Shown here in pieces: positions 1 through 64,000 of a stretch of 64,000 bases of DNA. Position 1 is the first letter of the stretch; each line of letters begins with the position of its first letter. Position numbers and translations under genes: made by a program. The notes below the pieces were generated by a model. The model ran no database searches and was not told the DNA's origin. It was given only the letters and a program-made list of their open reading frames with translations. Source of the DNA: Saururus chinensis (lineage: Eukaryota; Streptophyta; Magnoliopsida; Piperales; Saururaceae); assembly GCA_035235625.1 (NCBI GenBank), contig CP141143.1, forward strand, positions 22,427,092 through 22,491,091, given 5' to 3'.

Positions 1-250
1 TCCAGAGCTTTATCCCGTTTCGAAGGCCAATTCAGACGATGAAAACCGCAATCTCTTCAGAAAACGCCCGGGAGATTGCTTTCACAGAAACAGATCGGCC
101 GTCGTGCTGAGATTCGCGAATATGGCCGGGGAGGCTGCTAGGCGGCTAGGGCTCAGAAGAAAATAAGACAAAATTTTAGGGTTTGGACGGACCAGGCGTG
201 GGTAAGGAGATGGAACCGAAAATAGTCAGGGTTTTTATTTATTTATATTT
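1..250 (-). promoter_or_regulatory. probable promoter and 5' leader of a minus-strand gene leaving the window
   Basis: Read on the minus strand, a TATA-like TATAAATA lies near 238-250. It is followed about 30-70 bases later by AAACCCTAAAATTTTG and a C-rich leader with CCCTAG-type motifs, common in plant 5' leaders. No convincing start codon or protein is visible before the window edge. The same stretch on the plus strand has no long reading frame. The call rests on composition and TATA spacing only. Confidence 0.35.
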
Positions 251-949
251 TTCTTTTTTTATTTATTATTATATTATTATATTTATATCCTGTTCGGAGT
301 AGACGCGGGAGGAGTGTGGGGGGCGATAAATGGCGCATGGGGAATGGGTGGAATCGGATAACATGGAGGGGTGCGGGCATGACCTTAACCGTCGCACACG
401 TGGTACCCAGTGGGGGTTACGGCGGTTTTGTGCCTTCAAGTTTGCCTAAAGGGCTAAGATGTACCCTAAAATTCTATTTCTAGGCTGTCCACAGTCCGGA
501 CTTTTGTCTTGTGCCTCCCAAGATAGGTCCTATGAGATTGTACAGGCCCACCAGAATTTAGTTCATTTGGGTCACATGCATTGGTTTTTTCACAATGAGT
601 AAATGGAGTAGGCAAAACATTGTAAGAGCATTGTTTATATGTAACAAAAATTAACATAATTTTTTGCTATAGCAATTTGAGACAAGATAATCTCCAACCA
701 TGGTTTGGATGTCAAATGTATAATTTTAATATTATTTTTATTTCTATCTAACTATGTATGTTAAAATAAAGCTAATAAAAAATTATACTTATAGTAAAAA
801 AAATTAAAAGGGGAGGTGCCATAAATGAAGTCTTTTATATGGGACATGGGGGATATGGCGTCTTAGGTCGGAGTATTTGGGAAGTTATTTCTAATTGTTG
901 CATGCACTACAGGGGATTTGACGTCTTACATTGGAGATGCTTTGAGGGC
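251..949. other. intergenic, no gene seen
   Basis: An AT-rich stretch with a short GC-richer part at 300-440. Frames are short (63-80 codons) and resemble no protein I know. Nothing else is supported here. Confidence 0.5.
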
Positions 950-2367
950 TCATTTGGCAACCGCGAGAGGGATAAAATAAATGGACTTTTTGGCCACTCT
1001 TGCCGCAACCTTCTTCATGATGAGCGCGATCGAAAAGGTGGGCGGAAAGCTCACATGATCAAAGAATTGCACATTTTTTAGCCAAAATTCACACTTGTTG
1101 AACTTCGCAAAGAGCTGATGCTCCTGTAAAGTTCGCAAGACAATCCTCAAATGTGCTTCATGCTCTTCCTCATTTGCCGAATAGATCATAATATCATCCA
1201 CAAACATAATCACAAACCGATCAAGATAAGGCCAAAAGACTTAGTTCATCAAGTTCATAAATGAGGTTGGTATATTAATAAGACCAAAAGGTATCACTAA
1301 AAACTCATAATGCCCATATCGGGTATGAAAAGTCATCTTCACCACTTCATCAGGACGGATCCAAAGTTGGTGATAACCCAATCTCATATCAATCTTAGAG
1401 AAGACCTGTGCCTGCTGCAATTGATCAAACAAATTATCAATTCTAGGTAAAGGGTACTTGTTCTTGATGGTTACCTGATTAAGCATCTGGTAGTCGATAC
1501 ACAACCGTAGAGAACCATCCTTCTTCCGAACAAACAAAATCAGCGCACCCCGAGGAGATACACTTGGCCTAATATACCCCTTATCCATAAGATCCTGCAG
1601 CTTAGTCTTAAGTTCTTTAAGTTCAGTTGGAGCCATACGATAGGGAGCCTTAGAAATAGGAGTAGTGCCTAGAATAATATCAATGCAAAACTCTATCTCC
1701 CTCTCCGGTGGCAAACCAGTTAAGTCACTAAGGATGACATCAAAAAATTCTGCCACAACACGAACAGAATCCAAAGAAGGTAACTCCATGTTCAACCCCG
1801 TAACACTAACAAGGAAAGCCTCGCATCCCCTATCAATCCACTTCTTGGCCTTGAAGGATGAGGCCAAAAACTTGCCACTAGGACGCTTCACCGATTGGAA
1901 GATAAAAGGCTTAGATCTTGGCAACTCAAACTTCACCTTACTCCCTCGGCAATCTACATGCACATGGAACTTGGACCTCATATCCATGCCTAGGATCACA
2001 TTGAAGTCAATCATAGGTAATAATATCAAATCCACGTGCAACATATGCCCATCATTCACCATAAGAATCATCTCCACATACTCCTCCACCCTTAGAGAGG
2101 ATGAAGGCGTAGACACACGTAACGGAACATGCAACAGCTTAAAATCAACACCCATCTCAATGGCAAAACATGGGGAGACAAAAGAGTGAGAAGAGCTAGT
2201 GTCAAAAAATATTCTAGCATAGTGGAAGGCAATGAGGATCGCACCTTCTACCATACCGAAAAAGTTGGCCGCCTCCTGCGCCGAAATAGCAAAAACTCTC
2301 CCATCGTTAGCTGGCTTCTTCCCCTTAGCATCCTGCTGCCCAATAGGTGGTCTAGCATGTGGCTTCA
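950..2367 (-). pseudogene. Ty3/gypsy pol fragment: retropepsin-like protease and reverse transcriptase, decayed
   Basis: The minus strand encodes a gypsy pol in the usual order. The linker before the protease ([15 protein letters not shown]) comes first. A retropepsin-like domain follows with [12 protein letters not shown] where active elements have D-S/T-G-A, so the catalytic glycine is replaced. The reverse transcriptase core follows with [53 protein letters not shown] and the FVDD active-site box. An in-frame TAA (near 1238-1240) falls between the FMNLMN and FVDD segments. After NVQFFDHV (about 1040) similarity stops, so the connection domain, RNase H and integrase are missing. On its 5' side the coding is cut at 2367 by an LTR end, and gag is not found. 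This is a dead retrotransposon copy. Confidence 0.9.
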
Positions 2368-5283
2368 TGTAACATCCCTGATTTTTTTATAATTTTTCTA
2401 CATATTTATGCAATTTTTTGCAATGTTCTACAGTTTTCTCCTCATATTTTCGATGAAGAAATTTAACGCTTCGGCGTATTGTGTTTAGTCACAGGTCATG
2501 GGCCTCGACACACCATAGAAATTTTTCGGCGCAAAAACGAGAGAGAAAAAGGGTGCAACGCAAAGGAGAACAGAAACTGAAAAAATATATAAAAATAAAA
2601 TATAAAACAACGAATCGGGCGCAGTACGCCCCACCCGTTGGCAGAATAGTGGAAGGGCAACGTCCTTCCCTTTGTGAGGTGGGAAGTGCCATAGCCATCA
2701 GCTTCCGCCAGGCTGGCCATGGTATGGCGACATTGCCACCGCCTCCTAGCCTAGCCCCATCAGCTGCCACCCCTTTTTCTCCCCTTTTTCCATTTCGACC
2801 CAATAAACCCCATTTTTGAAACTTTTCACCCAATTCACCACCGCCACAGGTTGCATGGCTTCCAGGCTGCTGCCACAGTTCCGCCCCGGCTAAAGCAACC
2901 TCCGGCCATTGTCATCCCTGCCTCCCCTCCCCTCTGTTGCTGACGTGAGGTAAAAACCATTATGCCCCTTCTTTTATGTTTTTCTGTTCATTGTGACCTG
3001 CGGCTATATCGCCGGTCGCCGGCCACCATTGTCTATCCTTTGGCCTTCTTCCAGCCCGGCGACGGCAAGGCCGCCACCTGGCCTAAGCCGCTACCTCCTC
3101 CAACCCAACACCCCTTCTTCCGCCATTTTCTGATTCTGGACAGTGTGTTTTCTTTCTTTTCCTTCTCTGATAGCGTCTGTTCTTCATTGACAAACATCGC
3201 ATGACATCGGGCAGATATCTATCCGAATCATCATGGTTCGGCAATTGTTGAATCGCCACCTTTGGCCTACTGCATACCAACAATGACAAGGCTGCCCTCA
3301 GCCTGAATCGTTGCTTCCCCCGCCCTTCCTTTGCCCCATTTAGATCTGGGCAAAATATCTCCCATTTCGTTGATTTTTCATTTATTTTCATTGCAGGCTA
3401 CCACCCATTGTTTGGCCTCTGTTTTGCCACCTCGAGTCGACGACGGCAGGGTGCCGAGGTCAAGCCTCTTGCATTGATTTGTCCCAATTCGTTCAATTGG
3501 CCGACCCGCATTAGAGCAAAGTTGCACTTTTTGATGGGTTGCATCCATCCTCCGCAGTCAGACGTCGAACGATATTGGGCCGATGTCCACTTGATTGCCG
3601 CTATCCAGTGACTGCCAGATCCCGTCTTCTTCCAAGTCTAACCCCCTGGCCATGTCTTGCCATTTGTGGCCTAGCATTACGTGTTTGCCGCCCCAACTCG
3701 GCACACTATCGCCCCAACTAAATCGGGTCTCTTCAATTCTCTGATCGACTGTTTAGCCGTAGACAGTTACGGATGTCAATTTGACCCAATAACGGCAAGG
3801 GGCCACCGTTCTTGGTTTCTTCTGCACGTCTTCTGCACACACCAGATGTCCCTAAACTTTGGGGTACGTCTTTGACTGCCGTTGATGGGGCCCGCTCCAA
3901 CCCAAGCCAATGTGTTCAACTCTTTATTGCGCGGACTTGGGCTGCATGTCCGACTGACGTGGGCTCTGCCTCGGCCCAATAACGGCAAGGGCCAGCACTT
4001 TTGACCCAATTCCACCGAGTTCCCAAATTCCAATTCTTCCAAGGGGAAGTAAAATTGTCAACCATTAGACTCAGTCCATTGAAGGCTTGACCGATGTCAT
4101 TCCCATAACCTCCACCTTAAGCAGTGCTTGATGCATGACCATCTGTACGATGATTTGTTGTGTGTAGCATTTAGAAATGATACCGCCTTTGTTGGCCACC
4201 TGCACCGGGCCTTAGTGCCTCAATGCATGTTTATGGAACGACTCCATCACTAGGCAATATGGCCATTAAAGCCCTCCTCTGTCTCCCCTATGTCCGTGAG
4301 TAAGCAATCAAGCCCTCCGGTATGTTGTGAGGCTTTGACAATACAAAATTGTTGCCGTTGGATGTAGTCTATGGTCTATTTTAACGTTTTGTGGCCAACA
4401 AGTGTTTTAAACCATTGGCCAGCCTCCAATAAGTCACTTCCCATTCTATGGTCACTTTTGTCATTTCTAGTGGCACGACCTTATGTCTAGCTGCCTTAGT
4501 GCGCCCACTCTTTGCTTTGAGTGAAATTAGTCTAACTTATCGAGATTAATTCCAGCATTTCTGAAAATCCTCGGGACAGCAACAACATTCTCAGTGTGAT
4601 GTTTTTGGCAACCTATTCCACTAATGACACTGCCACCGTCATTTGCTCACCATCAAACTCACATGTATTATGAGGTAGGGGACCTTGAACTCGTAATTTC
4701 ATTATAGTATGCTTTGATTGTGTAGTAGCATGCTAGGAGTTTAAAACTTAATTCTTTGCATGATTATGCTGATTAAATAAACATGTTATATGTATGTGAA
4801 TTGTGTGTATGTTAGTGAAGACTAAGGGTACGGTAGTAAGTTATGAATTATATGTATGTGATCAGAGAGTGGGATAGATCTTCGCCGCGAGCTGGTGATG
4901 TGTGATCGATGGGCATGGGGAGTGTTTGATTGTAAGTTTGTCGAAGGGGTACTTCATGGGCTATGACGTGGAAACTGTGATCGTATGTCGGGCAAGGAAA
5001 GATGTAAGATTGACTGGCGAATGTTGGATTTGATGAGATTGAAGAATTGGTTTGGATTGAGTTGGGTGGTATGTTGGAGCAACGAGTAGAAGACCTAAGC
5101 GATGTAAGGATTTGGAAGATTTAAGGTTCTTAACGTCTATGGGAATTTATGAATTAGTGAGAGTGGACAGCATAATTGTACTCGCATAATGTACGTAATA
5201 TGAATTGTAATGAAAGAATAATAAGTAAAAAATTAGTAAAGGTTTGCTAACGGAATTTAGGTTTAAAGGTTCCCATTTAAGGA
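2368..5283 (+). mobile_element. LTR-derived sequence beginning with a TGTAAC terminus, inserted in the gypsy pol
   Basis: The pol reading frame stops exactly where TGTAACATCCCTGATTTTT begins, a typical plant LTR terminus. Its first ~45 bases resemble, in inverse orientation, the LTR end at 16895, so both appear to be U3 starts of one family. The rest holds CT-rich leader-like DNA (2700-3400) and the phrase CCAATAACGGCAAGG twice (about 3785 and 3977), but no gene. I found no matching CA end with the expected 5-bp duplication CTTCA. The right limit is therefore only where a different LTR fragment starts at 5284. Frames of 60-115 codons here look like chance. Confidence 0.45.
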
Positions 5284-5424
5284 CATCTATTTTCCATCAA
5301 TATATACTTTAGCCACCACTTCCCAATTGATGATTAAGTTATTCCCACGGGAAGATTAAGGGGTCCTACACCTTAATTTCCAAGTGTACGACTTCAGGAA
5401 TTTAGAAAATTCCCGGACGTTACA
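5284..5424 (-). mobile_element. 3' LTR fragment (U3 start) of a short minus-strand LTR element
   Basis: These 141 bases match 14490-14630 with only three differences that I can see, and end in CCCGGACGTTACA, an LTR terminus. The polypurine tract follows directly at 5425, so on the minus strand this is the start of the 3' LTR. Upstream of 5284 the match to the other copy stops abruptly, so the rest of this LTR was lost or replaced. Confidence 0.75.
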
Positions 5425-5441
5425 TTCTTCCCCCCTTAAAA
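5425..5441 (-). other. polypurine tract
   Basis: The minus strand reads TTTTAAGGGGGGAAGAA immediately before the LTR start TGTAACGTCC. This is the canonical plus-strand primer site that ends plant gypsy internal regions. Confidence 0.8.
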
Positions 5442-5880
5442 GGAATTGTGTCCCCGCAATTCTCCAAAGCCAATACTAAACAAGCTTGGCCCTAGAGGGC
5501 ATACTCGCCCCTTCTAGGGTTTCACATCAATCCCTCTCGAGTATCAACTTCCGCTACGCACTCAAGTCAAAAGAATCACCACTAGGTAGCATAACTCGGA
5601 GTGTGCACGTAAAAATACCCCTATGTCGACCCTAGTATTCACGTCCCATACCATGAGTATTCGCGACGCCATAGAAGCAATTTTAGCTAAGCACTAGCGC
5701 AACAAACCGTAGAGCTATCCATCGACATAACGGTCCCATACCACAAATATCTAATGGTTTCTCCTCAGCCGTTCCATAGCTCTTTTTCCATGAACACCTA
5801 GAAGTGCTTCTTACCCAAAACCCATCCACCTCAACTAGATCATAAATTTTCAGACAACTTCAGACTTGCAGTTAGACAAA
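5442..5880 (-). mobile_element. 472-bp internal region of a non-autonomous LTR element
   Basis: Only 472 bases (5425-5896) separate the polypurine tract from the primer-binding site. A gypsy element normally has 4-6 kb of gag-pol there. No gag, protease or reverse transcriptase reading frame is present. The few bases next to the polypurine tract look like the 3' end of a pol region (GGGGACACAATTCC). This is either a large internal deletion or a short non-autonomous derivative. Confidence 0.65.
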
Positions 5881-5896
5881 TGGCTCCGATATCAAC
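5881..5896 (-). other. primer-binding site, initiator-Met tRNA type
   Basis: The minus strand reads GTTGATATCGGAGCCA directly after an LTR end (CCAGGCCGTGACA). It resembles the TGGTATCAGAGCC box that matches plant initiator-methionine tRNA in many LTR elements, with a few substitutions. Confidence 0.65.
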
Positions 5897-6937
5897 TGTC
5901 ACGGCCTGGATTTTTAAAAGCATTTTTAAATAGCACGAACAGTAAGTAGAGAGAATTTTTTTTCTTTAAATACAAAACAAACCCTTCGATTAAATATCCA
6001 GGTCATGATAACTGGGGTTCACAAATACGAATATCAAATCATACGATATTATTAACGTCTGAAAATTCATAAAGACCAGCTCATCCATCTAAGTACAAGT
6101 CCATCGTCCGTCTGAAAATAAATAATGAGTTGACTCTCATGCTTAAGATACACTAACGTACCGGAGTTGGAAAAGCGCAGAATCTTCTTCTTGTGCTCAC
6201 CTTTCTTGGTCTCACCTGTTGTCGCCTAGAGAATTTGCAACAAAGCAAACCAAACAACAACCACAACCATAATGGAGCATCTCGGCCTACTGGAGAAGAG
6301 CTTCCAAAGGACAAAAGGTTTTATTAATATTTTTCGGATCGGGCCAACATCACCCGATGTTAGTTGCCTACGTACTCATCATACAACATCTCCAATGCTT
6401 CCAACAAGATCGGATCCAGACGTAGTTCTGCCTAGAAACTACTCTATCCTACGAAGCATAGCATCACACATGCAATGCTTAGATATTTTCAACCTACATT
6501 TTAGTAAGTCCTTTAACCATTCCACTTGTCTAATTAACAAACAATATCAATAATTGTTATGAATTATCTCACATCCCTTGTTCGATAATTAATACTATCA
6601 AATCTGCAACTCGGAGATGATTCGCCCCTCGAGAAATCCCCAAACAAAGTACTCTAGCCTTGGAGTGGGCCCTTATGACGGCTTGACCCAAATCCCCAGG
6701 GCTCTCAATAACCTGCCACGAATCTGGGGAAGAGGATCCCAACTATGCTCATGGACACAGATTGGCAAGAAACACAAGCCTTCCATGATGCTCATGTAAC
6801 TCCGCTTTTTGTACTTACTAAATAGTCCTGCAAGACCTGCAGGAGACCCGCGGTAAAGACCCTCTGGTCAATACCCAAACCGTCATGGCAATGAAGATGC
6901 ATATTGCAATCTCTACCTTCCCAACGCTGGGAGAAAA

Positions 6938-8605
6938 TGTAATAACCCTAAATTCTAACATGATTTTCTTATATATTTTATTTCCCGAGTGTTGGTTAGA
7001 GCTTGTGGAAACGAGCGTAACAAGTCTTAAAACGCAAAAAATCGGAGGTCGGGAACAAAAGTTACAACCTCGGGAAACGTATTCAACCGGCGAGAACCAC
7101 TTTTGAAATTGGGGTAAAATAATTCTTAAGTGGTCTAGTCTTGTAGGGCTCGTCAATACGAGCTCAACGGTACCTAGAACGCGCAAATTCGAGTTCGAGA
7201 TAGGAAGTTACGATTTTTGAAATTTTTGGAAATTAAAATAAATAATAAATATATTTTTTTCGGCAGCTCGGCACGGCGCGGCGCAGCACAGCGCGTGACG
7301 TATGCAGCGCAGTGTGCGCCAAACGCGCATGTCGCGTGCATCGAACGCGTGACGGGCGCGCCTTCGTGGTGATGAACGCGCGCACTCAGTTTTGCTGGTG
7401 CTAGTGGGCGCCGACCGGTTTTTGCAGCAGCGCCGGTGGGTGCCCACCTATTCCGGCGGCGGCGCCCACCGGAATATTCCTCCTTTTCCCCTATATATAC
7501 CCATTCCGGCCAGAATTTCACCCACATCCGATTTTCATCCCCTTTCATTGTTTTCACCATTCCGAACCCGTTTTAAGTCCAATTTTCACGTTCCAAGACC
7601 CGTTTCCTACTAATTCAAGGGTGCTCTACGCACCGGAAGTGTTATTTTCTCAAGGCAACCCCTCTAAGACCTCGAAAAATGTGCCCCTTCCCTAATCTTC
7701 CCTTTTCATCTTTTTACTATTTCTGGACCATTCCCAACCCTTTTTAACCCGTTCCAAAGCCCTACCCTACTAAATCAAGGGTATTCTATGCGTTGGAGTG
7801 GTTATTCTACAGAAATTCTTGCTCGAAGGCTGATATCTTAAGGAGGGACTTTCTTTACTCTACGAGGAGATCTCGTTACATTTTGCACGTATTATAGGTA
7901 GGTAGCTTTAAATTCTAATCGTATGCCGAGATTTTTACTCGTTTAAGTTTTACTAAAAGTTTTCTATTACTTTATGAAAACAAAAGCTCTGACTTTAAAA
8001 TCATCTCCTCTTTTCGAAAATTTCTTCGAGTTTTGGGCAATCGTGCCGTCTGGATAGTTCTCGGTTCCTCAGAGCTAAGAATTATTATGATTTTGGATAC
8101 CGCCAAATTTAGCATCTAGCGCGCACAGGATTGGGATGTCATAGGTAAATCCCTTCCTTTCTGTCTCGCGTCGCCCCATGGGCGCGGGTGTAAGTCGTCT
8201 AGTATCGCGACATTCTGTGATTGTGTTTTCAGATTTTCTGGATGATTTCAAAAGAAAAATGACATGATATGTGCATGAAGCATATTCTTAAAACTTAATT
8301 CGACCTACTGAGTATGAATTTACTCACCTACCCTCAGACTCTGCAGGTGTTTCACTCGAATCTGAAGGAGTCGACGAAGGGTTTCCTTAAATTACAGTTT
8401 TGTACTACTGCTTTTGTACTTATGTAAAATATTGTATTGACCAATGTACAAAAGCATGTGATGCCTAATTTTGGAAATCTTTGTATAATACAAAGTGTGT
8501 TGTAATTACTATTTTAGTACACGGTGATCCTTGGCAATTGTAATTAAATTTTGATATGTTTTCAAAAATTGTTTTCTTTTATTCAAAAATACGAGGGACG
8601 TTACA
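6938..8605 (+). mobile_element. solo LTR A (gypsy type), 1668 bp, duplication GAAAA
   Basis: It begins TGTAATAACCC and ends GGGACGTTACA, near-perfect inverse termini. The 5-bp sequence GAAAA flanks it at 6933-6937 and 8606-8610. It has a TATA box (7492-7499) and, about 830 bases on, CTACTGAGTATGAATTTACTC followed by CACC, a phrase often seen in plant gypsy LTRs read in this direction. There is no internal region, primer site or second LTR, so it is the product of recombination between two LTRs. It sits inside the larger LTR at 5897-14630 and is therefore younger. Confidence 0.9.
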
Positions 8606-11096
8606 GAAAATGTCTTATATGACATTACTAATATATCCATAGAAGCCTCAGGTCCTTATGACCATTGACTCCCTCAAACATCTAAAACTTAGACTAGATT
8701 ATTTTCATCCAGTCAAGTAACCACTGAACCATGTGGGTCCTCTTCACCTTGTGAATCGGCCCACTAAATAGCTCATCCACTGAGCTATGACTCAGAGAAC
8801 ATCCCAAAATCACCCTCGGTTCATTAACCAAGGTCAAAATCTATGTCAGGGCCCCGTTCACTCCATGAATTGGTCCCAACCCTAAAGAAGGTATTTTAGT
8901 CATTATTTTTATTAGGTATTCTCCCCTCAAACCAACAGCAACACATGCCTCTTGATTAATCTTCATTAATCTTAAGTTACTGATATAACTTAAAACATCA
9001 ATATCAAAAGCATGCATCAACATAATCAACATAAATAACATGCATTCACACCAATGCATAAAGAATGAACAAAGGCCCGTTGCACTCATTTGCAGGGCTA
9101 GGGCTCAGCTAGTTCAAGCCCAAGAGTGTAAACAATTCTAACACATCCCGCGAGTTACATATAAAACACTCTAGTCGATCAGTGCACTCGGTTGCAGACA
9201 CATGAAATACGCTGCTTTAAACCTGAGAATTAGGGTTCTACCCCTTATTTCCCATGACACTGCGACCCAACAAGGTCTTCGTGTCACTTACTGGTCATGC
9301 TCCTTCCTTTTGAAGTCATTTATACGGTACCCTAACTCTTGATTCACTAGGTCATTCGTTTCAACAAAAATAGAATATATTGCCCCTAAGGGCGTTAGGG
9401 TAATTTTACTACTTAGGGTATAATACCCTCCCTTGGGTCATTCTAGTCATTTTACTGCCTCTATTGATTTAAGTCATTTACCTCTCACAAGGCTCCACTC
9501 TCAGACCGACTCACGCTTCCATTCACACGAATGTGGGCAGGTCCACTCTAAGGGGTATTTCTATCATTTGGTTTAAGGCCTTAATAACATCCAATGGGTT
9601 TAAAAATTAAAACCAAGGTTACTAATGGCCTTCATAGACACTGTGTAATTTTCTTGGCGTGTAATGGGCTTGTGAACCCCTTGAACCGACCCAGGTTTTG
9701 ACTAACGGTTTACTATAAACCTTAAGGATAAAAGGGTCAATTAACCACTTATTGGTATTTTTCTTCACTAATAGATTTGTCCTATAATTTGGTAACCAAT
9801 TGGACTCTCACTGAGAATTTTCCCGAGTTTTAAACCAACTCATAGGCCCCTGAACCGGAGCCCCAAAGTCGGGTAAGTTAATATTATACGATAATTAACT
9901 AGTAGGGGTAAAAAGGTCATTTCATAGTCTCTGGAATTTTTCCCTGATCTGAAACTTGGTCAGAATAATCCCAAACCTCTCCAAATACATGACTATTTTT
10001 CTAGAATTTATTTGACACTTTTAGCCCCCTGAACTGGACCCGGTTCACTCCCTTCTCTCTCTCTCTCTCTTATTTTTTAAACCGACCCGGACCGGGTCAG
10101 TTTGGGTCGATGACCCGCAACGCGGGTCGTCTTCCCCGCGTCCGTCCAGAGGCGTTTCGGCCTTTGGTGGCGCCGCCCCCTACCATGGCGGACGGATGGT
10201 GGCTCACCGGTTTTCCGACCTCCGGCTCACGGCGGAACCGATGGCGTCGGTCCCGCCGCTGTCCAGTGGCCGGACGGTGGCCAAAACCGCCACTTTCCCC
10301 TTCCACTTTTTTTTTCTTTTACTGCTCGTGCGGCCTGGGCTACTGCGGCGGCAGGGCGCCATGGCCGACGATAGGCTGGGCTCGACCAGGATCGCCTTAG
10401 CTCAGCGATTCCGGGAACCCGATCCCTCTTCCGGCCAGTAGCTGCCCACCTCCATCCGGTGGCGGGTTTTGTCACGCCCCGGTGATGCCCGAGCCGAACC
10501 CAGTCCAGGGGCCGGTCAAGCGCGCGGGGGTGACGAAGTGAAAATTGAGTAACGATCTAGCGGAAGACTTAACCCTAACCACGGGCGATTAACAGAAATA
10601 CGGAGTACGCACAATCCTTTGAGAAAGAGTAAATAAAAGGGAAAAAGAGTATTGCTTATCACAAAGTAAACAACAATTCTCAAACCCACAAGCTTAGTTA
10701 ACTAAAGCCCACACCGGTTCAAAATAAGTCATAAGCATCACAATTGTAAAATGTGACATAAATCCAAAACAAAGAACCCTACACAAAGGTTCTAATCATA
10801 AAACATAAAACTAAAGAAGATAAGTCACACACGATCTTCATCATCACACCCAAGCCATCTCCGACCTTTCCTCAAAGAGGAGATCCTGTCCGTCTGCGTG
10901 TCGCACCACGCAGCCCCAAATCAAAACACAAGAAAGAGGGGTGAGTTTAACAAACTCAGCAATGGTTTTAATATCACTGTCAACATCGAAAATACAATAG
11001 CATAGTAATAAGATCATTCAGATCAAAGATTTACATGATGCATCATTTTCTGATCACACATACATATCACCTAACACTGCATCATGGTGCATAATC

Positions 11097-11378
11097 AACC
11101 TGCATGGATGTATATCTAACATACATATTCTCACATGCGTCATATCATCACAATCTGCATGGATGTATCTCTAACATACATATTCCCACATGTATTATAT
11201 CATAATCAACCTGCATGGATATATCTCTAACATACATATTCCCACATGCATTATATCATCACAACCTGCATGGATGTATTTCTAACATACATATTCCCAC
11301 ATGCATTATATCATCACAACCTGCATGGATGTATTTCTAACATACATATTCCCACATGCATTGTATCATCACAACCTC
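11097..11378. repeat. minisatellite, about 55 bp x 5, in solo LTR B
   Basis: Five consecutive units start with AAYCTGCATGGAT and contain TCTAACATACATATTC and CACATGCATTATATCATCAC-like ends. The last two or three units are almost identical and the first is most diverged. The array is in the R/U5 half of the LTR. Frames across it simply repeat the unit. Confidence 0.9.
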
Positions 11379-12609
11379 CATTGAGGAGTAATCACACATT
11401 AATGTCACACAGACGGGAGCATAGACAAGGCCACGAAGGCGTGTCATGGTCCAAAATTCTACACAAGAATTAAAGAAAGATCGGGGTTGTCAATCCCTAA
11501 CGAAACTGCTCGCCTTGGACGATCCTGGCGAAGGATGTCTCATTCTCACACAGAGAATCTAGAGCAGTGGTGTTTGCCCAGGGACATCTCCTACGGAGGG
11601 AAGAGCCCGAGTTCTCACACAGAGAACCCTAGAACACGTGGTAGCGGGGTGCACACGGCATACTACACTGGATTCTCAGGGTCCAGATGACACTCATAAT
11701 AACATTCTCAAAATTCGCAAGACAAGTACACAACTCGTACCCACATAATCCCATTTAATTAGACTTAACCCGGGGAGTGCATTCGTTCCACACAAGAACT
11801 CAAATCAAAATATGTCCTGTCGGACGAATCAACTTGCGATTAATCCACGACCGATCAATCCGGCACACAATTTCATCACATTGCATCCAATTGGTCAAAT
11901 TTGATTAACCACGATGAAGCCTCAATTGGAAATCCATTTTCATGATGCATGCAACATGGTATATACGTGGGCAAGGCATACATGAATCCAAATCCATGAT
12001 AAGTGCTCTCATCAGCCCCTAATGCATCATTCATAATCACAATATCAAGCTTCAACATCATCATTTAACCCCCACATGTGTGTGTAACTAGTAAAAGCAT
12101 TTCATATAATGCATGTCAACATGCTTGAAATTAAACTCACTACCACACTACACATGTGAATTTCCATCTAAACATGAATTCTAGCGGAAATCATAGAAGG
12201 AGAATCGTTAAAATCATATCTCAATTCAAAACTCAACCACAAAGGCTAAACACATATAACATCACTCCTTTCATCATTGAGTCATGGCATTCACCAACAT
12301 CCACACACAACTAACCACAATCTATCATGACGAATCAGTCCAATAATAGGTTGTAGTCCTACTGAAAATATTCTTAACCAAAGGGAATCAACCATTCATA
12401 ATTTCAAGATAACGATTCCAACATCATGCCACAAAACATAAGTCATTCCACAAATTTCTAAGCATATATCTCAATTCCATAACCTCAATAACATGCCTTT
12501 CCAGTAGCATAGTACAGCTTAAAACACACCACATCATATGAAATTGGCAAGCTAAAGTGGAATCATCAAAATAAACATCATGCATTAGAAAACCAATCTG
12601 CTGTGTAGC

Positions 12610-12775
12610 CATTCGAACGCCCTTCAGGCCGTTCGATCAGTTAAATGCAAAATTTTGAAATTCACAGTTTTGCCGTTCAAACACCTAGCAGGCCGTTCGA
12701 TCGGCTGAACTGGAAAAGTGTCGTTCCGGCAGTGTTGCCGTTCGAATGCTCAGAAGGGCCGTTCGAACACCAACA
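12610..12775. repeat. repeated GCCGTTCGA phrase
   Basis: CCGTTCGA or close variants recur several times within about 165 bases, with spacing of roughly 60-75 bases, like a decayed tandem repeat. It lies in solo LTR B on the transcript side of the TATA box. Confidence 0.5.
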
Positions 12776-14489
12776 AGGCAGAACAATCCATCTTCTTCCT
12801 TTTGCAAATTCAAACCGAAACACCATTGATAACACTTCAATTCCACATCTAACACCCTAATCATTATCAACAGTCCTTCTTGACTTCCAGAACATCAAAC
12901 CATACCATAATAATGCAAAACCCTAAGAAATCAGGATTAAATAATTCAATTCTCTAATCTTACCATTAACACACCAAATCAAGCAACTCCATTTCGAAAT
13001 AAGCTAAAAATGAAGAATTTTACCATGGATAAACAGAGATTTTGAAGACCCATTACCTCAACACTTGATTAAGCTCGGATTGAAGAGTCACCCTTCTTGA
13101 AATCCTTGAAAACACAATGAGTTTGAATTAAACTCTAATAGAAATCGATTTACCCAAGAAATCCCTAATTAAATCTTAGATCTAGGGCTTGTTGGTAGTA
13201 AAAATCAAATTTTCAATGTTAGGGTTTGTAGTAAAACACAAATCAGTAGTTTTTGATGCCCAAAAACGAATTGAATCAAGGGGGAAATAGTAGATTTGGA
13301 AGAGATTAAGAAGAAAGTCATGGATTAATGCTTAATTAGAGTAAACTTACCTTAATCGGCTTCTAATTCGGGCCTAAATGGGGATTAGGCCAGCCCTCCC
13401 TCAGCCTATTCCCAAAAATGAAAATGGCTCAGGTCTTCCCTTTTATAGTAAGGGTTGGGGTATGCATGGGTAAGTTTTGGGGTGTAAATACGAAAAGTAG
13501 GCTAAAAATGGATATTTTACAAATTTAAGCACTAATTAAGCCTAGGAAAATTCTAAAAAATTTTGTATAACCTTAGGTAGATGTCTAAGTTTATTTGACC
13601 CAAAAATAAAATTTTTGACGGTGGGGCCCACAGGAGTCCCGCCAAAACCCTAATTTTTGAGAAAATAGTGAAAATTCTAAAAAATCTTAAAAAGTCACAT
13701 TTGGTTTAAAATCACTTAAAGCTACTAATGCTAAAGTTGATTTTGGTTAAAACCATCACAAACCCTATTTATTCACAAAATCACCGAATAAGATCAGAAA
13801 ACACGTTAATCTCACGATAACCAACAATTAAAGAAAACCAAAACCGGTTTAGAGATGAGGGTCCTTACAGGTTTGTTCTCAATTTTTATTTTTTTATTTT
13901 TCGCATAGCGGCCGGACGGCCTGCAGCGGTAGTTTCACTGCCGCAACCAAGTCTGCCGGAGTTAGGGCTGCAGTGGCCAGAGCCACGGCCTCCACGGCAA
14001 GGGCCAGCAACCCTCTTTCTACAGTAATTCCGGTGATTGAATACTTAATGAAGAGTATTTGCAGAAATATGCAGAAATTACTATAATTTTCATTAAAATT
14101 AATTAACGACGTTTTGATCAGTCTCAATTCGAAATCTTACCTCTAGGGTCGAGTTGTTGTCGATCCACTGCCGCTAACGCCTCGCTGAAAAATTCACTTT
14201 CCTTCACCGTCCAAAAAGCTCCCCAATCGGGCAAAAGACCCCCAAATTGTGCCCTCAGAAGGCCTTTTATAAGCATGGGATTAGGGCTCCTAATCCCATG
14301 AGAAATTAGCCATCAAAAACCCAATTTCGGAACAGTAATTGATCGGGCTCGCATAGGGACTTAAACGGACAATTCGCATGTTCAATTCGGGTAAACGGAA
14401 CTTGCACGATATATTCAACTTCAGACGGTCGTTTCTCCCTCATCCGAACTCCGGTTCACGCGTTCTTAGTGGCGTTTTGAAGCTCTTTC

Positions 14490-14630
14490 CATCTATTTTC
14501 CATCAATATATACTTTAGCCACCACTTCCCAATTGATGATTAAGTTATTCCCATGGGAAGATTAAGGGGTCCTACACCTTAATTTCCACGTGTACGACTT
14601 CAGGAATTTAGAAAATTCCCGGATGTTACA
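14490..14630 (-). repeat. second copy of the 141-bp LTR end
   Basis: It matches 5284-5424 at about 98 percent by eye and ends GGATGTTACA. It marks the U3 start of the 5' LTR. The sequence beyond the match (14460-14489) continues as ordinary U3 here, but not at the 5284 copy. Confidence 0.85.
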
Positions 14631-16895
14631 ATATGTGTGTCTTGCCTTCAGAAAAGTCCATGGCGTCTAGTTGCTCCCCGAAAGTTAAGGTGACGCCGCA
14701 GTGGCATTCCCTTACTTTCTGATGCTAGAGTTTATTAGTTGTAATGAGCTTCAGTTGTCGGTAGTATGTGTACGACAATAAGAGTAAGTTATATGCATTA
14801 GATTTGGAGTAAGCAGTTGGTGTATAATTCAGTGTAAGTGTAAATGTAAGCTTCCAAGGAAGATGTAAGAGTACGTTTATGCATAAGAGTAAGATTATAC
14901 AAGTAAGGTCGTACAAGTAAGTTCATACGAATAAGGTCGTATGAGCATGTGTATGTTGTAAGTGTACAATTATATGAGTAAGTTAGTAAGACTCTGATTC
15001 AGAGTGTTAAAGTATGCTATAAGAGTAAGTGTAAGTTCAGCCAGTACGACCGTATGTGTATAAGATACATTATTTATGCTGCATGCACTTCTTGTTTGAT
15101 GTGGGATTGCTTGAATGCATTTATATATGAACTTGCAAAGTTCATTTATTTATTTTCCCTACTGGGTATTTTCCTACTGAGATGAAAATACTCACCCTAT
15201 TTTTTAGTCCATTCGTCGGGAGGCTTTTACAAGTTGATCGATAACTTTTTGGAGTTGACTTTTTTCCCCATGGTGGACCGTTCTTCCTCGACTTTGAGTA
15301 CAATGGACTCGAAGTGAGGCTCTGTGTATTTTAGTGTCATGATTACATGTATTATTTAAGGTGGGAGTTAAATGTATTATTTTCTAGACTTGTACATATA
15401 TGTATGAATTAGAATACAAACTGTTAAAGAACTTGTACTCAGAAAGACATGGGATGTATTTGTTTTTAAAGACAATGGCCATGACAGGTTTTATTTGTAT
15501 GTTTTTATTTTGGGTCACGTCTGAGAATGTTGGTTTTGTCGGGTGATGAATTAATTTACGAAAATTATTTTCACACATTTTGAATTTCGTTGTTTAATTT
15601 GATTTGCATCCGTGTTTTGAAATATAATTTTAGTAAAATTTTAAAGTAAATGTGTAGAAAAACCTCAAGTGTGAAAAGTGTCAAATTCATTCGGTGGCAG
15701 AACCATCCAATGGTTAGGCAGCACAAAAGTGGCACCTAAGCCATGAAACGCACGTGTGACCACATGCACACACAGCCAAAAAGGGCCACTCTAGAGGGAG
15801 ATGAGTCGGACAGTGGTGGCCCAAGGCCCACAAAAAGACAACTGACCTAGGGCCAGATGGTGGTGGTCGACCGAAATGACAACATCACCAATCGCCACCC
15901 ACACCCAAAACCAATGGTGCGGCGGTTGTGCATCTCGCATATAAAAGGCAAAGGGGTGACCCAAGGTTGAGTAGTGGCGGGGCAAAGGCTACAGTGAAAC
16001 AAGGCTAACCGCAAGGCCAATCGGTGACCGGAGACATCATAATGGCAAACCAGCCACGAAGGGTCATACGGGTAAGACCCAAATCAAGGCATAAGGGCAT
16101 AATAGGACAATAGGGGCAAAGCGGGGTCAGTAACGGCAACCCCCAACTAACACCGGATCAAGGTAGGCTAGACGGAGTCCGTCCGATGGCCGGACGACTA
16201 CCAGAAACGCACCGGTGTTTGAAAAATGTACCAGACAGTGAGAATAGGAAAAAAAATTGAAAAAATGTACTGGTAGCTCATGGAGGAGCAAGGAGAGTAT
16301 GACAGTGGTTCTAGCCAGTGCCTATAGGATCCTGGAGGCCAAACAAAGATAAGCCTAGTTGAAGGTGGCTCCTATGGCCCAAAAATGAATTTGCAAGGCA
16401 AGAAAAACTGAGAAAAAGACCGGTACCTAGTGGAGGAGTGAGGAGATGGTGGCGGCATTCCTAGCCAGTAACAACATATTCATGTTGGCAAGGCGAAGTG
16501 GATCCCAGTAAGAACCAACGGAATTTGACGAGGGAGGAGGTACAACGGAGGGACTGGAACTCACTCGGATTTCTTACTAAGAACTTCTGGACGTTCTAGG
16601 GGTTCTGCATGTTCTGGAATGGGGAGCCACAACCCTTTCCATTATTATATCTTTCTCTCTTCTTTTTTTCCTTTTATGTCCTCAATACGCGTTAACCTCC
16701 TATTTACGCGTCGTACCACCAAAATTCTCACTGAAAGAGCTCAGCGAGGCCCACGACCTACGACTATGCCCCACACCCGACTCTACGGGTATAATATTGA
16801 GGTCAAAATACGCAAATACAAGTATGCAAAAGCAAAATGATCAGAAAAAATAGTAGAAAATTTACAAAAATCATAGAAAAATCCCGGACACTACA
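14631..16895. mobile_element. LTR remnants of two orientations
   Basis: Around 15160-15200 the plus strand shows CTACTGAGATG...ATACTCACC, as in the R/U5 part of a plus-strand LTR. At 16850-16895 the sequence ends ATCCCGGACACTACA, an LTR U3 start on the minus strand that resembles the terminus at 2368. A minus-strand CATAAAAGG near 16670 could be its TATA box. I could not find the other ends or target duplications. No coding region is supported; frames are 73 codons or less. Confidence 0.45.
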
Positions 16896-19800
16896 TTAAT
16901 CCACCAAATTTTCACCTATTTAAGGACACTTTTCTATTTTTCCTTGAATAAAGAAGCCAACCCTAATGGGACCCATATCCGTATCAAATGTGTCTACCCT
17001 TTTCAGCCACCAACTTTTTATTGCTTTGTCTAAGTGGGCTTGGGTGTGATTAAATTTACTCTTGGAGTCAAATGTGCACTTAAGGGTCACTTAGGGGCCT
17101 ATTCACCTATTTTCTAGCCTAATAATCTAATTTCCATATTATTAGTCACATATTATAACAAAAAAACCTATCTCATTCCCAAATGAGGAAAGGCTGATAT
17201 TAGGAGGGAAGCTAGGGCTCTACCTCTATTTCCCAAAGGAGAAATCCATCTTAAGGTAAGATTTTTTCCTAATCACACCTTAATCCTTTTGATGTTTGTC
17301 TTAATCATCTCATCTTTCGCTTATCTTATTTAGATTCTTAACTTCTTTCCATCAAGATTATCTTTTTAATTTTGATTTAGAACCCTAATATATGTGATTT
17401 TCGTTTTTAACCTAGGGAAGTCTTGAATCTATCATCCTCGTGTTAATTTGAGTCTATCAGCTATGTTTTAATTAGAACTAACCAAAAACCTTAATTTTTT
17501 TATAGGATTTCTTGAGGTTAGAGTTCATTCAAGGGATTTACAAACTAAATAGAGGTAAGGGGCTTTCACCTTAAGCGGTTTTTCTTACTTGTAATACCAT
17601 GATTGTGGGTTTATTTAAGATTTTAAAACATCTTGATGGATCACGGTGATTCCTTAAAAAATATAATTTATTATTGTTTTTATATGTATAAAAAATGTTA
17701 GATCTTTTATGTTTTTGGCTTATGTATTGATTATATTATATTTTATGATGCTTTGGAAATTTATATAGAATTTCAGAATGATTTTAGTTCTATTTTCAAG
17801 AAGAAGAAGACAGTAGAAAAATGAACTGTCTCAACCATTTGAATGGGTAAACAGGCCGTCTAGCCGTTCGTATGGTGAAATTGCAGTTTACATGGCCATT
17901 TTTAGTTAATTTTTAGCCATTTCTTTTTATTTTTTTATGATTCCAACTTACTATGACAATGATGAGTCAGGAATACTTATATTTGTCACCTTAATTACAT
18001 ATGAACCTTCTTCGGATGCGTTTTAGCTTAAATATGAAGATGACTATATTTGTTTAGGCTTACTGCGATGCTTTTATTTTTACTTCATGACTAGTAGCAT
18101 ATGATCATAAGATAATATAAATACTTGCACATGTCATTTAATTATAAATGAGTCATGTTTCAATTGTATTTAGCTCAATTAAGAACATATTCATGAATGT
18201 ATCTCTTACCAATACTTATATGATTTTAATTTGTCACAAATGAATCATGTTTCATATATTCAAGATTAATTAGGGTATGTTCATTAAATATTGCTCATGT
18301 ATGTATTATATTGCACACATTATAAAAATAAGTTTGTTGGGTTATAATTAACTATATGTAAGAGTGATTAATTGATCGAATGTTATAGTTTTCAGGTTTA
18401 GCCGCATTGGAGGGTTATTGAATTGGTTATATGTATAAAATGATGGGATTTTACGTTCATTGGACGAGGTTTTACGTCTATTTAAACACAAATTTTTTCC
18501 CTAGGTAAAAAAAGTAAAATGATATAATAAATTAAATTGATGAGCCTTTCTGAATCTGATAATCTAAACTGGTTTATCCTTCTGCACCGATTTACTAAGG
18601 GATAATTTTTTAATTAAATATTTATCCAAACTGCTCTAATTTTTCTTTTTAGAAATTTAAATTTATCTTTCACATTTTCAGGGTTAGTAAGTCATTCTTC
18701 AATCAAGATAAATACGATTATTTTCTTTACCATATTATTTATACATTATAATTATGAATCAAGAATCATGAAGTAAGAATTTTTAAAGAAAGAAACTAAA
18801 AGTCAATGGATCAGAAGAAATAGAGAGAAAGAATGAATGAGAAAGAAATACTTGAGTGGTCGGGACTCCAGGAGTGGCAGGTTATGCACTGGCCACTGAG
18901 CCAACTGATGAACAGCAAGAACAACCATGATGCCCATATATTCCAGTCAAAAATCGCTTTCCTCATTCTCTTTGTCACTCGATTTGCTGATCAATTCCGG
19001 GATAAAAATGGCGGGGGAGAATTAATGATGTTGAGGTATGGGAATCATGCGAGATCCGAAGCAAAGCGAGGACGAGGGTTCGATTAAAAGCGGGAAGCCG
19101 TGGAGTAACCTTTTAACGTTGATTTCTCAACATCAAAATAACATTACTCTTTCAGTGATTTTATATGTGAGTTGAGGTAAATGAGTAGGGGCTTAAGTAA
19201 ATGGGCTTGGAGTTGGAGGCTAAGGAACTTGTAAGGCTTTTTTTTACGGGCCGAACTGGGCTCTGTTTTTTATCAAGCCAAGGCCTGCCCTAATTATTAC
19301 ATCCTTCCAATTTTTATGCCCGGCCAGGCCTGATGCCCTTTTTTAAGGCTCAAACTTGTAAGTTTATCGGCCGGGCCGGGCTTGCGGGCCAGCTTGTATT
19401 ATTTACGATATTAAAAATATTCTTGATAAATTAAATAAAAATAATAATTATCCCATCGTAACATTTATAGATGTGATATTGTATTTAAATAAAAGCAATT
19501 TTCACTTAACTGAAATGTGTACCTGAACCAGGAAACGTGTCTTCTTCAACGAGCTGGGGTCACTTTTATGCTTTATAAAATACTAAAAAATAATTTTTAA
19601 CATAATTTTACTAAATTTTTTCTAACATCTTTATGGAGTAACTAGAGAGTAGTGAATCACTCCATAGTGGTTCATTGCATACACTATCTAGATCAAATTA
19701 GCATGTGGTAAATTAAATTATCCTATAAAACAATAAATCTAAAACACCATTGGGAGAGCATAAATCTATCTTCGAGACATCGTGTATGACACAATTTAAT

Positions 19801-20300
19801 CTTTAATTTCTATAATTTTTTATAAAATTTTATAATCATAATTACATAAGGTTAAAAAAAATACCATTATCATAATTTTTCTAGCAAAACTTTAAATTTA
19901 GGTCTCGAGTAAATAGAGAAAAACGAGTTTCACGTTACTTTAAAGGGTCTACTTGTCACTCTCAAGGTTTGTTTCGATAGATTCGTTAATGACCTAGAAT
20001 GAGAGCTTCCCTATAGGCTATAGCCCATGTGAGTCATGCAACCTTATCCTGGACCACACCTTAAAGAAAATGGCCATGGATCATTGAGTAGAGAACAGTC
20101 TCTACAATTACAATTACAACCTCGTAATATGAGCTTGTAATCTTCAAATACCCACATCTATCTCATAATATAATAGTAGAACTCTTCGAAATATTTTCCT
20201 TGTTCACATCACAATAACGTGAACTAGAAACCACCTTCTTGTTGAAGAAATGTGTAATAACCTGTGTATTGTTTTTTGTGTTATGGCTTGACTTCAAATT
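16896..20300. other. AT-rich intergenic DNA, no gene identified
   Basis: A long AT-rich stretch with short frames only. The longest, 18833-19087 (84 codons, plus), has no domain I recognise and no splice context. GGCCGGGCCGGGCTTGCGGGCC-like runs at 19240-19400 resemble plant repeat DNA rather than coding sequence. Nothing else is supported. Confidence 0.5.
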
Positions 20301-20391
20301 ACAATTATGTGGCATTTCATGACATGAGTCCATAAAATGGAGAGATTCAGGGTGACCCATAGGATCAATCCGTGCCAAACATATACATCTA

Positions 20392-20955
20392 GTGTCTCAA
20401 ACAATAAAACCTCCAAATTTATATCCACATTTTTCACTCGACCTTCTAAGTTCCAACATCCTGTGTTTGCTTATACAAAAAATCATGGCAAAGACACAAA
20501 AAGCCTTCCGCCAAATTAAACTGGCAGCAATCGATACCAGACCAGTTCACTACCTCTCTTCAACAGAAAAAAAAATCATTTTTCTTTCACAGTGTAAGAG
20601 AACAGGTAAACTTCGTTATAACAAAATAAAAATAGAACAGGCAAATGGTTCATTTCGGCCCTATCAAAAGCCAAGATGCGCCCCGCCCCTTTTTAGGCCC
20701 ATAAACCTTGTTTGCTGGGATAAATTTTCAGTAGATGGGATAAGAGAATGGAGGGAGATTATCAAGCATCATCAACTAATCCAGAAAAATTACATGTTGT
20801 ATAATATTTACAGAAAGGGGAATCTGTTTAATCTGCTCCAATCATTAGCAGGATACCCAAGACTCGTTGAAAATGAGGGAAATTATAGAAATAGCTCCGA
20901 AGAGGGACCCGCCCACATCATCTTCACCTTCCAAAGACTTGGTCACTGCACCTGA
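20392..20955 (+). other. open frame of 187 codons, coding status doubtful
   Basis: An uninterrupted plus-strand frame rich in K, I, N and Q, with no domain, signal or repeat that I recognise. It lies downstream of, and antisense to, the probable 3' flank of the DVL gene. A frame this long is unusual at this base composition. Its start codon sits in no special context, and nothing flanking it suggests exons. It may be chance or part of a decayed repeat. Confidence 0.15.
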
Positions 20956-21183
20956 CCGGTGGCTTTCTTTGCTTCGATCAAACAAACAGACCCAATTCAA
21001 TCCATCAATCAAACGGACCATTACTGATTGCCGGCCGTCTTCTTTCTTTTCTGTTATTTTGCTGGTCGTAACTCTGCTTGCCATCAACCCGCGCCGCAAA
21101 AGCTCCGGCGAGCTGATAAGGAAGGCTCCCTTCCCTGTCCCTGGCCGCAAAACGTCATCTACAAGACGCCAGTCTTCAAGCGC

Positions 21184-21354
21184 TCAGTCGGAGAGTGAGT
21201 GGGCGTGCCAGCAGAGGAGCATGGACACGCAGCGGCCGAGGATGTAGAACCGCGTCTTCTGCTGCTTCGCGATCCCCATGCACCGCTTCCTTAGCCCGCA
21301 CTTCCGGCCGGCGGCCGCGGAGTAGTACGAGGCGGCGGATTTTGCTGTGGCCAT
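21184..21354 (-). CDS. DVL: DVL/RTFL (DEVIL/ROTUNDIFOLIA-like) small polypeptide, 56 aa
   Basis: A single-exon frame of 56 residues beginning MATAKSAASYYSAAAG and ending in the conserved RTFL domain. RKCGLRKRC is followed by the hallmark KTRFYILGRCVSMLLCW and a short tail. Plant DVL/RTFL peptides are 40-150 residues and associate with the plasma membrane. When overexpressed they alter polarity of cell proliferation, giving short, round leaves, pedicels and fruits. The basic Cys-rich stretch followed by an amphipathic segment with RRC/GRC-V-x-M-L-x-C-W is specific to the family. I chose the ATG at 21354 because the frame upstream of it (to 21630) is low-complexity leader without similarity. 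A TATA-like CTATTTAAC (21457-21465) lies about 105 bases before the ATG. No neighbour shares its strand nearby. I am confident of the family but not of the member. Confidence 0.9.
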   Translation of the reverse strand: MATAKSAASYYSAAAGRKCGLRKRCMGIAKQQKTRFYILGRCVSMLLCWHAHSLSD

Positions 21355-21456
21355 GGTGTGGATATGCTGATCTGAAGAACAAGAATGCGACTCGGGAAGC
21401 TGAAGTCTGAACGCAAAAAGAGGAAATGAGGCGAGAAGACTCGAGGCGGCCAGAGA

Positions 21457-21465
21457 GTTAAATAG
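21457..21465 (-). promoter_or_regulatory. TATA-like box of the DVL gene
   Basis: CTATTTAAC on the minus strand, about 105 bases upstream of the DVL start codon. This leaves room for a leader of about 70-80 bases. Confidence 0.45.
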
Positions 21466-21469
21466 GGAA

Positions 21470-23985
21470 CGAAGCGTGCGGCAGCGTCGACAAGGTGGGG
21501 GCCCACCCGACAGCGACGCATTCCTCCTCCCCAGCGGATGCTTATCCTCGTGACCTAATTGCCACCGGATATTCTGCTGCGAACTGTGGAGTGATGGAAT
21601 TGGAGGGGGGGTGGTTTGGTCATTTGACATAGTACTCGGTGCGCGGGAGAGTGTCTGGTCAAGCAGTCAACGGGCGGGAAGTGGGCCTGGTGGGCTTTTG
21701 TGGCCGAGGCAGAGGCAGAGGCGCGTGGGCCAACGCCTGATCCTTTCTGTTTTTTCCGGCGCGAACACGTGGACAACCTTATCCTATTTGCGCACGTTTC
21801 TGCTCCTTCTAGGCACGCGGGCGGGCTTCAGCCGACGTCGGCCCTCACGGTTTCTCGAAGCTTCTCGTCCGGCGAGATGAGATGTGGCCCCGGGCCGAGT
21901 TATGGGCCAGCCGGACCGCAAAACCGTGAACCGAACCGGGAGTCTAAAAAATACGTGAGATCATCCGGTTTGTTACTAAGAATTTTAGCTGCTTTTTTAT
22001 TTCTTTGCACCATGCCTTGAGATTTGAGAAGGATTCGACTATGGAATTGTAAATCAACATGCATTTGATACTTTCATAGAGAGTTTACCAATGAAATGCT
22101 GATATATAAAGTAGTTTTATGTTTGTATTTATATCATAAATGCATTTATGAAATAGATTGTTTTATTAGGATCCAATTTGGCTGCAAATTTTTTTGAAAA
22201 TTATTGATTTTTAGGAAGAGTGGACTCTTATAATGAAATAATCGTAGAAGAAGGATTAGTTAGTGTACTCAAAGTTTGTCAATCTCTTTGTTATTTGAGT
22301 TAGTTAAATCTCTTTTTATCTAGATTTGGACAAAGTCTGAAGGTAGAATTTCATTGGCATTTGAGGGCAAGTGAGTCTTAACTATAAGAAAAAAGTACTC
22401 AATTTTTATTAAGGTTTATAGCATTAATTTTGCACATATTTTACCAAATAAACAAAAATTCTCTTTGTATTAAATTAATATTTTTATTTAGTAAATAAAT
22501 TTATTCTATATTAATAGCTTTATTTTGTTCAATTTATATAGTCAAGTACTTTAAAAAAAGTATTATAAGCTTACTTTCCTTCTCTTATATATAAATTTCA
22601 CCATTTAATAAAAAAATAGTATTTATCTAAATTTATATATTAATATAGGATAAAGAGGGTACTATGTGGTATCAAACGCTCTATAAAAATACAATCAGAT
22701 AAAAAATATTTTCACGTGCACTAAGCTCGCCCTCTTGTGGCTCTCATTGGCTGGTGGTCATGCCCAGAGGCATTTTTACATGCCGCATGCCCAAGTGACA
22801 GCTAGTGTGCTAGACTTGCGAGCGTATAAAGTATATTTTTTCTCCTTTATACAAAGCATATATGAAATAAGAAGTATTACTGACCGAATACAAAACACCT
22901 GGTTTGGTTCAGTAAACGGTCCGCTCTTTTCTGGGTATGGTCCGCTGATTTAAGCCGAGTCCCCGTTTTCTTTTTTGTAATTTTGTTAAGCCGAAACAGA
23001 GATATCGAATCATACATCTCATATCTGCTTCTAGAGAGAAAGAAGCTGAAGACGAGCGATGCAGTCGGCTCACGCCAAAGACAAGACAAACGACAAGCAA
23101 AAGAGTACACAGCTGGCCCATCCTTCTTCAATGACTTTCATAAAATATTTATTTCTACAAGAGAAATGACTTTTCTCAATCATTATAATATCCAATATAA
23201 ATCAGACAAGACAAGGTTTTTAAAACGGTTGTTATCGATAAATTTTTATTAAATTAGTTTATCAAAAAATTACTTTTTTATTCTAGACTACAAAGTATTT
23301 TACAATACAATACGTAGTATTTTTATGAAAAAACTGATGACAAATTAGCCAACAGTTATTAATTATTCAATGAGCCAATGGTGGTCCTTGGTTTAAGCTA
23401 GGTTGATTGTCATAAAAAAAAGCTACTGGATGATGTTTGGATACCTAATTAGCATTCCAAGTTGCCACATATTGGCGTGAGAAGCCAACAAACAATTTGT
23501 CACACAGTGGCGTGAGAAGCCAAACTTGTGAGAATGATAATGTCATGCTTCTGTTTTATTGACAAAAAAATGTCTATGCTATGTTCTACGATTTTTGTTG
23601 ACTTGTGGTTGTATATATTTTAATAACATTTTGCAGAGTACTTAGATGTGTTAGGTGAGCAACGAGTAACGGGAAAAAAAACCCTGGTAGGCAGAAGGAT
23701 CATGTCATTGCTAATTAATAAAAGAAAACTCTTTATTAATAGTGATATAAATATAAGGAAAAAAATTATATTAGAGTGGGCTCACCGTGGTTGCATCACC
23801 GGCCTTGGGATTATGATTTAACGACACAAAGGGGAAAAATTAATATGTTCCTTGAGTTATGGGTCTTAACGGATCGAAATCCCATGATGAGCACCGCCGA
23901 GAAGCTTGCACAACAGAGTGTGAGCCCATATTTATATTATACTATAATATAAAATAAATTAATGTTATATATAATTTTTAAAATT
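21470..23985. other. DVL upstream region and AT-rich intergenic DNA
   Basis: 21470-22000 is GC-rich with several overlapping frames of 70-150 codons on both strands, a composition effect in a promoter and leader region. From 22000 the DNA is AT-rich with no supported gene. The phrase TGGCGTGAGAAGCCAA occurs twice within 60 bases near 23470-23525. Confidence 0.45.
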
Positions 23986-23989
23986 GGAT

Positions 23990-24663
23990 AGTTTGACCCA
24001 TATTTTATACTATTAATCTCTATTTTATATTTATTTGAGTCATTTTAATCCCCAAAAAGTCAAATATTACAATCTAAATTCTTATTTTTAGGTTATATTA
24101 ATTTGAATTTTATATATTATATCTTGCACATTTGAACTCAAATTATTGTGCTCTTGGTATCGTTAAAAGTTGACAAGCTCTATCAAATGAGATTTTACAT
24201 GATTATATTTTCTCAAACGAATTTTAAGCCTCACGTATATAACATAAATATTAATAATATTTTTTATATTTATATATATTATATATATTTTATTTTGTGT
24301 ATTTTTAACACCATTGGAAAGCCCCCAAAGTAAAATCAGACAGTTTGACCCGTGTTTTATATAATTAATCCCTATTTTACCCTTATTTGAGTCATTTTGA
24401 TCCCCAAAAGTCAACAATATTACAATATTAATGCCTAATTTTTAGGTTATGTTAATTTTAACTTTATAATATTATATTTTGCACTTGAATTTGGATTTTC
24501 GTGCTCTTGGTGTCGTTATAAAGCTCTTGACGAGCTCCATTAAATGATATCTACATAGTATGTTTTCTATAACTATTTTATAAGCCTTACATATATAACA
24601 CATTTTTCAATATTATTATTTATTTATTTGCATATTTTTAGATCATTTGGAAAACCCCCAAAG
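23990..24663. repeat. diverged direct tandem duplication, about 330-345 bp x 2
   Basis: The copy at about 23990-24333 and the copy at about 24340-24663 share the same ordered phrases: TTTGACCC, TTATTTGAGTCATTTT, a GTGCTCTTGGT segment, AAGCC then CAC or TAC-ATATATAACA, and a TTGGAAARCCCCCAAAG end. Small indels separate them. Neither copy codes for a protein. Confidence 0.75.
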
Positions 24664-25980
24664 TGCTCTATCAAATGAGACATGCCACCAATTTAGTCCT
24701 AATTACGAATAATATGCTCCACAACACAACGTCCTTTGGCGTCATTGTTTCACTTACTTATGACATAATATTTAATCTATGATGTTTTGACTTATAATTG
24801 CCCACTATGAGTGTATATGGGTTAATCTAGAGCTTGTGTGTGTAATTAATGATCATTGTGATCCTTAAAGTAATGTGTTATAACTATAGCAAGCAAGAGA
24901 TACCTTTATTCATTATATATTTGATTTATAATTTAATTTAATTTATTTAATCTATATTTATTCACATAATGTGTGTGCATTTTTGTTAGTAAATGATAAT
25001 TGAAGTTTATAATGTGCGATAGTTTGTACATAACTCATGTCCTGAAAATATAAAAAAAATATGACCAAAGGGCACTCTAGTTTAAGGTCTTTGTCATGAA
25101 ATTGTTTTCTATGCTCCCTACCAATAAAGTACCAAGTATAAGGAATTCATGAGAGTCATTCATCCTTGAAATTGATGGTGCACACGCTAGATCATATTAT
25201 CATCATAAACTTTAATGCTAATGTGCGCCAACCAATGCTAATATGTGCTGCCACTTTCAAATATTGACGGCTCCCATGCGTTCCTTGTGCTTCCCTTTAT
25301 CATGTGGGATTACAATCATGGATGAAGCTTTGATGGGCTTTAGCATAAAAAATTTGGTTAATGCCAAAAATTTTATGGCCTAGTCTCAGGGTTTGGTTTA
25401 AAAACTTCAAACTCATATTATATAGAGTCGGGCTAAGGTTGGAGGCAAAAGGCCCAACCCGTCCTAAAGTATAAAAAAAAAATTTGTACTTTTTTTTATA
25501 GTTTTGGCTGAAAATGAATGAACAAAGGAGGAGATTGTATATTTTAAGAACGTTCATGATATTTTAAACTTGCAAGTCATCTTGGTTAATTGTAAAGGGC
25601 CCTACCTAAAGCTAAATGAACATGTTATAGTGTCTTATAGGGTCAACTAGTGAGACCCTAACCAACTATTATAGATTTTTTATATTAAATATAAAAAATA
25701 AACCCTAAAACCTAATGGCCAAGTGTACCCATTCTACTCTTCTATCATTTAAACTGACCATTAAAAAGTTAAACATAGTAAATAAGTAGATAATTCTATC
25801 CAACCATTCGCTAAATAAAATGGCAATTTTATCCATTACCTCTTTAGCTTAAATATAAATATATTATACCTCACATCTTCTTTTGTATTACCCTTACACT
25901 CCCTTACCTAATAGAACCTTAGTGGGTTGTTTTAACAAACTAAACATGGTTAGAAACATGTCAGGCTCACTCACATCTAT
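24664..25980. other. intergenic, no gene seen
   Basis: AT-rich DNA between the tandem duplication and solo LTR C. Frames are short (85 codons or fewer) and without similarity. Confidence 0.5.
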
Positions 25981-26371
25981 TGTGACGCCCCGACCCGAGA
26001 ACCGACCCGGGCCGGGGGTCCGAAAACGATAAAAACCAAACCCAGAACCAAGAGCGGCACACTCTGAGTGCGAGAGTCTTTTCATTCCTCTACGCGCTAC
26101 AAAACTTTAGCGCTCTATTGCGCGTAGGTAAGAACTGGCCTAATTATATAACTAATTCGGACCGGGCCAACGTTGCATTGCCGTTGGTTGCCTACGTATA
26201 TATCGGATAACATCCACGATGTTACTCCGATACGATCGGATTCGGACGTAGTTTTGCCTATTGGCTACTACATACAACCGGCATACCAAAAATACATACG
26301 TATAAAATATGTATCTCCGAATATTTAATCGGAGTTATACAAAAACCCGATAAAACACCGGCAACACACAT

Positions 26372-26510
26372 CTCGCTCTATCATAGAGACGAGCACCACA
26401 ACATGCCTCGCTCTATTCCAGAGCGGATACATCACATTCACACGTCTCGCTCCATCACTAAGCCGAGAACGAACACACACCACATGTCTCGCTCTCTCGT
26501 AGAGCGAGAC
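26372..26510. repeat. four tandem copies of an about 40-bp unit with an internal dyad
   Basis: Each unit starts CTCGCTC and contains an arm-loop-arm such as CTCGCTCTNTCGTAGAGCGAG, followed by an ACA-rich spacer. The last copy has the best preserved dyad. In RNA each unit could form a short hairpin. It lies in the transcribed part of solo LTR C. Confidence 0.7.
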
Positions 26511-26996
26511 AACGCACATCATGACATAAAAGCACACATCATATCATATAAACATAGCAAACATATGGATCATAGCATAACACGTCATAACTAGCACATG
26601 TCGTTATATACTTAAAATAAGAGGTAAGAAACTCTTACTCCCCTGATGTCTCACGAGGTAGCGGTATTCGGGATGCTCGTTTCTGGGCGTCCTCCCCTTC
26701 CGGAGACAACGGACAGAGCCTCATCTTGCCCCTGGTTCATTCCTCCCTTCTAGGAGCACCAACTTGAGGGATGGACTATGCCATTGCGTAGATCACCCTC
26801 GAATTAGCTAGGAACGCCTCAAGAATAACTCGAATCGGACTTAAAATGAATGAGAAACGAAGAACAGAAGTTTCTGAACGTGGGAAAGGAATGGCAAAAC
26901 GTGGGAGAGAATTCTCCTCCCTCATTTTCTGGATGTCAAGGATGCTATTTATAGAAGAATTGGATAGATGTGAGGCTGACACGTGTCAACCCTATC

Positions 26997-27225
26997 CACT
27001 TCATCAGCAATCCTATCCACTATCAATCCTATCCGCTTTGTCAGCAATCCTATTCACTTCAATCCTATCCGCTTTGTCAGCAATCCTATCCACTATCAAT
27101 CCTATCTGCTTTGTCAGCAATCTTATCCACTATCAATCCTATCCACTTTGTCAGCAATCCTATCCACTATCAATCTTATCCGCTTTGTCGTCAGTCTTAT
27201 CCACTGCGTCGTCGATCCTATCCAT
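26997..27225. repeat. minisatellite of CAATCCTATCC units in LTR C
   Basis: Alternating subunits CAATCCTATCCACTAT and CAATCCTATCCGCTTTGTCAG form a period of about 37 bases with roughly six copies. The array lies just upstream of the minus-strand TATA box, in a position typical of LTR enhancer repeats. Frames of about 85-146 codons across it are repeats of the unit and not proteins. Confidence 0.85.
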
Positions 27226-27723
27226 AAAGATATTATTTTATTCAAATAATATCTTAACTTCAAAACGCGATAACTTCCAACCTTGACGTTGGAATCGCAC
27301 GCTCTTGATACCGATGGACTCGTGTCAACGAGCCCTTCAAAATAAGACCAAAACATGGGTAGGTCATCCCGCACTTTCAAAGTGGGTCCCGCCCATATGA
27401 CATTTTTTTCCGAGGTCAGAATCGTGCGTTCTTAGTACCGATAGACTCGTATCGACGAGCCCTTTGAAACTAGACCACACATGGGTAGGTTATCCCGCAC
27501 TTTTCAAGCAGGCCCCGCCCATGTGGCACACTTCCCGAGGTCGTAACTTTCGTTCCCAACCTCCGTTTCGTGTGTTCTTCGATTCGTTACACTCGTTACT
27601 CCGAGCTCTACCCGGATACAGAGATTTCACCTAATGAAACCCCCTAACACTAATTTTAAATTACTAAATTACCCTTAACCCACCCGGGTTAAGCGTAACT
27701 GGAAAACGGGTCATTACATCTAT

Positions 27724-28600
27724 ATACTTAAAGGTCTAGTTTTTTAATTCAAACTTAATTTTTTGTTACAATATTGATATCTTCAAATGTAAGATAAACA
27801 ATGAATATTTTATATTGTTTATTGCCTAGTATGATTTTTAGGTTTAGTTATGTTTGAAAAAATGTGAGATTTTGGTAAATTATGATTCCTTATGAAGAAG
27901 ATAATGATTAATGGTTAACTAATTAACCAAGGGAGTAATAATGGACAAAACGGATATAAAATAACATGTACCAATTAGCTAGTAGAACGATTATGAATAA
28001 AGATATAAGAAATAATTATAATAATAGAATAACCCATATGGTCACTCTACCATTGTCAACCCTACTTACTAATTAGAAAATTTTTAATATATTTCTTCTC
28101 CTGAGTAGAAGCAAAGAAATCAAAATTAGAGAAATTATACTTTTTTTGTCTTTTTGTTAAAAAAAGTGATATTATTTCTTTTTGCCTTTTTATAGTTTAA
28201 GGTTATTTTTATGAAACGTAAAATCTATAATATAAGGTACTTTTCACGCCATATAAATTTTATAGTTAATGTGGAACGAAAAAATATACTCCCACCATTC
28301 CAATATCAATAACCTTATGTAGCTTTTAAAAATAATTTAATTTAAATTTATTTTAAAAAATCAAATAAAACTATTAATGTGGGACAAAGAAAATAATATA
28401 TTTTATATGATCAATGTTAATACAGGTAAAAAATAATATTATCTTTATCCCGCATTAATAGCTTCATTTGATTTTTCTTAATTTAATTAATTTATAAGGC
28501 TTATGTCAAAACAGGGCGATGCACGTTATTTTTGAAATAAATTTTTTCCATGGATAGTCAACAACCCCAAAATTAGATCAGAAGGTGTACAGGCCTCCAG
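27724..28600. other. AT-rich upstream region of the Nudix gene
   Basis: No gene is seen. Near 28290-28490 short phrases such as CTCCCACCATTCC and CCCGCATTAATAGCTTCATTT resemble ends of Stowaway-type MITEs, but I cannot define paired termini. Confidence 0.4.
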
Positions 28601-28775
28601 GCCCACCATAATTTTTGTAACGGGCCGAATTGTTACCAACCGGCCCAATCTCCTTCCACGTGATAAGTCATAAGTGGACGTCGCCAACAAACCCGCGATT
28701 AGGACTGCGGGCACTCCCAGTCCCGCCAGCCATTCCGGCCAGTCGCCAGTTCCCGGTTCCCAATTCCCGCCATCC

Positions 28776-31700
28776 ATGGCTGCCCTTCCCTGCCTGCGTC
28801 TCCGACCTCCCATCTCCTTCCTTTTCTCATCCCCTCGACCCAAAACCCCAATTCCCATACCACCCAAATCGAGGCCCGCAAATGGAATTCGATGTTTGAC
28901 GGCCACAGCGACCAGCAGCTTCACCTGGGATGACGTATTCGCCATTTCTCAAGGCGACGGTGATTCCCCGGACCATTTTGAAGGATTCTTTCAAAAGGTT
29001 CATGCATGCAATCGCGGATTTGTAAGTTCAGTTTTAAATGCGTTTTGTTTACAAACCTCCAACTCTATTGTGTTGTTTTTTGTTTCTTTTATATTTTTTT
29101 ATTGCATTATCAATTTTAAAAATGGTTTAACAGGATAAGAAGTATGAGTTCGTTCCATTCAAGGTGGAGGATCAGATTGTGGGATATATTCACATGGGGT
29201 AACTGCATTGACATGTTTGCTTATGTTTGTACTTCCCTTCAAATTTTAAAATTGAAACTTTTGACTCAGGTTTGCTTATAGCTATTACTTCTTTTTCTGC
29301 TCTTTTGTATTAAATGTAAGGGTTTTGAATCGTATCTTCCTGTTTTGTGCACCATGATAATACTTAACTTGCATATTCCACAACCACTTGGCTGACAAAA
29401 AGCTGTTACAAATCTGTTTGAATTGGAACTTGGAACCCTTTTCGTTACCTGTAAAGACTAAATGATTCTGCCGACAATCTGTCATTTAATGCAGGTTCAT
29501 GAGCCATTTAAGGAATTTCTCAAGCGTCTTTTCATTCTGGGCGGATGGCAAAGGTCATAATGATTATATTGCTCTCCATCCGTCGCTGAGATCACCTGAC
29601 GAAAGAACTAAAGCGGTTGGAGAAGTTATAAAGCAATTGGGCGAAGATGTCATACCAGGTATCCGAAATGAGGTAGTTTATGTGACCAAATTATGTTCAT
29701 TATGTTTATTTTTGCCTTGGTGGAATTGTGACTACAAATATACTATCCTCATTATCACGTAAGTTGTAAGTAAATGAAAATTTGCAGGCAGTTCACTTGT
29801 GTTATCTGTCACTCGTGAATGTTTTATTCTGGATGATACTAGGTTTGGCCGGTCATCTTGATATAAGCTTTTGTGACTAATGACTTGTCATATTTGTTTT
29901 GTGTTAGCTATACCCGGTGAAATCGACATATGGACTGCCAATTTTTTTATCACTGGAACGTGCAGCTGCTCCTTATTTTGGCATAAAGGTCAGTAAAAAC
30001 TTCTCATCCAAATGGGATGGAAGAGTTTTGGGTCTTGCTTGGAGATGATTGTCAAAGTTAGAACAACTTTTCAGTATCCCTTTTTAGTTACTGTCATCTT
30101 TATCGACTTAACTATTGTTGTTTGGATCAGACTTGGGACTGGCGTTCTGAGATATAATTATACAATTGCGGAGTTAAATCAAACTCTACTTTGTTGGACA
30201 TTTTCTTTCTTTCTTTTCTTCATGGATTGGGAGTTTGGAGTTACATTAGAATATCTGACATTTTGAGGTTGGAAAGAAAATTGTTGCCATCTATTGACTG
30301 TGTGACATGGCAGAAGTAATACTCATGTCATGTTTGAAGCTTCTATTAGAAATTTTGTTATTTGTTTACACTTGATCCTGTTGGCAGGAGCATTTCTGTC
30401 TGTGTGCATAACTTTGCCTCTGATTTTTTTTAATGAAGACCTTTTTTTTCAGTATAAGTTTTTTATCTAGTATGGAATGCTGAATATGGTTCTTTTTAAT
30501 AATATAAAACTTTTTGGTATGGAGCACTGAGTATATATGTCAGGTTGTTAATAAAAAATGATTTTCATATTATTTTACTTTTCAGGCATATGGTGTCCAT
30601 ATGAATGGCTATGTTAATAGGGGTGGGCAGAAGTTTCTGTGGATTGGGAAGAGAAGTGATGTCAAACCTACATATCCTGGGATGCTAGATCATCTTGTCG
30701 CTGGCGGGCTGGTGTGTAAAACCTCTTCAAGTTTGTTACGTGACTTTGAGGCCTTGTCTAGCATGATTGGATTTTCAAGGTTTACTAAATATTAGTTATT
30801 TTTTATATTTTACCTTTGATGACTACAGCCACATGGAATTTCTTGCAAAGAAAACCTTCTTAAGGAATGTGAAGAAGAAGCTGGAATTTTGAGATCAATT
30901 GCCAATGTGTAAGGTTTTTTGTCATATTTTCCTGTCCTGGGTGCAGCCGCATTTTATTTAATGGCCCTTGAGACTTTGTAAATAGTTGTAAACTAATCAT
31001 GGTGTTTATGCTATTTTGATGACCATGTCTTTGCCATTAAAGTCTATTAGGCCGGTTTCAACGTTGTACATTATGTGTTTCTACAAAATCCAGTAGAGAT
31101 AAACTGCATTTTGTTTTAATGTACGATTACACTGAGATTTTTGGGGGATACATATAAAATTCTTAACTTAAGTTTTGGTCATTGATCACTGAAGCATAAT
31201 GTTCAGTGAAATATATTCGGTTTCACCTGCTTTTCTTAATAGATAGTAGAATCATGCTGCAAAATTTATTAATTGCTGCGTCATGAATAATAAACAAGGT
31301 TGCAGTAATTCCAAACGTACTTTTCTTTAAGCATCCATGAGTTTTGAGCAAAAGTATCTAGCTTCTGAGAGGATTGCTAATGCATGGGCTAAATTTGATA
31401 GTTTCACATTTTCATCTTTCAAGACGTGCTTGAGTCCTTTGTGATATGTGATTGTTTAATATATAGTATATGTATATGACATATGTCCTTAGTGCTATAC
31501 TGGTAAAAATATTTATGTATGTTGTGCTAAATGCTGGTATAAGTCAACTAGTTTCACACTATTCGTAATTCTAACTATTGGTATTTGCTTTGCTAGTGCT
31601 GTGCCAGTTGGAGCTGTTTCTTACATGGATATTGATGGTTATAGATTCAAGAGGGATGTGCTTTTCTGTTATGACTTAGAACTCCCTGATGGATTTGTTC

Positions 31701-32217
31701 CTTGCAATCAAGGTGAGCCCCTTTTTTGTGTACTGCATTTGACCTTGATGTATATTATTCTCATATATGGGCAAGCCTTTGAATCAAATCTTTAGGCATA
31801 TATTTTAACGATGGAACAATGTTAATGATCATAAATTTCTGCTTTTGGCTCGGCCCATTGATCAGTTTGATAACTTGATGTAGACCACATTTTGCAGATG
31901 GAGAAGTGGATAGCTTCAAATTGGTCCCATTAACCCAAGTTGCTAACATAATTCAGAGGACCGAATTCTTCAAACCAAACTGTGCTCTTGTCATTATTGA
32001 TTTTTTGTTTCGTCACGGGTAAGGATTACTTTCGTAAAGTTTGCCATACAATTGGACCTGGCGGGAAAAAGCTACTTAGTTGAAGCTGCATTTTCTTTGA
32101 ACATCTAGCGCAAAATATTGATTACACACTCATACATTCTGTTGCAGGTATATTAGCCCTGATTATCATGGTTACTTACAGCTGCTGCAAAGCTTAAGAA
32201 GTGGGGATTGCTTATAG
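28776..32217 (+). CDS. NUDT20: Nudix hydrolase of the plant NUDT20/NUDT24 (DUF4743-Nudix) family, 360 aa, nine exons
   Basis: Exons: 28776-29021, 29134-29198, 29495-29672, 29908-29988, 30586-30711, 30829-30908, 31597-31712, 31898-32018, 32148-32217. All introns are GT-AG, the phases join, and the total is 1083 bp. The N-terminus MAALPCLRLRPPISFLFSS looks like a chloroplast transit peptide. A DUF4743 part follows (SFTWDDVFAIS, FVPFKVEDQIVGYIHMG, YPVKSTYGLPIFLSLERAAAP). The Nudix fold then runs AYGVHMNGYV, KFLWIGKRS, DHLVAGGLPHG and KECEEEAGI, and ends YHGYLQLLQSLRSGDCL. In plants and yeast this family hydrolyses damaged (oxidised) forms of thiamin diphosphate. The first Glu of the classical Nudix box is Ile here, which from memory is usual in this family. 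An in-frame ATG at 28674 would add 34 Pro/Ser-rich residues; I prefer 28776 for its ATGGCT context and transit-peptide character. The gene converges with a broken HIBCH-like copy at 32270. NUDT20 and NUDT24 cannot be told apart here. Confidence 0.93.
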
Positions 32218-32627
32218 TTCCCACATTCCCTATGGTGTGAGCATTAATTTTAGAGTTTCAAGCTACGGAAAATGAAACTGTATAATAATAAGGAAACCAG
32301 ACTAGCGCAAGTGATAATGTGAAACTGAAGATCAGTTGTTCTGACAAACAACTGATAATGTTGAAAAATGGTTTACCAATTGACTCTTTAACCTGGATAT
32401 AATGTGAAACTGTTTTCTGATATCATCATCAGACTAGATTTCACAATACTAATCATTTCATATAGCATTGTGAGAAAATCAAGCTGGAGTCAATGCAACC
32501 CAGCCTTTTAATTACTTCATTAATGAACTATCCAAGGTTCAATTCTTCTATGACCGGTTGCAAAGGCTCAAACAGAGACTCCATTGTCATCCTTCAACAT
32601 AACAAATGATTAAACACATACATAATA

Positions 32628-32879
32628 TTCCCTTAGTCCCATATTAAGTGTCTCATTTTTAAAAAGCGTAAATTTTAAGGAAGGTGAAAAGCACCTTGCA
32701 CTAACAACAAACCTGATATTCATAACTCTAATATGGGACAAGTGTTTTTTAAAAAATGTAGGACAAATGTTTTTAAAAAAATAAAATCAGAGAGATTTAA
32801 TATGGGACAAATATTTTTACATTTAATGTGGGATAAATGTTTAAAAAAAAATGAGACATTTAATATGGGATGGAAGGAA
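32628..32879. mobile_element. Stowaway-like MITE, 252 bp, TA duplication
   Basis: The ends TTCCCTTAGTCCCATATTAA and, inverted, TTCCTTCCATCCCATATTAA are followed inward by GTGTCTCATTTTT and ATGTCTCATTTTT. The dinucleotide TA flanks both sides (32626-32627 and 32880-32881). These termini and the TA target are typical of Tc1/mariner-derived Stowaway MITEs. The paralogous site at about 56713 is uninterrupted. Confidence 0.85.
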
Positions 32880-33194
32880 TATAACATATTAATACAAAAA
32901 AATTATTTTTCTGCATGTAAAAAGAAAGAAAAAAATAAAATCTCATATTGCAATCAATATTTCCAAATATATGTAAACCATTTCCCTAATATGCACAAAG
33001 GTTTCATAGGCAGTAATTATTTCATGATTTAGGGTACAAATTTTAATATTCATCTTCTCAAAACCAAAAACGGAAAATCACTTAAACCTTTAAAATAAAT
33101 TGAACTACAGAGAAGCAGCCAGCGGGGGACATTTTAAGGTAACAGTTGGTGTTACCTCTCGAAATATATGCATATCTCATTAATTTCCTTTTAA

Positions 33195-33297
33195 AGTCTG
33201 CCCCACATTAATTGTTATATTTGGTTTTTGAAAATAACTAATTTTAGTTTATTTTAATTTTCAAAATGTAGCTATTAATGTAAGACGGAGAGAGTAT
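33195..33297. mobile_element. possible truncated MITE end
   Basis: The stretch ends AATGTAAGACGGAGAGAGTATA, like a Stowaway terminus followed by TA. A matching opposite terminus is not clear; CTGCCCCACATTAATTGTTA at 33198 may be its remnant. Confidence 0.35.
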
Positions 33298-33949
33298 ATT
33301 TTTTTTTTGCTCTATGGCTAATTAGAGTGTTGATTTGCTTATATCAGACTCAACAATTTAGGTATGAATCATGCTGTTTGGAGAACGCGGCATTATATTC
33401 AATCAAAGAGAACACAAAGATCTTAATTGCTACTTTAAAGCTAGCAATGTCTGCATAGAAATATATAAAAAAAAAGAGAATAATCTGATCTTTTTCCACC
33501 ATGACAGCACGAACACCTTCAGCAAAATCATTTCGTAATGAGGATCTTAACGCTATCCGGTAGTCAGTCTTCATCACACCAATCAACAAATGCCGCCAGT
33601 AAATGAAAAACGTCGAGCTTCTTCTATCAAAAAAATGTCCAAGGATAGTGATATAATTGGAAGGGATGAAAATTTTGTTTAATGATTGTATCATTTTTCA
33701 CTATTCGATATGAATAAGTCAAAACTTCCCAGTTTTCCAGCACTCAACTAATGGCGCCAGCAGTGAAAAATATGTTAAAACAAATCAATACCAGAATTTC
33801 GTATTAGCAATAGGATGATGATTAGCGGAGGGAAAATGCTTTTAAGTTGTGCAGAGGGAAAATGGAGCACCTTTTTCCAGTCCTAAAAGTGCTTCTTCAT
33901 TAGCCCAGCCCTTGATGTAACATGTTAGTAATGATATCGCAAAAAGTTT

Positions 33950-34300
33950 TGGTGTGCGAAGTGCTTATGTGACAATGCTGGTTTCAAGTCAAGTAGTTGT
34001 ACACTCGTGATTCTAAATATTGATATTTGCTTTGCTAGTGCCTAGTGCTGTGCCTGTTGGATATCGATGGGTTGGTTATAGATTCAAGAGGGATGCGCTT
34101 TCCTGATATATTTGTTCCTTGCAATCAAGGTGATCCCTGTATAGGTACATTACACTTACATAACCTTCTAGTTTTCACATGCGTGGGCAGGCATTCGAAT
34201 TAATTTTTAGAGGGACATTTTATTGGGGTTGAAACAACTTTCGTACTGCATTTGGCTCCGCCCATTTGTCTCATTATTCCAATAAATTTTTGGGCATGCC
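33950..34300 (+). pseudogene. fragment of a second Nudix gene (intron 6, exon 7, intron 7)
   Basis: It matches 31500-31900 of the intact Nudix gene. The intron end TGATATTTGCTTTGCTAG, exon pieces GTGCTGTGCCTGTTGGA and ATAGATTCAAGAGGGATG, and the end TTTGTTCCTTGCAATCAAGG are all present. Two internal deletions remove about half of the exon codons and break the frame. The intron 7 match continues to about 34290. No other Nudix exons follow, so this is a dead fragment. It lies just after the truncated HIBCH-like copy. Confidence 0.88.
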
Positions 34301-34309
34301 ACCTAAGGC

Positions 34310-34685
34310 TGTATCTTGGGTCAGGTCAAGCCGGTTCTTACAAAAATTAAATTAGAATTTAATAAAGAATCAGTAGGCTCGAATCAAACAAGGAACAAGA
34401 ATCAAATAAGGAGTCAGTTCAGTTGGAACTGAATCAAAATCGAATAAGGAACCGGTTGGTTAGAACTGAACCAAAACCAATTAAGGAGCCAATTCGCCAT
34501 ATCGAACCACCGAAATCTGATGGTTCCTTATTTGTTTCCAAATCCAAACCAAGAATGTTTTTTTTAGAAAAAATCAGGCTGCCATTGAGGGCAACAAAAC
34601 ATGGAGGTTGGCCAAGTCTGGGTCTTGGAGTACACGGCCTAAGAGGTGGAAAACACAACCTCTAGGCTCTAGGCTCCACTGTTCT
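34310..34685. other. repeat-like DNA, no gene
   Basis: Phrases such as GGAACCGGTTGG, GAACTGAACC and AAGGAGYCAGTTC recur, as in decayed plant repeats with FRGGTTCGGTT-like composition. Similar phrases occur near 44640-44690 on the other side of the Copia element. No protein or clear termini are seen. Confidence 0.35.
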
Positions 34686-36598
34686 TATAGTGCCCCAACT
34701 TTTTAAATAACTTAAAAGTTGGAGTACTATCAATTTGTAATGAAATTGGGGCCAAGATCAACATTGTACCAAAGAGTAACCTTTCATTAATTTACATAAT
34801 TATAAAATTCATAGAATATACAAAACAAGGCTCAATGTGCCTTATCAAAATCAAAATGATGCAAAAGTACATAAATATTACGTATCAAAAGAACATTGAC
34901 AAAATAAATCCAAAGTGTAGATCTTTTGAAATTTTATTGACAATCTTCATCTATACTTAGAGCATCGGGGGGTGGGTGAGTATATTTATAATCAGTAGGT
35001 AGAGTCAAATTCAATTAAAATGCTATAACATAAAGCAAGATCCAAGACATAAAATATTCTTCTAATACTTCATACTTGAAAGTTGACAACATATCACAAA
35101 ATATTATTGCCGACTAACAAATTCTGAACATACTTCTTTTATAAAAAATCAGGCAAACAATTATTCATGTAATCCAATAAAATTTGATAAACCATTCGTA
35201 AGCAGAATATGATAAACCATCCATAAAATTAAATAAATCATCATTCACAGAATGCCACTGATACCAGAGTAACATACATTCGTGCTCATGGGGCAATGAG
35301 ATCATAATGAAAGAGATCCTCCTACAATATCTCATTTCAAGGGTGCGCTATATGCCTTAATAGGCAGTACTTAGGAGTCATAACTCCGATAGCTTTTGGG
35401 CTTTATACTAAATAGTTACCCTTCAAATTTAATCAAAATTATTCATAACTGTCTTTCAAATAATAATTTTTCAAAGTACATATCACGATGAAATCTCACT
35501 AAGAGGTCTACAAGACGCTATTATTTCAGTGTTTATCTAACCCCTAAAAATACCATTTTTCGAAATGATCTTTTATGAAAGAATTACAAAATCATACGGC
35601 CTAGTCGTAGCACAAAATTAGAGATTAAAGCCACCTACCCTTAGTTCTTAAATTTGACTGAATTAAAGGCCAACGATCAAAGCCTTATCTCGTTCCCGGG
35701 CTAAAAGGCAATGGGCGGAATCTCCCCTTGTGGCAGGACAAAATCTCCTTATTTAGCAGACGGATCCTCCCCCTTGTTCTTGGACGTTTCCTCATTCCAA
35801 CCCGAAAGTGACAAATAGAGCCTTTCCTAACCCTGGGTCATTTATCCTCTTTAGAGTAGCTAACTCAAAATAAATGGACCCCTCCACAACATAGAGCACC
35901 TTCGAATTAACTAGGATTAATTTTTGAACAGAAGAAATCGGGCGAGAGATATCTTAGAAAAAAACATTTAACGTTTTAGAGCGGGCAGAGGTTAAAAGAG
36001 AGGAGAGGAGAAAGGAGTGGGCCGAATTGGAACCCCCATCCTTAAATACACCCCATAGGTTGTGGGATGCACAACACATGTCGAGCATCCAACGATTGCA
36101 GGAGCATGGCACCCATACTCCTGTAGCATGGGCTAGCCTTAACCCTGCCTACTGCGGCAAGTGAACCTGTTGTGGCAGGTGTGTGCCAGCACTGACTAAC
36201 AATGACCTTTTTTCTTTTTTCCAAAAATAAAATCAAACTTCAAACGATTGTAATCTCGTACCTCGAACTCAGATTTATGTGCTTTTAGTACCGTTGGACT
36301 TGTATCGACGAGCCCTTTGAAACAATACTATGCAAGGGTACCTTATCTCACGAAAATAAAATGGGTTTTGCTTATGACTCATTTCATGAGGTCGTAGCTT
36401 ATGATCTCGATGTCCGTTTTACACATTCTTGGGCTTGATACATGCATCTCTTAGAGCCCTACAAAAACCTTAAAGCTCATTTCAAAAAATCATACTCAAA
36501 ATATTTCAATTTTAAGAAAAATAGCTGTTGGGCCTTAAAACTAGCTTATGGGCCCAAACATTCAAAATTTTAAACCCTTACAAGTTCGGGGCATTATA
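34686..36598 (-). mobile_element. solo LTR D, about 1913 bp, minus orientation
   Basis: It is the inverse of the LTR at about 38969-40979. Both share TTTTTAAATAACTT near the U5 end, GGGGCCAAGATCAAC, CCTTTCATTAAT, GGTGGGTGAGTATA-type phrases and a U3 with TGTTTGGGCCCAT. The termini have decayed to TATAGTGCCCC and GGGGCATTATA. Flanks GTTCT (34681-34685) and GTTTT (36599-36603) match at four of five bases, consistent with an aged 5-bp duplication. A minus-strand TATTTAAG (about 36041-36048) may be the TATA box. There is no internal region. Confidence 0.78.
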
Positions 36599-36603
36599 GT
36601 TTT

Positions 36604-37019
36604 GTTCCCACTATGACACTTAATATGGGGTGGCAGTGATGATTGACAAAGTGGGAGAGGAACCCATTTGGACGACATGTTGAAGATGTGGACCAACCCA
36701 CTTGGGAGGTGGTGGCAAGGCAAGGCCATTGGTGGGATTGACTGAGGTAATGGAAAAGAGGGTATAGGGAGAGGGAGGCTGGGGTGAGGATGTGGATTGG
36801 GATCAATGCAAAGCAAAAGCATTGACTTTTTAGTTAAGATTCTTAGAAGGACATGAAGAAGGAAGTGGGAGCCAGGTTGTCGGTGCAGCAAGAAGGCGGT
36901 CTTTGAGAAGAGTAGGGTGACCCTCACCCAGGTGGAAAAAAGAGAGGTAGTGGTAGGCAGAGAGAGGGAGTGACAGGAAGATGTTGGAAAAACTACACCA
37001 CGTTCCACGTTCCCTTTTT
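36604..37019. other. low-complexity flank of the Copia element
   Basis: GA-rich DNA giving Pro/Ser/His/Leu-rich frames on the minus strand (for example 36562-37008). These reflect composition; no domain is visible. Confidence 0.4.
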
Positions 37020-37647
37020 TGTGCTAGCCAAAAAACAAAGTAATCCAAGTATATCCTTTAGATATCTCAAGTGTAGGATATGCAAATTAACACACCTACA
37101 AAGCAAGTTCATAAATGAGGCAATTCAATAAACACATGGAAGCCACAAGATTTATGTAGTTCACTATCAAAGAAATTGCCACATCCATGAAGTCTATGTA
37201 GACTAATTTAACTATCAGCAATGGGGATATACTCTACTTTATAGAGATTACACAATCAAGGGTCAATACCCTCTTTACATACAATGGAGATGTCTCGCCC
37301 AAAGGTAAAAAAAATAAAAAAGTGATATAGAAATGGTTATCAACACAAGCCACCTTGATTTGTCTTCTTTATGCTAAGAGGAATAACTTGAGCTTGAAAA
37401 GCTTTCTCTTTTCCTTATTCTTCCTCCTCTAAGAAACTCACTTTTTTCTCTCCTAAGTCTCATTCAAAGTCCTTGGCTCTACTATTTCTTTATCAAAAGA
37501 AAACCCTTCTTATAAGAAGATTTGACTTATTACAAAAAGCTCATCCACTTACCCTATTCTACTTAACCCCAAAGTGGGTTAACCGATGGGTCACTACATT
37601 AGAAGGGAAACCTATCAATGGGCACCACATAAGGAGGCAACCCATCA
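37020..37647 (-). repeat. Copia 3' LTR
   Basis: 628 bp, starting TGTGCTAGCC and ending ACCCATCA. It aligns through its length with 43682-44338: shared ATATGCAAATTAACACACC, GTCTATGTAGACTAAT, ATTTGTCTTCTTTATGC and CCCCAAAGTGGGTTAA. The several differences indicate an old insertion. Confidence 0.9.
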
Positions 37648-37666
37648 ATTCTCCCCTTCCCTACTC
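37648..37666 (-). other. Copia polypurine tract
   Basis: The minus strand reads GAGTAGGGAAGGGGAGAAT directly before the 3' LTR start TGATGGG. Confidence 0.75.
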
Positions 37667-37859
37667 ATGTCGAATTCCCCCATACTACACATGAAGGTCA
37701 ACTTCACTCGTACAAGCCCAACCTCTACAAAGCTCATGCTTCACCTTAAGGATGGTTATGTCTTCATATCTGATGGATTTTTATTGGTATGGAACTTCAT
37801 CAACTCTAAGAGCCTCTTCTCTAATACATCTCTTATCCAATGGTACCTCACATAAATGT

Positions 37860-38968
37860 GTTTACTTTAAGAGTGAAAATTTGCATTCTTACTCAAATGG
37901 ATGATACTTTGATTATCACAATGCACAACATAATTGTCTTGCTTTAGACAAACTCACTCATGGATCTCTTCATCCCCAACATTTCTTTGCAAACTTCGGT
38001 AATTGCAATGTATTTGGCTTCCATTGTAGACAATGAAACACACTTTTACAACCTTGATTGTTAGGACATGACTCTTCCTACAAAAGTGATCAAGTACCAC
38101 AAATTACTCTTCCTTAAATCAAGATCTCCGATCATATCTCCATCTATAAACCCTTTAAGAAAAGCTTTACCATCTCCAAAATATTAACATACCTTACATG
38201 TACCTCTTAAATATCAAAGATTTCACTTGACTGCATTTCAATACTTTTTCCCTGGATTTGCAAGATGTCTACTAACCACTCTAAATACTTGTGCAATATC
38301 CAGCATTGTACATACCATTGCATACACTAAACTCTCTACTGCCAATGCATAGAGGATTTTGGTCACCTCTTCCTTATTCATCACATTTGAAGGACTTTGT
38401 TTCTTATACAATTTGAAATGACTTCCAAGTGGTGTACTAATAGACTTTTCATTCTTCATGTTGAATTTTTTAAGTACCTTCTTAATGTACTTTTTCTTAG
38501 CTTTCCTATCACACTTGATTATCATCCCCAACATTTAATTTACAAACCCCAAGTTCTTCATGACAAAAAACTTATTTAACTCATGTTCATGTTATAACAT
38601 AGCAATCTTGTTAGTATCATGCCCAACAATTAACATAAAACAACAAGATAACGAAGTCACCATTACCAAGCCTTTTAGTAAAAACACAATAATCCAAAGT
38701 TGTTCTCTTATTCCCATGACACTTTACTAAAGAATTAGACTTTTTATACCATTGCCTTGGAGCTTGCTTCAACCCATACGAACTCTTCCTTAGCTTATAC
38801 CATGTGCTCATTGCCCTTAACTTTAAATCCCTCCAATTGCTCCATGTATAGATTTTCCTCCAAATCACCATTAAAAAAGACAGTCTTAACATCAAGTTGC
38901 TCAACCTCAAGGTCTATGCTAGCTGCTAGACCCAACACAACTCGAATTAATGTCACATTCACAACAGG
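37860..38968 (-). pseudogene. Copia pol, C-terminal half: reverse transcriptase and RNase H
   Basis: On the minus strand, in pieces: GPVVNVTLIRVVLGLAAS, LEVEQLDVKTVFFNGDLEEN and KSSYGLKQAPRQWY, all diagnostic of Copia reverse transcriptase. Further on come ILLFYV (where the Y-V-D-D box should follow; the frame breaks here), KKVLKKFNMKNEK, VSRHLANPGK, and an RNase H segment LSTMEAKYIAITEVCKEMLG near 37990. Frameshifts and stops separate the blocks. The first block begins exactly at the nested LTR, and its missing upstream part lies beyond 40980. Confidence 0.9.
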
Positions 38969-40979
38969 CCCAAAATTTCAATATTTTAAAAATTAGAATG
39001 TTTGGGCCCATTAGCGATTTTTAGGGCCCATTAGCTATTTTCTTATAATTAGAATGCTTTGAGCACGATTTGTTCAAAGGAGCTTTAAAATTATTTGTAG
39101 TGCTCTAAAAGATGAACGTATCAAGCCTAAGAACACATAAAATGAACACTGGGATCATAGGCTATGGCCTCTTAAAATGTGTTGTGGGCAGGACCCACTT
39201 TATTTTTGCAAGGTAAGGTACCCTTGCGTAGTCTTGTTTTGTTGGGCTCATTGATACAAGTTCAATGGTACTAAGAACGTGTGAATCCAAGTTTGGGCCA
39301 AGGAGCTACACATGTTTGAAGTTTTAAATTTTGTTTTATATTAAATACAAATTTTTTAAAAAATTTAAAAATTAAAATCAATTTTTAGTTAGCGCTGCAT
39401 TGCTGCCAATGCAGCGCATGTTGGCCATGGTGAGCCATGGCTTATGCAACGCCAACACAAGGATGTTTTTAGCCATTGGATGCATGCCATGTGGCATACA
39501 TCCAACAACTCTAATTTTCTATAAAAGGGGATGAGGGGGAGTTTCCATTTTACACCATTTCTCCTTCTTTCATTTGATTATCGCCAATGTTCTTAACTTT
39601 TGTCTCTCGTTTCTAAGATGTTTCTTGCCCGATTTCTTCTATTCAAAAATCGATTATAACTAATTCGAGGGTGTTCTACGTCTTAGAGGTTCATTTTTTA
39701 AGTTAACTACTCTAAAAGGAGGAAAAAACTCAGAGTTAGGGGAGGCTCCATCCATCATTTTCAAGCCAAAACAAGGAAATGTCCCAATGCAAGGGGAGAC
39801 TCTGTCCACCACTTTCTATCCAGAAAGAGAATTCTTCCTAATGCAAAGGGAGGCTCAGTTAACCGCTTCAAGCCTGGAAAGAGATCTTGTCTTAGCACAA
39901 GGGGAGGTTTTGCCCACTGCTCTTAAGCTTGGGAACAAGATAAGGCTCTGGCCGCCGGCTGTTACTCTGATCAAATTCAAGAACGAAGGGTAGGTGGCTT
40001 TAAACTCTAATTATGTGTTATGACTATGCCATACGATTTCATAATTCTTTCATAAAAGATTATTTCGAAAAAGGGTACTATTAGAGGTTGGACGAACGCT
40101 AAAATAATAGCGTCACGTGCACCCCTAAGAGGGATTTCATCGTGATAAAGAGTTTAATATTATTAAATGACATTACGAATGATTTAGATAGGATTTGACA
40201 GATAGTTATTTGGTATAAAGCCGAAAAACTATCATCGATTTTTAAGGGTAACTATAAAGCCCAAAAGCTATAAAGTTATGACTCCTAAGTACAACCTATT
40301 AAAGCATATGGCGCACTCATGAAATGAGATATTGTAGGAAGATCTTTTTTATTCTAATCCTATTGCCCCAGGAGCATGGGTGTTTATTGCTCCAGTAACG
40401 ACTGTATTTTGTGAATGATTATTTATCCGATTTTGAATTATTTATCGGATTTTGCTTATGAATGATTTGTCTGATGTTATCAGATTATGTGAAAGGCCAA
40501 TTTATTCGACTTTTTATAAAAGAAAAATGTTCGAATTCTATTTGAGTCGGCAAGGATATGTTATCATTTTAAGTCGACTTTCAAATATGAATTATTAGAA
40601 GAGTGTTTTATGCATCATGATTATACTTAGTATGTTAGTAGAATTTAACTCTATCTACTGAGTATAATTATACTTACCCACCCCTAGATGTTGTAGGTCT
40701 GAATGAAGAAGATGATGTTAATGAAGATTGCTCATAGAACTTCAAAAGATCTATGTTTTTTATTTACTTGATCATGTTCTTTTGTTATGTATTAATTTTG
40801 GACGTGCACTGCTTTGACTTTGTTAGGGCATGTTAAGCCCTCTTATATTTTGTAAGTATTTGTAAATATGTACATTAATGAAAGGTTACTCCTCTATACA
40901 CAGTTGATCTTGGCCCCATTTTTATTATGAAATGACGACACTCTGACTTCTAAGTTATTTAAAAAGTTGAGGTGTTACA
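38969..40979 (+). mobile_element. LTR E (gypsy type), about 2.0 kb, inserted in the Copia reverse transcriptase
   Basis: Same family as solo LTR D but in plus orientation. It has TATAAAAGG (39520-39528), CTACTGAGTATAATTATACTT then ACCC (about 40655), GGCCCCATTTTTATTATG, and the end TTGAGGTGTTACA at 40979. The start is eroded: homology to LTR D begins at GCCCAAAATTTC, without the TG terminus. Copia codons run straight up to both edges (PVVNV at 38968; the RYS codons at about 40980), so the insertion point is in the F-S-P-V-V motif. No internal region remains, so it is a solo LTR. Confidence 0.85.
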
Positions 40980-41190
40980 GGGTGAGAATATCTCATCAAT
41001 TCAACACATTTCTTTTGCCCAAAGCCCTTTACAACCATCCTTGCATTGTACCTTGGATGTGAACTATTCTCATTGCATTCAATCGGTACACCCACTTGTT
41101 TTTTAAAGCTATCTTGCCTTTAGGAATCTCCACTAACTTACAAGTATGGTTCTCATAAAAAGATTTCATCTCTTCTTTCATAACTTTCAT
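40980..41190 (-). pseudogene. Copia pol, start of reverse transcriptase, beyond the nested LTR
   Basis: The minus strand reads MKEEMKSFYENHTCKLVEIP, then KGKIALKNKWVYRLN, a frameshift, then RYNARMVVKGFGQKK and MRYS. This is the N-terminal reverse transcriptase motif series of Copia (K-x-KWV, ARLVVKG-x-x-Q). It continues directly into PVVNV at 38968 once the LTR is ignored. Confidence 0.88.
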
Positions 41191-41361
41191 CTATTAATAT
41201 TTATGTTTATGTGTTTGAGTTTCCACAAAACTTTTCGGTCCACCATATTTGGTAAATATAACATAGGTATATGAAAGGTACCTTGTGGATGACTTTCTCG
41301 CTCTATCAAATCTCCTTAGTGGCCTTTCTCTCTTCGATGTGAAGGCTGCCCCTCCTCAACA

Positions 41362-42660
41362 TCATCTTGAATAGTCTTCATCTTCATTGAAGTCACTTTC
41401 ATCACTAAACACATCATCAATGTCAAAGTCTTCATCATTATATTTCACCCCATCTTCTACATGATCATATTCTTCGCACATAAGCACATCACCTTTACTA
41501 TATTCTTCATCTTCAACACTTTGTAATGCTTGTAGAATATAGATCTTATTAAATACTTCATGCACAACTTACTTTGGTGACTCATCTTTAGTAAAAAAAT
41601 TAATAGCTTGATATTCTCTAAAGATGAAATCTCTATTTTTAAAGAGTTTCTTGTTTTGTAGATTTCATAACCTATAACCAAACCCATCACCATCATACCC
41701 GATAAAGATATACTCATTGACTTTACTATAAATAAATTTGATCTTTATTCCCTAGGTACATGCACACATATTTTACAACCAAATACCTTCAAGTGTGAAT
41801 AGGAGGGATACAACTCAAAATTTTCTCTAACACCTCACAATATAATGCATACGAAGGAGACCAATTACTTAAGTAACAAATGTTGTTTATAACTTCACTC
41901 CAATAGCTCTTCAGAAGTTTTGCTAAAGACAACATACTCTGAATCCTCTCCACTAATGTCTGGTTTATTTAGTTGAGGTGTATAAGACACTGCTTTTTCA
42001 TGCCTTGTACCTACTTGCTACAATGTCCTTGAACTTTCTTGAAGTATACCCCCCATTATCGATGCGAGAATATTTTAGAAATTTTCTTGTTTGCCTGTCA
42101 ACCAGTGAAAATTTTGAAATGTTCAAACACTTCATCTTTACTCTTCATATCGTACCCTCACACTTTCCTAGATACATCATCAATGAAAGTAATAAAGTAT
42201 AAAGAATCTCCATGAACCACAAAAAAAAAAAATTAAGAACATTTATTTTTTGAGTACTAGTCTTTGGAAATATAACTATATATTGGTTACCAACTAAACA
42301 ATGATCACATAGGTTTAAAGAAGTACATTCCATTTGAATAGATTATTCTTTGTCAAGTTCTCAAGGCTTTTCTTACTCATGTGGCTAAGCCGCTAGTGCC
42401 ACAAGGTAGCAGATGAGTTCTCAAAAGTAACATTCACCTCATCCTTAAATAGTTGTCATTCTGTTTTGTAAAGAGTGTAATGTTTCTTCTTTTTGCTACA
42501 ACAAGAGACCCTTTTGTGAGTTTCCACACATCTTTACTAAAGTGTGACTTATAACCTTCACCATTAAGTTTTTTTGTTGATATGAGATTTAACCTCAAGT
42601 TCGGAATGTGTCTTACATCTCTAACAACAACTTGTGACCCACCCAAATCACAAGGTGTAC
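41362..42660 (-). pseudogene. Copia protease end, pre-integrase, integrase and acidic linker, decayed
   Basis: 42434-42646 encodes VRDVRHIPNLRLNLISTKKL and TKGSLVVAKR, the Copia region between protease and integrase. The integrase zinc finger follows near 42300-42400 (W-H then LSHMSKKSLENL, and in another frame LNLCDHC). The catalytic core (about 41750-42200) is heavily broken. 41362-41565 encodes an acidic tail (EDFDIDDVFSDESDFNEDED) typical of the linker before the reverse transcriptase. Confidence 0.82.
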
Positions 42661-42975
42661 ATTTCTTTTTTCAACAATTTGTCAAACTCCATGTTTCATC
42701 CAACTCATACATAGTGAATAAGTATCTATGAGAAGTTGCATGAAAAGATGCATTGAAATCAACAACCCAACTAGTTGCACTTATTAACTCAAATAACTTT
42801 CATTACAAAAATAGATCATAACAAGGTCCTTACCTTTCTCCATGACATTGACCTCTTGAATATGTTTTTCTTTCTCATTTGGTGAGTCTTATTTTTCCTC
42901 ATTTAAGAACTTTCTACATTCTTTCTTGAAATGTATAAGATCATCACAATGAAAGTATTTCAACCCTTTTTTAGA

Positions 42976-43473
42976 CTATTTATCCTCTTTACCATTCTTT
43001 GGGACTCTACTATTTATCATTCCCCTTCTTTGTTCAGAAATCAAAGCTTGAGATAAAAACTTCAAGGACTTTCTCCTAACCTCTTCATTCAACAAGTTAC
43101 TTATATCTTGACTCATAGATAATACTCCATTTGGTGGCGAGTTGTTAAGAGATACTACAAGAGTCTCCCAACTTTCTAGTAAAGAACTAAAAAACAACAA
43201 GACTTGCAACCTATCATCCAAACTCATCTTCGTAGTTGCTAGTTGGTTCACAATACTTTGCATCTTATTTAAATGTTCTACCACCGAACCACTTTCCCTA
43301 AACTTCAAATTCACAAGTTTCATAATTAAGAAGACCTTGTTTCCTGTGGTTTTTCTTTCATACAATTCATAAAGTTTGTCCCAATGAATTTTTGCATCAA
43401 TTTCATTAGAAACATAGTAGAATACAACATCATTAAACCATTGTTTAGTGAAAGCTATAACTTTCTGGCTCAC
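42976..43473 (-). pseudogene. Copia gag (UBN2 type), partly intact
   Basis: A 165-codon frame beginning MSQKVIAFTKQWFNDV, with LYELYERKTTGNKVFLIMKL, GSVVEHLNKMQSIVNQLATT and SLLESWETLVVSLNN, the UBN2 gag core. A degenerate zinc knuckle (FHCDDLIHFKKEC, first Cys lost) follows just below 42976. The true gag start should lie upstream, before stops near 43480. Confidence 0.88.
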
Positions 43474-43654
43474 TTTCTACTATTCATCATCTGAGGTTTT
43501 ATCTAGCTTCAATCCCAAAATTGGTTCAAAGAGATCCTTAGAGTATAAAAGATTATTAATCTTAGCTTTCCATATCATCAAATAGCTCCATTTAAACTAG
43601 TCATCCTTGTGGCGCTATTCTCTATCTTATCTTACACAAAGGCAGTCTTTAACC

Positions 43655-43672
43655 TTAGCTCTGATACTACTT
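43655..43672 (-). other. Copia primer-binding site
   Basis: The minus strand reads TAGTATCAGAGCTAAGG about ten bases inside the 5' LTR. It is close to TGGTATCAGAGC, which pairs with initiator-Met tRNA. Confidence 0.75.
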
Positions 43673-43681
43673 TCTCTCTTT

Positions 43682-44338
43682 TGTACTAGCCAAGAAACAC
43701 AATAAATAATACAATTTTACACACACAAAGCAATCCAAGTATGTTCTATACACTTCCCAAGTATATGATATGCAAATTAACACACCCACAAAGCAAGTTC
43801 ACTAATGAGGCAACTCATCAAATATATGAAAGATACAAGATTTATGTGGTTTACCACCAAAGAAACGCAATATCCATGGGGTCTATGTAGACTAATGTTT
43901 CTATGAACAACGGGGATACACTATACTTTGTAGAGTGTATCCACAATCAAGTGTCAATACCCTCTACACATAAAATGGAGATATCTCACCCAAAGGTAGA
44001 AAAACAATAAAGAGATGAAGAAACAATTACCAACATAAACCACCTTTATTTGTCTTCTTTATGCCAAGAGGATCAACTCGAGCTTGAAAAAATTCATTCT
44101 TTCTTTATTCTTCTTCTTCCAAGAAACTCATTTTCTTGCTCTCCAAAGTTTCTCTCAAAGTCTTTGACCCTACACTCCTTCTTTCTCAAAACAAAACCCT
44201 TTCTTTTAAAAAGACTTTACTTAGTACAAAATAAATACCCAACTCTCTATATTCCACTTAACCCCAAAGTGGGTTAAGTAATGAGCCACCACCTAAGGAA
44301 ACCCATTAATGGGGTCCACATAAGGAGACAACCCATCA
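43682..44338 (-). repeat. Copia 5' LTR
   Basis: 657 bp, starting TGTACTAGCC and ending ACCCATCA. It is the partner of 37020-37647 and lies beside the primer-binding site. Confidence 0.9.
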
Positions 44339-47055
44339 GCAGAGAGGGTTGACTAGCGAAAGAGACAGGGAGCCATGTGCAGAGAAAGGGGCGGGTAGCA
44401 AAAGTGAGAGCAATTGATGGGCGGAGAGGGGCAGCTAAAGGAGAAAGAGGGAGCAACAAGTGGAGAGGGGAGCAGCCATAGTAGAGGGTTAGGCCAAAGG
44501 GGCTGTTGCCGACCGGAGGAGGGAGGGGGAAGTGTGTAGCTCGAGAGGGGTAGGAAAGGAGAGAAAGAATCAAAAATTAGATTTTTCAAATGAATTGACA
44601 AAAAATTATTTTTGAAAGTTATCTAGAACAAAAAAAGAACCGAATAACAATCTAGTTCAGTTTGGCTCTAGTTTTTAGGGGCAACCCTAAAGAGGAAAAA
44701 TAAGTTTCCCACCTCATAATCATTGTATTTTTTCCTATTTTCCCTTAGCCCATACCTTCCCTTCATCTTCCCAATCCACTTCCCCATCTTCACTGTTGTT
44801 ATCACCAGAATTGCCTCTACCTCACTCCATCTATTCTCATTCCCAGCTACCTAAGTCCTCCCCATTCCTAGCCCACCTCGCCTACCTCTCCTCCTCCTCC
44901 TCTTCCCCTCTTCCTCTTCCTTCTCCTCCTCTTCCTCCCTCTTTTGTCTTCTTCTTCTCCTCCCTTTCCCCTACTCCTCTGAGTCCACATCACCAATGCC
45001 ATCATCTATCTCTTTGTTCTATGCCTCCTACCCCCAACACCAATATGCCTGACCTTAGCCACCCTTCCCCTGGAGCTCAACCACGACAAGACTACATCCA
45101 AAGGATTACATTGTCTCTAAAAATGTTTTGGAGATGACCAGTCATCGTCATTAATAGGTTTGTCAAAAGGGTTGGGTTGGCCTTGACCCTAATATTAAAA
45201 GGGTTGACTATTGTTAATTGATAAAGTTGAACATACAAACCCTAACCCTATATGTATATTTCCTTTGACTTAGGAGACATTGACAACCCCAAATGCCAAA
45301 AATGTTCGTCTAACACCATAACAATCCAAGAAACTTAAGATTTGAAGAAATGTCTCACATGTCACCCTTAACCCTTATATTAAACGTGTTAGATCAATGG
45401 GTTTAACATGTTAAACAAGTTAGTCGAGTAATTACTATACCCGACCCTTATATTAATTGGATCTATTTTTTAGATTTTTTCCTTGCTATGTCTCTCATGA
45501 TCTTTTATAAAAATTCTTAACTAAATTTGAACTCAAGAGACATGAAATATATAGATTTGAATATCCACTCGCCAATCACTTCCAACTAGTTACATCCAAA
45601 CTAAATTATACAATTAAGGTAGCAAATTCCAAGACTTTTAGAGACAAACTATATTAACTGCCCTTTCCTTCATAACTGCCATTTGTTTTTCTGGTCAGTA
45701 GATATGCTGATGTTCCTTCTAACAAAACATGATTCATTCACCCTTTTTCTCAGCAAATTCCTTTCAACAAAAAATGATTTATCACAATGTTTATCACAAC
45801 ATTGGAGCTTTTGCCATTAATGATAATAAACATGTCAAAGGTCAATCACCAAACACTCAACATCCAAATTCAGATTACTAGTTTTATTATATTAGACGAC
45901 CTTTAAGGAAAGACTAGTCTAACATATCTACATGAATGAGAAAATTGAAAACAACATAAAATGCCCACATGACCATAAAAAGTAATGACAGTGACAATAA
46001 TTCAATATTACACAATGTACCAAAATAACTCAGATTTTGGACAATAAAAAAAGGTGGGAAAAAGAAAAAAACAATGACATTCTTGAGAAGGTTATCAGCA
46101 TTGCGATAGAAATAACATGGAGAGATCCGATTATTGAAATTGATTCTATGCATGCAGGCTGCAATGATGATCGTCCTTGAAGTTCTCATCTTTCCCAAAT
46201 TACCATAATTTTGAACCTTCGCCCTCTCACTCTCTCTAATCTCAATTCCAAGTAGTAGAGGTCAAACTCAAGCCCGCATAAAAAATAGAGTTCAAAGTGC
46301 TAATTAATTTAGAACTCATGAAACTCCCCAAGAAAATACAAGTATTCGAGTTGGCAATAGGCAAGATACTCCAATTCAAGTATTTAGATAAATGTATTCA
46401 ACTCTTGTCTTAATTGGTGTTCTAAGTTTAGTTAGAAGTCCGCTCTAAGTATATTAAGTGAGGAGAGAAGCTCTCCTGCATACAAAGACTTCTTTTTAGA
46501 GTTTACTCAATCTAAATACAACACAAAATAAAATTAGTAGTTGACTTTCCCGATGTGAGCATAACTTTATCTCCAGAGGTCTCACATTCTCCCTTCCCAA
46601 CTCAAAAAACTCAAAATCAATTTTACCTAAATAAATGCCAAGGTCATCTGCATTTTCTCTGTATAATTTTTAAATTACTCACTCAAAATTATAAACTTCA
46701 TCCATGTTCTATAGGAAGTCTTAATTGATTTAAGATTTGTTAAATTTCATCTATAAATACTATATTTAAGTAGGGTGTGAAGAATTTTTAGTAATTTCCG
46801 GTGATTCATCCCTATGATAGATATTTTTTTCCCTACTATATAAGATATAAGTTGCACATGATAAATTTAAATGGTATACCATAATAGTTAATCTATGGAC
46901 TTGGTTATGATTACTTTTTGTGAAATATGAATGGTGAAAAGAAATATACATATGGGTAAAAATATATAATTTTGCAAGGGCAAAAAAAGAGTGGTATTCC
47001 TATAATAACCTTCGTAGATGAATAACTTGAGAGATAATTTTAGAACTTGTAACAT
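44339..47055. other. intergenic, low-complexity and AT-rich DNA
   Basis: 44339-44600 is GA-rich. 44880-44960 is a CCT/TCC-rich microsatellite giving a Ser/Pro frame (44796-45137). The rest is AT-rich with frames under 95 codons and no similarity that I recognise. No gene is supported. Confidence 0.5.
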
Positions 47056-47064
47056 TATAATATA

Positions 47065-47590
47065 GGGGAAATTATTTAAATAATAATTAAAAAAATATTT
47101 ACCAATTTGGACCACTTAGGGAAATATTTCACAAAGTGGTGTTGCTTTTTGCCACGCAAGCGCCAGCCAAGTAGCTGGAGCATGTGTGGTTTTTTTTAAA
47201 AAAAAAGTTATATGATTTTGTCCTTTAGAAAGACAAAATCTTATAAAAAAATTAAATGAATTCATCGTTCGAAACGACAAAATCACCTTAAAGTTAGTTT
47301 TGTCGTTTTGAATGACGAATTCACCTTAAAGGTGGTTTCGTCATTTTAAACGATGAATTCACCACCCCTCCCGTGACCCTCCATGCAGAAGGCTGATCGG
47401 ATCTGTACTCCATATATCTCTTCATGGACATGCCCAACCCCTTCATGCAGAAGGCCGACTCTTTGTAGAGGCTGTGACCAAGGAGGCTCTCCATGTTGGC
47501 TGCGAAGTCGGCCAGTTCAACATTAGTTGGATCACCAGATCCCATGCCACACAACCCAGAACCTTGACACCTCGCAACCTAGAACAAAGA
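47065..47590 (-). repeat. left terminal inverted repeat of the MULE
   Basis: It is the inverse of about 55290-55708. Beyond the AT-rich outer 90 bases it carries a gene-derived segment that reads ELADFAANMESLLGHSLYK and ESAFCMKGLGMSMKRYM on the minus strand. The encoded source protein is not identified. It is longer than the right repeat because of a repeated GAATTC-rich insert near 47260-47360. Confidence 0.85.
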
Positions 47591-47797
47591 ATGCCACCCA
47601 AATTCCACTCCATGCATATTCAACGTAGAATCCTACGCCCATCAACTTACAACCATGGATCGCCGTCTAGGCGAGATCTCGTCAAGATCTCTCTCTCAGC
47701 ATCTCTATCGATTCGCGAGATCTGGTAGAGTTGAAATTTCAAATTTCGGCAAGATCTCACCAAGAGAGCCGCGATTTGATGAGATGGCAATCCATGG

Positions 47798-48082
47798 ATC
47801 AAGCATGCTTACAGGAAAAAGGCTTGGGAGCTCCACCCAGACAAGAACCAGGGCGACCCTCAAGCCACATCCAAATTCCAGAGGTTGCAGTCGGCTTTCG
47901 AGCTCCTCAAGAACGAATCCACCCGAGGAGAGCATGACAACCACCTTCGCGTAGAGGTCCAGCGCCAGGGGAAGCGCAGTGCCAAGCTATTGCTTCTCTC
48001 AGGCTCCGATGGCTCATCCCCATCCCCGTCCGATTTAAAGGGCTCGAAGCAAGCATTTTCAAATAGCTACGGTAGTGTCTAG
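47798..48082 (+). pseudogene. captured J-domain (DnaJ/DNAJC17-like) fragment
   Basis: The plus frame reads IKHAYRKKAWELHPDKN, then FQRLQSAFELLKNEST and a basic tail RVEVQRQGKRSAK. This is helix II, the HPD motif (47834-47842) and helix III of a J-domain. Spacing and tail resemble the DNAJC17-type co-chaperones. Helix I is missing, since a TGA lies just upstream. After the basic tail the sequence departs from any J protein. No promoter or RRM part is present. It lies inside the MULE and looks like a captured, truncated piece. Confidence 0.8.
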
Positions 48083-48960
48083 TTGTCCAATATCTCTCGT
48101 TTAATCAGCTTCAGGTGAGTTCCACTGTCGATCAGCTTGATGCTAATGTTCGATTGGATGTCGTGATTAATCCAAAGTGTGTTTCAATCCATGTTTTAGA
48201 TTTCATTTCCGTCTTTTTGGATTCTGATGATTAGGATCCCCCCTGAGAACATGTTTTAGACTCTTCATGATCACTCAGTGACTCTAGGAAGGGTTAGGCA
48301 TGTTTTTAGCAATTCTTTGTTGTTATGATTATGTATGAATTGAATATGGTAGTTAGGTTTGAGTGATTTGATGTTCTAATGAAATACCTCCGAATTGTAA
48401 TTTGATTTTTGAGGGTTTTGAGTTTGAATTCCTTCCGTTGAATCTGCTAGATCATAAATTCAAGAATTTTTTAACTGAATTTGGCTTGGATGGCTATGGT
48501 TGCTTTTGTTTAGAAATTGAAAAAGAAGAAGGATTTGGCTTTTTTGAGAAGAGTATCAACCGATGGGGTTCTTTTTCTGAGAAAAAGGATTTGGCTTTTT
48601 TGCCATAGCATATTCGTACTGACAATATGTAAGATTCTCAGTTCATATTGTATATGCTAAATATTTTCTTGACTTTAGAAACGTAAGCTATCTGGTAAAG
48701 TATGTTTATATTTTACTTTCAAGTAGCTGACGTTATTGTACCATTTTTTTAATTTTTTTAATTTTTTCATGAATCTGGTAGTGATGGTTGGATTATATTC
48801 TCTTACAAATGACAGTAATTAATTGTTCTCAATGGCAAGCATGACCTGAATGGATATCAAAATTTTCTTTATAATATAACTTATCATCTTTTTATTTTTT
48901 TATTAATTTTTTTTCTAACTTTCGTGTTGGTTACTTTATTAAACGAATATGTAAGCGTGA
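48083..48960. other. AT-rich interior of the MULE, no gene
   Basis: The DNA resembles an intron or leader (polypyrimidine runs, ending TTTTATGTAG before 48976). The one frame of 68 codons (48402-48608) has no similarity. Confidence 0.4.
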
Positions 48961-48983
48961 TTTATGTTTTATGTAGCAATTAT

Positions 48984-49192
48984 GGGTCGGGAGCATGGAA
49001 AGCTAGTGGGCTACCGAGACGAGACCGAAATCCGAGGCGGCCCGAGACGGCGAACCATGCTTACAACCGGCTATCCCCCTTCCCGCGACAAGGAAATAAT
49101 ACCAGCTCAGAAACGCTCCGCCCACGACATCGACAACGACGACCAGGGCTCACCCTCCGGCCCCAGGAGGGCCCGCACCTGCACAACAACGG
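48984..49192 (+). pseudogene. captured exon-like fragment of unknown origin
   Basis: GC-rich DNA follows an intron-like end. The frame MGREHGKLVGYRDETEIRGG continues with KRSAHDIDNDDQGSPSG and stops near a GTAAGC donor at about 49193. Its base composition differs sharply from the AT-rich sequence before it, which suggests a captured exon. I do not recognise the protein. Confidence 0.4.
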
Positions 49193-49282
49193 TAAGCAGC
49201 AGCTGTCCCGACCATGGAACGCCAAAAAAGCAGCGATTTTCTTCGTTACTTTTGAGCCGTATACGTCTTCCTTTCTTTACTT

Positions 49283-49696
49283 TCAAATTCTGCTCATCTG
49301 AATCATTCTGAAGGCAGCCCGGCTTCCAGCGGCGAGAAGGACGAGTACGTTCTCGCCGGAGAAGACAATGGACTTGACGGCACCATCGCCGGACAGGTTG
49401 AAAGCATCGACCTCTGAGAGGGAGAAGAGGTCCCAGACGCGGACATGTCCACCGGAAGCTGAGTAGAGGTGTGTGGGGGAGAGGGCGAAGGCAGAGACCG
49501 GCGACCGATGGGGACGTAGGGAGGAGACGAGGAGGTAGGAAACAGCGGCGTCGGTGGAGGCAGAGTCGGAGGTGGTGGAAGGGTCGGGGCAGTAGCGCTG
49601 GAGGGAGGGAACGGAAGGGAGGGACTGGAGGGAGAGGCCGCTGTGGAGGCTGTCGTAGGAGCCTGTGGCCGTGGTAGTGCCACCATGTCTTCTCAT
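49283..49696 (-). pseudogene. captured 5' part of a JINGUBANG-like WD40 repeat gene
   Basis: From an ATG at 49696 the minus frame reads MRRHGGTTTATGSYDS and SGLSLQSLPSVPSLQRY. A first WD40 unit follows: SPVSAFALSPTHLYSASGGH then VRVWDLFSLSEVDAF, and then DGAVKSIVFSGENVLVL. The SLQSLPSVPSL leader and single-exon start are typical of plant JGB-like WD40 proteins, which have seven repeats and about 400-450 residues. Here similarity ends after about 125 residues, where the next unit should begin with a G-H-Q-D motif. The remainder is absent, so it cannot form a propeller. Confidence 0.78.
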
Positions 49697-50041
49697 CTTC
49701 TCTGAACTACTTCACCGGTGGGAGTTTACTTTGTTTCTCTCTTGATCCTCGAATAGGAAGAGATAAGATTTTTTAGGAGAAATGAAAACTCTTTCTTATG
49801 TTTTTTTTCTTGTGTAGATTTCAGCTCGATTTCTTCTATTTTCCCATCTGCTTGATCTGGGTGTTTCTGCCACGCTTGGTTGTAGAAGAGGTGTAACGGG
49901 GAGAATGGAGAAGGTGGGGCATGGGGATGTCTGTATGCTTCAGTTTTCTGTGTAAATAGTCCTACATGCATTTGTCAGAAGGACTTAGATAGAGATTAGA
50001 GCATGTTGATGTTTTGGCTTCTCTGTTTTCATTGTCTGTTG

Positions 50042-50169
50042 CAGTTTTATGTTGCAGTTTTTTATGTATGTGAGGATCTGCGTTCTGTTTTTCGAGGTGC
50101 TAGGTCAGTTTTATGTTGCAGTTTTTTATGTATGTGAGGATCTGCGTTCTGTTTTTTCGAGGTGCTAGG
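50042..50169. repeat. 64-bp tandem duplication
   Basis: CAGTTTTATGTTGCAGTTTT through CGAGGTGCTAGGT occurs twice head to tail (50042-50105 and 50106-50169), differing by one T in a T-run. It leads into a short segment (50157-50200) that resembles the inner edge of the MULE terminal repeats. Confidence 0.9.
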
Positions 50170-50288
50170 TTGTATTCTTTCTTTTTTGGTTGCGGGGCGC
50201 GGGATTGTACGTTAAATATCCATGCATTTCTTTTTTTTTTGAACGTGGCTATTTACACCCTGTTATTTTCCTCTTCCTCTATCTCTCG

Positions 50289-51000
50289 TTACCTAGGTAC
50301 CCCGCACTTAAAGTTAAATAATCTTTCACCCACACCCCGGTTCTTAAAAATAATTAAAATTTTTTTAACTCGTGTGTACCCCTTTACCCCCGTCACAGCC
50401 TCCCTCTGCCCAGTCGTCGCCCTTACAAAATCTCCAGTAACTTCGTCAGCCCCATCACCCCAAATGGGCAGACAGCTCAAACCTTTCATTCTGAAGCAAG
50501 AGCTGGACGAGATCGGGGTATTTCTATAGCATGTATTTGACAAATCTGAGGTGCGACCGGGTCGAAACCTGCAACCGAAGCTCCTCGGCGGCCCGCCACA
50601 GCCGCCGCAAGCTGTCCCGCCTGTGCCAGCCGCTGCATCACCTCCACGAGGCAGTTCCATGACAACAAACCCGACCCTCCCTCCAGACCCTCTTCTTCTT
50701 CCTCCTCCCCCGCCCCACCACCAGCGGCCCACAATACCATCCTTCGCCCCCTTCTTCCCTCTCCTCCACCTCTTCGCTTTCCTCACGGAAGGAGAGAACC
50801 TAGCACGGGACAACCACTCTCTTTCCTCACGGAAGGAGAGCACCCGACACGGGACACTGTGGTGGCTGTGCGTCAATAGATGAGTGTAGTTCATATCCCC
50901 TTTTCCTTGTTATTTGTGAACCATGCGTCAATAGATAAGTGTAGTTCATTAAGTCTACAGCCTAAAAATAGGAAAAGAAAATTTTTAATTCCAGACATAT
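50289..51000. other. GC-rich MULE interior, probably captured, origin unknown
   Basis: Several overlapping frames of 84-201 codons on both strands, rich in Pro, Arg and Gly, arise from composition. One plus frame reads RHSRRKLSRLCQPLHHLHEA near 50590-50650, but I cannot assign it. Short direct repeats occur: CCTCACGGAAGGAGAG at 50783 and 50826, and GCGTCAATAGAT at 50870 and 50927. Confidence 0.35.
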
Positions 51001-51043
51001 GACTTATCTATTATTTTTATGCGTGATTGTTTCTGAATGACAG

Positions 51044-51903
51044 GTTCCATCCATGAGCGACATGATTGACATGTGGAGGAAGAAAAAAATGAACAGTTTT
51101 GGAATTTTATACAGCTGGTTTCTTGCTAAGGCATGTGAATTGTGTGCAAATTCTGGTAGTTCTGGATCTTCTTGTATTTTTGTTAGCTTATTTTTGTTAT
51201 GTTTTCTTTTTCTTTTCCCTCTCTTTACATGTGCAAGTTGCTGATAAGCTTGAAGTTCTTCCTGGTTCTGAGTTTCGTGTGTCATTTGAAGCAGGAAAGA
51301 GTTATGGGGCGAAGGTTACACTGGGTGACCATCCAATAAATGTAAGATGTTATGCTTCACAAAGACAGTATAAGATGTGTGAAAATAAGATATTGGCAGG
51401 AAAAGAAAACCAAATGCATTAAGTGGTGTTTATATATGCATTTTATGAGCAGCCTTGTTCATTAAACTTCATGAATGTTGTTTGTTGGCCTTTGATTGCG
51501 GAATGCACCAGTTTTCATCCGAGCGTGCTCTTTACCTGCTTAGTTTTTGTTCAATTATTGAAGACGAAGTACATAAAGCTTAGATTTAAGTGGTTTCTTA
51601 GATCAAAATCAAGTCCTTAATCAAATTGGAGTGATAATCAAGCAACCACAGATTCAAATTGAGATAGCTTGCAACACTTTCTAGATGGCTGTGCTCAACT
51701 TGGTGTAAAGCATAGATGTTAATTACATTGCATTTTATCTATATGATTTCTTATCTATTATGTTTACACTCAATCTACTGTGCTGATATATCACTCTTCG
51801 GAGAATATGGGGGAAAATGTCCTTGTGGCACAAAGCGAAACTCATCTTCTACCTACTTTTCCAATCAGTGTTCTTACCCAGTCCTGATGATCTGATTAAA
51901 ATG
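51044..51903 (+). pseudogene. captured TraB-family protein fragment (three exons)
   Basis: Exon-like blocks: 51044-51130 (VPSMSDMIDMWRKKKMN then SFGILYSWFLAK), 51238-51341 (VADKLEVLPGSEFRVSFEAG then KSYGAKVTLGDHPIN), and about 51786-51903 (ITLRRIWGKMSLWHKAKL then FQSVFLPSPDDLIKM). These are successive parts of plant TraB domain proteins, including the G-D-x-P and R-x-W-x-KM motifs. The first donor is CATGTG rather than GT, and no AG precedes the third block, so splicing is broken. The N-terminal GTAHVS part and the C-terminal membrane part are missing. Retained intron spacing shows capture from genomic DNA. It lies inside the MULE. Confidence 0.85.
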
Positions 51904-52116
51904 GTATATTGTGACACTTAGTATGTTTACTTGTATAAATCTTTTTTAAAGCTTGTGTACAATCTTTACTTCTGTTATGGCTTCTTTGCTAATATTAAAT
52001 GCAGAGAGTGACAAAGAGCTCTTGTTAGCCGAGATGCTATTTGTGCTTCAATAAAGGTAATGAGTTTTACAAATTCTCATGTATTTAAGAGTGTGGCTCC
52101 AGAACTGACTAAAAGA

Positions 52117-52530
52117 ATGGCTTCAAAGACTGTTCTTGCTTTGGGTCTTCTCCTGGTAGTTATTCTTGCCATTTCATCTGAAGTGGCTGCTAGAGACTTC
52201 TGCGGAAGATTTCAAAGGTGAAAGAACTTATATAGTGGTGTTTTTACTTATTAACTGCTACTTTTGGCTACTAATCACCTTTGGGCCAGGTGTCTAACAT
52301 CTATACTACCAACTGCCTACTCTATGAGCCCTGTCTTTTTAGTCGAATGACTTGGATTAACTATAATAGAAAAATTACTTATTGAGCAGCATTTTCTGAT
52401 GCAGGTGAAACATCAGTTGAGGATGGCTACCATGGAGGATATGGCGGTGCACCAGGTTATTTGTATGGTGCAAATAGTGGAATGAACATTATGACCAGGT
52501 TATTTGTATGGTGAAAACAGTGGAATGAAA
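52117..52530 (+). pseudogene. captured glycine-rich protein (secreted GRP) fragment with frameshift
   Basis: ATG at 52117 opens MASKTVLALGLLLVVILAIS then SEVAARDF, a signal peptide almost diagnostic of plant secreted glycine-rich proteins. One extra base in the next few codons (TTCTGCGGAA) shifts the frame to an early stop. An intron (52218-52404, GT-AG) precedes a second exon, in the restored phase, with VEDGYHGGYGGAPGYLYG. The Gly-Tyr repeat region then decays into DNA repeats of GGTTATTTGTATGGTGAAAA (52455-52660). The source gene is probably a short cell-wall GRP. Confidence 0.75.
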
Positions 52531-52660
52531 AGTTATGTTGAATAGGATGAAAAATGTGCACCAGGTTATTTGTATGGTGAAAACAGGGGACAAGTTATTT
52601 GTATAAGTTTAATTGTTGTGCTATTATAGGTTAGTTGTATGGTGAAAACAGTGGACATGA
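52455..52660. repeat. decayed tandem repeats of a GRP-derived unit
   Basis: GGTTATTTGTATGGTG with AAAACAGTGGA-type tails recurs four times at irregular spacing (about 52455, 52498, 52564, 52630). They look like duplicated pieces of the glycine-rich exon. Confidence 0.7.
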
Positions 52661-52817
52661 AATTTATGTTAAGCAAGATGAAGATTATGCCTGGCGTTTC
52701 ACAAAAGAATCCTTGCAACTTACTTCACAAAAGAACCCCCCATTAATCAAGTTTACTGACTGTGAATACAATGGAACCCTTACATTCCTACTTCGCAAAA
52801 GAACCCCCATCATTCAA

Positions 52818-53232
52818 GTTACTGTCTTCGAGTTGATGGGGGGGTACCCCCCGCCAAATTGTGTATGAAGTGGCGGGGGGCACCCCGTGCCCGTAACATT
52901 ATTTGAAAACAGACAAGGGGTGCCCCCCGCCACAAAGAAGACAGTAACTCGAATATGTTATTGTCTTCACGCTGACGGGGGTACCCCCCGCCAAATTGTG
53001 TATGAAGTGGCGGGGGGCACTTTGTGCTCGTAACATTCATTGAAAACAGACGGGGGGTGCCCCCCGCCACGAAGAAGACAATAACTCGAATATGTTATTG
53101 TCTTCATGTTGACGGGGGGTACCCCTCGCCAAATTGTGTATGAAGTGGCGGGGGGCACTCCGTGCCCGTAACATTCTTTAAAAACAGACGGGGGGGTGCC
53201 CCCCGCCAAGAAGAAGATAGTAACTCGAATAT
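52818..53232. repeat. three tandem GC-rich palindromic units, 129-131 bp each
   Basis: Units 52818-52948, 52957-53085 and 53094-53224 each begin GTTAYTGTCTTC and end with its inverse, GAAGAYARTAAC. Each is followed by the same 8 bases TCGAATAT. Inside each are GGGGGTACCCCCCGCC, GTGTATGAAGTGGCGGGGGG and GGGGGTGCCCCCCGCC. Each unit can fold into a long hairpin with G-runs of 5-7. The array lies where the MULE transposase frame stops (after TSTHKSFF). It resembles a tandem MITE cluster, but no family is recognised. Confidence 0.85.
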
Positions 53233-54350
53233 GTGAAAAACGATTTGTGTGTCGATGTCATGCCAATTATGGATAGAACTGGGAGTCCATATATGTTGGT
53301 TTTATAAGTGCAATCCATAACAAACACATGATGGAACAAATTTGCTAGCCGAACCGATAATGGATGGGCAAAAAATATAGATGTTATTGTGTCTGTGTCC
53401 TCATCCTTCTTATAGTAGCTAACATACCCTGATTCCTCAATCCGTTTCATCAACTCTTGTAGCACAGTTCTGCCCTCTCTTTGAGTTAAAGACAAGCGAC
53501 TACGGACATTGTAAATTGTTTTCATAGTTGTACAATTTGTATGGTCTACTTCCTTCAAAGATAGCAAAATTTGTCGAGGTTTCAACCCTACCTTTGACAA
53601 ATTCTTCACAATTTCTATCTCTCATTCTTTAAGACGACCAACATATGCATGCCCTTCTCTAAACTGCCCTGGGGGTGATTGTGACTACCACAAATTACTT
53701 TTAATTTCCACCCAACAACATTGTCAATATACATTCCCCTTGCTTGTAACTTGAATGGGCATCCGCATTTCTTTGTGGTTGTTTGTTTACTATGAATATC
53801 CGACTTGGGCTTTTGAATAATACTTCTTTTGTAGTAACCTGCCCTTTCACAAGCTAAACTAATACGTCGTTTTTGCTTTTGGGCATCCGATTTTAGGATA
53901 ATAAGCACTGTACCATGCCTCATACAACTTTCTTTGGCCCATTTTATTAGAGCATCTCGTGATGGGAACACCTGCAAGTTGATAAAAATATATTAATTTT
54001 GACATTTCTTCAATTAATATGACATATTGTCACGACATTCATGATTTTACCTTATCATCAGAAAATGCAAAAGATATATCCATATTTAAGATGTCACCCT
54101 GGCTTTGGCCTTCTCTTTCATATACATCCTGTTAACAAAGAGTTGCATCATAAGATTTTCATTTCACAACATTAGAAAATACTATAATTCTTTGTGTTGC
54201 CTTATATTTTTCTTTTTAGATAGAAAAATGGTCTATACCTCTTTCGAAGACTGGTTTTCTACCTCACCATATGGTTCATTTGCCTCTATTTGTTTCAATG
54301 AACATGGAACAATCTCGTCTATTTCCTCGTTTGAAGCAATACACCCACTA
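53233..54350 (-). pseudogene. MULE transposase (MURA type with FAR1-like N-terminus), truncated
   Basis: Minus-strand exons: about 54350-54239 (GCIASNEEIDEIVPCSLKQ), 54128-54051 (DVYEREGQSQGDILNMDI then SFAFSDDK), and from 53971 onward. The last gives VFPSRDALIKWAKES, ISLACERAGYYKRS, KKCGCPFKLQARG and WKLKVICGSHNHPQG, the FAR1/WRKY-like DNA-binding zinc fold. A TAG and frame change near 53615 follow. Then come SKVGLKPRQILLSLKE, IYNVRSRLSLTQREGRT, VLQELMKRIEESGYVSYY and HHVFVMDCTYKTNIYGLP, which includes the first catalytic Asp of the MULE transposase DDE core. Coding stops at the palindrome array, so the second Asp, the Glu and the C-terminal zinc knuckle are missing. Confidence 0.9.
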
Positions 54351-55289
54351 TTCTTGATAATAGATGATATCAAATACCTAAAGATGAAGATTCACCAGCA
54401 AGATGATCCATTCTTGATTGACTTAATCAATAGGCTATAGTCACCTATAATAACACAAAATAAGGGTAATGAAAATCTAGGACGATCATAAATAGACAAA
54501 TAGTACTTGGCAAGAACTAACAAAAGTTTTTAGCCCATCAATATACATTATTGTACTTAGAAGTGGGTTATCCCCATGTAGATATAATCACATTGTTGCG
54601 GGGTTTACCTTCTGCAAGTATACTAATTTAAGCTCCGCAAGTATACTATTTGAAGCTTTTACTTAGTTAATATGTGGCAGGGGGTGGTCCCCGTGAAGTG
54701 AAGAACAATGTTGCAGGGGCTAGCCCCTGACAAAAAAATAATAGAAGGTTGCATCTGTAAACGTTTTGGCGGAAAAAAAATATGACTAACTTGTTTCTGG
54801 AAGTGTAAAGACGGTCTCTGGAAGTGTAAAGACGCCATTGATGAACAAAGGAAGAAAACTTACAAAAAGGGTTCAATTGGTAGGTTGTCGGAGCTTTTCT
54901 ACCCACCACTGAAGTTTTTAAATCGTCGCCGGAGCTAGGGTGTATGCCGACGACAATAATACTCTCTGATCACCGGCGGCTACAGTGCTCGCCGACAGTT
55001 ATAGTGGTCGCCGATGGCTACAATGTTCGCCGGCGGCTACAGTGCTCGTCGGCGGCCTTGAGGAAGAGGAAAAAGTAAAAAATCTTTTTTATTAGGTTAA
55101 CTCCTAAAGTAAAAACGTGGGGGAAAAAGAGTAAGTCATAAAAAAGTAAATGGGGGATAAATGAGTAAGTTAGGGAAGGGGAAAGTGGGGTATAAAAGTA
55201 ATAAAATATTTAGACTTTTTACTTTCTATTTAAGAGATAGTGGAAAAAAATAGGGGTTTAAATAGCCAGCTTCTTTTCTTTTTTGGGTT
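54351..55289. other. MULE interior without a recognised gene
   Basis: A GC-rich hairpin-like piece at 54670-54735 (GGGGGTGGTCCCC, GGGGCTAGCCCC) resembles the palindrome array. 54930-55060 repeats GCCGGCGGCTACAGTGCTCG-like phrases three to four times (CTACAGTGCTCG and variants). No protein is supported. Confidence 0.4.
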
Positions 55290-55708
55290 CTCTAGGTTGT
55301 ATTCTTTGTTCTGGGTTGCAGGGCGTCGTGGTGTGGGATCTGGTGTGGTCCAGCTCACGCCAAACTGGCCGACTTCGTGGCTGACGTGGAGAGCTTCCTC
55401 TGTCACGGCCTTTACAAAGAGTCGGCCTTTTGCACAGAGGGGCTGAGCTTGTCCACGAAGAGAAATATGGAGACGATGAATTTATTTAAATTTTTTTATA
55501 AGATTTTGTTGGATGAATTTATTTAATTTTTTTATAAAATTTTGTCTCTGGGAAAACAAATTTAACTTTAACCTCTAAATGACGAAATTATATAAATTTT
55601 TTTTTTAAAAAATCACGGAAGCATTTGCTTTTTGCATAGAAAAACCCAACACCACTTATAGTTTGAATTGGTAAATATTTTTTTAATTATTATTTAAATA
55701 TTTTTTCC
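55290..55708 (+). repeat. right terminal inverted repeat of the MULE
   Basis: The inverse partner of 47065-47590. Shared phrases include GGGATCTGGTG, AACTGGCCGACTTCG, CTACAAAGAGTCGGCCTT-like DNA and TTGGTAAATATTTTTTTAAT. It ends ATATTTTTTCC before the duplication TATAATATA. Confidence 0.85.
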
Positions 55709-55717
55709 TATAATATA

Positions 55718-56145
55718 ATAGGTGGTGTAGAAAGAAATATTAAAAGAAACTAAAAGCCACATGAAGATAATATTAAAATTTCCAAATTTATCTTACCCTT
55801 CCTCCAAAATCTATCTTCAAGAAAAACTCTTAGGATACTCTGCTAAAGTTTCTAATCAATTTATACTTATTGATTAAATAATTCATCAAAGGAAGTGAGA
55901 AAGCTTACTCTATGTTCACAATGCAACTCTTATGTTCACCACGTACACTTTGACTGAGATTAATATTAATAAGGTTTGGTTCGGGTCAATTAAACAAGTC
56001 AGGCCAGTTTTGACTGCCTTAGTACTCACTAATGGCGTCTGACCATCACAAAATACGTCCAATCTCTAAAAGCATTCCGGCTGGCCAGCCAGCGTCAGAT
56101 GGTGGATTTGCAGTTTTTACAGATAGGATAATATGGGACAGGGGG
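55718..56145. other. AT-rich DNA between the MULE and the HIBCH-like gene
   Basis: No gene is seen. AATATGGGACAGGGGGAGTATA at 56128-56149 resembles one end of a Stowaway MITE. Its partner end was not found. Confidence 0.4.
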
Positions 56146-56527
56146 AGTATAATAATAAGGAAACCAAACTCTTGTGCGACTGCTAAAACTTTTTGAAACG
56201 TTGATGTACTCAAAATAGAACTGACTGAACATTGGAATACCCACATTATCAATGATACGAACCTTCAGCAGTTCGATTTGCAATGTGCTACATTATTGGC
56301 TAAACAAGGTAGCCCAACACCTACAAACAACTGATGAGGTTGAAATATGATATGTCAACTAGACCAACTCTTTACCAGGCAAATAAAGCTCGAGATAATG
56401 TCTGATACCATCATCAGAATATATTCCAGCTTATAAGAGAAAACCACGCGGGTGCAATTGCAGCCGCATATCTACAGCCTTTTATTTACACTTATTTGAA
56501 ATAGAGGCCTCGCTCGTTCATGAACTA

Positions 56528-59500
56528 TCAAACGTTCAATTCTTCAACGCTCGCTTGCAAAGGCTCAAACAGAGACTCCACTTCTCTCAGGTTGGCATCA
56601 TTCAACGTTGGTGGGTCCCACTTAGGGTTCTGCATAATCAAATAGAACTGTTTAGCTTGACTTACATCTTACATAAATGTCAGCTGTTTCCACAATTGAT
56701 AATAACATATACATAATATAAAAATATATTCATACAAAAAAAAATGGTTTTCTACTTGTAAAAGAATTTTCAATATGTAAGAATGTTGGAAAACGTTTTC
56801 CTTAGTAAGCAAGAAGGTTTTATCTGATGTAGTTGTCATGACTTAGATACAAATTTTAGCATTCAGCTTCACAAAACCAAAACCAGAAGAATCACTTAAA
56901 ACTTTCAAATTAGAGTTGGGCTACAGAGAAGAGCGAGCAGGAACATGTTAAGGTATCAGTTGGTGTTACCTTTCCAACTTTGTGCAAATTTTATTTATTT
57001 CTTTTTACATAGCAGTCTTCCACTCTATAGCTTAGTAGAAGATTCATTTGCATAGAAAATGGGAGTCAACTATTTTCTAGTTTATGCTTGCCTCATGTTG
57101 TTTGACTAACATTGCATAACATTCTATCAAAGAGAACACAAAAGATCTCAATTACTACTCGAAAGTTATCATTGTCTGCATAAAAGTTAACAAAGAGAAT
57201 AACCTGATCCTTGTCCACCAGGACAGCACGAACACCTTCAGCAAAATCATTTCGTACTGAGGATCTTAATGCTATCCGGTATTCAGTCTTCATCACACCA
57301 GTCAACTAATGCCAACAGTAAATGAAAAAAGTCAAACTTTCATCACTCAAATAATATTTAATGTGTATAAAAAAGACCATAAACTTCCAAAGTCAGCACT
57401 CAATTAATGGCACCAGCAGTGAAATATTACAAAACAAGAGCTGAAATTCTGAACCTGCCTCAGTTTCGACAACTGAAAACTCATAAGCATTATCAATATG
57501 AGGATCTGTAACTTACATTAGCCAGAGGATGAGCATTCGTCCCTCGTGCGGCTGCAACTTGGGAGAAATGCTTTTCAGTTAAGCAGAGGGAAAATGGAGC
57601 ACCCTTTCCCAGTCCTAGAAGGGCTTCATTGGCCCATTCTGCCACTGCAAAAAAACATACAACAGAGAACAGCATAGTGTATTGGTTGGTGTTCCCAAAA
57701 CATAAGGAAGCGTCATCACTTATGACAGTATATATTAGAAGGCATTGTTTTATATGCATAATTTTTTATTAGAAGGCAGAAAATCGTACATGAGAACAAT
57801 GTCACATTACTATATTCACAGTTTGCCATTAAATTAATGACTTAATATTAAATGCAAGAAGCATCAATGCCAGGTTCTGGATGCTCATTTGTACCTTTGC
57901 AACAGACTAACTGATCAAATAAAACTGGATGTCCTTATGATTTGTCAACATAAACAGGTAAGCTACCTGTTAAACAACAATATGAGTTTGGGATGGGACT
58001 GAGGAAAATCACTGGCAAGTCATGGATCATAGTTCTGTGGAGTTTGGGCTCCTTTAAATATGTGGCGAACACCCAACACAGCTTCCAACTTTCAGCCTCA
58101 ATTGTGGCGGTACACATTAGAATGAGCCCAAATTCAGTATCAGCAATTTCCAGGCTTTGTCTTTAAAGCTTCTTGCTTCAACACCCACCTAATCCTCACG
58201 GGTTCCACAACTTAAAAACTTAATGAAGACAAGCACCAAAAATGAGGGTAAAATGCCTTCACTTTTGGGTAACAAGCCCCGTTTACCTTCAAGCATATTT
58301 CCCTTGAGAATCTTTTGCCTTTAGTTCTCTTTACATCATGCATTATATTTTAATTGTAATCGACCAAAAAATATATTTTAGCTGTCAATGTTATACTATT
58401 TGAATGACAGTCTACAATATTACATGGTTTAAAGGTGCGTCGTGCATGATACATTTAGGCAAGAAAAGAATAATAAAGATGTCCAATACGGAAGGTACCT
58501 GCAGCATCTGTACTATGCTGATGTTTTTTCAACTCTTCTATTATCTCAAGAACTGATTTATGTGTACCAAAGGTGGAAATAACTTGAGGTAGAAGTGTCC
58601 TTAATTGAGAATCTGACTCAGGCTTTCTCATGTGTTCTGCCAACAGTGCCTGCAGATCCTTGTGTGCGTCCTCAGAGCTGGAAACATGAATATAAAAACG
58701 AAATGAATAATGCTGACACCTAGAAATCTCAGGATAGTTTGAGACACCACACCATTACAGACTTTGAATGCTTACTCTTCAAAATAAAATTTCTTATTAA
58801 ATCTAACCCTTTTCAAAACATAATCAGTCTCTAACTGGGAAAACAAGAAAGATATAATCCTATGAATAAGCATAAATTATAATAAAAACCATAAAATATT
58901 TGGTGTTGAAAATTTAACTGATAGATGTTATATAACAAAATATCTAATTGTGACATGAATGACTGAAGCCCAGAAAGATTCAGAAGATGATTGGATCAGA
59001 AGTCACTCTCTCTCCCGGTCTAAAACTCAGGGTTTCTGCTTTAGACACTTTTGGCCTCAACAAAAAAAATCTGACGCTACATTACTCGGTAGATTGCTGA
59101 TACCAGAATCACCACTGCATGATTATTAGTTTTAAGTCGGCAATATGGAATCTCTTCCATCAAACTACTCGTACTATTTAAACTAAAAGATAATCATTTT
59201 AAGAAGATCTCAGAACTTACAAGATGAGGCCCAGAAGAGCCTCCTTCAGTGAAGCCAGGTTTCCTGATGGCACATAATGTGTACCAAGACCTATATATAA
59301 GGCATCAGCTGGAGAAGATATCCTTTTTCCAGTAAGTCCGAGATAAGCTCCTACAACATTCTTAAGATGGCATTGTCAAGAAATGGATTTGAAAATTAAA
59401 GAAGAATTTAAATTTACAGAATTACCCAATCACACCTATTGGTTTATGCGTCGAATTTATTGTATTTGCACAATTAACTATTAAACTGAAAATTCAAATT

Positions 59501-62500
59501 AAGCAGCAAGTCTCACACCGTAACACCTTATAGCAAGGTATACGAGGAAAATATAACTGCATAAAACAGTTCCTACAGAAACAAAAGTCAAATACATTAT
59601 TACCTAACTGAAGGAGAGAGAGAACCCATAGTTTACTCGTTCAAGAGGTCTCTTTAGAAGTGACAACATAAGCACAGAATATCACGTGCATGTCACAGAA
59701 CCAAAAAATGCCTATAACCCAAGTTCTGGTTTTAACTAGTAACAATTTAACAATCTTGCATATTGCCAATGGTGGCCAGACATTATCTTGTTGTAACTAC
59801 ATTCCCTGCAATATTTATGCTAAGCATTCTCAGGAAATGTTCACTGAATAAAATATAAGTATTAAACAGCATACCAATAGCTCCTTCTCCCGGACTATGT
59901 GCTGCTATGAAAGCAAAGCCAACATCTGGGAATAAGCCAATACCATTTTCTGGCATTGCAAGCAGAGTTTTCTGCCATTCAGAAAATGTAAAAAATAAAA
60001 TTGTTTTTATGGTCATCAGCAAAGTTTAAGTCACAACACTGCAAAGGAGTAGCAAAGTTATCTGCCAAAGGCATAAGAAAATAAAAAAGTAAATCAAAGG
60101 ACCCAAATATATAAAACAAGCTTACCTCAGTGACAATCCTATACCGACCATGACCAGAGAGCCCAATCCCAAAACCCATGGTCACACCATCCATGAAACA
60201 TATATAAGGTTTACTATAGTCAGCAATTTTGCATATCAAAGAATATTCTGCCGCAAACACCTACAAGAATGCACCCATATTGAAGACTTCAAAATACAAA
60301 AACAAGCTTCCAGTAGCTTCAATGAAATGTTAACTTTAAAAAGCATGCCTTTGTCTTTCAAAAATTTTATTAAATATCACATTCAATGGTATTTAAAACT
60401 GAAATTTTAACTTGTTGGGAAATATTCAATATATTACATATCATGAAAATTGGCATACAATTTTTACAAGGTAAACTACACATCTTCATAAAGTTTTCTA
60501 TCCTTATATAGACCAACAATGGCAGCCATTTGTTTTGTTGTCAATGCAATGAGCTGCTTGCATCTGTGGGATGTATTTAAATGATTTAAATCGAAAAATT
60601 TAAGAATCCTTTCCAAACATCTGAATCCTCACCAGAGTTCCGGTGCCTCACTTACCTTGTCATTTCTGGGAAAGTCTAATAAGCATCTTTGAGGACTCAA
60701 GTGCAGACTCTACTACTTTAAAGGAGTGTCAAAAAGTTTAATTACACCAGGTTCAGATATGCAAATACTGAAGCACATCCGGCATATTTACTAAATAGAA
60801 CCTCTAGTGGTTTTAGCTTCTACTGCAGTGATACATCAGTTTCTTCATACCAAGGGCCTTCATTTCTTTTTTTGGAGAGATTGTAATGCAGTTTTTATTC
60901 CATTCCATAGTTAGAAAGTCAAAAGAAGGAGCAAGTCCAGAAGTTGAACCATAAGATCATCACTCCCAACAAATGCAAAGAATGAATAGTGGCTGACCGT
61001 CTGTAAGATCAGAAAAAGATAGCAATGGTGCTAGTTAGCACCCAGGTTTGAGACAGACAACCACTTATTTAAGTTGTACGAACTACTGTGCAAAGCTGTG
61101 AAGTAAGAAAAATTATAATGGTCCTAGAATCAAGAGATGTTGTACTTTAATATTTGAATTTCTATTAGAGAGCAGTCCTACTGAATTAATATGTACATGA
61201 AACTGTTTTTACACTTTATTGAATACATGCTAATTCTTTCAATTAAGGTAAACAATGATTTTAACAATGTGAATTGGTTAAGTCTGCACTTCATAGAGGC
61301 GGAGAGGCTTGATCTCCAACTTTAGGCAAAGGTTTATCAGTGGAAATCTCACCATTTTCCAGTCAAAGGTAGAAGATAAGCTGTCTTATCTTTGAGGTTA
61401 ATTTGACCATTGTTCTTCAATTTCACTATCAGAGGCACATTAAAGAAAGTACTAGATGTAGATGGAAATAAACTGCAGTCATCAACTATTACATACAACT
61501 AGATATCCTCTGTAATCCACACAAACACCTGTTTACGATATTAAAATGGTTTGTGTAATGACAATACGAAAATTCAAAATCAAGCATAAAAGCATAAAAA
61601 TCGAAACAGGCACTCAGAAGACAAAGTAAACCCGCTGAAAAAACCTTCTGCACAAGAGGGGTGCTTTTGTCCTTTCGAATTTCAGCAACAACACCCTTAA
61701 TATCCATCCCTGCAGTGTCCATCAGTATTCACCCTCAAACCATATTTAACAGCATTAAAAAATGAAGCCCTAGGTAAAGATCACTAAACCAGAAATATAT
61801 CAATTCAAAGGAAGTACTTGAAATCATTGTTCACGTAGATTAAGTTGCTTCTAGTAGTATTACCTGCTGAAAATGCACGAGGGGAACTGCTCTCAACCAA
61901 AACGCACTTCACTGTCGGGTCCACCTCCCACTCGTCAAGACAAGCCTTGTATCTTAAGTCCATCTCTGCATCATTTTACACATAAAATTTGAGCACAATC
62001 ACTCGCACCGAGAATCAGATACAGTGATCATATAGAAAGGCTACAAAGTATTTTACGCCCACCTCTGCATCATTTTACAAATAAGATTTGAGTTCAAACA
62101 TTCGCATGGAGAGTGGATAAAGTGATTGATCAAGTAGAAAGGCTAGAATTTCCACAATTACACTATAATCAAATGAATTAGTCTCATCCATGAGCTCTCA
62201 AAACCAGCGGATACTCATCGGCCAAATGCCAAAAAAACGCTAAACAACCCAGTTTGCCGAATCGCTTCCACATTCCACTGCAAAAGACTACCTAGGACAC
62301 GCTTCACAAAGCAGAGAGAAAATTGTACTCCATAAAAGCGAGACCAATTTTAATCAAGGAATAGTTAAACGTCTCTCGTAAAACAAACTAAGACGACGAT
62401 CCGCTAGCCGAACGGAAAGAGCAAGAAAAAAGAAGGGACGCCAATGAGTTACCGAGGTTCATGGCGTTGAGGGCCTTGGGGCGGTCGAGAGTGATGACGG

Positions 62501-62708
62501 CCAGGCCGTTGGGGAAGACGGCGGCCTTGACGAAGTCCTCGCCCGATCCCGCCATCACTGCGAGGGAGTGCCCGCGGAGGAGTCGGAAGGGGCCGGATCT
62601 GAGGAAGGAGACGGAAGGAGGATGAGGGTTTAGGAAGGCGGGAGGAGAAATGATAGAGGCCACCTGACGAAGCTGAAACCGAGTGAGGTGGACGATGATC
62701 CCTCTCAT
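56528..62708 (-). CDS. HIBCH-like: 3-hydroxyisobutyryl-CoA hydrolase-like protein (crotonase fold), probably mitochondrial, 431 aa, ten exons
   Basis: Exons (minus): 62708-62453, 61965-61864, 61709-61645, 60260-60126, 59971-59875, 59350-59221, 58677-58499, 57644-57517, 57305-57204, 56629-56528. Introns are GT-AG, phases join, and the total is 1296 bp. The basic start [19 protein letters not shown] suits a mitochondrial presequence. Crotonase motifs: [31 protein letters not shown] (oxyanion hole), [20 protein letters not shown], and [20 protein letters not shown] with the PE and PD acidic residues of HIBCH enzymes. The C-terminal HIBCH part follows: [15 protein letters not shown]-like (here LTGVMKT), [19 protein letters not shown] and [12 protein letters not shown]. 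It matches the plant HIBCH-like protein 3 group. HIBCH proper hydrolyses 3-hydroxyisobutyryl-CoA in valine breakdown; the substrate of this subgroup is less certain. Met52 (62555) could give a 380-residue form without presequence. A frame upstream of 62708 has no ATG. Confidence 0.93.
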
Positions 62709-62852
62709 CCTTCCCTCCTCCCCGCCAAAGCTTGCGCTTGCGTTCAGCAATTGAGATGGCAGGGGTGGTATCGTCTTTTTACACTTTGAGGTTAATACGG
62801 AGCTGTTTGTGTAGTGAATTTCGCTAAGATTCCGTTGATTCCGCTCTTCCGA

Positions 62853-62945
62853 CTCGAATGATGAGAAGATGGTGGGTAGAATTTACAATCTCGAATGATG
62901 AGAAGATGGTGGGTAGAATTTACAATCTCGAATGATGAGAAGATG
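62853..62945. repeat. 37-bp tandem repeat upstream of the HIBCH-like gene
   Basis: CTCGAATGATGAGAAGATGG followed by TGGGTAGAATTTACAAT occurs at 62853 and 62890, with a third partial copy at 62927-62945. The first two copies appear identical. It lies about 145 bases upstream of the start codon, within the probable promoter. Confidence 0.9.
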
Positions 62946-62949
62946 TTTG

Positions 62950-64000
62950 ATTCTGTCTAGCTCCTATTTTAAAATTTCTAAATTCATTATTTTTTAATGG
63001 TTATTTTTTAAATTAATTTCAATTTGAACATCTTGAAATGTATCATTAGGCTCACTTTAAAAATTAAAAAATTACTTATATATATGAAATGTTGTTTGAT
63101 AGAGCTCGAATTTAGGAGCATAATAGTACCATTCATATCCGAGTTTAGGAGAGAGAGCTATTTGATACGATAATATTCGAATTTATTCTAAAAAATTATA
63201 TTATCAACTGTAGTTCAAATTTTGCGGTGAATTTTTTTAATTAATTTAAAAAAATCCACTTCTATTTTTAAAAAATCCAACCCTTTTGTAGACTACCAAC
63301 TATTTATAAGGTTATTTTTTCTTACAAAATGTTTTCATGATGAACATATATGGAGGGATAAATCTTGCGAGATTTGGTTCCTAAGTTTCTCTCATACCAC
63401 TTTTTTAGTGATGTGGTAGCCTCTTATTATTAGTCATCAAGTTTGATCATGAAAAATAATCATGTTAGACAAGTCCTTTTTTTTATGTGTGCCCCGCCAA
63501 ATATTAGTAAAAGGTAGTAAGATTGTCAACAAGTTGAGCCAACTCAACAAGTCAAACATGTTTAGCATGAATTGGGCCTAACTCGAAGAGGGTTCGGCTC
63601 ATGTTCGGTTTGAACTCAAACCTAAGTAAGTCAAGGTCAAATAGGCATCAAATTGAATTGACTCTATTCAAAATTTGATTGAATTAACTTGAAATTGACT
63701 CAAAGATAGGTTCAAACTTGGCTCGGTTTGTTGTAAATGACTTCTTACATGTTATACTCATATTATACGAATTTCTTAGCATTCACTTTTCATATACCTA
63801 TAATATTTTATAAAAATATATATTATATATACATCAATGCATGGTATATAATACCCATATTATGCTATTGTGTTTTATGAAAATATAAATTCTATTACTA
63901 ATAAAATTGAGAAAATAGGTATGTTGGATTATTATATTCCTATTCTACCCTTAATCATCTATATAATATTATTTAATTTTTAAATACTACACTTAATCAC
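62950..64000. other. AT-rich intergenic DNA, no gene seen
   Basis: No frame reaches 60 codons with any similarity. 63520-63730 is rich in phrases such as CAACAAGTTGAGCCAACTCA and GGTTCGGCTCATGTTCGGTT, typical of plant repeat DNA. Paired termini are not evident. Confidence 0.5.

Follow-up and report, generated by a model that had tools for sequence, protein, structure and literature searches.

The 8,644-bp unit at 47065-55708 is very probably a Pack-MULE, or transduplicated MULE: a Mutator-like DNA transposon that is dead and non-autonomous. It lies in a window of 64,000 nt from Saururus chinensis (contig CP141143.1), to which all coordinates given here are relative, and it combines matching long inverted ends, a directly abutting perfect 9-bp duplication, a broken transposase and pieces of four or more unrelated host genes. 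Measured against the excerpts available from the literature, the element is a large, well-bounded example of an already described kind, distinctive in the number of its fragments and, among Pack-MULEs, in its size. The boundaries are formed by the following features.

47056-47064: left target-site duplication, TATAATATA (read from the sequence)
47065-47598, plus strand: left terminal inverted repeat (arm alignment), which contains tandem repeats of 38 bp at 47261-47363
55295-55708, minus strand: right terminal inverted repeat (arm alignment, self-comparison)
55709-55717: right target-site duplication, TATAATATA (read from the sequence)

The original prediction had placed a Mutator-like element at 47056-55717, with inverse ends that continue identically inward; the boundaries and the inverse orientation hold, whereas the identity does not. 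The unit starts with GGGGAAATTATTTAAATAAT at 47065 (plus strand) and GGAAAAAATATTTAAATAAT at 55708 (minus strand), and the inverted similarity extends inward for approximately 0.4-0.5 kb, to about 47598 and 55295, in a diverged form with long gaps. Identity between the arms amounts to 319 of 383 aligned ungapped positions, or ~83% where they align, and the alignment scores 130.5, whereas 200 block shuffles of one arm reached 23 at most. The top ungapped blocks span 54 nt (93%, taking in some flank), 36 nt (94%) and 128 nt (80%). A 27-base probe from the left end, with up to three mismatches allowed, has two sites in the window, which are the two ends, against 0 expected. As had been claimed, the 9-bp flank is perfect: TATAATATA is identical at 9/9 positions and directly abuts both ends of the unit, within the 9-11 bp range of target-site duplications used for MULEs in the part of PMC3310237 available. 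This 9-mer is AT-only, as the earlier caution noted. Random 9-mer pairs in the window are identical at a rate of 9.7e-6 (290/30,007,425 sampled pairs), which becomes 8.7e-5 given an AT-only 9-mer, and TATAATATA is present at 11 sites over the two strands of the window together, so that the duplication counts only in combination with the ends. The AT-only composition, the local abundance of the 9-mer and the gapped, ~83% alike arms are points against the main reading, as are the below-cut-off domain matches and the unenriched GC of the TraB and GRP regions given further on.

Between the inverted repeats lie fragments of host genes, accompanied by two stretches set apart by composition.

47783-48082, plus strand: J-domain (DnaJ) gene fragment (Pfam DnaJ 9e-15, above cut-off)
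48961-49280: stretch of raised GC (0.55) that contains an open frame, possibly captured DNA (composition)
49283-49711, minus strand: WD40-repeat gene fragment (Pfam WD40 7.7e-5, below cut-off)
50395-50880: GC-rich (0.59) stretch, possible captured DNA (composition)
51041-51903, plus strand: TraB-family gene fragment (NCBIfam TIGR00261 4.6e-12, joined pieces)
51041-51130, 51237-51341 and 51790-51903, plus strand: TraB exon-like pieces (open frames, intron-like DNA between)
52117-52690, plus strand: glycine-rich-protein (GRP) gene fragment (Pfam GRP 1.5e-4, below cut-off)

All four gene fragments are located where they had been predicted, and they are parts, not whole genes. Pfam E-values refer to single open frames; in a second scan of whole frames with stops masked, covering six frames and E up to 1, the scores were lower (DnaJ 8.5e-13, WD40 0.02, GRP 0.022). 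The DnaJ match covers profile positions 17-63 of 63, the first 16 being absent, and in the PDB the fragment matches DnaJ chains (best 1.6e-8). One near-complete WD40 repeat is matched (positions 4-39 of 39), further WD40-type Pfam models being counted as the same single match, and WD40-type chains are found in the PDB with a best value of 2.5e-7. The GRP match is confined to positions 1-27 of 90, in a fragment that consists of a start and a signal-peptide-like exon followed by decayed repeats. For TraB, the value of 4.6e-12 was reached only after the three exon-like pieces were joined (one frame alone gave 0.15), and the match, to positions 70-138 of 380, scores 45.6 bits where the full-length cut-off is 178. 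In the first piece, the opening residue probably stems from intron. The TraB pieces are split by intron-like DNA and GT directly follows two of the three, which points to capture at the DNA level. Rows for TRIQK (0.45), Sar8_2 (0.11), LAGLIDADG_1 (0.038), WH_eIF2D (0.063), PLDc_2 (0.042) and EZH2_N (0.18) in frames of the element were set aside as chance-level matches.

That the cargo might consist of one or more expressed chimeric genes kept by the host is a highly improbable reading, judged from sequence: the J-domain, WD40 and TraB pieces do retain open frames of ~30 to 142 residues, but the fragments are truncated and point both ways, three of the six TraB exon edges have no standard splice letters (by-eye reading), and the GRP part has stops in all three of the frames displayed.

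The transposase remnant, also predicted, and the tandem arrays of the interior are located as follows.

50042-50170: 64-bp unit, twice in tandem (98%; self-comparison)
52818-53234: 137-bp GC-rich unit, three times in tandem, with inner palindromes, adjoining the transposase truncation point
53240-54391, minus strand: MURA-type transposase remnant (Pfam), comprising the DNA-binding region and the first half of the RNase-H-like region

In single frames, AFT is matched at 1e-5 (above cut-off), and ZSWIM RNaseH-like (4.9e-5), FAR1 (7.3e-4) and MULE (0.0054) are matched below cut-off; in masked whole frames AFT reaches 0.0036, then below cut-off, and ZSWIM 0.0065, with MULE and FAR1 not among the matches listed. 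The remnant represents the 5' half of the gene and ends within the catalytic region, where the RNase-H-like match halts at position 69 of 128; the 3' half is absent, and the matches listed at E up to 1 for the masked six-frame scan include no further transposase domain. Together with frame changes and stops, including a frame change and stop near 53620-53670, this truncation marks the element as non-autonomous, a condition in which a MURA-type transposase is dispensable for a MULE. The open frame 54233-54391 is attributed to the transposase by its position only, and its part 54236-54391 has no Pfam match. The transposase starts ~1.3 kb from the right end and reads inward; in autonomous MULEs the transposase likewise begins near one end and reads inward. 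A search for relatives of the transposase, made with the DNA-binding piece 53618-53992 alone, gave 2 pattern stretches from viral_contigs and 27 from genome_contigs, of which 0 were confirmed.

GC content is 0.54-0.61 in the DnaJ and WD40 fragments and both extra stretches, compared to 0.32 and 0.37 in the 2-kb flanks, in line with the tendency of Pack-MULEs to capture high-GC sequence that is described in the available part of PMC8277862; the TraB and GRP regions are without such enrichment (0.36-0.37). Both stretches of high GC may likewise stem from capture. Pfam has no match to the open frame 48961-49308, nor to 50395-50880 in two overlapping minus-strand frames or the masked six-frame scans. 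Unequal GC, mixed fragment orientation, and the unassigned stretches and tandem arrays of the interior would also suit an improbable history in which the host fragments were added singly after insertion, through rearrangements or other transposons in a dead MULE, and the element never moved with its cargo. A 26-nt inverted pair (73%, AT-rich) with one member in the left arm (47230-47255) and the other at 48903-48928 encloses the J-domain piece, and left-arm sequence scores 34 against the interior, a score reached by 1/100 shuffles. This pair is AT-rich, however, and missing from the self-comparison at E 1e-3, where no inverted pair brackets any single host fragment. Moreover, the masked six-frame scans (E up to 1) list no retroelement domain within the element, and the 9-bp duplication remains perfect. 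RNA families gave 0 matches at the gathering threshold in 46500-56500, and 0 tRNA genes were found in the whole window by a tool run in its bacterial setting.

A second inverted motif lies further inside the unit.

50246-50286, plus strand: motif TGGCTATTTACACCC..., possible inner element-end remnant, inverted relative to 55233-55268
55233-55268, minus strand: inverted partner of the 50246-50286 motif (inverted match)

It raises the possibility, which we consider unlikely, of a composite, where an inner MULE-like unit at ~50246-55268 with GGCTATTTA-type ends, containing the TraB, GRP and transposase parts, entered a smaller outer Pack-MULE that held the J-domain and WD40 pieces, or became fused to it, the two having since moved or decayed jointly. 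TGGCTATTTAMACCC is exact at 50246 (plus strand) and 55268 (minus strand) with no other window site at up to two mismatches, as a probe composed from those same two sites, and at least two such matches arose in 5/100 shuffles. The 41-bp inverted match 50246/55268 scores 38, where 100 shuffles reached 31 at most, and 35 bp of right-arm sequence recur in direct orientation nearby, at 50165-50199 (score 43, best of 100 shuffles 37). Over their first 60, 100 and 150 bp the inner arms beat 300/300 shuffles; over 200 and 250 bp, however, their score is reached by 1/300, and past the first 45 bp they are at shuffle level, with 264, 110, 35, 75 and 75 of 300 shuffles reaching the score at five lengths. 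Since several comparisons were made, weak scores are to be expected among these tests. The inner pair also has no abutting 9-bp duplication (TTTGAACGT versus AGCTTCTTT, by-eye reading). A clean nested insertion at 50246-55268 was considered and set aside, given the missing inner duplication and the lack of significant similarity past 45 bp. The inner inverted matches (50246/55268 and 47230-47255/48903-48928) give a hint of a more complex history.

For the single Pack-MULE, the most likely origin is an autonomous MULE that took up host DNA in successive pieces. Such an ancestor would have carried its transposase gene towards the right end, and would have lost the 3' half of this gene and acquired host DNA, including intron-like sequence, probably through gap repair or template switching while a transposition break was mended. 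It would later have transposed as one unit, with a relative supplying transposase, and would have landed in an AT-rich region downstream of an acyl-CoA-hydrolase-like gene before decaying. The full form of this proposal, with repeated capture, cargo in place of the transposase 3' half and at least four, perhaps six, unrelated host sources, is put forward tentatively, at somewhat less than even chances. If it is true, a single 8.6-kb element would be a record of successive captures, and a mobile unit larger than any original rice Pack-MULE. Comparison with its parent gene might date each fragment, and one large element in which several fragments accompany a broken transposase of its own would, given the host genome, make the order of captures and the MULE cargo limit testable.

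The view that a multi-gene cargo with transposase remains is unusual was overstated: the available excerpts already describe Pack-MULEs with fragments of several genes (PMC9168764, PMC3544724) and MULEs carrying host DNA and a transposase-like domain (PMC3418495). The literature found on multi-gene capture by MULEs makes general statements, with no count of captured genes per element. Pack-MULEs of rice and other plants share the long inverted repeats, the 9-bp duplication, host fragments that are sometimes multi-gene, and the non-autonomous state (PMC9168764, PMC6431247, PMC8277862, PMC3310237), whereas the present element measures 8.6 kb and keeps a transposase remnant. As excerpted, the sources call Pack-MULEs 'usually small (2-3 Kb)' (PMC9168764) and give mostly 1-2 kb, with none >7 kb, for the rice set of Jiang et al. 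2004 (PMC6431247); this ceiling in the 2004 set counts against the Pack-MULE reading. Transduplicated MULEs (Juretic et al. 2005, via PMC3418495) likewise hold host DNA and a transposase-like domain between inverted repeats, while here at least four unrelated host fragments are present and the transposase is truncated and broken. One such MULE of sugarcane contains a 14,491-bp LTR retrotransposon (excerpt of PMC3418495), so the present element is no size record. Host-derived sequence is also carried by KI-MULE and by Vitis MULEs in which ULP sequences follow the transposase (PMC2528002), where, in the part available, one protease domain recurs in families, in contrast to several different fragments in a single known copy. 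MULEs with multiple inverted repeats, which include large members (a maize element is ~10.7 kb by coordinates), resemble the present unit in its possible extra inner end without its own duplication; as excerpted, those elements have additional TIRs as inner ends, which mostly stand in tandem with the outer TIRs (PMC3310237), whereas the motif here is short and weak and does not resemble the outer ends. Helitrons rich in gene fragments also hold many unrelated gene pieces per element, up to nine, but replicate by rolling circle according to the excerpt (PMC6431247), in contrast to the inverted repeats and 9-bp duplication found here.

A position of the element within an intron of the acyl-CoA-hydrolase-like gene, prompted by a match at 33353-33697 to the last part of this enzyme family, was considered and dropped. 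That match lies in a duplicate of the gene that is partial and diverged (32280-33907), in which an empty site was also sought; no alignment reaches the insertion point. The first exon of the acyl-CoA-hydrolase-like gene has 0 matches in the PDB at 0.001. The gene itself is apparently intact and outside the element, with its last exons near 57.2 and 56.6 kb and joined exon pieces that cover the profile, which places the element downstream of it and not in an intron; the right end of the element lies 810 bp downstream of its stop.

The element, a Mutator-like (MULE) unit of 8,644 bp, spans 47065-55708, starts with GGGGAAATTATTTAAATAATAATTAAA and carries a near-inverse of this motif at its other end. 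A 27-base probe from the left end, with up to three mismatches allowed, has two sites in the 64 kb, both of them element ends, where shuffles lead one to expect 0. The original prediction that the ends continue identically inward holds for their inverted arrangement, but not for their identity. When 47066-47640 is aligned locally to the reverse-complemented 55250-55708, the match extends inward to about 47598 and 55295, with 319 identities in 383 aligned positions and a score of 130.5 versus a maximum of 23 among 200 block shuffles; since long gaps and local tandem repeats occur in the comparison of both arms, these are diverged and not identical repeats. The 9-mer TATAATATA directly adjoins both ends (47056-47064 and 55709-55717). 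Two random 9-mers of the window agree by chance at a frequency of 9.7e-6 (290 of 30,007,425 sampled pairs), and AT-only 9-mers at 8.7e-5. The earlier caution about an AT-only duplication was justified, because the window contains 11 occurrences of this 9-mer, both strands counted. Insertion is the best reading of the duplication's position and the ends combined. An extra TATAATATA lies within the element (48870-48878) near a weak inverted match (48903-48928); it is AT-rich and probably due to chance.

Ten open frames of the element, and afterwards all six frames with stops masked, were scanned against Pfam.

Features of the element and of the gene to its right (window positions)
47783-48082, plus strand: J domain (DnaJ), Pfam 9e-15, profile positions 17-63 of 63
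48961-49280: GC-rich stretch, GC 0.55
within 49283-49711, minus strand: WD40 repeat, Pfam 7.7e-5, positions 4-39 of 39, below cut-off
50395-50880: GC-rich stretch, GC 0.59
51041-51903, plus strand: TraB-family fragment, three exon-like pieces joined (open frames 51041-51130, 51237-51341 and 51790-51903)
about 52117, plus strand: start of a glycine-rich protein, Pfam GRP 1.5e-4, positions 1-27 of 90, below cut-off
52818-53234: tandem array, three copies of a 137-bp GC-rich palindromic unit with inner palindromes of the GGGGGGTGCCCCCCGCCAC type
53240-54391, minus strand: MURA-type transposase, Pfam AFT, FAR1, ZSWIM RNaseH-like and MULE
56528-62882, minus strand: multi-exon gene of the enoyl-CoA-hydratase/isomerase family (ECH_2)

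Fragments of at least four host genes, as had been proposed, are present, three recognized by Pfam (DnaJ, WD40 and GRP) and TraB by its joined pieces. The J domain lacks its first part, since the profile match starts at position 17. In the PDB, the WD40 region matched WD40-type chains, the best of them at 2.5e-7. Joined, the TraB pieces matched TIGR00261 at 4.6e-12 (positions 70-138 of 380, under the full-length cut-off), one frame alone reaching 0.15; by eye, three of their six exon edges are without standard splice letters. Masked whole frames scored lower (DnaJ 8.5e-13, WD40 0.02, GRP 0.022). The two GC-rich stretches, which gave no Pfam match in the open frames or the masked six-frame scans, may be captured DNA of other genes, and "at least four" is therefore the safe count. 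The cargo is truncated, and its being a retained chimeric gene is highly improbable. Because intron-like DNA separates the TraB pieces, capture of genomic DNA rather than of RNA copies is favored. The GC-rich J-domain and WD40 pieces fit the Pack-MULE capture bias stated in PMC8277862, and the TraB and GRP regions (GC 0.36-0.37) do not. That paper describes the capture mechanism as unsettled, with gap filling proposed, and fork stalling and template switching suggested on the basis of animal elements.

The expected MURA-type transposase remnant was also recovered. In the open frames its DNA-binding part scored above the cut-off for AFT (1e-5) and under it for FAR1 (7.3e-4), and its catalytic part matched, likewise below cut-off, only positions 7-69 of 128 of ZSWIM RNaseH-like and 1-30 of 99 of MULE. 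Among masked whole frames AFT reached 0.0036 and ZSWIM 0.0065, with MULE and FAR1 absent from the list. The match breaks off beside the 137-bp array, presumably shortly after the first catalytic Asp, and a frame change and a stop were read by eye near 53620-53670. Six masked frames held no further transposase domain at E up to 1. As the catalytic match is partial, the frame broken and no other transposase domain listed, the element is taken to be non-autonomous, without a working transposase of its own. The remnant lies roughly 1.3 kb inside the right end and reads inward, which suggests that it belonged to the element from the start and is not itself cargo. MULE knowledge and the literature suggest that a MURA-type transposase would have mobilized the element and made the 9-bp duplication. 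The unit is read, with considerable confidence, as a dead non-autonomous Pack-MULE, most likely once an autonomous MULE, with captured host DNA.

ALTERNATIVES
TraB, GRP and the transposase part lie between the two members of a short inverted pair (TGGCTATTTAMACCC, positions 50246 and 55268), as would be seen if an inner unit (about 50246-55268) had been joined with an outer element. Such a fusion is doubtful: the first 60, 100 and 150 bp of the pair score above 300 of 300 shuffles, but at 200 and 250 bp the score is reached by 1 of 300, the sequence past 45 bp taken alone is not significant, with up to two mismatches allowed 5 of 100 shuffles give the same motif count, and no 9-bp duplication is visible by eye at this inner pair. 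Piecemeal arrival of the host fragments after insertion is improbable; the J-domain piece does lie between 47230-47255 and 48903-48928, which form an AT-rich inverted pair of 26 nt with a weak match (73%), but the score of the left-arm search that matches it is reached by 1 of 100 shuffles, and the pair is missing from the self-comparison at E 1e-3.

As a Pack-MULE, the element is a new, large example of an already described kind. Extracts of the literature state that one element can acquire fragments from multiple loci (PMC3544724), describe transduplicated MULEs as host DNA together with a transposase-like domain (PMC3418495), and place a ULP sequence downstream of the transposase in Vitis MULEs (PMC2528002). 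According to PMC6431247, the 2004 Pack-MULE set has none above 7 kb, most being 1-2 kb, whereas other papers give a MULE of another kind of about 10.7 kb by coordinates (PMC3310237) and a still larger transduplicated MULE with a 14,491-bp retrotransposon inside (PMC3418495).

To the right, the ECH_2-family gene is apparently intact, as judged from its joined exon pieces (positions 2-335 of 335, 4.6e-99). We take it to be 3-hydroxyisobutyryl-CoA-hydrolase-like, a tentative name that draws in part on the first exon, which has one weak match in NCBIfam (0.012). Its stop, in the last exon frame, lies at 56528, 810 bp from the right duplication of the element. A diverged partial copy of its 3' part, intron sequence included, lies at about 32280-33907 (short blocks, 70-96%); in the alignment it does not extend to the insertion point, and thus yields no empty site. 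The end of a Nudix-type gene, seen by eye on the plus strand at about 30.5-32.2 kb, adjoins this copy, and a piece of that gene (31530-31720) is found again at 33974-34137 (72%), which suggests that the gene pair was duplicated in tandem long ago. In the right flank a Stowaway-like end (GGGACAGGGGGAGTA, by eye) lies at 56130-56170, and the likeness to the duplicate starts beside it, at 56147.

Elsewhere in the window, an old Copia-type LTR retrotransposon (37035-44338) has 0.6-kb direct repeats (37035-37647/43725-44338, 79%), between which gag, GAG-pre-integrase, SH3-like and reverse-transcriptase matches lie on the minus strand. Inverted copies of about 1.9 kb (34693-36574/38985-40972, three blocks, 72-75%), one of them inside the Copia element, probably reflect a further piece, in inverse orientation, of some related element. 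Another LTR-retrotransposon frame (1241-2386, minus strand) encodes an aspartyl protease of retroviral type together with the beginning of a reverse transcriptase. A 98% direct repeat of 141 bp (5284-5424/14490-14630, spacing 9.2 kb) possibly marks the ends of an inserted element, and a 55-bp tandem array of about five copies (92%) occupies 11090-11381.
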